From the NCBI GenBank assembly GCA_001544655.2, contig FCOD02000048.1, positions 1 to 34,270 on the forward strand: a DNA stretch of 34,270 nucleotides, given 5' to 3'. The notes under the pieces were generated by a model that ran no database searches, was not told where the DNA came from, and was given only the letters and a program-made list of their open reading frames with translations. Source of the stretch: Caballeronia turbans (lineage in GTDB: Bacteria; Pseudomonadota; Gammaproteobacteria; Burkholderiales; Burkholderiaceae). This document shows positions 1-34,270 of the stretch, piece after piece; the stretch's first letter is position 1; each line of letters begins with the position of its first letter. The position numbers and the translations under genes are program-made.

Positions 1-8
1 GCCTCGCA

Positions 9-1001
9 TCAAGTGACATACAGACACTCTAGTACGCAATCGCCATCATTCAATGAATTTTCAACTCGGGACACTAGGGACGCGAGCAACGTTGTCTTTG
101 CCACCCACATGAGTAAAAGGCCTGCAAACTGCACGATGACGAATAAGAAGGCAACTCGTGCCCCTCCTAGCCGGTCCGGAAGGTGCCCAGCGATGGTACG
201 CGCCGCGATCAATGCAGCACCGAATGCGGTGAAAGCCATCCACACCGGCTGCCAATGCATGTCCGCGAAAAAAAGCGAACTGAACGCCAAGATTGCGCAG
301 TACCCCATGCTGGCGAGCGCAGCGCCGACTCCGGGCAGCCAAACCGCTCTCAGGATGACATTGAAAGAAGCGTGCTGTCCGTGACCGAGCAGTACGGCTG
401 CCGGGGTCCGGCTCACGTATGCGAAAACGAATAGCGGCAAAAGGGCGGTCATCAGTGCTATCGCGACGAACCCAAATGATGTGTAAAGAATGGCCCCGAG
501 AGGACCACCCAGCGCCATCGCCGCAAACATCGCGGTTCCGACCCAGGCAATGACTTTGCCAGCATGCTGCCTTTCAACGAGACCCAATCCCCAGGCGATA
601 CCACCGGTGATGATGAAGCTCTCGGCACCGCCGAGAACCGCACGACCGACGAGCAGAATCGCGACAGAACCCAGAGGTGCCTTTAGGAATACTAGCGACA
701 AAATGTACAGCAGTCCGGAAGCGGCCGCGGCGAGTAGGCCGACGAAGACACTGCGCTTTGCACCGCGCCTGTCAGAGTAGGAGCCCGCCCAAATGCGTGA
801 GAGCAGTGCAGCAGCGAACTGTGCACCCGCCACCAGTCCAACAACCAGTGGTCCGAATCCGAGATCGTTTGTGACATGGAGAGGCAGTACGGGAAGCGCC
901 ACGCCAATGATCAGAAAGCCGGCCAGTACGGCAGTCATTATCGGGAACAGGGTTGCAACAACCGAATGCCCGGCTGATCCCTTTAAACGTGATTCGGACA
1001 T
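9..1001 (-). pseudogene. MFS efflux-type transporter, C-terminal truncation
   Basis: Inner-membrane secondary transporter of the major facilitator superfamily, of the small-molecule efflux (YfcJ/arabinose-efflux-like) kind. The protein is a run of hydrophobic helices. It has the MFS loop 2-3 signature in the form GxxxDRRGAKR (SRIWAGSYSDRRGAKR) and a second loop 8-9 copy (RTIAGHLPDRLGGAR). I start it at ATG 1001, preceded by AGAAGG at 7-nt spacing; an in-frame TTG at 1058 has no such site. That gives about 330 residues where the family normally has about 400. After VAKTTLLASL the sequence turns polar and ends in a non-family tail, so the last two or three helices are missing. A rearrangement or insertion near position 60 probably removed the 3' end. 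Substrate unknown. Family assignment is firm; loss of function is inference. Confidence 0.75.
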
Positions 1002-1180
1002 CGTTAGGCCTTCTAGCGAACGGAAAACCCCGCGGTTCGAGATGACGGCCTTTGCCAATGACTTAAGGCATCATGCTCAGATAATATTGATTCTCTCGCC
1101 AGTCACACTCCTTAAACCCCCCTGCAAGGGCCCACCTCTACACCGGGCGTTCACATGTCGAGTCTGCCTCGCGGAGCGTT

Positions 1181-1459
1181 TTAATTATCGACCGAGGACG
1201 AAGCGGTGTTCCTTGTGCCCTCAACGCGCCGAACACCCGATTGCGTTTGCGTGTCGCGCGAACTCCCAAAACTATACGTGTCGATGTTGTGCGCGTTCTG
1301 CTCGGCAGCGATTGTTTGGGCGCTCGGCCCCTGCTGTGAGCTCGGCGCACCGACAGCCGGCCGGTAAAACGGAGCCGGACCGTAGCCGCTAGCGAAAGCT
1401 GACCCAGCGAATGCACTGGAACCGATGAAAAAGAGAGTAGCGAACAGTTTGCGGTTCAT
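1181..1459 (-). CDS. small exported protein with signal peptide
   Basis: Ninety-two residues beginning MNRKLFATLFFIGSSAFAG, a classical Sec signal peptide: basic start, hydrophobic core, and small residues near A-F-A-S at about residues 20-24. The mature part is short, polar and Ser/Gln/Thr-rich and begins GYGPAPFYRPAVGAP. That string looks familiar from small periplasmic or secreted proteins of Burkholderiaceae, but no function is known to me. I chose ATG 1459 because GGAG lies 7 nt upstream and the signal peptide begins there; the open frame runs 39 codons further upstream without support. It stands alone, transcribed toward the truncated MFS gene. Export is well supported; function is unknown. 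Confidence 0.65.
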   Translation of the reverse strand: MNRKLFATLFFIGSSAFAGSAFASGYGPAPFYRPAVGAPSSQQGPSAQTIAAEQNAHNIDTYSFGSSRDTQTQSGVRRVEGTRNTASSSVDN

Positions 1460-2019
1460 GACATGCTCCAACATGAGGTTGATATTTGATGACAGGCTCG
1501 GCAGCCGTCCTACCAAGCTGTCAGCTAAATCGCGATGACTCAAGCGTATACCCCTACTATCGGTTTTTAAACACAATGCGATGCATAAGCTTATGAATTC
1601 CGCTCATCAATCGGCGCTCACGGTGTTGTCCGCGCACCGTCAATACGAGCGCTTGTCGGTTGTCGCGATTTCTCGGTGAGGCGTGTTAAGACGCGTTCAT
1701 AGGGCGCGGGGACAGGTGCCGTAGAAGAAAAAGCAGCCTGCGTCAATGTTTTGATAGACGAGGCGAACGGCGGTTTCCCGCCGTGTTGATTGACATAAAG
1801 GAATTTAGCACATTTTCTATCTGCAATCCTAATGAACGAGCTGTTGTTATCGCAGTGCTCTTCGTTCGATCGACTCCGATGCGCCAGAGCTTGGTCAAGT
1901 CAAAGTCGGTAACACGTCGCGTTGCAACATGAACGTCCCTCAACGACCCTTACGAGGTCGCGACTATGCGCAGACGGTCGGTTGCTGCAACCCAGCGAGC
2001 CGCTATCGCTCCGGCGAGT
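1460..2019. other. gene-poor stretch with one hairpin
   Basis: No convincing gene seen. The region is comparatively AT-rich around 1560-1610 and 1790-1860, consistent with the promoter of the exported protein. Positions 1767-1784 form a perfect 7-bp stem (ACGGCGG / CCGCCGT) with a 4-nt loop. It lies 3' of the RES toxin but has no T-tract, so a terminator role is only possible. A 66-codon minus frame at 1743-1943 has no recognisable domain or ribosome site. Confidence 0.4.
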
Positions 2020-2529
2020 TCATCGGGATTTCTTAGGTTGCCCGCGGGCGGTGAGACGACTGTCGTACGTCCAGCGGCTTACTTTTATGAAGCGCAGCCG
2101 AGCCGCGTCCGGATGGGCGGGGTTGATGAGGACATTGGTCTCCTGCGGCACAATCACGGACGGCACCCTGTACAGCAAGCTCCGCCTAGCTGAGAGCCAC
2201 GCGTCGCCCGCGTCGAGGCTCACCTTGCCATGAGGAACTGCATCCCACCCGACGTGAGGTCCGCCCGTGTCAAACACCGCCGCCGCCAGCCAGACGTCTT
2301 CGGGCACCTCGATGGCGACCAGATACCGGTTCAGCGGCAGTTCGCCCAGCCTGATGTGCACCAGAGTTTCGAGGCAGGCCAGCGCGATGCTGCCCGCGCT
2401 GTAGAGCACCGGCAGCCCTGGCCGGTTCCACCGACCGCCCGTCGCCTTGGCACCGGCCCCCGTGGTGTCATCTGCCGTGTAATCGGGTGTGTCGGTCGCA
2501 ATGCGCCAGAGCGTCGCCGTACCGCTCAC
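2020..2529 (-). CDS. RES-domain toxin of a RES/Xre toxin-antitoxin pair
   Basis: Toxin of the RES family (named for conserved Arg, Glu, Ser). Characterised members degrade or modify NAD+, or ADP-ribosylate targets, in the cytoplasm. The 169-residue length is typical. Visible landmarks: GGRWN with Arg33, the following YSAGSIALACLE segment with Tyr43 and Glu54, and Ser124 in VPSVIVP, followed by NVLINPAHP near the C-terminus, which is highly characteristic of the family. The start ATG 2529 overlaps the stop of the upstream antitoxin in an ATGA overlap, so the two are translationally coupled, antitoxin first. No truncation seen. Family assignment is strong; which NAD-dependent reaction it carries out cannot be told from sequence. 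Confidence 0.9.
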   Translation of the reverse strand: MSGTATLWRIATDTPDYTADDTTGAGAKATGGRWNRPGLPVLYSAGSIALACLETLVHIRLGELPLNRYLVAIEVPEDVWLAAAVFDTGGPHVGWDAVPHGKVSLDAGDAWLSARRSLLYRVPSVIVPQETNVLINPAHPDAARLRFIKVSRWTYDSRLTARGQPKKSR

Positions 2530-3128
2530 GCGTACGCCCCGCTCTGCGCCATCGCCAGCAGATTCGAAACCAGGTCGCGCCCTTCTGCTGTGTCCATGTA
2601 CTCGGCTGGGCGCTTCCCGTCCAGCGCCGGCAGCGGCTCATCGAGCCAGCGCGCGAGCCATTGGGCTGCGTCAAAGCCCGTCGGGTCGCCCGACTCTTCG
2701 ACCATCGTCTGTACCTGGCCGATCAGCTTCGCCATGCCGACCACGCGCTCGCCCTGTTCGGGCGAGAGCTTCTCACCGGCTTTCGCCTTGCGGTCGATGG
2801 TCGTGATGGACAGGCCAAGGGTCTTGCCCAGTTGCTCCTTGCTGCGGTCCATAAAGCGCGCGATACGAACGAAATCGTCCGCCTTCACGCCCCGCTTGAT
2901 CGCGTCGATGCGCACGGACCGGTCCACTCGATACACTGCGCCGAAGTGGGTGAGATCAATCACCTCCACGCGCCCCTTTGGTGCGGGCCTACCGCGACGG
3001 ACCGCGTTTGGCAGCCCTTCATTGATGTCATGGGCGCCCGCGGATTTTCCGCTGCGCGCCTTGCCGCCGGCCTTGGTCGGCTTGTCTCCCCGCGACCTTG
3101 CGTGCCCGCCTTTCAGATCCGCCTCCAT
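2526..3128 (-). CDS. Xre/MbcA/ParS-type antitoxin (DUF2384-like C-terminus)
   Basis: Antitoxin partner of the adjacent RES toxin. The 200 residues divide into a basic, low-complexity N-terminus (1-55), a helical Xre-like DNA-binding part (about 70-120, including RFMDRSKEQLGKTLG and SITTIDRKAKAG) and a C-terminal toxin-binding region (about 120-195: LSPEQGERVVGMAKLIG and FDAAQWLARWLDEPLPALDG). The last segment is the signature of the ParS/MbcA C-terminal domain. Such proteins bind the toxin and repress their own promoter. ATG 3128 follows GGTGAG at short spacing. The N-terminal 50 residues are longer than in many relatives; whether they are functional is unknown. Confidence 0.88.
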   Translation of the reverse strand: MEADLKGGHARSRGDKPTKAGGKARSGKSAGAHDINEGLPNAVRRGRPAPKGRVEVIDLTHFGAVYRVDRSVRIDAIKRGVKADDFVRIARFMDRSKEQLGKTLGLSITTIDRKAKAGEKLSPEQGERVVGMAKLIGQVQTMVEESGDPTGFDAAQWLARWLDEPLPALDGKRPAEYMDTAEGRDLVSNLLAMAQSGAYA

Positions 3129-3137
3129 CGCTCACCC

Positions 3138-3167
3138 CCATTTGACGGTTCAGTATAGCCCAAATGG
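3138..3167 (-). promoter_or_regulatory. candidate operator/promoter of the toxin-antitoxin operon
   Basis: A 7-bp inverted repeat (CCATTTG at 3138-3144, CAAATGG at 3161-3167, 16-bp spacer) sits 10 to 39 bp upstream of the antitoxin start. On the minus strand a TATACT -10-like hexamer (3152-3157) lies between the two arms; no good -35 is visible. A palindrome spanning the -10 is what autoregulated antitoxins usually bind, so I infer an operator. The stretch from 3168 to 3458 holds no gene that I can support. Confidence 0.5.
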
Positions 3168-3458
3168 AGGATATGACGCTGACAGCTGCGCGTCGGGGTG
3201 TTCACTGAACAGCGGCGTTTCCCGCGGTACGCCGGACCATCCGTCGGCCGACAGCCTCGGCCGTCATCGGCCAATTCCGGCCCCTTGTCCGTGCTTTTGG
3301 GTTGACGTTTGAACGGCGGCTTGATTTTGAAAGCGGACCAGCAATTGAGCGGCAATGGTCCGCTAAGAATGAACCTCCGCGCCGAAACTAGGCACTTTTG
3401 AGGCTGTTTTGTGCTACATCGACTTTAGAAAGCGCTTCGTGCATCGACTCAATAGCCG

Positions 3459-6400
3459 CTACTTTTTTCTCAAGTTTCCGCCGATAGCCACGAGTAGCGC
3501 GTTCAGCGACACGGGCTTACCCAAATGCGCATCGAACCCTGCACGCAGTGCCTCGGCAGCGTCCTGCTCGCGTCCGAAACCGGTTAAAGCGATCGCTGGA
3601 ACCGCCCTACATGCCGGCAGCTCACGCAACTTCGCAATCAGTTCATAGCCGCTCATTGTCGGCATGCCGATATCCGACAGAATGAGATCGAATTCGCTTT
3701 CGCTCGCGACCTTGAGAGCTGCTTCGGGAGTCGATTCCGCTCTGACCTGCGCCCCTTCTAATTCAAGCAAAGTCCGGAACCCTTCGAGGCCCTCCAGCGA
3801 ATCGTCGACAAGAAGTACGCGCAGCCCCGTCAGAATGCTGGGATCACCGGTTTTACCCGCGGGCAATACAGATGAAGATGGAGGAAGATGTGGCAGCCAA
3901 AGGCGGAAACAGGATCCTTGTCCCAATCCAGCCGAGGTACCCTCAATGCGTCCGCCGTGCATTTCAGCCAGTTGCTTGGTGAGCGACAAGCCGATGCCTA
4001 AGCCGCCGCGATCACGTCGGCCGCCGCCGTCCGCTTGGCTAAACATATCGAAAACTTTGGGCAGAAAATCGGGCGCGATGCCTTGTCCCGTATCGCATAC
4101 CTCGATGCAGACGTATCGATCATCGCGCGTAAGCGACAGATTCACGCGTCCGCCGTGCGGCGTGAACTTCAAGGCATTGCGCACCACGTTCCAAATCATC
4201 TGCTCCAGGCGTACCGGATCGGCCTGAATCGTCAACGGCGCGTCAACGCCTGACACTGCCATTCGAATTTGCTTGTTCGCGGCTTCCGCGTCACTCGCCT
4301 CGACGATCGCTCGAAGAACAGATGCAAGATTGACCGGCGAGAAGTGCAACGCCAACTTGCCCGTGCGCACCCGCGATAGATCCAACAGGTCGTCAATGAT
4401 CTTGGATTGCCCAAGGACCGAACGTTGAATCGCGTCCGCCGCATCCTGAACCAGCGCAATATCTTTCACCTCGGGCGAGCGGCTCAGTAACTCAGCCTTG
4501 ACGTGAATTAAGTTAAGCGGATTCTTCAGCTCGTGCGACAGTACCGCAAAAAATTCATCTTTTTGGCGGTTCACCGTTTCCGCCTGGGCACGAATGGCTC
4601 GCTCGAGCGCCAACTGCAGTTGCTGCTGGCTCTCCACGCTCTTACGGTCGGTTAAATCGCGCGCTATTTTCGCAAGACCCTTGAAGCCGACCGTGTCGAT
4701 CGATGTCGTGACGCCGCTGCAATAGATCTTTCTGCCGTCTTTTCTGAGGTGCCAACGTTCGTCCTCGGCACGACCTTCCTTCTTGGCTGTTTCTCTTTCC
4801 GCGAGCGCTGCGCCCGGCCGGTCTTCCGGGACGAATATGAGGTCGATCGGCTTGCCCACGACCTCATGTTCTTCAAAGCCAAACATGCGGTGCGCTCCTC
4901 GATTCCAACTGAGGATCGTGCCGTCCGAATCTTGCACAATGATTGCATAGTCGTCGGTGGTCAAGGCAGCGAGCTTCAGACGTTCTTCGCTCGATCGGGC
5001 CGCTGCCTCGGCCCGGCGTCTTTGCGTGATGTCGATCAGGGTGAGCACAGCACCGTCGATGCGATCGTCCACGGTTCGGTATGGCAGCACGCGAGCGAGG
5101 AACCAATCGCCGTCCAAAGTGCTGACTTCCCGCTCCGCCGACTTCAGGTCCTCGAATGCGCTTCTTACATCTGCGGCGAGTTGCGGATAATGCAGGCGAT
5201 GCGTCAAATCGAGCAAGGGGCGACCGATATCCGTCGCTATTAAATTGAACAGTCCCACTGCTGCGGGCGTATAGCGTTTGATGCGCATCGAACGGTCGAC
5301 AAAGATAGTCGAGATGCCGGTAGAGGCAATCAAGTTTTGAAGGTCATCGTTGGCTTTCGCGGTCTCTTCTACCTTCGCCTGCAACGCACCATTGACCGTC
5401 AGGATCTCTTCGTTGACCGACTGCAGTTCTTCCTTGCTGGTTTCGAGCTCTTCGGACGCTGACCGCATTTCTTCGTTGATTGCCTGCAACTCTTCGTTGG
5501 ACGCCTTTAGCTCCTCGCTTGAGACGCTAGAATGCTCGACGGTCGAGTGCAAAAGCTCCTTTAATCGCCGTACTTCGGCCTCGAGGTGTGCGACGACAGG
5601 ACTCTCGTCAGTCGGAGCGACTTCGGACGCTTCGGGCAACGTGGTCTCCTCCGCCTCATCGAAGAACACTGCAAGGAGGTCTCCAACGGCCGCATCGTAG
5701 AACGGGCGCACAGTCATGTTGACGTAGGAAAGAGCGGTACCCCGCGCGAACCTCACGCGTTCTGCATCGACGCTTTTGCCATGTCGCAGCGCCTGAAAGA
5801 GCGCAGTTTGAAGCTCCAGCCTCAGCTCGGGGTTGATCAGGGTGAGCAGATTGTGAGACGGTTCACCGCCGACGTATCGGAGGAACCGGCCGACATCCTC
5901 TGACATATGCAGGATTTCCCCGTCGCGATCGATCAGCACGCTTGGCGGCGCATAATGCTCCATGGCGCTTCGGTGCAGGGCTGAGAACGACGAGTCCGTG
6001 CGACCAATCGCTGGCTTTATGTTACTGAAGTGAGTCGGCTGCGCCAGCGGGCCGACGAACGGTAACGTCGACGCAGGTCGCGCGCTCGCCGATTTCTTCG
6101 CGCGATAAATCCGGCTCTTCTTGTCAATGGCGACGAAAAGGTCATCGGCAATCTCAGCCGACTCGGAACTACCCAAGAATAGATAGCCGCCCGGTTGAAG
6201 CGCGAAGTGAAATGTTTGCAAGACCTGTCGCTGTACCGTACGGTCCAGGTAGATCAGTAGGTTGCGGCATGACACCAGGTCGAGCTTAGAGAAGGGCGGA
6301 TCACGCAGCAGGTTGTGGGCGGCAAACAGAACCTGTTCCCTTAAGGATTTGTTGATGAGGTAGCGCCCGTGCGTGAGCGTAAAAAACTTTCGAAGCCGGG

Positions 6401-7613
6401 CAGGCGGAACGTCGGTCACAATCGGCGATGGATAACTGCCCGTGCGCGCCGTCTCGATAGCGCTCTCATCGATGTCTGTGGCGAACACCTGGATGCCACA
6501 ACCTTTATTGGCTTCCGCGACACACTCGTTAAGCAGCATGGCGACCGAATACGCTTCTTCGCCGGTCGAGCAGGCCGCCACCCAGACGCGGATGGAGTCG
6601 TCATCGGACTTGTCTTCGCAGATGCGCGGCACGATTTCGCGCTCAAGGGCTTCAAAAGCGTCCCGATCGCGAAAGAAATTCGTCACACCGATCAACATGT
6701 CCTTAAGCAATGCCGAGGACTCTTCCGGGTGAGTGTCGAGAAACCGCTGGTACGAGGGTAAGTCTGGAAGCGCGTTGACTTGCAGCCGACGTTCAATGCG
6801 TCGCAGAACCGTCGCGCGCTTGTAATGCCGGAAGTCGTGCGCGGTGCGGGCGCGCAGCGTAGAAAGGATTTTATGCAGTGTGTCTTCTGCGAGCGGCGCC
6901 GAATCCGGCGCTGCACTACTATCTGCCGATGTTGCTATGAGAATCTGATCGTCGCCGGCGGGAGGCAACTGAATCGCTCGCGCGTTGTCGCGCAGTTCGA
7001 TAAGTTTCTGCGGGATCTCAGCGACCGGTAGCGCAATGTCGACCAGGCCCGTCGCGATGGCATTGCGGGGCATCTCATCGCATTCGGCGTCCTCGGGACT
7101 TTGCGCGATCGTGACGCCGCCATGCTCCTTGATCCGACCTATTCCTATCGTGCCGTCGCTGCCAAAGCCCGACAGAACCACGCTGATCGCGCGGGTGCGG
7201 TGCACTTCGGCGAGGCTGCGAAAAAACAGGTCGATCGCCACCGGTCGTCCTGGTTCGCGATTCGACGGCGTCACTCTCAGATAGCCATCATTCATCGACA
7301 GGTCGTTAGCCGGCGAGATGAGATAGACATGATTCTTTTCGATCTGAGTCGCATTCAGGACTTGCACGACGGGCATTCTAGTGAGTCTCTGGAGCACGGC
7401 GTCGGCCTGGCTCTCATGCCTGGGCGACAGATGAAGTACGATCACAAACCCCATGCCCGCGTCGTTTGGCATGTGCTCAAAGAGGCGCGTCAGCGCTTGA
7501 ATCCCGCCGGCCGATGCCCCGATGCCGACGATCGGAAACTCCAGCGACGGCATGACAGAACGAGTCACGTCGGGCGGATCAACTGAAGGATCAGGCGCTT
7601 TATTGCTTGTCAT
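3459..7613 (-). CDS. CheB-CheR-PAS-PAS-histidine kinase-receiver hybrid sensor
   Basis: A 1384-residue cytoplasmic signalling protein with no membrane segment. Domains in order: CheB-like methylesterase (about 26-205; GIGASAGG with Ser34, His61, Asp153); CheR methyltransferase (about 245-505; VAACSTGEEAYS near 344-356 for S-adenosylmethionine, SCRNLLIYL at 448-456); a degenerate PAS-like part (550-650); a coiled coil (about 670-760, repeated SNEEL/INEE units); PAS (765-865); PAS (880-990); HisKA with His1027 in SHELKNPLN; HATPase with NVVRNALKF at 1142-1150 and DTGQGI at 1174-1179; and a C-terminal receiver (1264-1384) with phospho-acceptor Asp1314, acidic pair Asp1270/Asp1271, Thr1344 and Lys1366. 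The CheB part has no N-terminal receiver. No CheA, MCP or separate response regulator lies nearby, so output partners must be encoded elsewhere. No clear Shine-Dalgarno at ATG 7613. Confidence 0.93.
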   Translation of the reverse strand: MTSNKAPDPSVDPPDVTRSVMPSLEFPIVGIGASAGGIQALTRLFEHMPNDAGMGFVIVLHLSPRHESQADAVLQRLTRMPVVQVLNATQIEKNHVYLISPANDLSMNDGYLRVTPSNREPGRPVAIDLFFRSLAEVHRTRAISVVLSGFGSDGTIGIGRIKEHGGVTIAQSPEDAECDEMPRNAIATGLVDIALPVAEIPQKLIELRDNARAIQLPPAGDDQILIATSADSSAAPDSAPLAEDTLHKILSTLRARTAHDFRHYKRATVLRRIERRLQVNALPDLPSYQRFLDTHPEESSALLKDMLIGVTNFFRDRDAFEALEREIVPRICEDKSDDDSIRVWVAACSTGEEAYSVAMLLNECVAEANKGCGIQVFATDIDESAIETARTGSYPSPIVTDVPPARLRKFFTLTHGRYLINKSLREQVLFAAHNLLRDPPFSKLDLVSCRNLLIYLDRTVQRQVLQTFHFALQPGGYLFLGSSESAEIADDLFVAIDKKSRIYRAKKSASARPASTLPFVGPLAQPTHFSNIKPAIGRTDSSFSALHRSAMEHYAPPSVLIDRDGEILHMSEDVGRFLRYVGGEPSHNLLTLINPELRLELQTALFQALRHGKSVDAERVRFARGTALSYVNMTVRPFYDAAVGDLLAVFFDEAEETTLPEASEVAPTDESPVVAHLEAEVRRLKELLHSTVEHSSVSSEELKASNEELQAINEEMRSASEELETSKEELQSVNEEILTVNGALQAKVEETAKANDDLQNLIASTGISTIFVDRSMRIKRYTPAAVGLFNLIATDIGRPLLDLTHRLHYPQLAADVRSAFEDLKSAEREVSTLDGDWFLARVLPYRTVDDRIDGAVLTLIDITQRRRAEAAARSSEERLKLAALTTDDYAIIVQDSDGTILSWNRGAHRMFGFEEHEVVGKPIDLIFVPEDRPGAALAERETAKKEGRAEDERWHLRKDGRKIYCSGVTTSIDTVGFKGLAKIARDLTDRKSVESQQQLQLALERAIRAQAETVNRQKDEFFAVLSHELKNPLNLIHVKAELLSRSPEVKDIALVQDAADAIQRSVLGQSKIIDDLLDLSRVRTGKLALHFSPVNLASVLRAIVEASDAEAANKQIRMAVSGVDAPLTIQADPVRLEQMIWNVVRNALKFTPHGGRVNLSLTRDDRYVCIEVCDTGQGIAPDFLPKVFDMFSQADGGGRRDRGGLGIGLSLTKQLAEMHGGRIEGTSAGLGQGSCFRLWLPHLPPSSSVLPAGKTGDPSILTGLRVLLVDDSLEGLEGFRTLLELEGAQVRAESTPEAALKVASESEFDLILSDIGMPTMSGYELIAKLRELPACRAVPAIALTGFGREQDAAEALRAGFDAHLGKPVSLNALLVAIGGNLRKK

Positions 7614-8062
7614 GACGGGCGATGTTGATTACCACGCTTGTTGGCAGTTTTGATTTGAATGCGTGGACGACTGATTCATCTAGCGTACACCACGAGCGTC
7701 ACGGACGTTGTCTTAACAAAAGATTGCCGAACCGATCAGAGAATTTTCGGGAAAAACTTCCATCGCACGCAAGCTGACAGGCGACGGTCGCGCAAATAGT
7801 GCCGGCCCGCGCGAGTCCATCGCAGGCCCTGTCGCCCCAGACTGGCGGGTCTACGTTACACATAAATATGCCGCGCAGTTGGGTCGCCGGGATTTCGAGG
7901 GTCGACAGCGCAGTTTCAGATGACTTTCCAATGAAGACCGAGATCGCCGGCAGAGTGTCCGCGCCGCACCGCTGGCCGACAGCTTGCACGCTTCCGGCGC
8001 CTAAATCGGGTGGCGCGGATGACGGCAACGGGTTGAAACGAGTTGGCCAATGCAGGAAGCTG
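7614..8062. other. unassigned stretch left of IS66-A
   Basis: No supported gene. It presumably holds the promoter of the hybrid kinase near 7620-7700. A minus frame (7699-8130) is open but runs across the IS66 end, has no family resemblance, and meets a stop when the IS is removed and the target rejoined, so I do not treat it as a gene. Confidence 0.4.
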
Positions 8063-8070
8063 CTTCCACC
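8063..8070. repeat. 8-bp target-site duplication of IS66-A, left copy
   Basis: CTTCCACC here is repeated exactly at 13253-13260, immediately outside the other end of IS66-A. Eight bp is the duplication size known for IS66 elements, so both ends of the transposition event are preserved. Confidence 0.92.
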
Positions 8071-8122
8071 GTAAACAACCGGCGAAGTCATCTTGATCTG
8101 CAAGTCGAGCAGCCGGACGATC

Positions 8123-8149
8123 ATGTCCATTTAGATTTCAAATGGACAT
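8123..8149 (+). promoter_or_regulatory. perfect 10-bp hairpin just upstream of IS66-A tnpA
   Basis: ATGTCCATTT (8123-8132) and AAATGGACAT (8140-8149) are perfect reverse complements around a 7-nt loop and end 6 nt before the tnpA ATG. A second small palindrome (CATGT, 2-nt gap, ACATG) overlaps the start region at 8146-8157. In an mRNA the hairpin could hide the ribosome site and damp read-through expression of the transposase, as known for other IS families. Function here is inference. Confidence 0.5.
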
Positions 8150-8155
8150 GTGTAC

Positions 8156-8539
8156 ATGATGGACGAACCCGAGGTGGTCCAGGATGTTGTTCAGCCGACA
8201 CGGCGCCGGCGGCATAGCAAGGAATTCAAGCAGATGGTCATTCGGGCGGCAATGCAGCCAAACGTGTCGATTGCGGCCGTGGCACTGCATTACCGGTTGA
8301 ACGCCAACCTGCTGCGCGGTTGGGTTGCGGCGCAGGAGGAACGCGATGTCGCTGAAGCGGCGCGACAGGAGTTGAATGTCTCGACGTCGGAATTTGTTCC
8401 ACTGCAGATGCAAAATGGTTTTGCAGGGGCGACGCACATCGAGATTGAGGTGCGCAGAGGCGCGACGTCGATCACCGTGCGCTGGCCGCTGTCGGCCGCG
8501 AGCGACTGCGCAACTTGGCTGCAGGGGTGGTTGCGTTGA
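8156..8539 (+). CDS. tnpA: IS66 accessory protein TnpA
   Basis: First gene of IS66-A, 127 residues, required with TnpB for IS66 transposition although its biochemical role is unclear. It has an N-terminal helix-turn-helix of the transposase orfA kind (about 15-60): RRRRHSKEFKQMVIRAA, then SIAAVALHYRLNANLLRGWV, the classical IS66/IS3 DNA-recognition helix pair. The C-terminal part ends in the IS66 TnpA pattern WPLSAASDCATWLQGWLR. I prefer ATG 8156 (or 8159) over the in-frame GTG 8150; no strong ribosome site is visible, consistent with the hairpin directly upstream. Its stop overlaps the TTG start of tnpB. Confidence 0.88.
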   Translation: MMDEPEVVQDVVQPTRRRRHSKEFKQMVIRAAMQPNVSIAAVALHYRLNANLLRGWVAAQEERDVAEAARQELNVSTSEFVPLQMQNGFAGATHIEIEVRRGATSITVRWPLSAASDCATWLQGWLR

Positions 8540-8823
8540 TTCGCATCGATGCCATCTGGCTCGCGACGGAGCCGGTCGACATGCGCGCCGGTGCTGATAC
8601 GCTGCTTGTGCGCGTGGTCAAGGTGTTCGGGTCAGTGAGGCCCCATCATGCCTACCTGTTTGCCAATCGTCACTCGACCCGAATGAAGGTGCTGGTCTAC
8701 GATGGTCTCGGTATATGGCTCGCCGCACGCCGGCTGAACAAGGGGCGCTTCGTCTGGACGAACGGCGAGCAGGCAGTGAGCGTTGGGCTGAGCCCTGAAC
8801 AGCTTCGGGCTCTCGTGATGGGA
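8536..8823 (+). pseudogene. tnpB: IS66 TnpB, 5' part (96 codons) cut by IS3-A
   Basis: Encodes the N-terminal 96 residues of the IS66 TnpB protein; the hallmark IDAIWLATEPVDMRAGADTL and the segment KVLVYDGLGIWLAARRL are present. TTG 8536 overlaps the tnpA stop. After LRALVMG the frame runs into the outermost bases of IS3-A, whose TGA serves as an accidental stop at 8824-8826. The missing end (LPW...) is found at 11563-11610 beyond IS3-A. Removing IS3-A and one GGGA restores an uninterrupted 111-residue TnpB. The truncated form lacks the conserved LPW tail and is probably inactive. Confidence 0.88.
8820..8823. repeat. 4-bp target-site duplication of IS3-A, left copy
   Basis: GGGA at 8820-8823 is repeated at 11559-11562 directly outside the other end of IS3-A. 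Three to four bp is the known duplication size for IS3-family elements. Confidence 0.88.
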
Positions 8824-8853
8824 TGATCCTGCCTCGTTTCCACGTACAGCAAA

Positions 8854-9129
8854 TCATGCAGCGATGATCCTAGCCTCGTATTCGACTGGAGTGCAGAAAT
8901 CGATAGAGGTGTGCAGGCGTTGCCGATTGTAGTAGCCCTCGACCCAGTCGACGATATCCAGACGAGCCTGAGCGCGCGTTTCGTAGCGAACCTGATAGAT
9001 TCGCTCAACTTTCAGGGTTTTGAAGAAGCTTTCCATTGGCGCGTTGTCCCATGCATTAGCGCGACGGCTCATCGAAACGTTCATCTTGAAGTCGGCAGCC
9101 AGTTTCCGGTACGCCCGGCTTGCATATTG
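8854..9129 (-). pseudogene. IS3-A OrfB transposase, C-terminal fragment
   Basis: Carries the last catalytic part of the IS3 DDE transposase: NVSMSRRANAWDNAPMESFF with the conserved DNA...ESFF-type motif that includes the catalytic Glu, then WVEGYYNRQRLHTSIDFCTP, the classical IS3 tail. The frame enters from IS30 sequence. The true gene joins here from codon Gln (CAA, also the duplicated target) after SDRGSQ at 10582-10584, giving SQYASRAYR. It has no start of its own. Together with 10582-11172 it reconstitutes one complete orfB. Confidence 0.88.
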
Positions 9130-10581
9130 GGCGGATTCAACCGGTCGTCGCAACACTGGATTGTTGAACAGATTGCAGATACCCGTCCAGAGCTTCGGCC
9201 GGCGTCTTCCAGCCAAGCGTTTTCCGGGGTCTGGTATTCAGTGCATTGGCGACGGCCTGAATCTCTCGAGCACTCCATCTGGATAAATCAGTGCCCTTTG
9301 GAAAGTATTGCCGCAGAAGGCCGTTCGTGTTCTCGTTCGTGCCGCGCTGCCATGGACTGTGCGGGTCGGCGAAGAAGACTTTTACCCCGGACTCGACCGT
9401 GAAGCGGGCGTGATCGGATAGTTCCTTGCCACGATCCCAGGTCAATGACCGCCACAACTGGGTAGGCAGGTCAGTCACGGTCTTCCTGAGCGCATTGGCC
9501 ATCGTAACGGCTCCGTAGCCCGCCAGAGGAGGACCATTTTTTGTTCTGGGAATCAGCCCGTAACCTTCCTCGCGAGGCAGGTGGACGAGCATGGTGAATC
9601 GGCTTGATCGCTCGACCAGCGTTCCGATCGCGGACCGGTTCAGACCAATGATCAGGTCACCTTCCCAATGCCCGGGTACAGCACGATCCTCTACTTCTGC
9701 AGGCCGGTTCGAGATCATTACGTCCTCGCTAACGTGCGCCCAGACCTTGGCGCGCGCCCTGGCTCTCGGCACGCGCAACGCCCGCCCGGTGCGCAGACAG
9801 CTGACCAGCTCGCGCTTCAGGGCACCCCGACCCTGGATATAGAGCGCCTGGTAAATGGCTTCGTGAGAAATGCGCATGGATTCGTCATCCGGAAAGTCGG
9901 TCTGCAGCCGGTTGGAGATCTGTTCGGGTGACCAGCCATTGACCCATTTACGATCACCGCGATGCGGTTTGTTTCTCCCTTTGAACGGCGTTGGACGGGG
10001 CCCGGAAATCTCACGGCCATCAGCGTCGCGAACCTTGCCTTCCAGACGGTCTTGCACGTAGCGATGTAGCCGCGCATTAGTCACCAGTTTTGAAGGTTTG
10101 GGCCTTTTAGCAACCAGTTCAGCTTTCCACTGCGCAACCGAAGCCTGATACTCAAGCTTGCCACCACGCGTTGCCGCGTTACGTGTCAGTTCCCGGCAGA
10201 CCGTTGATGGGCTGCGTCCGATACGGCGCGCAATCTCGCGTACCCCGACGCCCTGAGACGATAGCAGTCCAATCTCTTCTCGCTCTGCGAATGACAGGTA
10301 CCTCCCGGATATCGGATTCAACATGGAAAGTGGCATGCCGCCATTATGACGGAACCAGCGCGCACCTACTGCCTGCGACACGCCAACCGCCTCTGCCGCC
10401 TTCTCGCTAGTAATACCTGTCGCGATCTGCTTCCAGAACCGCCGCTCGATCTCACGTCGATGTGATGGCGCACCTGGCGAGTGCATCGCTCCTCGCCCGG
10501 TCAACTTCTTCATCCAACCCGCTGGTCGTCCCATAAACACCTCCTCGATCAAAGGTGTTGCGACGACCGGTTGAATCCGCC
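9130..10581 (-). mobile_element. IS30-family element inside IS3-A orfB
   Basis: A 1452-bp element with perfect 27-bp terminal inverted repeats that begin GGCGGATTCAACCGG at each end and read inward to GCAACAC. It is flanked by a 3-bp duplication TTG (9127-9129 and 10582-10584). One transposase gene fills it on the minus strand, ending inside the left repeat. Perfect terminal repeats and an intact gene suggest it is the youngest insertion and potentially active. Confidence 0.94.
9137..10534 (-). CDS. IS30-family DDE transposase
   Basis: Intact 465-residue transposase. N-terminal helix-turn-helix region (about 30-115): IATGITSEKAAEAVGVSQAV, then the IS30 signature YLSFAEREEIGLLSSQGVG followed by REIARRIGRSPSTVCRELTR, which binds the terminal repeats. 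The C-terminal DDE core shows Asp in VPGHWEGDLIIG, Asp in LTWDRGKELSDH and Glu in NENTNGLLRQYFPKGTDLS. I start at ATG 10534, which follows GAGGAGG at 5 nt; an in-frame TTG at 10552 precedes that site and is less likely. The stop codon lies within the terminal repeat. Confidence 0.95.
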   Translation of the reverse strand: MGRPAGWMKKLTGRGAMHSPGAPSHRREIERRFWKQIATGITSEKAAEAVGVSQAVGARWFRHNGGMPLSMLNPISGRYLSFAEREEIGLLSSQGVGVREIARRIGRSPSTVCRELTRNAATRGGKLEYQASVAQWKAELVAKRPKPSKLVTNARLHRYVQDRLEGKVRDADGREISGPRPTPFKGRNKPHRGDRKWVNGWSPEQISNRLQTDFPDDESMRISHEAIYQALYIQGRGALKRELVSCLRTGRALRVPRARARAKVWAHVSEDVMISNRPAEVEDRAVPGHWEGDLIIGLNRSAIGTLVERSSRFTMLVHLPREEGYGLIPRTKNGPPLAGYGAVTMANALRKTVTDLPTQLWRSLTWDRGKELSDHARFTVESGVKVFFADPHSPWQRGTNENTNGLLRQYFPKGTDLSRWSAREIQAVANALNTRPRKTLGWKTPAEALDGYLQSVQQSSVATTG

Positions 10582-11172
10582 TTGACTTCCGCGATCGGAA
10601 TGTAACAACAACCCCGGCACGGGCTTACGGTGCCAGCACGCGCTGCGAAGTGCCTGGCAGACCAGTTCCGCGTTGATGCGATCTGACATTGACCAGCCTA
10701 CGATGCGTCGGCTTGCCAGATCCAGAATAGCAGCCAGGTATAACCAGCCTTCGCTGGTCCTGACAAACGTGATGTCGCTGACCCAAGCCTGATCGGTCTG
10801 CCAGCCGTCAAAACGACGATCAAGCAGATTGGGCGCCACCGGTAGGCGGTGTGTCGAATCCGTCGTCACCCGATACGGGCGTTTATAGACCGGCCGCAGC
10901 CCCAGACGTTGCAGACTACGGCGTACACGTTCGGCGCTCGTCGGGTGACCCTGGGTCCTTAGTTGCCGCACGATCCGAGGACGGCCGTAGCTGCCGCGAC
11001 TGGCGCGGTGAATCTCTGCCACCTCCCGATCAAGCGCGGCGTTGGCCTGCGCTCGCTGACTTGGCCCGCGGTTCCGCCACTGGCAATATCCGCTGCGCGA
11101 CACCGTCAGGATGTGACACAGCCGAGTAACACTGTACTGGTCGCGGTGCTCGTCGATCCATGCGTACTTCAC
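10582..11172 (-). pseudogene. IS3-A OrfB transposase, N-terminal fragment
   Basis: N-terminal two-thirds of the IS3 OrfB: HTH_21-like region (about 1-60, RLCHILTVSRSGYCQW), then SYGRPRIVRQLRTQG, and the start of the rve/DDE core with WVSDITFVRTSEGWLYLAAILDLASRR (first Asp) and LLLHSDRGSQ (second Asp). IS30 interrupts it right after SDRGSQ, so the third acidic residue is on the separate fragment at 8854-9129. The start is GTG 11172, in a GTGA overlap with the orfA stop, suggesting coupling or frameshifting as usual for IS3 elements. Confidence 0.9.
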
Positions 11173-11495
11173 CGCGACCCCTTCACGAAGTACGCCGTCG
11201 CTTTTCGAAGGATCTCGATATCGAGTCGTGCACTGGCGAGTTCTTTCCGAAGTCGGCTGTTCTCCGCCTCCAGTTCGTTGATCGGGCGCGTCGATCGCGT
11301 GCTCTTTACTCCGTGACTGTCGACTTCGCCGATACTTTTAGCACTGCGACTCCGTCGACTCCAATTGCCCAAGGTTGCCACTGGCACTCCGAGCCGACGC
11401 GCGGCTTCGTGCTGCCCGACTGATTCGGCAAGTCTAATGGCCTCAACCTTGAACTCGTCCGTGTATTGCCGCTTTGGCACTAGCTTCTCTGACAT
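11169..11495 (-). CDS. IS3-A OrfA, helix-turn-helix transposase subunit
   Basis: A 108-residue IS3-family OrfA: an HTH_Tnp_1 domain (about 5-60; QYTDEFKVEAIRLAESVGQ, EAARRLGVPVATLGNWSR), then a leucine-zipper coiled coil (about 75-105; NELEAENSRLRKELASARL) ending IEILRKATAYFV, the standard junction with OrfB. ATG 11495 has GGAGG 5 nt upstream, so I reject the 10 extra codons open upstream. Intact, but useless to this copy while orfB is split. Confidence 0.9.
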   Translation of the reverse strand: MSEKLVPKRQYTDEFKVEAIRLAESVGQHEAARRLGVPVATLGNWSRRSRSAKSIGEVDSHGVKSTRSTRPINELEAENSRLRKELASARLDIEILRKATAYFVKGSR

Positions 11496-11562
11496 TCGAA
11501 CCTCCGTACAAACAGAAATTAGCAAATTTCTGCTGTACGTGAAACCGAGGCACGGTCAGGGA

Positions 11563-11610
11563 CTGCCGTGGCGCACTCTTGCGCCGGATCATGCAATCAC
11601 GGTGGTTTGA
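11563..11610 (+). pseudogene. tnpB: IS66 TnpB, severed 3' end
   Basis: Sixteen codons reading LPWRTLAPDHAITVV then TGA. LPW at this point is the conserved end of IS66 TnpB (usually ...GLPWxR). The frame joins exactly to ...LVMG at 8823 once IS3-A and one GGGA copy are removed. It has no start codon. Confidence 0.85.
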
Positions 11611-11673
11611 GCCCTGTGACTAGGTAAACTGTTTCGCTTCACCGATGTACGGGGTTCTGGCAGACTGGTCTGC

Positions 11674-13206
11674 ATGAAACTGCCCGCCGATCTCGACGCC
11701 CTCAGTACCGAACAGATACGCGAACTGAACGCGAAGCTGATGGCCGAAATCGCCGAGAAAGAAAGAGAGTTGCAGTACCGGCAAACACGTATCGACCAGC
11801 TTACGCACGAACTCTCGGTCATCAAACGGCAGCAGTTCGGCAGGCGCAGTGAGCAGCTCAACAAGGAGCAACTGAGCCTGCTCGAGGAAGCGCTCGATGC
11901 GGATCTGGCGTCGATCGGGCTTGAGCTGCAGGGGCTGAAGTCCAGCGAGCGGTCTGGTAACCCACGTCAACAGCCAAAGCGGGCACCGCTTCCTCCCGAG
12001 CTGCCACGTACCGACATTCATCACGAGCCGGATAGCACGATCTGTACGTGCGGCTGCGAACGCGTTCGTATCGGCGAGGACATCAGCGAAAAGCTGGATT
12101 ACACGCCCGGCGTGTTCACGGTAGAGCGGCATATCCGGGGAAAATGGGCGTGCAAGGCATGCGAGACGCTGGTGCAGGCTGCGGTGCCGCCTCATGTGAT
12201 CGACAAGGGTATCCCGACCACCGGCCTGCTCGCCCAGGTGCTGGTCGCCAAGTACAGCGATCACCTGCCGTTGTATCGACAGGAGCGCATCTTTGCGCGG
12301 GCGGGTCTGGCAATCGCGCAATCGACGCTCGGCGCCTGGGTTGGCGAGTGTGGCGTGCGCCTGCAGCCCCTGGTCGATGCACTTCGCGAAGAAGTGTTGC
12401 AGCAGGCGGTACTGCATGCCGACGAGACGCCGGTAAAGATGCTTGCGCCGGGAAAGGGCAAGACCCATCGAGCCTATCTGTGGGCGTACAGTACCACGCA
12501 GTTCTCCGATCTGAAGGCTGTGATCTACGACTTCGCCGAGAGCCGCGCTGGCGAACATGCACGCGCATTTCTAGGCGAGTGGCGCGGCAAGCTGACGTGT
12601 GACGACTATGGAGGCTATAAGGCCAGCTTCCAGAGCGGCGTGACGGAAACGGGGTGCCTAGCCCATGCGCGTCGTAAATTCTTTGATTTACACGTCAAGC
12701 ACCAGAGCGAGCTGGCCGAGCCCGCGCTGCGATACTTCGGCGAGTTGTATGAAATCGAACGAGACGTCGCGGAACTCGAGCCCGATAGAAGACGTCTTGT
12801 GCGTCAAGAGCGGGCTCGCCCCATCGCCGACGAGCTTCATGCATGGTTGCTCGCGCAACGGCAGCGTGTGCCGGACGGATCCGGGATCGCCGCAGCACTC
12901 GACTACAGCCTCAAACGTTGGGAAGCGCTTACGCGCTATCTGGATGACGGGCATGTGCCTGCGGATAACAACTGGGTCGAAAATCAAATACGGCCATGGG
13001 CCTTGGGAAGGTCGAACTGGTTGTTCGCAGGCTCTCTGCGTGCCGGAAAACGCGCGGCCGCGATCATGACATTGATCCGCTCTGCACAACTGAACGCGCA
13101 TGATCCGCTGGCTTACCTCAAGGACGTGTTGACGCGCTTGCCGACACACCGAGCCTCCGACATCGCGCAACTGCTTCCTCATCGTTGGACGCCGCCCGCT
13201 GCTTGA
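11674..13206 (+). CDS. tnpC: IS66 transposase TnpC, intact
   Basis: A 510-residue IS66-family DDE transposase. N-terminal leucine-zipper region (about 10-60; ELNAKLMAEIAEKERELQYR); the basic SVIKRQQFGRRSEQL; a zinc-finger-like segment (about 125-170) with Cys pairs CTCGCE and ACKAC; then the catalytic DDE core with HADETPVKML (first Asp), TCDDYGGYKASF (second Asp) and DNNWVENQIRPWALGRSNW (Glu). It ends with the usual HDPLAYLKDVLTRLPTH tail. It belongs to IS66-A and lies 63 nt after the reconstructed tnpB stop. With IS3-A inserted in tnpB, any transcript from the left end must cross IS3-A and IS30 to reach it. Confidence 0.95.
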   Translation: MKLPADLDALSTEQIRELNAKLMAEIAEKERELQYRQTRIDQLTHELSVIKRQQFGRRSEQLNKEQLSLLEEALDADLASIGLELQGLKSSERSGNPRQQPKRAPLPPELPRTDIHHEPDSTICTCGCERVRIGEDISEKLDYTPGVFTVERHIRGKWACKACETLVQAAVPPHVIDKGIPTTGLLAQVLVAKYSDHLPLYRQERIFARAGLAIAQSTLGAWVGECGVRLQPLVDALREEVLQQAVLHADETPVKMLAPGKGKTHRAYLWAYSTTQFSDLKAVIYDFAESRAGEHARAFLGEWRGKLTCDDYGGYKASFQSGVTETGCLAHARRKFFDLHVKHQSELAEPALRYFGELYEIERDVAELEPDRRRLVRQERARPIADELHAWLLAQRQRVPDGSGIAAALDYSLKRWEALTRYLDDGHVPADNNWVENQIRPWALGRSNWLFAGSLRAGKRAAAIMTLIRSAQLNAHDPLAYLKDVLTRLPTHRASDIAQLLPHRWTPPAA

Positions 13207-13252
13207 TCATTCACGCGATTGCCCACGTCAAGATGCCTTCCCCGCGTGCTTC

Positions 13253-13260
13253 CTTCCACC
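13253..13260. repeat. 8-bp target-site duplication of IS66-A, right copy
   Basis: CTTCCACC, identical to 8063-8070, directly outside the right inverted repeat of IS66-A. Confidence 0.92.
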
Positions 13261-13689
13261 GACTCGATCGCGCCAACATCAATAAATCCGCAAGGCTACC
13301 GATGTAGAACGCAACAGGCTTCAATTTCCGCGAAGGCCGATTGACCCACCGGAACAGCGAAGCGAGCGGCTGTTGTACTTTGCAAGCGGCCATAGCAAGC
13401 GCTCGGTGACGACCGACCGTTGAGGGTCGGGTCCAGCAGTTCGGGCGACGGTCGCCGCAGGCGAACGACGCTGGAACTGCGGTCTTCGGCAACCGTTAAG
13501 GCTTATTCGACGCCTGCCAACACGCGCAGAGGCACCGTCACATTCCTGTGATCGATGGCAGGCATCGAATAACCTTTAACGGCTACGGACCCATGACGCG
13601 CACCGCGCAAAACAAAGGCGCACGAATCGTTGCCGGGCGATCGTCTGCCTTGGTCGTTCGCCGGTGGACGAAGATAAGTGAGCAACATC
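13261..13689. other. unassigned stretch right of IS66-A
   Basis: No supported gene. Open frames exist on both strands but none has a recognisable domain, a good ribosome site, or continuity with the sequence left of IS66-A after the target is rejoined. It may contain eroded 5' parts of the acylase remnant that follows. Confidence 0.35.
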
Positions 13690-14059
13690 TCGACATGCAT
13701 GGCGGAGATTCGCTCGATGGCGATGAGAAAATTCCGCGGTACGGCGGCTGCGGTCCGGGGAGACTACTTCGCGGTGGCGTGCCCGTTGCGCGAGTTGAAT
13801 AGGCAAGGGCTGAAGCTCGATCGCGATGCGCATGGCAACAGCTACGCGCAGGTCGTCGGATTCACACGCCGATGATCCGCACGCCGATACGCTGCTCGCG
13901 CATTATGAGTCGGACGATCCGGCCTCGCCGCACTATCGCGATGGCACGCGGCGCTACGCCGTCAAGGCGTGGTCGCGCTCTCCGTGTAGCGAGCGCGAGG
14001 TCGAATCGTCGCCGGGCGTGCTGTCGAGCATGCTTACCGACGAGCGGACTGAGCGCTGA
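13690..14059 (+). pseudogene. C-terminal remnant of a penicillin-acylase/AHL-acylase family gene, frameshifted
   Basis: Two overlapping plus frames carry consecutive pieces of the C-terminus of an Ntn-hydrolase acylase. The first gives LRELNRQGLKLDRDAHGNSY then AQVVGF (to 13875). The second, displaced by one base around 13850-13875, continues ADTLLAHYESDDPASPHYRD then GTRRYAVKAWSRSPCSE. Functional members have an equivalent run: GxSYxQVVxF, a short spacer, then an ADxLLxYxxSxDPASPHY stretch and a K-x-W-x-x-x-P-x-x-E stretch before the end. The signal, propeptide and catalytic N-terminal serine of the beta chain are absent. It is a degraded 3' end. Family call from pattern memory only. Confidence 0.55.
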
Positions 14060-14065
14060 ATGTTG

Positions 14066-14088
14066 CCCGCAAGCTTCCGCCGTGCGGG
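14066..14088. terminator. hairpin between convergent acylase remnant and MOSC gene
   Basis: CCCGCA (14066-14071) and TGCGGG (14083-14088) can pair around an 11-nt loop in the 45-nt gap between two convergent genes. There is no T-tract, so a bidirectional terminator role is tentative. Confidence 0.3.
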
Positions 14089-14104
14089 TCGGATCGCCTA
14101 TGGC

Positions 14105-15859
14105 TTACAGATCGACGACGATGTCCCGAACCGGCTGCGCGCAGCAGATGAGCAGGTTGCCTTCGGCGGGTCGGTCGAGCGGCTCTGTCTCATAGGCCAC
14201 CGTGCCCGACACCAGACCGCTTTCGCAGTTGTGACAGACACCCGTGCGGCACGACCACCGCACGGGAACGTCGCAGGCTTCAGCCAGTTCGAGAACGCTC
14301 TGGTAGACCGACCGATTCCAGTGCGCGGCAATGCCGCTCCTTGCGAACGACACCAGCGGCCCCGTGTCGGCATCGTCCTTCGGCACATGGGGACTGCGTT
14401 TCGCCGCTCCGACGATGCCCGGATTCAGCGGTTCGCCGCCGTTGAACATTTCGGCGTGAATCCGTTCCGGCCCGACGCCCATGCCGGCGAGCGCCGCTTT
14501 CACATCGTCCATGAAGCGCAACGGTCCGCAAAGATAGATGTCCGCGTCGCGCGTGATACCAGCCCCGCTCAGAACCGCTTGCGAGAGGCGCCCGGTCGCG
14601 TCGAAATCGACGCCCTCGCGGTCGCTCGAGGCAGGCTTGCTGTAACAGACGTGGCTGCGTCCGTGGGCGAGCGTGGACATCAGACCGCGAGCTTCGGCGG
14701 CGAACGGATGATGCTGTCCGTCGCGCGCGGTGTGCATCCACAAGACCGGCCGCGTCGAGCGCGCCGCCGACAGCGCATGCAGCATCGAAAGAACCGGCGT
14801 CGCGCCGATGCCCGCGCTGAGCAGCACCACGGGTCCGTCGCCCGGCTGCAGAACGAAGCTGCCGCGCGGCGCGCTGACGTCGATCGTATCGCCAACGCGC
14901 ACGTGTTGCTGAAAATAGGACCCGGCTGCGCCATCGGGCTCAATCTTCACGCTGATCCGGTAGCTCTCCGGCAAACGCCCGCCTGAAATCGAATAACTGC
15001 GGAAAAGCGGCGGTCCGCCGGCCGTTCGCTGCAAACGAAACACCAGATATTGCCCCGGTAGAGCAGGGTGCAGCGGCTGACCATCGGCACTTGTGAAGCT
15101 GAGCGAGAGCACGTCGGCGGATTCCGGTTCGACTGCCGAGACCTTGAGTGGCCGGAAACCCGGTACGGCGGCATTCGCTGCCGCTGCCGCCGCGAGCCCG
15201 GGATTTCCGCCCTTCGCGCCGTCTTTCAGAAGCGCCTCGAAAGACCGCCGCCAGCCCGGCGACAGCGCTTCGATCCGCAACGCTCGCTTCAGTTGATCGC
15301 GCGGATGATGAGCCGAGTAAAGCAGCGCATTGACCTGCGTGACGCTCATGCGCTCCTCGGCTTCGCCGATCTTCACGATCTCGTCGCCCGCGCCCACGTC
15401 GCCTTCCTGCAGGACGCGTAAGTAGAAGCCGGGTCGTCCGCTCGATGTGAGCAGGGCGGGCATCCGCGGTTCGTTCATGCGGATGCCGACGCGATAGCAG
15501 GTCACGCGGGGCTGCGTCACTTCGAACAGCGCGCCGTCGATCCGATAGCGATCGCCGATGCACACATCGGAATCGGACAGTCCTTCGATCGTGAAATTCT
15601 CGCCGAACTGTCCGCAGGCAAGGTCGCTGCGCTTCAATTCCGCCTGCCAGTAGCGCGACGATTCGATCTGGTAGACGAATACGGCACGCTGCTCGCCGCC
15701 GTGGCCCGCCAGATCGCCTTGGCCGTCGCCATCGAGGTTCAGTCGTCCGACGCGGCATCGGCCGCGCACGGGTTCTTTGCAGATGCCGGTATGCACCGTG
15801 CGGCCTTTCCACTCGATGTCGCGCGGAAGCCCGACATTCACCGATAGTAGTCGCGCCAT
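14105..15859 (-). CDS. MOSC / ferredoxin reductase / [2Fe-2S] fusion oxidoreductase
   Basis: A 584-residue cytoplasmic enzyme. An N-terminal MOSC domain of the YiiM kind (1-165; GDLAGHGGEQRAVFVYQ, GENFTIEGLSDSDVCIGD, and the conserved Cys121 in QPRVTCYRVG) is followed by an FNR-type flavin domain (235-335; RSYS at 287-290 binds the flavin), an NAD(P)H domain (340-475; LLSAGIGATPVLSML, YLCGP) and a plant-type ferredoxin (495-584) with cluster ligands Cys537, Cys542, Cys545 and Cys572 or 573. The family passes electrons from NAD(P)H through FAD and the iron-sulfur cluster, probably to molybdenum-dependent N-hydroxylated substrate reduction or a similar MOSC reaction; the exact substrate is unknown. 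I start at ATG 15859 (MARLLSVNVGLPRD), with ATG 15865 nearly as good; 37 upstream codons are unsupported. Confidence 0.88.
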   Translation of the reverse strand: MARLLSVNVGLPRDIEWKGRTVHTGICKEPVRGRCRVGRLNLDGDGQGDLAGHGGEQRAVFVYQIESSRYWQAELKRSDLACGQFGENFTIEGLSDSDVCIGDRYRIDGALFEVTQPRVTCYRVGIRMNEPRMPALLTSSGRPGFYLRVLQEGDVGAGDEIVKIGEAEERMSVTQVNALLYSAHHPRDQLKRALRIEALSPGWRRSFEALLKDGAKGGNPGLAAAAAANAAVPGFRPLKVSAVEPESADVLSLSFTSADGQPLHPALPGQYLVFRLQRTAGGPPLFRSYSISGGRLPESYRISVKIEPDGAAGSYFQQHVRVGDTIDVSAPRGSFVLQPGDGPVVLLSAGIGATPVLSMLHALSAARSTRPVLWMHTARDGQHHPFAAEARGLMSTLAHGRSHVCYSKPASSDREGVDFDATGRLSQAVLSGAGITRDADIYLCGPLRFMDDVKAALAGMGVGPERIHAEMFNGGEPLNPGIVGAAKRSPHVPKDDADTGPLVSFARSGIAAHWNRSVYQSVLELAEACDVPVRWSCRTGVCHNCESGLVSGTVAYETEPLDRPAEGNLLICCAQPVRDIVVDL

Positions 15860-16349
15860 GGTCATCACCGCTCGATGTGTTCGCACGGCACTTGCCCGCG
15901 CGGAGTGAAGCCCGATTCGCACAGCCACGATCTCGGGTCGGTGTTTCAGGGTGAATGATGATACGGACAAGTCGTTAGTCCGCCAAGTTTAAACATGCTC
16001 GCGGCAGAATGCGGGGTCCGTGCCATTCGACGAATCCGCGGCATCCAACCGATCGCCGGGTTCGGGATCGATGGCATCGGTCTGTCAGGAATTGTCCGTC
16101 ACCCAGGATGAGCGGGAAATAACCTTTCTAAGTCGCGAATAGAGCTTTCTTTCAAGAGAGAGCTATCTAGCAACTTGCATTTTGCAGACTGATCCCCTCG
16201 GTCGCGTTGGTGTCTTAATCATTACCTTGTTAATAACATGCACGCGGCGCAAAACAATTGGAGCTCTTCAAGCGCCCCGGAGGATACCGGTTTCCGAGAG
16301 CGCATCACCTACAATATAAAGATGGGCGCTAGCGAGCACGGAGGCTGCC
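15860..16349. other. long intergenic region
   Basis: No gene seen over about 490 bases. AT content rises at 16120-16320. TACAATATAAAG at 16311-16322 resembles a -10 region for plus-strand transcription toward the small ORF and the winged-helix gene, without a convincing -35. Confidence 0.35.
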
Positions 16350-16484
16350 ATGACTGAGACCTTTATAAGGGTGGTCCTCAGATCAGGTACTCGATCACGT
16401 GAGAGGCCCCCCGATTTGCGCGCACACCCCAGGTGCGCCATCTTCCGACCTGCACTGGCCGTAGGTAGTTGTCTGCTCGCGTGA
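16350..16484 (+). CDS. possible 44-codon small ORF
   Basis: ATG 16350 is preceded by GGAGG at 5-nt spacing, an unusually good ribosome site in otherwise gene-free DNA. The frame encodes 44 residues, Arg-rich and ending in a short hydrophobic segment (FRPALAVGSCLLA). No family recognised. It could be a leader peptide for downstream genes or chance. The region 16485-16710 after it is GC-rich and rich in short self-complementary stretches (for example GGGCCCGGGCGG and GGCGGGCCGC near 16508-16537). Confidence 0.25.
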   Translation: MTETFIRVVLRSGTRSRERPPDLRAHPRCAIFRPALAVGSCLLA

Positions 16485-16710
16485 GAACCCGCTAATGGTT
16501 CGGGCGGAGGGCCCGGGCGGCTCGGTCAGGCGGGCCGCGCGGCTCTCCTGCCGAACATCCCCGGTGCGAGGATGCGGAAGTTCAACGGTAATCCGCGGAA
16601 CTGTGAGGAAGTGGGAGAGGTGGGTAGCACGCCGCTCCCAACGCGCTTGCGTGGACGTTGCGCCGTCGCGTTATCACGAAAAGTGAGCCTATCTACGAGA
16701 GGATGAGATC

Positions 16711-16965
16711 GTGAAACGCAATATGAATCTGGCGATCGCCATACTGAAGACGCTCGAGGAAAACAAGGCCCCGCACCTCAGCGAATTCGACATTGAGGGC
16801 GCGCTCAAGGACGAGTTCGATGTTTCGAACCGAGGGGTATGGTATCAGTTAAACCTGCTGGCCGACGCAAATCTGGTGCGTTCATTGGGAAGCGACTGGC
16901 GGCTAACTTGGGATGGCCACGAGTTTTTGAAGTCTTCAGCCCCGAATGCCTTCGAGGACACCTGA
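16711..16965 (+). CDS. DUF2513-like winged-helix protein, probably truncated
   Basis: Eighty-four residues beginning MKRNMNLAIAILKTLEE, close to the MKRDM-L start typical of DUF2513. The winged helix-turn-helix follows (GVWYQLNLLADANLVRSLGS) with the family's LTWDGHEFL element near residues 65-73. DUF2513 proteins normally continue for 30 or more residues with a helical tail; here the protein stops soon after HEFL, suggesting loss of the C-terminus. GTG start with GAGAGG 9 nt upstream. Such proteins are found on phages and mobile islands, with no defined role known to me. It reads toward the SagB-like gene 185 nt downstream; whether it regulates it is unknown. Confidence 0.6.
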   Translation: MKRNMNLAIAILKTLEENKAPHLSEFDIEGALKDEFDVSNRGVWYQLNLLADANLVRSLGSDWRLTWDGHEFLKSSAPNAFEDT

Positions 16966-17150
16966 AGGGCGTCTCGTGTGCCGGAAAGGCCGCCCTGCTC
17001 GAGTGCCGCGCACCGCGCGGCGGGCACCGAAGGCGATGGCAGTTGGCCGAAGCGCACCAGGTTCCACGACGCGATGACGGTCACGCTCCAACGTCGAGCC
17101 GTCCGGTTTTGTACAGCCGCGTGTGCGCGTATTCGAGGTCTGAGTGGGAC

Positions 17151-18749
17151 ATGGATCGCTCAAAGCATGCGCTGCTTGATTATCACGAACGCAGCAAGCA
17201 CCGTCTCAACTTCTACGCTCCTGGCCCTGGCGGACTCGACTGGACAACCCAGCCGGATCCGTTCCGGGTGTTTCACGGCACTCCGCGCGTTGGTCTGCCG
17301 TTAGCCGCGGACACCCTGGCCACGCGCTACAACGAGTTACGCTGTGGCACCCTGCCGCCCGCAAACGGAATCGATCTATCCAATCTGGCGATCCTGTTCG
17401 AACTCTCGCTGGGCTTGTCGGCGTGGAAAACATATGGCGACCAGCGGTGGGCGCTGCGCTGCAACCCTTCGAGCGGAAATCTGCATCCGACCGAGGGCTA
17501 TCTTCTGTGTCCGGCTCTACCCGGCTTGTCCGCAGGCGTCTATCACTACCTGAGCCGGGATCATGCGCTTGAACATCGCGCTGCGGTGGACGAGCCGCAA
17601 TGGACGGAAGCGTTTTCGGAAAGTGGTGTCCTGGTCGGCATAAGCTCGATCCATTGGCGCGAAGCGTGGAAGTACGGCATGCGAGCCTGGCGCTACTGCC
17701 AACAGGATTGCGGCCATGTCATCGCCGCGATGAGTTACGCAGCGGCGGCGCTCGGCTGGCAGACGCGGTTGATGGAGGCGGCTGCGGATGACGCAGTGGC
17801 CGACTTGCTTGGAGTGGACCGCCACGAAGACTTCAGGGATGCCGAAACAGAGGCGCCGGATCTTTTGCTCTGGATTGGCAATCCTGAGACGCGGCCCGAT
17901 CTTGAGAGCATGCTGACCGCTTTGGATAGCGCACAGTGGCACGGACGTGCAAATCAGTTGAGTTCGGGACATGTGATGTGGCCGGACATCAATTCGATTC
18001 ATCGCGTCACGCACAAGACCCGTACTCGCGAACCACTCTCGCCGAATCCGGGGCGGCGCTCAGTGCCGGCGACGCCAGCCCTTGATCTCAGCTTCGCCCG
18101 AATCGCCAGACAGCGTCGCAGCGCTGTGAACTTCGATGGCACGACGCGCATCAGCGACGCGGCGTTTTTCGGCATGCTAGCGTGCCTGCTGACACATCCC
18201 GACACGCCGCCGTGGAATGCGCTGAGGTCTCCTCCCAAAGTGCATGCGGCGCTGTTGGTGCACCGCGTCGACGGTCTGGAGTGGGGCCTCTATATGCTCG
18301 TCAGAACTCCGGGAGCGCTGCCGGATCTCAAGCGGTCTCTGCGTCCGGAATGGCTGTGGCAAAAGGCCGGGCCGAACCATCTGCCGCTCTATCTTCTGCT
18401 GCCTTACGACTTGCGCGCGGCGGCAAAGTTGATCTGCTGCCACCAGGATATCGGCGCTGATTCGTGCTTTGCGTTAGGGATGATCGCGAGATTCGATATC
18501 GCCATAAAACAACCATGGCGATATCGTTATCTTTTCTGGGAATGCGGTATTCTCGGCCAGGCGCTCTATCTCGAAGCTGAGGCAGCCGGAGTTCGCGCCA
18601 CGGGGATCGGCTGTTATTTTGACGATGAAATGCACACATTACTCGGGGTGAAGGATCATACCTGGCAAAGCCTGTATCACTTCGCCGTCGGTGGCGCGGT
18701 CGACGATCAACGCCTGTCCGTAGTTCCGCCGTATGCGGCTCAGCCTTGA
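17151..18749 (+). CDS. SagB/ThcOx-family FMN oxidoreductase (double nitroreductase)
   Basis: A 532-residue soluble flavoprotein. First nitroreductase-like half (about 1-290) has RYNELRCGTLPP, the SagB signature NPSSGNLHPTEGYLL at 105-119 and QDCGHVIAAMSYAAAALGW at 185-203. Second half (about 310-532) has RQRRSAVNFDG at 320-330 (an RRS flavin-binding motif) and YRYLFWECGILGQALYL, AGVRATGIGCYFDDEMHTLL. SagB relatives dehydrogenate azolines in peptides (thiazole/oxazole natural products), but many stand-alone ones have unknown substrates. No YcaO cyclodehydratase, precursor peptide or exporter is recognisable here, so a TOMM pathway is not supported. I start at ATG 17151 (MDRSKHALLDYHERSKHRLN), the family-like start; 104 open codons upstream look like a shadow of the preceding gene. 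Confidence 0.85.
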   Translation: MDRSKHALLDYHERSKHRLNFYAPGPGGLDWTTQPDPFRVFHGTPRVGLPLAADTLATRYNELRCGTLPPANGIDLSNLAILFELSLGLSAWKTYGDQRWALRCNPSSGNLHPTEGYLLCPALPGLSAGVYHYLSRDHALEHRAAVDEPQWTEAFSESGVLVGISSIHWREAWKYGMRAWRYCQQDCGHVIAAMSYAAAALGWQTRLMEAAADDAVADLLGVDRHEDFRDAETEAPDLLLWIGNPETRPDLESMLTALDSAQWHGRANQLSSGHVMWPDINSIHRVTHKTRTREPLSPNPGRRSVPATPALDLSFARIARQRRSAVNFDGTTRISDAAFFGMLACLLTHPDTPPWNALRSPPKVHAALLVHRVDGLEWGLYMLVRTPGALPDLKRSLRPEWLWQKAGPNHLPLYLLLPYDLRAAAKLICCHQDIGADSCFALGMIARFDIAIKQPWRYRYLFWECGILGQALYLEAEAAGVRATGIGCYFDDEMHTLLGVKDHTWQSLYHFAVGGAVDDQRLSVVPPYAAQP

Positions 18750-19204
18750 GGCGAGAGCGCCACATCCAGATCCTCGCGAAACGGTTCCCTTCAGGGCCAC
18801 TCGGCAAATGAACGGCGAACGTTTTCCTCATTTCCTTACGTGGCGTGGCGAACCAAATGTGAGGATCAAAAGGTCGCCGTTGAAATGGCCTATTCGTCGG
18901 AAACGTGCTATTCGTCGATGCACGGCCGCCCGGGGCGAGCAACGGCGACAAAGGTCAACCGCCTACCGCGGCCGACGAACGGTGGTTCGGGAATGCCGCA
19001 CTGATACGCAAGTACTCGGCCATGTAAGAAATTTCCAGAGGGCCGAGCACTTGCTGGCCGACACGGCTGACTACACGAATGACCTTTGCACCTTGGAAGC
19101 TGCCGTTGCGGTCGCGCAGGGTCGAAGGGGGAAGGGGGGTCGGCAAGGGAAGTGCGGTCGCGGTGCGAGCAGGTCGCAATTCGGCTTCTATGGACTGTCG
19201 CGTT
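18750..19204. other. unassigned stretch between SagB-like gene and IS3-B
   Basis: No supported gene. Minus frames (for example 18955-19233 and 18908-19384) are open but extend into IS3-B and show no domain. Contains a short G-rich tract near 19128-19141. Confidence 0.35.
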
Positions 19205-19261
19205 CTGTGAGATTGACCCGCCAAAACGGACACCTATCCTTTGAAAAAAGGGGGTGCCAAA

Positions 19262-19574
19262 ATGGGCAAGCATCGAGCACCGTACCCGGCGGAATTCCGG
19301 GCTCGCATAGTGGACTTGGTGAAGGCGGGGCGAACACCCGAGGAGCTCACGAGAGTTCGAGCCTAGTGCGCAGACGATAATCAACTGGGTGGCGCAGGCG
19401 GATATTGACGCCGGCGTGCGTCAGGAGGGGTTGACCACGGCTGAGCGCCAAGAGTTCACCCGTTTGCGCCGCGAGAATCGGCAATTAAAGACGGAGCGCG
19501 ACATTCTCTCTCACGCCGCGGCCTGGTTCGCCCGCGAGACAGGAGCCGTGTCCTCGAAGGATACGGATTCATGA
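19262..19574 (+). pseudogene. IS3-B OrfA, frameshifted
   Basis: Begins MGKHRAPYPAEFRARIVDLV with the IS3 OrfA helix-turn-helix. The frame then fails at GAGCTCACGAGAGTTCGAG (19345-19363), where family members read EELTREFEPS: two bases (GA) are missing from a GAGAGAG-like run, giving an early TAG at 19364-19366. Downstream the correct frame resumes (TIINWVAQADIDAG, then RLRRENRQLKTERDILSHAA coiled coil) to the stop at 19574, which overlaps the orfB start in ATGA. Confidence 0.85.
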
Positions 19575-20541
19575 GAGCAAACCAGGCCCGTTGGCCCATT
19601 GCCACGATGGCGCGGCTGCTGGGAGTCTCGACCAGCGGTTACTACGCGTGGCTGGTGAGGGAGCCATCAAGGCGGTCACGTAGCGATGCTCAGCTACTGA
19701 CGCGCATTCGTACGCTGCATGCGAGTTCGCGAGGTAGGTACGGAGCGCCGCGCATCCATGCACAACTTGCGCGCGAGGGAGTGCACGTGGGACGCAAGCG
19801 AGTCGCGCGCCTGATGCGCATCGCGGACCTACGGGGAGCAAGCCGACGGCGCTGGCCACGTACAACGCGTCAGCGTGCCGGGGCACGGCGCGCGCCGGAC
19901 CTCGTGCGCCGGCACTTCAATGCGGAAGGGCCTAACATACTGTGGGTCGCAGATGCCACCTACATTCCGACGACAGAAGGCTTTCTCTATCTGGCTGTGG
20001 TGCTTGATGTCTTCAGCCGGCGCATCGTCGGCTGGGCGATGTCGAACCACTTGTACACGAACTGATGTTGCGCGCGCTCGACATGGCGCTGCAACAGCGA
20101 CGCCACGAGGGCGTTATTCTGCATTCCGACCAAGGGTCCCAACACACGTCAATTGCCTTCGGAAAGCGCTGCCGCGAAGCGGGCGTGCAACCATCGATGG
20201 GTACGGCCGGCGACGCCTACGACAACGCAATGTGCGAATCCTTCTTTGGGACGCTTGAAGCAGAGCTCCTATCGCGCGAACACTTCGCGACCCATGAACA
20301 AGCACGGAGGCGCATCTTCTCCTTCTTGGAAGGCTGGTACAACGTACGCCGCCTGCATAGCAGCATCGGCTATTGTTCGCCGCTCGAATTCGAGAACCTG
20401 AGCGCGAAGACAAAAACCGCATCACCCTGCGGGTTGCCCACCGACGGGCAGCGTCGCGGTCGTGAGAAGCGACCCGCTGCCCGTCCGTGGACAACCCGCG
20501 ACTCTACGCTCAACGGAGGCCAGACCACGACACATCTTTGA
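19571..20541 (+). pseudogene. IS3-B OrfB transposase, frameshifted
   Basis: Starts at ATG 19571 overlapping orfA. Contains GRYGAPRIHAQLAREGVHVG, ILWVADATYIPTTEGFLYLA with the first catalytic Asp, and then a one-base loss near 20058-20060 (ACACGAACTG where ACACGGAACTG is expected) causing TGA at 20063-20065. The other frame (20065-20541) continues at once: ALDMALQQRRHEGVILHSDQ (second Asp), AMCESFFGTLEAELL (Glu) and the LHSSIGYCSPLEFE tail. All three catalytic residues are present but in two frames. Confidence 0.88.
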
Positions 20542-20867
20542 CTGCAAATCTGTCCGTCGGAGCGGGTCAATCTCACTGCCATGAAGGGACTTTCATCGGC
20601 TTCAAAGTGCGGTCACTCGGGCGGCCGCTATGTCCCGGAAAGTGTCATCAGATTAGGTTCACGAAGCGCCTATCTGTACTTGTTGCGTACTAACTGCTTT
20701 GTTATAGCTTTAAAAAGATCGACTACGAATGGCGTAAAGCATGCAGATCGTGCCGACTCTGTGAGCGTCCAGTGACGAAATGCAACTAATCGTCTGCCGC
20801 GCTGATCCCAGTAACGTTCCGCGCGGGCGCCCGGCGCGCAGCCAACGCAAGGCGTCAACATAAGCGA

Positions 20868-21056
20868 TCAGTCTTTAGCGAAGTCGGTCGCCGACAGCTC
20901 AAGATGCTTCGAAGGATGCGCCAGGAGCTTTCGCTCGGCGATGGCATGAATGCGGCCAAATCCATCGCGGAAGACCCTCAATGTCCGAGCATCGTCCGCA
21001 CTCGGCGCGAGCCAAAAATACGCTTCGAGGGCGGCGCGTGAAACGACGCAGGTCAC
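20868..21056 (-). pseudogene. DUF1488-like protein lacking its N-terminus
   Basis: Sixty-two codons from GTG 21056 carrying the DUF1488 core: VTCVVSRAALEAYFWLAP, then a DUF-typical helix with DGFGRIHAIAERKLLAH. Family members (about 85-95 residues) have roughly 25 more residues before the QPVTCVVSREALE stretch. Here the frame runs back only about ten codons to the 3' end of the integrase gene (stop at 21071-21073) and finds no start. So the 5' part was probably lost at this junction. The 292 bases between IS3-B and this remnant show nothing recognisable. Confidence 0.5.
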
Positions 21057-21070
21057 GGGTTGCGCGCGCG

Positions 21071-22327
21071 TTACCAGTCTATTCGGTGCTTTTCGTCGGT
21101 TTCTTGATGGCGTCGGTCGTCATCGATGTGCAGGTAGAGGCTCGTCGTCGTCAGCGATGCATGCCCGAGGTTGTCGCGCACGAGGCGCAAGTCGACTCGC
21201 TGGTCGGCCATATGCGATCCTGCGCTGTGCCTCAACCAATGCGCCGAGGCTTTTGCCAACAGGTCGGCGCGTGCGGCAGACGTCTCGTCGCGCTTGCGGA
21301 GTCGGGCGGCGGCCTGCGCGAACACTTCTTTGACGATCGCATGCAGTGCGGCGCGTGTCAAAGGCGCGCACGTCTGCGTGCCACCGTTCGCTGCCGTGGC
21401 GCCAATGGGCAAGACCAGCGGCGTGTCTTCATTGGGCGAGGGCAGTGCACTCAGCCCGAGATGCTGCCGGTATCGCGAGAGCTCCGTCATCATTTCACGC
21501 GTCGCGGGCACGAGCCGTTCTTTGCCGCCTTTGCCGTGCACGGTGAGCCACCATCGGATGTCTGCATTGCTATCACGGCGAACAAAAAACTGCCCCATCG
21601 TATTGCCACCGACCTCAGCAATCCGCAGGCCGCCCAGATAGAGCAGCGTGAAGAGCCACCGCACACGAGAGGCATGAGCGATCTGGCGTGGCGTATCGCT
21701 TGGCATGGCCGCGATGGTGTCCTTGACCTCTTGCCAAATGCTCGGCTCCAGATAGCGGGTGATGCGCGGCGCCGCGTGTCGGGTACGCTGTCGAGAGAGC
21801 GAGAGGGGATTGCCGGCCAAGTAGCCCGCCTGAACCAGCCACGAAAACAATGCATTCAGAATCACGATCGCCTGGCGCTGACTCGCAGGCGAGAGCGGCC
21901 CGTAGAAAGGACGCCAGCGCGCGTCGCTGCGGGCGTGCTTACGCCCGCCACCCGCAACCCAGCTCGCCGCCGGTTGCGGATCGGCCAGGAAGTGTTGATA
22001 GCGCAGGCAGTCCTCGTGCGTGAGCGAGGAGAGCGGTTTGTTGAGCATCACGACGGACCACAGCAGGAGCCGCTCGGCTTCCTTGCGGTAGTTCTCGAAG
22101 GTGGTCCTGGTGTCCGTGAAGCGCGACAGCCACGCCCGGATCGCATCGAGATCGTTGTTCGCGGCGATCTGTGCGCGACCCGTGACGGCGCGATTGAAAC
22201 CCGTGCGGCCGTCCATCTCGGACGGGATCACAAGCATCTCCAGCGGCGCAGGCTGAAGTGCGAGGGAGGGCGGCGAGGGCAGTGCGGGCTTCAAGATCGG
22301 GCGATTTGGAAAGCGGCTTTGAGCCAT
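21071..22327 (-). CDS. tyrosine recombinase / phage-type integrase
   Basis: A 418-residue site-specific recombinase. SAM-like N-terminal core-binding domain (about 60-175; NDLDAIRAWLSRF, TFENYRKEAERLLLW, LTHEDCLRYQHFL) followed by a complete catalytic domain: Arg in LYLGGLRIAEVGG, Lys in HGKGGKERLVP, His-x-x-Arg in HWLRHSAGSHM, His in LVRDNLGHASL and the nucleophilic Tyr in TTTSLYLHIDDD. The Pro-rich first 50 residues are probably unstructured. ATG 22327 preferred over TTG 22339; neither has a strong ribosome site. It lies downstream of a repeat-rich, DnaA-box-containing stretch. It could be a plasmid/chromid multimer-resolution enzyme or the integrase of an island whose edge is the adjacent DUF1488 remnant. 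Confidence 0.9.
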   Translation of the reverse strand: MAQSRFPNRPILKPALPSPPSLALQPAPLEMLVIPSEMDGRTGFNRAVTGRAQIAANNDLDAIRAWLSRFTDTRTTFENYRKEAERLLLWSVVMLNKPLSSLTHEDCLRYQHFLADPQPAASWVAGGGRKHARSDARWRPFYGPLSPASQRQAIVILNALFSWLVQAGYLAGNPLSLSRQRTRHAAPRITRYLEPSIWQEVKDTIAAMPSDTPRQIAHASRVRWLFTLLYLGGLRIAEVGGNTMGQFFVRRDSNADIRWWLTVHGKGGKERLVPATREMMTELSRYRQHLGLSALPSPNEDTPLVLPIGATAANGGTQTCAPLTRAALHAIVKEVFAQAAARLRKRDETSAARADLLAKASAHWLRHSAGSHMADQRVDLRLVRDNLGHASLTTTSLYLHIDDDRRHQETDEKHRIDW

Positions 22328-22359
22328 TTTAATCGACAAACTTGGTATATATGGCTTGT

Positions 22360-22550
22360 TGTTGCGTTGGTTTGGTTTTTCAGATTTGCCGTATTTTAAG
22401 GGGCAAAGCGGCCAAGTTATCCACAGGATTGCCTATCTTTTTTGGTTGCCTGTTGCGCACCGCTGCGGCCGATTTTTGTTGCGTTATTCGCGGCAGAGCG
22501 ACGCAACAGGATCTCTCTGACATAAGGGTCTTGTCGCCCGGCGTGTTGCG
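22360..22550. repeat. cluster of TGTTGCG repeats
   Basis: TGTTGCG occurs at 22360-22366, 22451-22457, 22477-22483 and 22544-22550 on the plus strand and inverted at 22502-22508. The second and the inverted copy extend to a perfect 9-bp inverted pair CCTGTTGCG / CGCAACAGG (22449-22510). Such spacing fits binding sites for the neighbouring integrase (arm-type sites or an operator) or iterons. No gene lies in 22340-22577. Confidence 0.5.
22417..22425 (+). promoter_or_regulatory. perfect DnaA-box sequence
   Basis: TTATCCACA matches the strict bacterial DnaA-box consensus and lies within the TGTTGCG cluster, next to locally AT-rich tracts (22371-22400, 22432-22446). A single box can arise by chance; together with the repeats it raises the possibility of an origin-like or replication-linked site. 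No replication initiator gene is seen in the window. Confidence 0.4.
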
Positions 22551-22577
22551 CTCATCTTCACGCCACGGCTCGCTAAT

Positions 22578-23072
22578 TTACTTCTTCAGGTTGACGCCGA
22601 GGTGCCACAGCACATCGATATTTGTGAGATAGACGGTGACGTTTTCGCGCGATGCGTGGATGATCGAATGTTCCTGACCAGCGGCTATATCAACCTGTGC
22701 TGACGACGGGTCTTCAAGGCTCTGGCAGACGTCGCTGATTCCGTCGCGATACTGTTCGAGCCGGTCCGCTTTCCAGTTTCGCACAACGTCCGGTGCCAGA
22801 AGCACAGTCAGGATTCCTTTCCTTTCACCGATATACCTCACAGGGGGAAGCAGGCCTCTGATGTAAAGCACCAGGACCGCGTCAATCACACGATCATCGT
22901 GGTCTTCATCCCAGATGACGGCGAAGTCGAGAAACGCACAGTGTTCGATTCGATTTAGCGACTCGTCGTGCCAGACCGGTGCCCGAAGCACGGAGTAATG
23001 GGTGCCACGGCCGAAGGTGCCAACTGGATGTGTCTCGTCGTACAGGGTCTGGAAGAAGTTGCAATGTTGCAA
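22578..23072 (-). CDS. unknown protein, last gene of the recombinase operon, start shifted by an 8-bp duplication
   Basis: About 164 residues, no domain I can name. Recognisable blocks: FFQTLYDETHPVGTFGRGTH, AFLDFAVIWDEDHDDRV and YIGERKGILTVLL; acidic, soluble, no signal or membrane segment. The open frame only offers TTG 23072. However, AAAGGAG lies 6 nt before ATG 23080, whose frame differs. Between them GTTGCAAT is tandemly repeated (plus strand 23058-23065 and 23066-23073). Deleting one copy joins ATG 23080 to this frame (MTYCNFFQTLYDE) with the same 164-residue length. I infer that the gene is frameshifted in this copy, or weakly expressed from TTG. It follows the coiled-coil gene by 77 nt on the same strand and is probably part of that operon. 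Confidence 0.6.
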   Translation of the reverse strand: MQHCNFFQTLYDETHPVGTFGRGTHYSVLRAPVWHDESLNRIEHCAFLDFAVIWDEDHDDRVIDAVLVLYIRGLLPPVRYIGERKGILTVLLAPDVVRNWKADRLEQYRDGISDVCQSLEDPSSAQVDIAAGQEHSIIHASRENVTVYLTNIDVLWHLGVNLKK

Positions 23073-23157
23073 TAGGTCATCTGATGCTCCTTTCGGGAGG
23101 AACGCAGGTTTCCGCCGCAGATGCCGGCCATTTCGTGACCGGCAGATCCGTTAAGCG

Positions 23158-23646
23158 CTATCGCTTGATCTTTTTCCGACATTCTTCTGGCGGCATGGCC
23201 GAGACGGGTGCAGCCGGCATCGCGTCGAAGTCCGCGAGCCTGTCGCGGATCTCCCGGTGATGTTCATAGAACTTCGCCCACTTGTTCACGCCGCCCAGTT
23301 CGCCGACGGCGCGCAGCATGGCAAGGTGCGACGCGGTCAGCAGTTGCACAATAGATTCGAGTTCTGCAATCCGTACATCTTTGTCGGCAAGCGATGCCGC
23401 AATGTCGGCGCCGGACCGTTTGGCGATACGTGCGCGCCATTGTCGGTACTCGGCCTGACGCAGTTGATATTGAGCAAGCAGCCTGCTGCGCGACTCACTG
23501 CGGGTAATCGACGATGCTGCCTTGATAGACGGATGTAGTCGTGCAATGGCGCGCGCCGTGATGTTTTCGTCGTCCGCCAGCAACGTTTCGAGAATCTCGC
23601 GCATCTGGTCGTCGCTGGACGATGTTGTATCGTCGGGTTTACTCAT
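23158..23646 (-). CDS. coiled-coil accessory protein (TnpC-like position)
   Basis: A 162-residue soluble helical protein: acidic Ser/Asp-rich start (MSKPDDTTSSSDDQMREILE), a basic helical middle (IARLHPSIKAASS, LAQYQLRQAEYRQWRARIAK) and a coiled coil (about 100-130; SLADKDVRIAELESIVQLLTA) ending with HLAMLRAVGELGGVNKWAKF. Small helical proteins of this sort follow the recombinase genes of Tn554-type transposons (tnpC) and assist or orient recombination. Homology here is inferred from position and character, not shown. ATG 23646 has GGAG 6 nt upstream. It lies inside the last codons of the frame-corrected int3, an 8-nt overlap that implies translational coupling. Confidence 0.65.
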   Translation of the reverse strand: MSKPDDTTSSSDDQMREILETLLADDENITARAIARLHPSIKAASSITRSESRSRLLAQYQLRQAEYRQWRARIAKRSGADIAASLADKDVRIAELESIVQLLTASHLAMLRAVGELGGVNKWAKFYEHHREIRDRLADFDAMPAAPVSAMPPEECRKKIKR

Positions 23647-23943
23647 CAAGTACTCCACGTTCCCGGGGCACCGAGAGATCCGGGCCATCGGGGAAGGGGC
23701 GCTCGCCGGGCGGTGTTGCAAGCAGTTTCTGAATGCCGTCGAGTCGTTTCTCCGCGTGTTCAAGCTGGTTCTGCCAACCGATACTGGTCGATGCTCTGGC
23801 CTTGATGGTTTCAAGGGCGGATTTGAACTTGGCTTCGAGCCGGATCAGGTTCTTCCGGTTCTCTGGCAGATCGGTGGCCGACAGGTGGCGGCAATCCGCA
23901 AAGCATTCGAGATGTTTGGGGCACGGGTCGACCGTAAAGGAAT
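23639..23943 (-). pseudogene. displaced C-terminal segment of int3
   Basis: About 100 codons open in a frame one base away from int3, beginning just before the int3 stop: YGHCLNSFTVDPCPKHLECF, ADCRHL, then a helical stretch (ENRKNLIRLEAKFKSALETI) and a Pro-rich end, stopping at TAA 23639-23641. It has no start. A Cys/His-rich block followed by a helix is what related large recombinases carry at their C-terminus. Restoring one G in ACTCGTACGG (near 23960) fuses it in frame after ADGFHATR and gives a 774-residue protein. Confidence 0.75.
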
Positions 23944-25962
23944 TCAGGCAATGTCCGTACGAGTGGCATGGAAGCCGTCGGCTTCGGCGCGCAGGTATTC
24001 ATACGCGGCGGCGTCGCCCTCGGTCGCCTCGATACGCTTGAACGTATCGACGATCGGGCCGCTTGCCTTGCCCCTCTTGATGAGCCGTGCAACGATACTG
24101 GCCTTCTCGCCAAGCATGATCTCGATGTCCTGCGGGAGTGCGATCTGATCGAGCTCTTCGATGAGGCTACGATGGTCATACTCGTGACTCTGCGCAATGC
24201 TGCGCCGGTTGAAGCGTTTCGAGATGATCGTGTCGGCCACGCCCAGCCGGAACAACTCGGTGTTTTGAAGATGACGTAGCATGTGTGACTCAATCTTCAA
24301 GGCCCGGTCTGCGTCCGTCTGTCCGTATTTTTCGAAGAGTGACGGGATTTGTCGCTGGTCACCGAGTGCGAGACCGACGAAGCGAGGGGTAGGGCGACCG
24401 ACCGACATGATCCGGGCAACGTCGCACAAGCCTTCGTTGCGCTCCTCTACAAGAGACCGCTTCGGTTGAACGAACAGAAGTTCCCACGGCTGCACGACGC
24501 CGGTACCAAGCCGCAGCGGCGTTGTGTCTGACACCTTGGTTTGGCTCGTTGCGCGAACATGATCCTCCAACTCACCAACATGAAGAAAGGTGTTGTGCCA
24601 GACCATGCGATCCCGAACTCCCAATACCTTTCCGTCCGCTTGCCGGAATCGCAACGCAGTCTCCCCGGTGCGCATCCTCTCGAGCATGCGTTTGCCGAAC
24701 TGATACACCGCCATATCTAGCGTGACGGGACTGTGCTCGGGTCTTTCTGTCTGATGTCGATGCACTTCAGTCAGCACGTCGGGATCGAAGCCATCCCGAT
24801 AGCGATCGATAAATGGCTTGTGCTCAATGTTCAGCCAGAACGGGTTGCCCGTCAGTCGCACATAGGCGTGCGTGAACGGTACGAGATCATTGACCCCGTA
24901 CCACGGTAGCAAGCGGCCTGTTTCGCATTGCCGTTTCAGCGTCGCTCGCAATGGCTCGGTCAAACGCTCAACGCGCTCAAGCGTCTGCGTAAGCGTCGCC
25001 CGGAACATGTCTGGAACCGGCTGCGTTGCCTCATGGAGGAGTCGGCTATCCGATTCGTCATCTTGCTGCTTTTCGGCGAAGTGGCGGACCATCAGGGCCG
25101 TCGAGATGCCCGCAGACTCTCCGGCTGGCCGTCCTTTCGCATCCAGATAGCTGCGCTCCCGCTTCCAGTCAACAGGCAATAGGGCGGCTTCGCCCGCGCG
25201 CATGCCGGTTACGATCATCGTGCGGATGACGGCGAACCGCAGATCGTCCATGAACGTGAGCGGCTTTTCGGTCATTACGATACGGGTTAGCTCCCAGAAC
25301 GCTCTGCGCGCGGGTAACCGTTCTTTCCGTTTTCGATCTTCGAGATCAGCACGCAACTCATCCTCTGACCACGTATGCCTCGCCCTGGTCACATTCGTCA
25401 TTTTCATGCGAGGCAAAGCGAGGGATGTGTATAAGGGGCCCGCATCACAAATGTGTTGGACGTCGAGTACAACCTTGACCACTCCGATCACCAGATCGCC
25501 CAGCTGTCCTTTGGCTTGGATCGCCGCGCCCACGCGTATCGCTAGACGAAGATCATCGACGGTCAGTTGCCACGGTTCCTTTTCCACGCATGACGCAATC
25601 ACCCGCAGCGGACGCGTGATGCACGACATGACGTATTGCGCGGTATTGCGCCTCAACAGAAGCTGCTCGACCGCAGCAGACTTGATCAAGTTCTGCCACG
25701 TTACGGTCAGCGGCCCTTGTGTCAATGGCGCCACGCCGGCCTCGACGCGCCCGGCGTTGATGATCGCCAACGCCTTCCGATCAGGGCCCAGGTCTTTCAA
25801 ATAGAAGCGCGGTGGCGGCACATCGCCCGCAATGGCAGTAAGGTTCCAGCCGACGCCGTCTTGTGCTGCACCCGCCTCATCGAGTGGCATTTCCCAGCTC
25901 ACCCCCTTTTGTCGGGCGAGGGCCTTCCCGAGTTCGATGAAGGCGGCATAGTGGGGATTCAT
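23944..25962 (-). CDS. large tyrosine recombinase int3 (Tn554 TnpB-like), C-terminally frameshifted
   Basis: A 672-residue recombinase, long for the family. N-terminal and core-binding regions (1-200), then a catalytic domain with a large insertion: Arg255 in VTGMRAGEAALLP, His560 and Arg563 in ESHMLRHLQNTEL, and Tyr595 in AQSHEYDHRS. Such oversized enzymes act together with partner recombinases in Tn554-type elements. The frame ends at TGA 23944-23946 right after ADGFHATRTDIA; the cysteine-rich tail continues in another frame (23639-23943). The catalytic residues are kept, so partial activity is possible. ATG 25962 overlaps the int2 stop by one base (TGATG). Confidence 0.82.
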   Translation of the reverse strand: MNPHYAAFIELGKALARQKGVSWEMPLDEAGAAQDGVGWNLTAIAGDVPPPRFYLKDLGPDRKALAIINAGRVEAGVAPLTQGPLTVTWQNLIKSAAVEQLLLRRNTAQYVMSCITRPLRVIASCVEKEPWQLTVDDLRLAIRVGAAIQAKGQLGDLVIGVVKVVLDVQHICDAGPLYTSLALPRMKMTNVTRARHTWSEDELRADLEDRKRKERLPARRAFWELTRIVMTEKPLTFMDDLRFAVIRTMIVTGMRAGEAALLPVDWKRERSYLDAKGRPAGESAGISTALMVRHFAEKQQDDESDSRLLHEATQPVPDMFRATLTQTLERVERLTEPLRATLKRQCETGRLLPWYGVNDLVPFTHAYVRLTGNPFWLNIEHKPFIDRYRDGFDPDVLTEVHRHQTERPEHSPVTLDMAVYQFGKRMLERMRTGETALRFRQADGKVLGVRDRMVWHNTFLHVGELEDHVRATSQTKVSDTTPLRLGTGVVQPWELLFVQPKRSLVEERNEGLCDVARIMSVGRPTPRFVGLALGDQRQIPSLFEKYGQTDADRALKIESHMLRHLQNTELFRLGVADTIISKRFNRRSIAQSHEYDHRSLIEELDQIALPQDIEIMLGEKASIVARLIKRGKASGPIVDTFKRIEATEGDAAAYEYLRAEADGFHATRTDIA

Positions 25963-27500
25963 CAGTCGTCGACCTCCAACTCGTCAATGACTGTCTGTAT
26001 TTCGGCAATCGTGCGCTGCAGTTGGAGGTAGGCTGGCGACTGGGTCTCCCCGCGGGAGCTCCGCACGAAGAACACGACCACCTCGCGCATTGAGGCCAAC
26101 ACGTTCTCGTGGATCGCCTTGTCATGCAGGGGCATGAACTTCCTGCATCCGTAGCACGACGTTATGGGGTTATAGGGGCACGCGAGCTGTCCCGACGTAC
26201 AACCGCCAATGCCTGCAATCGGTATCCCGTGAGGCACGCCAGCGATCTGTTGGTCACCCTTGAGTTGGGCGAGTTCTTCCGGGGAGATGAACCGGTCGTG
26301 CGCGATCCTTGCCACCCGCCGATAGATGTCCGATGCGCCGAGCGCGCGGTTGACGCGTTCCGCGTGAGAGGCTGAGGTCCTGAAGTAAACCAGTCCGGTC
26401 GGGACGTACGAATGCCCCATGAACTCGGCGAGCTCTTCGTGGCTCGCGCCAGCATCCACCATGCGCTGGGCGGCTGTATGCCGCAGATCGTTGGCACTAC
26501 CACGGGATTGGGAGCTAATCAGCCGGCGAACAAGCGCGGCGATGCGAGCCCCAGCCTCATAGTTCGACTGCACATTGAAGAAGTGTGCGTTATTACCGGT
26601 CTCGTCTGATCGCCGCCAGTCTTCGAGTACAACAAACAGAGGCGCCCATTCACGCTTGACTCTGCGCGTCAGAGGTAGCCGCTTCGATTTGTTTCGCTGC
26701 TTGGCCATGTGGAACGTCAGGTGCACAGTTGGCGACCCGTCCCGCGAATTGGACCAGATGCGGACGTTTCGCATGCTCAGCATCGCAATCTGGATGGGGC
26801 GCATCGCGAACTGGTAGGCGCACAGCAACATGCCGGCGTCGCAGATTTCCTCGCGGGGAACCTGTGCGCCGGATGTAAGGGCTGTGACGGTTTCGTCCAG
26901 GTGTCGCACAATCGCAGCTTCCTCATCCGCGCTCAAAAACACATCTCCCGAGTGGACACCTGCATAGGGATTTTGGGCCGGCAAGGGGAGAACATCGGTA
27001 ATGTAGGCGCTGTAGGAGTTAGACCAGCCTTGGAGACGGTAGCAGCACAGAAGCCGCAGCAGTGACTTTGCCGCGATGTAGGTCGAATGAGGCATCTCCC
27101 GCGCGCGCAATGCCGCCCAGACGAACCTGATTTTCCACGGGCCTGCGCGCACGATGCCTATGATGTCTTCCCGTGTCAGGTGCGCCGCCGAAATCAGATA
27201 ATCCGTTGCCGTGGACACGGCGAGATCCATGCCCAAGAGATACAGGAAGACGTGCTTTAGCAGCAGAGCGTGCTTGTCCTCGTACCGTGTGAAGTCAACT
27301 TTCACCGTCCGGCCACAGATTTTCAGCTCAAACACCATCATCCGTTCCGGATGACGAATTGAATATTGGGTGTCGTTAAATTCATCACGGTAGCGGATGA
27401 CTGGAGGCAAGGCCGGCAACGCTGCCACGACGCAATCGATACTGCCATCGGTAGCTGATGGATCAGGCTGCGGGGTTCTTGGACTGTGCGGTTGCTGCAT
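25962..27500 (-). CDS. tyrosine recombinase int2 with C-terminal zinc-finger-like motif
   Basis: 512 residues. Core-binding region (about 60-190), catalytic domain with Arg234 in YQFAMRPIQIAML, Lys-rich beta-hairpin HMAKQRNKSKRLPL (264-277), Arg340 in NDLRHTAAQ (Asn337 replaces the usual first His of that box), His363 in FMGHSYV and Tyr372 in GLVYFRTS. A C-terminal extension has Cys434, Cys441, Cys449 and Cys452 (C-x6-C-x7-C-x2-C), likely a metal site for DNA or partner binding. I place the start at ATG 27500, one base after the int1 stop (27502-27504), instead of the open frame to 27599. The last codons overlap int3. Second gene of a tight recombinase operon. Confidence 0.88.
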   Translation of the reverse strand: MQQPHSPRTPQPDPSATDGSIDCVVAALPALPPVIRYRDEFNDTQYSIRHPERMMVFELKICGRTVKVDFTRYEDKHALLLKHVFLYLLGMDLAVSTATDYLISAAHLTREDIIGIVRAGPWKIRFVWAALRAREMPHSTYIAAKSLLRLLCCYRLQGWSNSYSAYITDVLPLPAQNPYAGVHSGDVFLSADEEAAIVRHLDETVTALTSGAQVPREEICDAGMLLCAYQFAMRPIQIAMLSMRNVRIWSNSRDGSPTVHLTFHMAKQRNKSKRLPLTRRVKREWAPLFVVLEDWRRSDETGNNAHFFNVQSNYEAGARIAALVRRLISSQSRGSANDLRHTAAQRMVDAGASHEELAEFMGHSYVPTGLVYFRTSASHAERVNRALGASDIYRRVARIAHDRFISPEELAQLKGDQQIAGVPHGIPIAGIGGCTSGQLACPYNPITSCYGCRKFMPLHDKAIHENVLASMREVVVFFVRSSRGETQSPAYLQLQRTIAEIQTVIDELEVDD

Positions 27501-27501
27501 A

Positions 27502-27649
27502 TCAACTCCGAAGCGGTAAGGCGCGCAGCAGTGCAACCCGGTCATCGAAGGCGTCATTCCAGACACCGGCCAGTCTGTCCTCAAACACCGCGCGTGCATA
27601 CCGGGACGGCATCAAGGATGTTCTGGACCAGCCAAAGAACACTCGCATT
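27502..27649 (-). pseudogene. int1 recombinase, severed C-terminal 49 codons with the catalytic Tyr
   Basis: Continues int1 beyond IS66-B: after QK come MRVFFGWSRTSLMPSRYARA and then VFEDRLAGVW to the TGA at 27502-27504. Tyr in MPSRYARA is the expected nucleophile (residue 385 of the rebuilt protein). Joining 31964-30862 to 27649-27502 gives 1251 nt, exactly 417 codons, confirming the frame. It has no start of its own and ends one base before the int2 ATG. Confidence 0.85.
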
Positions 27650-27657
27650 TTCTGGAG
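27650..27657. repeat. 8-bp target-site duplication of IS66-B, left copy
   Basis: TTCTGGAG at 27650-27657 is repeated at 30862-30869, directly outside both ends of IS66-B. Confidence 0.92.
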
Positions 27658-27800
27658 GTATCCGCCCGAGAATCCCCGTAGTAGCGAGTGTTCTCGATTT
27701 CGCCGAGACTTCAGTACCGTCGGGGAGATGGTCGGCAGTAGTGCCGGGGGATAGGCAGCAGCGTCGGTGCCCGTGAGGGGATGGGGTGAGCGACGACGGG

Positions 27801-28187
27801 CTACCGCCGCGGAGCTTCGCGCGCGTCGCAGTAAAAGCTCAAGGTATCGTCATCCTTGATCTTGACGTGCCAATGGCCAACGCAGTACCTGGCGTCGGCG
27901 AACTTCTCTCGCCAGCGATTGGAGAGCTTGCCGATCCAGGCACGCGCCTCCGATGGCATTTGCGGCGAGTCGGCCATCTGCTGCAGCATCTGTAGATAAC
28001 TGGGGTCGCCGTGAGGGGTGTTCGCTGCGACATGTGCGTTCCAGATCAGCACGACCAGCTTGTATATCTCGCGCACGACGGCGATCGGCGTTTCTTCGGT
28101 GATGGCTTCGGATATGAGCGGCTCGCCGAAGTCCAGGATCGTTTCGGAGATCTTGCGCTCGGTCTTTCCCGCACTTGCTTTACCCAT
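27801..28187 (-). CDS. passenger gene of IS66-B, unknown function
   Basis: A 128-residue protein starting MGKASAGKTERKISETILDF. Helical, soluble, with a short basic start and an aromatic C-terminal half (WIGKLSNRWREKFADARYCV, GHWHVKIKDDDTLSFYCD). It lies 31 nt after tnpC, inside the inverted repeats, on the same strand, so it is part of the element. No domain recognised. Some IS66 members are known to carry an extra ORF; a role in regulation of transposition or a benefit to the host are both open. ATG 28187 is preceded by GGAACGAAACG, a weak ribosome site. Confidence 0.6.
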   Translation of the reverse strand: MGKASAGKTERKISETILDFGEPLISEAITEETPIAVVREIYKLVVLIWNAHVAANTPHGDPSYLQMLQQMADSPQMPSEARAWIGKLSNRWREKFADARYCVGHWHVKIKDDDTLSFYCDAREAPRR

Positions 28188-28218
28188 CGTTTCGTTCCGT
28201 TTAATGCGTGAGCCCGGT

Positions 28219-29940
28219 TCAGTGTCGGCTCGCCGAGCCCGCGATCGGCAAGGATGACATCCACGCCGCGCTCGACGCCGACCCAGCCACGCCAGAAGGC
28301 TTCCAGTTGTAGGGTGCCAATTCCTCGATCCGGTTGACCGGGTGCTCGTTGATACGTCCAAGCACGTCGGCCAGATAGTCGTACGGGTTGACATCGTTGG
28401 CCCGACAGGTCGCCAGCATGCTGTAGAACATCGCCGCGGCCCTGCCTCCGGCTTCGGAACCGAAAAAGAGATGGTTCTTGCGCGCGATTGCCACTCTGCG
28501 GATGGCACGCTCGATCAGGTTCGAATCCATCACCAGATTGCCGTCCTCCACATAGCGCGTGAGCGCTTCCCAGTTCGATAGAGAATAGGCAATTGCCCGG
28601 CCCAGGGCCGACTTGGGCAGGACTTCGTTCGCCATAGCCTGCAACCAAAGCTGGTAATCGTGTAAAACGGGCACCGATTCCAGTTGCCGCACCCGCCTTC
28701 GCTCGGATGGATCGACATCGCGCAACCTGCGCTCGATGTCGTAGAGCTTGCGAATCCACGCCAGCGCCTGCGCGGCCACGCTCTCGCCGGCTGTCTGTGG
28801 CGATTCCTTGCGAAGCTGACGGTAGATCTTGTAAAACATCCGGCGGGCGTGCACATGGCAGGCTACGTGCCGGATCTTGCCGCCGCGAAACAGCGCCGCC
28901 CAGCCCGAGTAATCGTCGGCCTGCAGATAGCCCTCGTAATTGCGCAGCAGTGCCATCGGATAGCGGCCGGCCCGGCTCGACGTGTAGTCGTAGTAGACCA
29001 CCTTGGGAACGCTCACCCACTGACCGTCGCGCAACATCGCTCCCGCACTTGCATAGCCCCACAGCCGGACCGTCCTGGTCCGCTCCAGTTGTTTGCACAA
29101 CTGCGGAAATGGTGTGTCGTCGCCAAAGATTACCGGCGCGCTCAGTAACTGCCGACAGAACACCTCGTACAGGGGCAACATCAGCTTCGCGAGTCGAATC
29201 GTCCAGTCGCTCATCGTATTGCGCGAAATGCGCAACCCATGCATCGTGAACTCTTCCTCCAGCCGGTAAAACGGCATGCCCGAGTCGAAGTGTGCCACCA
29301 CGATGCGCGCCAGCAACTCCGGGCTCGCATTGCTCTTCAACAGCGGCGACGCCTGGAAAGTCACGCCGCGCACCGTCGAGACACCGTCCTTGACCAGCAC
29401 ATATCGCGGGCACACATGCTCGACTACGGAAATCCTGGCCGGAGTGTACTTGAGCGTGCGCGTGACGGTCTCGCCGATCACCGTCACCCGGTCGTATTGC
29501 GCCAGTTCCTGTTCCGGCATCGCATGCACGACGCGCTCGCGCGGCAGATCGTCTGGCAGCGCCGGACGTCCCTTGCTGCGACGCTTGCGCCGGTGGCCCT
29601 CCACGGGGATCGACAGATCCGGAATCTGCGGGGGCAACGGCGCTTCGTGATCCTGATCGAAGATGTCCAGTTGCAACCCGCTCATGCGCTCGCGGCTCGC
29701 TCCGAACAGTTCCTGCCGCGCGTTGGCCAGTTTGGCCCGCATCTCGAGCAGCGCCTGCTGCGTCCTGGCCAGCAATTCGCTTTGCCCCTCGACCCGTGCG
29801 CGCAACTGTTCGATCTCGCGCTGCTGCTGTTCGATCGTCGCATCGCGCGCCGCAATCGCACCGAGTAATTCGGGAAGGTTCCACGCCCCCAATGCCATCG
29901 GCAAGGGTTGTTTCGAGGCCGGGACGTTGAGCGGTTGCAT
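28219..29940 (-). CDS. tnpC: IS66 transposase TnpC of IS66-B
   Basis: 573 residues. A coiled coil (about 25-75; ATIEQQQREIEQLRARVEGQ), then FGASRERMSG, a basic linker (GHRRKRRSKGRPALPDDLP), and a DDE core with VIFGDDTPFPQL (first Asp), LQADDYSGWAALF (second Asp) and DSNLIERAIRRVAIARKNHL (Glu), ending NPYDYLADVLGRINEHP. The cysteine pairs seen in IS66-A TnpC are not obvious here. Intact. 51 nt separate it from tnpB. The opposite-strand and other-frame ORFs over this gene are shadows. Confidence 0.94.
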   Translation of the reverse strand: MQPLNVPASKQPLPMALGAWNLPELLGAIAARDATIEQQQREIEQLRARVEGQSELLARTQQALLEMRAKLANARQELFGASRERMSGLQLDIFDQDHEAPLPPQIPDLSIPVEGHRRKRRSKGRPALPDDLPRERVVHAMPEQELAQYDRVTVIGETVTRTLKYTPARISVVEHVCPRYVLVKDGVSTVRGVTFQASPLLKSNASPELLARIVVAHFDSGMPFYRLEEEFTMHGLRISRNTMSDWTIRLAKLMLPLYEVFCRQLLSAPVIFGDDTPFPQLCKQLERTRTVRLWGYASAGAMLRDGQWVSVPKVVYYDYTSSRAGRYPMALLRNYEGYLQADDYSGWAALFRGGKIRHVACHVHARRMFYKIYRQLRKESPQTAGESVAAQALAWIRKLYDIERRLRDVDPSERRRVRQLESVPVLHDYQLWLQAMANEVLPKSALGRAIAYSLSNWEALTRYVEDGNLVMDSNLIERAIRRVAIARKNHLFFGSEAGGRAAAMFYSMLATCRANDVNPYDYLADVLGRINEHPVNRIEELAPYNWKPSGVAGSASSAAWMSSLPIAGSASRH

Positions 29941-29991
29941 AGGTCAGCATTATCGCCGCGATCGAGGTGCTCATGGACATATCCTCGCGAT

Positions 29992-30342
29992 TCATGCGAC
30001 CACTGTTGCGTTCACCGCACGCACGCGCCGACGTACGCCGATATCGATCCCTTCAAGCCAGGTCGTGAGCTCGGCAAGCGAGATTCCCCGCCGCGCGATG
30101 GCCGCGGGATCGGCAAGCGAGCCGCTCTCGAAACGCTTGTACATCAGCCAGAATCCCGTGCGGTCGTAAACCAAAACCTTGATCTTGTCACGGCGCCGGC
30201 CGTAAAACACAAACACGTGCCCACTCAGCGCGTCCTGATCGAACATCGGACGCACCAGCATCGAAAGCGAATCGATCGACTTGCGCATGTCGATCGGCTC
30301 CGCGGCGATGTACACCCGCACTGCCGTCGAAAGCATCATCAT
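29992..30342 (-). CDS. tnpB: IS66 TnpB of IS66-B
   Basis: 116 residues with the TnpB hallmarks VRVYIAAEPIDMRKSIDSLS, HVFVFYGRRRDKIKVLVYDR and GFWLMYKRFESG. The C-terminus ends with an HTH-like acidic helix and basic tail instead of LPW. The first of three ATG codons (30342) overlaps the tnpA stop as ATGA. Needed with TnpA for IS66 transposition; molecular role unclear. Confidence 0.9.
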   Translation of the reverse strand: MMMLSTAVRVYIAAEPIDMRKSIDSLSMLVRPMFDQDALSGHVFVFYGRRRDKIKVLVYDRTGFWLMYKRFESGSLADPAAIARRGISLAELTTWLEGIDIGVRRRVRAVNATVVA

Positions 30343-30779
30343 CGCGCCCCCGCACCGATTCGATCGATCATCGCCTGAAGCAAAGGCTCGAGCACGTACA
30401 CCGGCAGCCGCAGCCGAATCCCATCGCCCAGAATCAACTCCGGCACCTCGCACGCGCTCGTGTTACCGGAGACGCCCACCGCGCGATCGACGATGCCAAC
30501 GCGCATAAAGCCCGCCATGCTCTGCGCGACTGCAACCGTGGCGCCCGTGTTCTGCTGAACGTCACCGCTTCGCTCCGCCTGGCGAGCAAGTGCCAGGTAC
30601 CTCGTCATCGAGGAACGGGAAATCCCGCTGCGTTCGCTATAGGCCTGGATCGTCAGCCCGCTTGCTCGAAACTCGCCTATGACTTCTCGCCACGGCCGTG
30701 TGCAGCGATTGCGCCGCCTTCTCGCCGGCGCCGAACTCACATCCGCCGCATCCTCAGGCAACTTCTCCGCTTCCTGCAT
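30339..30779 (-). CDS. tnpA: IS66 TnpA of IS66-B
   Basis: 146 residues. Helix-turn-helix region (about 28-65): RPWREVIGEFRASGLTIQAY and SERSGISRSSMTRYLALARQ. The C-terminal half ends in the TnpA pattern ELILGDGIRLRLPVYVLEPL. Its ATG at 30779 has a strong GGAGG 6 nt upstream and lies 82 nt inside the right inverted repeat, so the promoter must be in that short terminal stretch or in the interrupted int1. Confidence 0.9.
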   Translation of the reverse strand: MQEAEKLPEDAADVSSAPARRRRNRCTRPWREVIGEFRASGLTIQAYSERSGISRSSMTRYLALARQAERSGDVQQNTGATVAVAQSMAGFMRVGIVDRAVGVSGNTSACEVPELILGDGIRLRLPVYVLEPLLQAMIDRIGAGAR

Positions 30780-30861
30780 GAATATCCTCCCGTCATCGCA
30801 ATGGGAGAATCGTCCAACATCGACGTCACGCCCTCAATAACGGGGGTTCTCGGGCGGATAC

Positions 30862-31964
30862 TTCTGGAGCGCCTCGTCCATGGGGTCGCCCCGCTCAAGC
30901 AGTTGATTCAACCGCATCGCGGCACTCGTGTGCCTCAAGTCGTGAGGTGTTATCGCTTCCTTGCCTGTGCGGTCTTTGAGCTCCGAGAGCACATCATCCG
31001 GCAGGCTGCGGGATACGAGCACGAATGCTTTGGTCAGTGTCTCCGTCGACAGTGGGGTGTCGAACTGCGAATTCAGCAAGTACGAGTGAGAGGGGCTGCC
31101 GCGGTAGTTCTCCACGTAACGTTGGACCACACGGGCTGTCAGCTCGCTAACAGGAATCTGCCGAAGCGAATGCACGTTCTTGATGGAAGGCTTCGAATAG
31201 CGAGGATCAACCTCCGAATCTTCGTATCCATTTTGCTCGACGTTGATCCAATACCGCGTCCGATGCTGCCCACGGTCATACGCACTTTTCACCGCATCAG
31301 CCGGCAGGAGCAATGCTTCCCCTCGGCGAAGTCCTTGATGCAACATCAGTACAAAGGCAACGAAGATGCGCCAACGCGTCGGCGCGCGGGTGAACGGATT
31401 GTGGTGAAAGTCCGGGTCAAGCAGGCGGTACAGTGCTTCAACGGTGCTGGCAGGCAACGAACGCACCGTGTCTACGGAGTTATCCCGGCGGACATGAAGC
31501 TGACGATAAAGAGCTGCACGCCGATGCAGCCGTGCCTCGATGCGTCTCATCCGGTCATCGTTGGCCTCACTCTTCGAGATCCACGCGACCACGGACAATA
31601 CGAATTCGAGACCTGTCTGCCAGCGCTTCTCGTCGGCACCTGTTACCACAGGCTGATTGCGGATTGAAACGAACCACGACTCGAGAATGTCAGCCAGTGC
31701 TTCGTCGTCCAGCGTTCCAAGCGCGTCGTCCAGCGCATTCGGGCCAACACCGAGACCGGCCGCATGTTGGTAAAGATTTTCCAGATATCGGAGTTTCTTT
31801 GTATGCGTAGACGCTGCCAGTTCGGATGACAACATTGTCGACCAGACAGCAGCCCAATAGCGGGGCAACCCAATGCCATCGAGCAGCATCGGACCGCGAA
31901 GCGACGGTGGAACCGTAGCGCCGTTCAGTTGTAGAAACACAGAGATCGTCCGTGCGAACCGCAA
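30862..31964 (-). pseudogene. int1 tyrosine recombinase, N-terminal 368 codons, cut by IS66-B
   Basis: First gene of the recombinase operon. Helical core-binding region (about 35-170), catalytic Arg213 in LMLHQGLRRGEALLLP and the His341-x-x-Arg344 box in TPHDLRHTSAAM are present. The frame enters IS66-B after MDEALQK and stops at 30834-30836 inside the IS. The nucleophilic Tyr385 lies in the severed piece at 27502-27649. The rebuilt protein has 416 residues. The start is unsure: TTG 31964 is the first codon after an upstream stop, with no ribosome site; the first ATG (31889) would remove 25 residues. Interruption also separates int2, int3 and later genes from the operon promoter. Confidence 0.85.
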
Positions 31965-31977
31965 CGACCAAAACTAC

Positions 31978-31998
31978 CAACATCACATGATGATGTTG
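31978..31998. repeat. palindrome upstream of int1
   Basis: CAACATCA and TGATGTTG flank a 5-nt centre, 14 nt upstream of the first possible int1 start. A candidate binding site for one of the recombinases or an autoregulatory operator; it may lie near the outer end of the element. Confidence 0.4.
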
Positions 31999-32056
31999 TG
32001 ACGGAAAGCGCCGATCCACTCGAACGGACGCAACAGATCGGTATATACCAGTCCTC

Positions 32057-32126
32057 GACATTATAGCATTAATGTCAAATTCAATAGCAACGTTCGTTGG
32101 TTTTGGATCGAAATACGTTGTATTAT
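32057..32126 (+). promoter_or_regulatory. candidate promoter and operators of the KfrA-like gene
   Basis: Two inverted repeats lie upstream of the KfrA-like start: GACATT (32057-32062) / AATGTC (32071-32076), and AATAC (32112-32116) / GTATT (32120-32124) with a GTT centre. TTGGTT (32097-32102) and TATTAT (32121-32126), 18 bp apart, could be -35 and -10, so the second palindrome overlaps the -10. KfrA of IncP plasmids represses its own promoter at such sites; the assignment here is inference. Confidence 0.45.
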
Positions 32127-32153
32127 GGATGATTGTTTCCGCCCTCATGACCC

Positions 32154-33182
32154 ATGTCCGACGCTCATCCTGCAATCCCGTCCGATGAAACCCGCCTGGC
32201 GGCGGACATCGAGCGCCTCAAGGTCGAGTTCCCCAAGACGCGGGAGCTCTACCGTGAGGTGTGTGCGCTGCTGTTTTTCCGCTTTGGCGTCCCCCCGACG
32301 GCGAACCGCCTCTACAACCTGGTCCGGCGCGGCACCATGAGTACACCGGCGTCGGTCTTGAGCGAGTTTTGGGCGGAGTTGCGCGAGAAAAGCCGGGTGC
32401 GTATCGAGCACCCGGACTTGCCGACGGACTTGAGCGAAGCGGCGGGCGAGCTGATCGGGACGCTCTGGACTCGGGCGGCGACGTCTGCACAGGCCGAACT
32501 GACGTCCCTGCGCGACGAAGTCGAAGCGAGTCGCGCCGAGGCAGAACAAAAGGTCGTCGCCGCACGGGAAGAACTGGGTCGGACGGAAACGGCGCTGGAG
32601 CAGCGTACCGCGGCACTGCTAGCGGCCCAGGTCAAGATTCGGGAATTGGAGCGACAGCAAGCGGAAGAGGCCGCCACGCGTCAAGCGCTCGAGGCGCAGA
32701 TCAAGCGTCTAAGCGAAGAGGCCGTCGCTCGCGAGCGGGAGCGGGAGAAGGTGCGCGACACGTTCTCGCGTGATCTGGAGAAGCTTCGCGAGACCGCGAG
32801 CCGTGCCGAGGAGCGCTTACGCGCATCGGAAAAGCGGGCACTTCTCGAAATCGATCGGGAACGCAGCGCCACAGCAAAGGCTCAGAAAGAATTGGCCGAG
32901 GCGGCCAAGCGGGCAGACAAGCGAGAGGCCGAGCACCGTCGCACCGTCGAAGCGCTGCAGGAGCAGCAGGGCGACGCGCGCCATCAGACCGGGGTGCTCC
33001 AGGGCAAGCTCGCCGCGCTCGAAGCGGCTTATGCGTCACTTCAGGAACAGTTGAAGTCGCTGCGCACAGCGGCGCGGCCCTCTACGCGACGCGTGTCCAC
33101 CGCCGAAGCCAGTCCGCCAGCCAGACGAGCCGCCCGCAAGGCAGCGGCAGTCAAAACGGCGAGCGTGAAAGGTCGCCCGTAG
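32154..33182 (+). CDS. KfrA-like DNA-binding coiled-coil protein
   Basis: 342 residues. A globular N-terminal DNA-binding domain of the KfrA_N kind (about 10-120; FFRFGVPPTANRLYNLVRRG, STPASVLSEFWAELREKSRV) is followed by a very long alpha-helical coiled coil (about 115-300, Glu/Arg/Ala-rich heptads) and a basic Ala/Lys/Arg tail that could bind DNA without sequence specificity. KfrA proteins of broad-host-range plasmids bind their own promoter and contribute to segregation by forming filament-like assemblies. No parA/parB is visible in the window. ATG 32154 lies about 27 nt after the candidate -10; no strong ribosome site. Confidence 0.85.
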   Translation: MSDAHPAIPSDETRLAADIERLKVEFPKTRELYREVCALLFFRFGVPPTANRLYNLVRRGTMSTPASVLSEFWAELREKSRVRIEHPDLPTDLSEAAGELIGTLWTRAATSAQAELTSLRDEVEASRAEAEQKVVAAREELGRTETALEQRTAALLAAQVKIRELERQQAEEAATRQALEAQIKRLSEEAVAREREREKVRDTFSRDLEKLRETASRAEERLRASEKRALLEIDRERSATAKAQKELAEAAKRADKREAEHRRTVEALQEQQGDARHQTGVLQGKLAALEAAYASLQEQLKSLRTAARPSTRRVSTAEASPPARRAARKAAAVKTASVKGRP

Positions 33183-33267
33183 ATCATGATCGGATGGCGC
33201 CGGCGAGTTGTGCAGTCCACCGACCGTTGGCGCGCCAGTCGCGCCGACGGCCAAAAGGAGCGAACAG

Positions 33268-33543
33268 ATGAGAAGATCGGCAGAGAACAAGCTGCGGGTT
33301 GTAGCAGTGCGCATCGACCCCGTCATCGAACAGCGCTTGCGGGTGCTGGCAGAGGCAACGGGCCGGAAACAATCGTTCTTTCTGCAGCGAATGATCGAGG
33401 AAGGCATCGATGCGATGGAAGAAATCTGGCTGTCGCCGGACACGCTGGCGAAGGTTAGAAATGGTGCTCTGCCCGAACTGCTCGCCGCACAGAGCACCAC
33501 CTCGGATCTGTTCGATCTGGATGCGACCGACGCAGCCTCGTAG
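33268..33543 (+). CDS. ribbon-helix-helix protein, orphan antitoxin-like
   Basis: 91 residues. The strand-helix-helix fold is visible: VVAVRIDPVIEQRLRVLAEA then GRKQSFFLQRMIEEGIDAME, the CopG/RelB-like DNA-binding pattern. The C-terminal 40 residues are acidic (DLFDLDATDAAS) as in antitoxin tails, with the WLSPDTLAKVRNG segment between. ATG 33268 has AAGGAG 8 nt upstream; the frame is open further up without support. No RelE/ParE toxin follows: the next gene is HU. It could be an orphan antitoxin or a plasmid regulator. Confidence 0.75.
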   Translation: MRRSAENKLRVVAVRIDPVIEQRLRVLAEATGRKQSFFLQRMIEEGIDAMEEIWLSPDTLAKVRNGALPELLAAQSTTSDLFDLDATDAAS

Positions 33544-33615
33544 CAGCGACGGTCACCTGTTTTCGTCGCGGTTCGGTAAGATCGCGTTCGTTTTCACAGT
33601 GAGGAAGAGACTTCA

Positions 33616-33894
33616 ATGAACAAGCAGGAACTGATCGACGCCGTGGCGTCGGAGTCGGGTACGAGCAAGGTCGCGGCAGAAGAGACCATCAATGCCGTGT
33701 TTGAGACGATTTCGAAAGCAGTGGCTGCCGGTGACGCCGTTCAGCTGATCGGCTTCGGATCGTTCGGGGCCGGCGAGCGGGCCGCACGAACGGGTCGAAA
33801 TCCGCAGACCGGTGAGACGATCGAGATTGCGGCAGCCAAGACCGTCAAATTCACGGCCGGCAAGGGTTTCAAAGACGCCGTCAACCAAGCGTGA
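33616..33894 (+). CDS. HU-family nucleoid protein
   Basis: 92 residues, full HU length. [20 protein letters not shown] begins the helical dimerisation part, [20 protein letters not shown] is the family signature, and [20 protein letters not shown] forms the DNA-bending arm with the conserved Asn-Pro at its tip. ATG follows GAGGAAGAG. A dimer would bend DNA non-specifically. It is preceded by the RHH gene (72-nt gap) and converges with a small minus gene. Plasmid- or chromid-borne HU paralogues are frequent in Burkholderiaceae. Confidence 0.95.
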
Positions 33895-33899
33895 ACCAA

Positions 33900-33920
33900 G
33901 GCGGCGTCAGTCATGCCGCC
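33900..33920. terminator. GC hairpin between convergent HU and small minus gene
   Basis: GGCGGC (33900-33905) pairs with GCCGCC (33915-33920) around a 9-nt loop in the 28-nt gap of two convergent genes. No T-run on either side, so a weak bidirectional terminator at best. Confidence 0.4.
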
Positions 33921-33922
33921 GC

Positions 33923-34126
33923 TTAGAAGAGCTGGTCGTCCAACGGCCGCAGATTGGTCAGCTTGACTGCCGTGAGGCGTTCGGTGCCGTCCGCGTGAAT
34001 CGACCGGATCATGATCCGTTGGCCACGCGCTTCGCCCAGCACCTCGACGATGCGGTCCTCATAGCGCATAAGCGTGCCGCGAGGCGGTTTGCGTTTCATG
34101 CGGCTGCGACCGGTCGAAGAAGGCAT
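33923..34126 (-). CDS. 67-residue basic protein of unknown function
   Basis: Small, basic and apparently beta-rich: a polar start (MPSSTGRSRMKRKPPRGTLM), then RYEDRIVEVLGEARGQRIMI and SIHADGTERLTAVKLTNLRP, ending DDQLF. The alternating pattern would suit an SH3/KOW-like small barrel, but I recognise no family. ATG 34126 and an inner ATG (34099) are both possible; neither has a clear ribosome site. Codon use and length of the clean frame support a real gene. Converges with HU. Confidence 0.55.
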   Translation of the reverse strand: MPSSTGRSRMKRKPPRGTLMRYEDRIVEVLGEARGQRIMIRSIHADGTERLTAVKLTNLRPLDDQLF

Positions 34127-34225
34127 AGGGCGTCAAAGCTCGTGCGTCGATCGCATTATGCCAATTCGCAGCGGCGATACCACATCGTTTAGTCGGCTAC
34201 GGCACAAACAGAGAGGGCAAAGGTT

Positions 34226-34270
34226 ATGCGCCGCATCGTGGTACGTTCTTCGCCGGTCCACGGACGCGGT
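34226..34270 (+). CDS. start of a probable SET-domain protein, cut by the window edge
   Basis: Fifteen codons, MRRIVVRSSPVHGRG, preceded by an AG-rich stretch (AGAGGGCAAAGG) upstream of ATG 34226. The R-x-S-x-x-x-G-x-G start is the hallmark of SET-domain proteins (protein lysine methyltransferase fold), where it is followed by V-F-A. The rest lies outside the window, so the call rests on this short motif. Confidence 0.5.
   Translation, partial: MRRIVVRSSPVHGRG

Follow-up and report, generated by a model that had tools for sequence, protein, structure and literature searches.

A compact ginABCD-type transposon of Caballeronia turbans beside a dif-like site, and the association of its relatives with chromosome and plasmid resolution sites

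The stretch of Caballeronia turbans DNA analysed here (contig FCOD02000048.1, 34,270 nucleotides, hereafter the window) carries one element of five genes on its reverse strand, delimited by terminal comparison with relatives to positions 22339..32054 (9,716 bp). A sequence-only reading had proposed an operon of three tyrosine recombinases, a coiled-coil protein and an unknown fifth gene; all five genes lie where it placed them, and the coordinates it gave fall slightly short of the actual ends at 22339 and 32054. By homology and order the first four genes are ginABCD, the operon of the GInts (Bardaji 2017, PMC5385486), which have also been filed as the Tn6571 family (PMC10121019). Six subterminal GTTGC/GCAAC repeats were found at the right end by sequence comparison (22361..22549) and two GTTGC repeats at the left end (31961..32034).

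All genes of the element are read from the reverse strand. The first, ginA (int1), is split by an IS66-family element (27658..30861, reverse strand, 3,204 bp) with 21 of 22 end bases inverted-repeated and an 8-bp duplication, TTCTGGAG; without this insertion and one copy of the duplication the element measures 6,504 bp. The 5′ piece of ginA (30862..31964, its insertion edge set by comparison with relatives) falls in an ORF spanning 30834-31964 with a phage-integrase domain (E 2.5e-7) and is 62-63% identical to its counterparts in loci L003 and L004. The 3′ piece (27502..27657, the remnant itself being 27502-27649), likewise recognised by comparison, holds the catalytic tyrosine box (FFGWS..MPSRYARA). 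One base separates int1 from ginB (int2; 25962..27500) in the arrangement TGA-T-ATG; ginB encodes 512 aa from the ATG at 27500, with an integrase domain (E 7.9e-7) and a Cys-rich tail, and shares base 25962 with ginC (int3; 23944..25962). The integrase domain of int3 is weak (E 0.0011, under the Pfam cut-off). Its 672-aa ORF departs from homology after residue 667, and a stretch with homology to the C-terminal tail of GinC lies in a different frame at 23642..23959. In the intact relatives L003 and L018 the protein has 774 aa, precisely the frame-corrected length that had been guessed, and in L003 the gene overlaps the next by eight bases. This next gene, ginD (23158..23646, 162 aa from the ATG at 23646), encodes the coil protein, a GinD homologue 66% identical to that of L003. 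The three junctions (+1, -1 and, in L003, -8) are as originally read, and in the tails of int2 and int3, described there as zinc-finger-like, the Cys positions are conserved across the family. With ginA interrupted by the IS66 element and ginC out of frame towards its end, the window copy is probably immobile or dead, as judged from its sequence; L018 and L019 (Caballeronia humi and C. arvi) are intact close relatives.

The fifth gene (22578..23072, 164 aa) is restricted to one lineage. Of 22 testable close loci, 21 have it after ginD; of 66 other testable loci, none does. It therefore marks a lineage, not a class, and is ruled out as a universal GInt component. The sequence-only reading had included it in the element, which is right for the closest relatives, and had itself named its absence from otherwise conserved operons as evidence against a common class; such absence is what the wider family displays (0/66). 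No significant family match was obtained for it in Pfam, NCBIfam or PADLOC, where the sole hit was HEC-01B (1 of 17 members, E 0.018), and the best match among solved structures reached E 0.73. Searches covering 300 genomes of the order each returned the fifth gene in one, its own genome, and GinC in six; within the genus, 11 of 58 genomes gave a GinC match at E 0.001, seven of them strong.

The prediction that the gene order would recur at differing sites while the outer ends stay conserved proved correct, with A-B-C-D kept in 80 of the 81 loci that yielded all four genes, more than chance would give. As in GInts, catalytic residues are present in GinA (81 rows) and GinB (84 rows); in GinB, the residue at His II is mostly not His. 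Every one of the 83 GinC rows with 550 aa or more keeps the first Arg, whereas GInt GinC was described with this residue missing, a trait that is descriptive and not family-defining (PMC5385486). The window element shares with GInts the operon order and three large recombinases with a small GinD, and may share direct repeats at the ends. It differs in its length of about 6.5 kb, its fixed fifth gene, its dif-like target and the lack of long cargo: the space between ginD and the 3′ end is taken up by the fifth gene alone (about 0.5 kb), where published GInts hold at least 2.5 kb. Since the long cargo is missing, we file it as a compact ginABCD element working like a GInt and not as a standard GInt. 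Among 17 delimited close relatives, 15 are 6,478-6,525 bp long and lack long cargo, and by sequence comparison this compact transposon form looks new.

Other multi-recombinase systems fit less well. Tn554, in the available part of its description, likewise combines multiple recombinases with a small protein and a 6-bp footprint; it has two recombinases and TnpC, and membership is ruled out by the three recombinase genes found here. RIT elements also have three recombinase genes in a row, but these encode 315-410 aa and the elements end in 34-bp terminal inverted repeats, as far as the available account extends; the sizes of 512 and 774 aa (the latter from intact relatives) rule them out. The proposal of one coordinated mobile element fitting neither Tn554 nor RIT hence stands, and that of a distinct class falls, as the match to the ginABCD operon places it in a class already described (PMC5385486; PMC10121019). 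Strand-biased circularizing integrative elements (SEs) share four core genes and a 6-bp footprint, but the accessible part of their description gives the order intA-tfp-intB-srap, with different proteins, and on that described order membership seems not to fit (PMC10214605).

The ginA end of the element abuts a 26-nt dif-like site (32055..32080, reverse strand), which reads ATTTGACATTA-N4-TATAATGTCGA in the gin direction and agrees at 14 of 22 arm bases with E. coli dif. A 6-bp direct repeat, TGTCGA, lies at both ends (left copy 32055..32060, right copy 22333..22338, both on the reverse strand); no repeat of at least 10 nt was seen in the window, whereas published GInts have imperfect repeats of 10-17 nt. 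On one side, outside the element, the host replicon carries a gene for an Xer-like tyrosine recombinase (21071..22327, reverse strand; best NCBIfam matches XerC/XerD, under the cut-offs), and on the other a KfrA-type gene (32154..33182, forward strand; PF11740, E 1.2e-17). The Xer-like gene adjoins kfrA in eight plasmids, and these, together with a second contig of the same genome, provide the empty site with which the occupied one had been proposed to be compared; the flanks of the element rejoin into an intact site. The target is a putative dimer-resolution site of the megaplasmid, located between kfrA and the replicon's own Xer-like gene.

KfrA proteins bind their own promoters, and the palindrome lies in a divergent promoter region. 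It could accordingly be a KfrA operator, and the window insertion unrelated to dif, particularly as the window site is a weak dif match: it is not among the 45 loci that score at least 20/28 (see below), the best published-dif match there (19/28) lies elsewhere, and the equivalent site in L018 and L019 scores 17/28. The case for dif in the window rests instead on the identical geometry, the 6-bp direct repeat and the empty sites in eight plasmids and the second contig. We consider the operator reading unlikely, as the same geometry recurs at good dif matches in the close relatives L004, L026, L031 and L034, and the operator could instead be another conserved block (ATAATACAACGTA) that lies closer to kfrA.

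The association with dif extends well beyond the window. When each locus was scored against 14 published dif sites of 28 nt, 45 of 84 loci reached the threshold of 20/28, as against 2 of 284,848 control positions; 39 fell below. In 13 loci the dif-like site lies 26 nt from the element end (12 cases) or 27 nt (one), and nine of these same loci reach 20/28 by the published-dif score. Anchoring on the TGTWGC motif of the element instead, a dif core of at least 8/10 was found in 50 of 70 loci versus 4 of 618 controls, and the core is spaced from the motif by 23 nt in 47 of the positive loci and 24 nt in three. Might these be ordinary GInts, their adjacency to dif reflecting only a region rich in islands? 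The targets mapped for earlier GInts are ssb, an ABC-transporter gene and a ribonucleotide reductase gene (PMC5385486), and phages and islands are known to exploit dif, roughly a quarter of dif sites having mobility genes nearby in the accessible part of one survey (PMC2731167). An indirect adjacency nevertheless seems quite improbable, since none of the 50 positive loci departs from a spacing of 23 or 24 nt, plasmid dif-like sites are struck with the same geometry, and flanks rejoin to an intact site. Insertion, judged by the fixed geometry and the empty sites, is site-specific. A literature search found no report of GInts at dif, and the placement of the ginA end at a fixed distance from dif (XerCD) or a dif-like site looks new from these comparisons.

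The two ends of individual elements also agree. Across 11 end pairs, three of them from one locus, 52 of 66 hexamer bases match (shuffled mean 26.4; none of 10,000 shuffles as high), with agreement at just 2/6 in L027 and L030. Right ends of cargo islands with the same geometry were located in three of 29 loci tested, L045 within the locus (6/6 hexamer bases) and L043 (5/6) and L047 (6/6) with 40 kb; an earlier search of four loci with 40 kb had given candidate right ends. None was found in L041 or L064, even with 40 kb, and weak matches without end repeats in L049 and L084, like second hits in L045 and L047, were taken as chance. When the flanks of one cargo island are joined they restore an intact site matching the published X. 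campestris dif at 27/28. In E. coli, all three opened chromosomal loci touch a 28/28 dif; the hipA-dif-GInt junction is present in 106 of 5,426 complete genomes and most of the hipA-dif flank in 5,064, and on the right side the native flank resumes about 28 kb on.

IMEX depend on the Xer enzymes of their host and contain a mimic of dif. A passive element of this kind, inserted by host XerCD at a dif-like att site, would account for the adjacency to dif and to the Xer-like gene, and integration at dif or a dif-like site is common to the window element and LME-1, which in the available portion of its report uses host Xer enzymes and a dif mimic (PMC9765430). This origin is highly improbable: the crossover hexamer lies in one dif arm and not at the centre, the element has three recombinases of its own with catalytic residues, and movement of a published GInt needs all four gin genes (PMC5385486). 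IMEX membership, which implies no own integrase, is ruled out by the three-recombinase operon. Tn5053/Tn402 are res-site hunters and, like the window element, transposons aimed at resolution sites; they differ in having DDE transposases and in using serine-resolvase sites.

On a GinC tree built by a quick method, with long branches and an unsure deep order, dif labels are clustered (19 changes versus a shuffled mean of 25.4; so low a count arose in 3 of 500 shuffles). Three loci with a dif-like site visible by eye, L034, L036 and L046, were passed over by the automatic label, and one branch of 10 rows has no dif case. The large branch proposed below to target dif has members in Acidobacteria and in alpha-, beta- and gammaproteobacteria, E. 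coli among them. To judge from the relatives, much of the family inserts right beside chromosome or plasmid resolution sites, apparently without destroying them.

Comparison thus shows the operon and its ends, a 6-bp repeat, a dif-like site at constant distance and the same site unoccupied. The window element is very probably a compact transposon of GInt type with five genes, the fifth being lineage-restricted, and it targets Xer sites that are dif or resemble it. The initial interpretation was correct in seeing a mobile element and missed this target. In the mechanism we propose, the dif palindrome would serve as a landing pad recognised by the Gin proteins acting together, and a 6-bp overlap would be exchanged at nucleotides 21-26 of dif (counted towards ginA), away from the Xer cut sites. 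A predicted circle, in which inverted ends of the TGGTA type flank the overlap, would join there. As the overlap ends up on both sides, nucleotides 1-26 of the 28-nt site would survive on the ginA side, where dimer resolution may continue. GinD or the Gin N-domains may be bound by the GTTGC repeats near the ends.

It seems likely, if less so than the reading of the window element itself, that a large ginABCD branch consists of self-sufficient three-recombinase hunters of dif/Xer sites, which insert at a fixed distance and leave the sites working, so that arrivals can stack and seed termini and plasmid resolution loci with islands. Such targeting of dif, if true, would account for the place and manner of integration of a widespread but poorly understood family of islands, would reveal how an important site can be entered yet left intact, and would turn the question of why there are three recombinases into an experiment in E. 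coli. The results also suggest a dimer-resolution role for the palindrome conserved between kfrA and a Xer-like gene on Burkholderiaceae megaplasmids.

The five genes described in the sequence-only reading, namely three dissimilar tyrosine recombinases (int1 to int3), a coiled-coil protein and a 164-aa fifth gene (22578..23072, minus strand), were all located and share one strand of the window. A phage-integrase domain is recognised above the Pfam cut-off in int1 and int2, and more weakly, below the cut-off, in int3. int1 is interrupted by a 3,204-bp IS66-family element (transposase model match, E 5.8e-109) whose ends are inverted-repeated at 21 of 22 bases and which is accompanied by an 8-bp duplication; the C-terminal part of int1, containing the Tyr box, is found on the far side of this insertion. 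int3 aligns with its relatives to residue 667, the remaining homology being in another frame; intact 774-aa relatives are found, for example, on a Paraburkholderia megapolitana plasmid and in L018 (Caballeronia humi). GinB, the int2 product, has a single match in the 7.35-Mb draft genome of which the window is an entire contig. Elsewhere on the contig lie a RES-type toxin gene (2020-2529) and a gene for a 1,384-aa CheB-CheR-histidine-kinase hybrid (3459-7613).

The first four genes correspond to ginABCD, the operon of the GInt islands, for which the accessible text of PMC5385486 states that integration and excision need all four genes. Across 12 plasmid loci opened with GinB, tblastn placed GinA to GinD homologues in ginABCD order except in L009, where ginA is present as a piece only, L004, which has an internal deletion in ginC, and L017, where ginA and ginB alone were detected. 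An alignment of GinC, scanned against genome contigs of 84,980 species, gave 83 relatives, 80 of which were kept, and among the scan loci, the plasmid loci and the window the order A-B-C-D holds in 80 of the 81 loci where all four genes were found. Because this is also the order of the published operon, the earlier proposal of a distinct class of multi-recombinase element has to be abandoned: the window element is a variant of the known ginABCD kind, and its operon class has already been described. Rhizobial gin operons (L011, L013, L014, L128) are followed in constant order by a small gene (~136 aa), which had no profile match to the fifth gene of the window, and an AAA ATPase gene. Defence-like cargo lies behind the operons of L133, L130 and L012; it includes Mov34, ThiF, nucleotidyltransferase and HNH genes in E. 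coli VE-T9, retron Ec78 PtuAB in another E. coli, and Qat genes on a P. aeruginosa plasmid.

Comparison of flanks with those of relatives delimits the whole element at 22339-32054, with termini GGACTGGTATATA.. at the ginA side and ..TATATACCAAGTT at the other. Seventeen other elements were delimited, 15 of them measuring 6,478-6,525 bp. The element of L004 (Cupriavidus necator pHG1) is 4,795 bp long and lacks most of ginC, with its ends and fifth gene intact, and adjoins a 23/28 dif match; that of L023 reaches 7,114 bp, with an extra ~0.6 kb separating ginD from the fifth gene. L028 also has extra sequence at this position, which may be a point of cargo entry. Four contigs (L020, L025, L033, L035) start and stop 0-5 bases from the element termini, which would fit a repeat present in several copies, and Paraburkholderia diazotrophica has two copies on separate contigs (L030, L031). 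Five of 11 pairs of the flanking 6-bp direct repeat are identical; three pairs (window, L018, L019) share one locus. In total 52 of 66 bases agree, whereas shuffling the partners gives 26.4 (0 of 10,000 shuffles as high); L027 and L030 agree at only 2/6. The density of GTTGC/GCAAC is 22 per kb at either end and 4.2 per kb in the interior.

A dif-like palindrome adjoins the ginA end with a fixed offset: the best match starts 26 nt away in 12 of 13 loci and 27 nt away in the other. Among the 67 loci with full upstream sequence, the core CATAA-N6-TTATG is matched at 9 or 10 of 10 positions in 44, compared with 10 of 2,469 control windows from the same loci. When anchored on TGTWGC, a motif of the element, the core scores at least 8 in 50 of 70 loci (spacing 23 in 47, 24 in three) and at 4 of 618 control motifs. 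Measured against the 14 dif sites printed in the accessible part of Carnoy and Roten (2009; PMC2731167), the best of ~550 positions per locus reaches at least 20/28 in 45 of 84 loci, including 9 of the 13 fixed-offset loci, and at least 21/28 in 37, whereas 2 and 0 of 284,848 control positions do so. The dif pattern is single in 11 of 16 whole genomes, in all 11 at the GInt edge by coordinate arithmetic; the remaining five have 2-6 matches each. It is thus likely that this is a GInt-type element with a dif or dif-like target. Confidence is slightly reduced because the window's own site (32055..32080) is no strong dif match: it falls outside the 45, the window's best match (19/28) lies at another position, and the equivalent sites of L018 and L019 score 17/28.

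The dif idea arose from a set that included an E. coli plasmid GInt (L017, 24/28) and no chromosomal E. coli GInts. A match was present in 301 E. coli genomes, and in all three chromosomal loci opened the ginA end touches a 28/28 dif copy beside hipA. The reference here was the sequence printed for Yersinia pestis CO92, which is identical to E. coli dif. The hipA-dif-GInt junction (at least 80% of 181 nt) occurs in 106 of 5,426 genomes, and 147 genomes hold at least 80% of a 551-nt stretch from the left end of the element. With the arms of dif named in the usual way, the element sits at the XerD side in the E. coli loci and at the XerC side in the compact lineage, the window's closest relatives.

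Empty sites bear on the same point. The window element is flanked by a KfrA-type gene (32154-33182) and an Xer-like recombinase gene (21071-22327); eight Caballeronia/Paraburkholderia plasmids (L098-L105) have these genes adjacent and without an element, separated in all eight by TTTGACATTA-N4-(T/C)ATAATGT, and the same pattern appears when the flanks of the window, of L018 and of L019 are joined. The genome to which the window belongs has the locus empty on a second contig (kfrA 92%, recombinase 83% identity). Many Burkholderiaceae megaplasmids carry these two genes around a conserved palindrome, a unit that resembles a module for plasmid dimer resolution. Of 29 cargo-island loci, three yielded right ends with the same geometry. 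The hexamers agree at 6/6 in the 14.4-kb island of Stenotrophomonas nitritireducens and the 24.9-kb island of Xanthomonas arboricola, and at 5/6 in the 21.2-kb island of Pandoraea iniqua. The joined X. arboricola flanks match published X. campestris dif at 27/28. The window's own genome has two dif-like sites, G000:C30:223059 and G000:C49:103338, which perhaps belong to the two chromosomes; 12 nt on from the former is GTGTTGCGG, the motif of element ends, and no gin operon was found there.

The fifth gene had been read as part of the element, which stands for the closest relatives and fails for the wider family. In the closest set of 23 loci (window, L003, L004, L018-L036, L082; drawn by identity, not from a tree) it is present in 21 of the 22 testable loci, meaning those that either leave 700 nt or more behind ginD or have the gene; L026 is without it, and L024, with no room, was set aside. 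It was found in none of 66 other loci with room after ginD, two further loci being too short. Homologues of ~39-40% identity occur without gin genes in all three plasmid loci opened (Vibrio, Pantoea, Klebsiella). On these grounds the gene is a lineage-restricted component, and it was probably acquired and then became part of the element. L035 carries it yet groups in the tree with L037, which does not, on the sister branch, and the L022 copy contains a stop codon.

GinC departs from published descriptions. According to the accessible portions of these papers, GinC misses the first Arg (PMC5385486) or has no catalytic residues (PMC10214605). By contrast, in an alignment of the window's GinC (23944-25962) with 82 relatives, Arg, Lys, His and Arg are kept in all 83 rows with a length of 550 aa or more, Tyr in 82/83, L036 being broken there, so that every catalytic position of an active tyrosine recombinase is conserved except the third (His/Trp). 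The word 'dif' is absent from the GInt paper (PMC5385486), the SE paper (PMC10214605) and the E. coli defence-island paper. A search of openly available papers returned none pairing GInts with dif or ginABCD with dif, and broader searches of that literature listed none recognised as linking the two, nor did passages of PMC9765430 and PMC4623255.

Most likely, the Gin proteins would act together, with the dif palindrome as their landing pad and a 6-bp overlap exchanged at dif nt 21-26. In L030 the right end directly abuts another left-end-like sequence (from 13622 on), as if elements could stack at one target. After insertion the ginA side would keep an almost complete dif, which would explain both why the insertion is tolerated and how renewed landing may occur.
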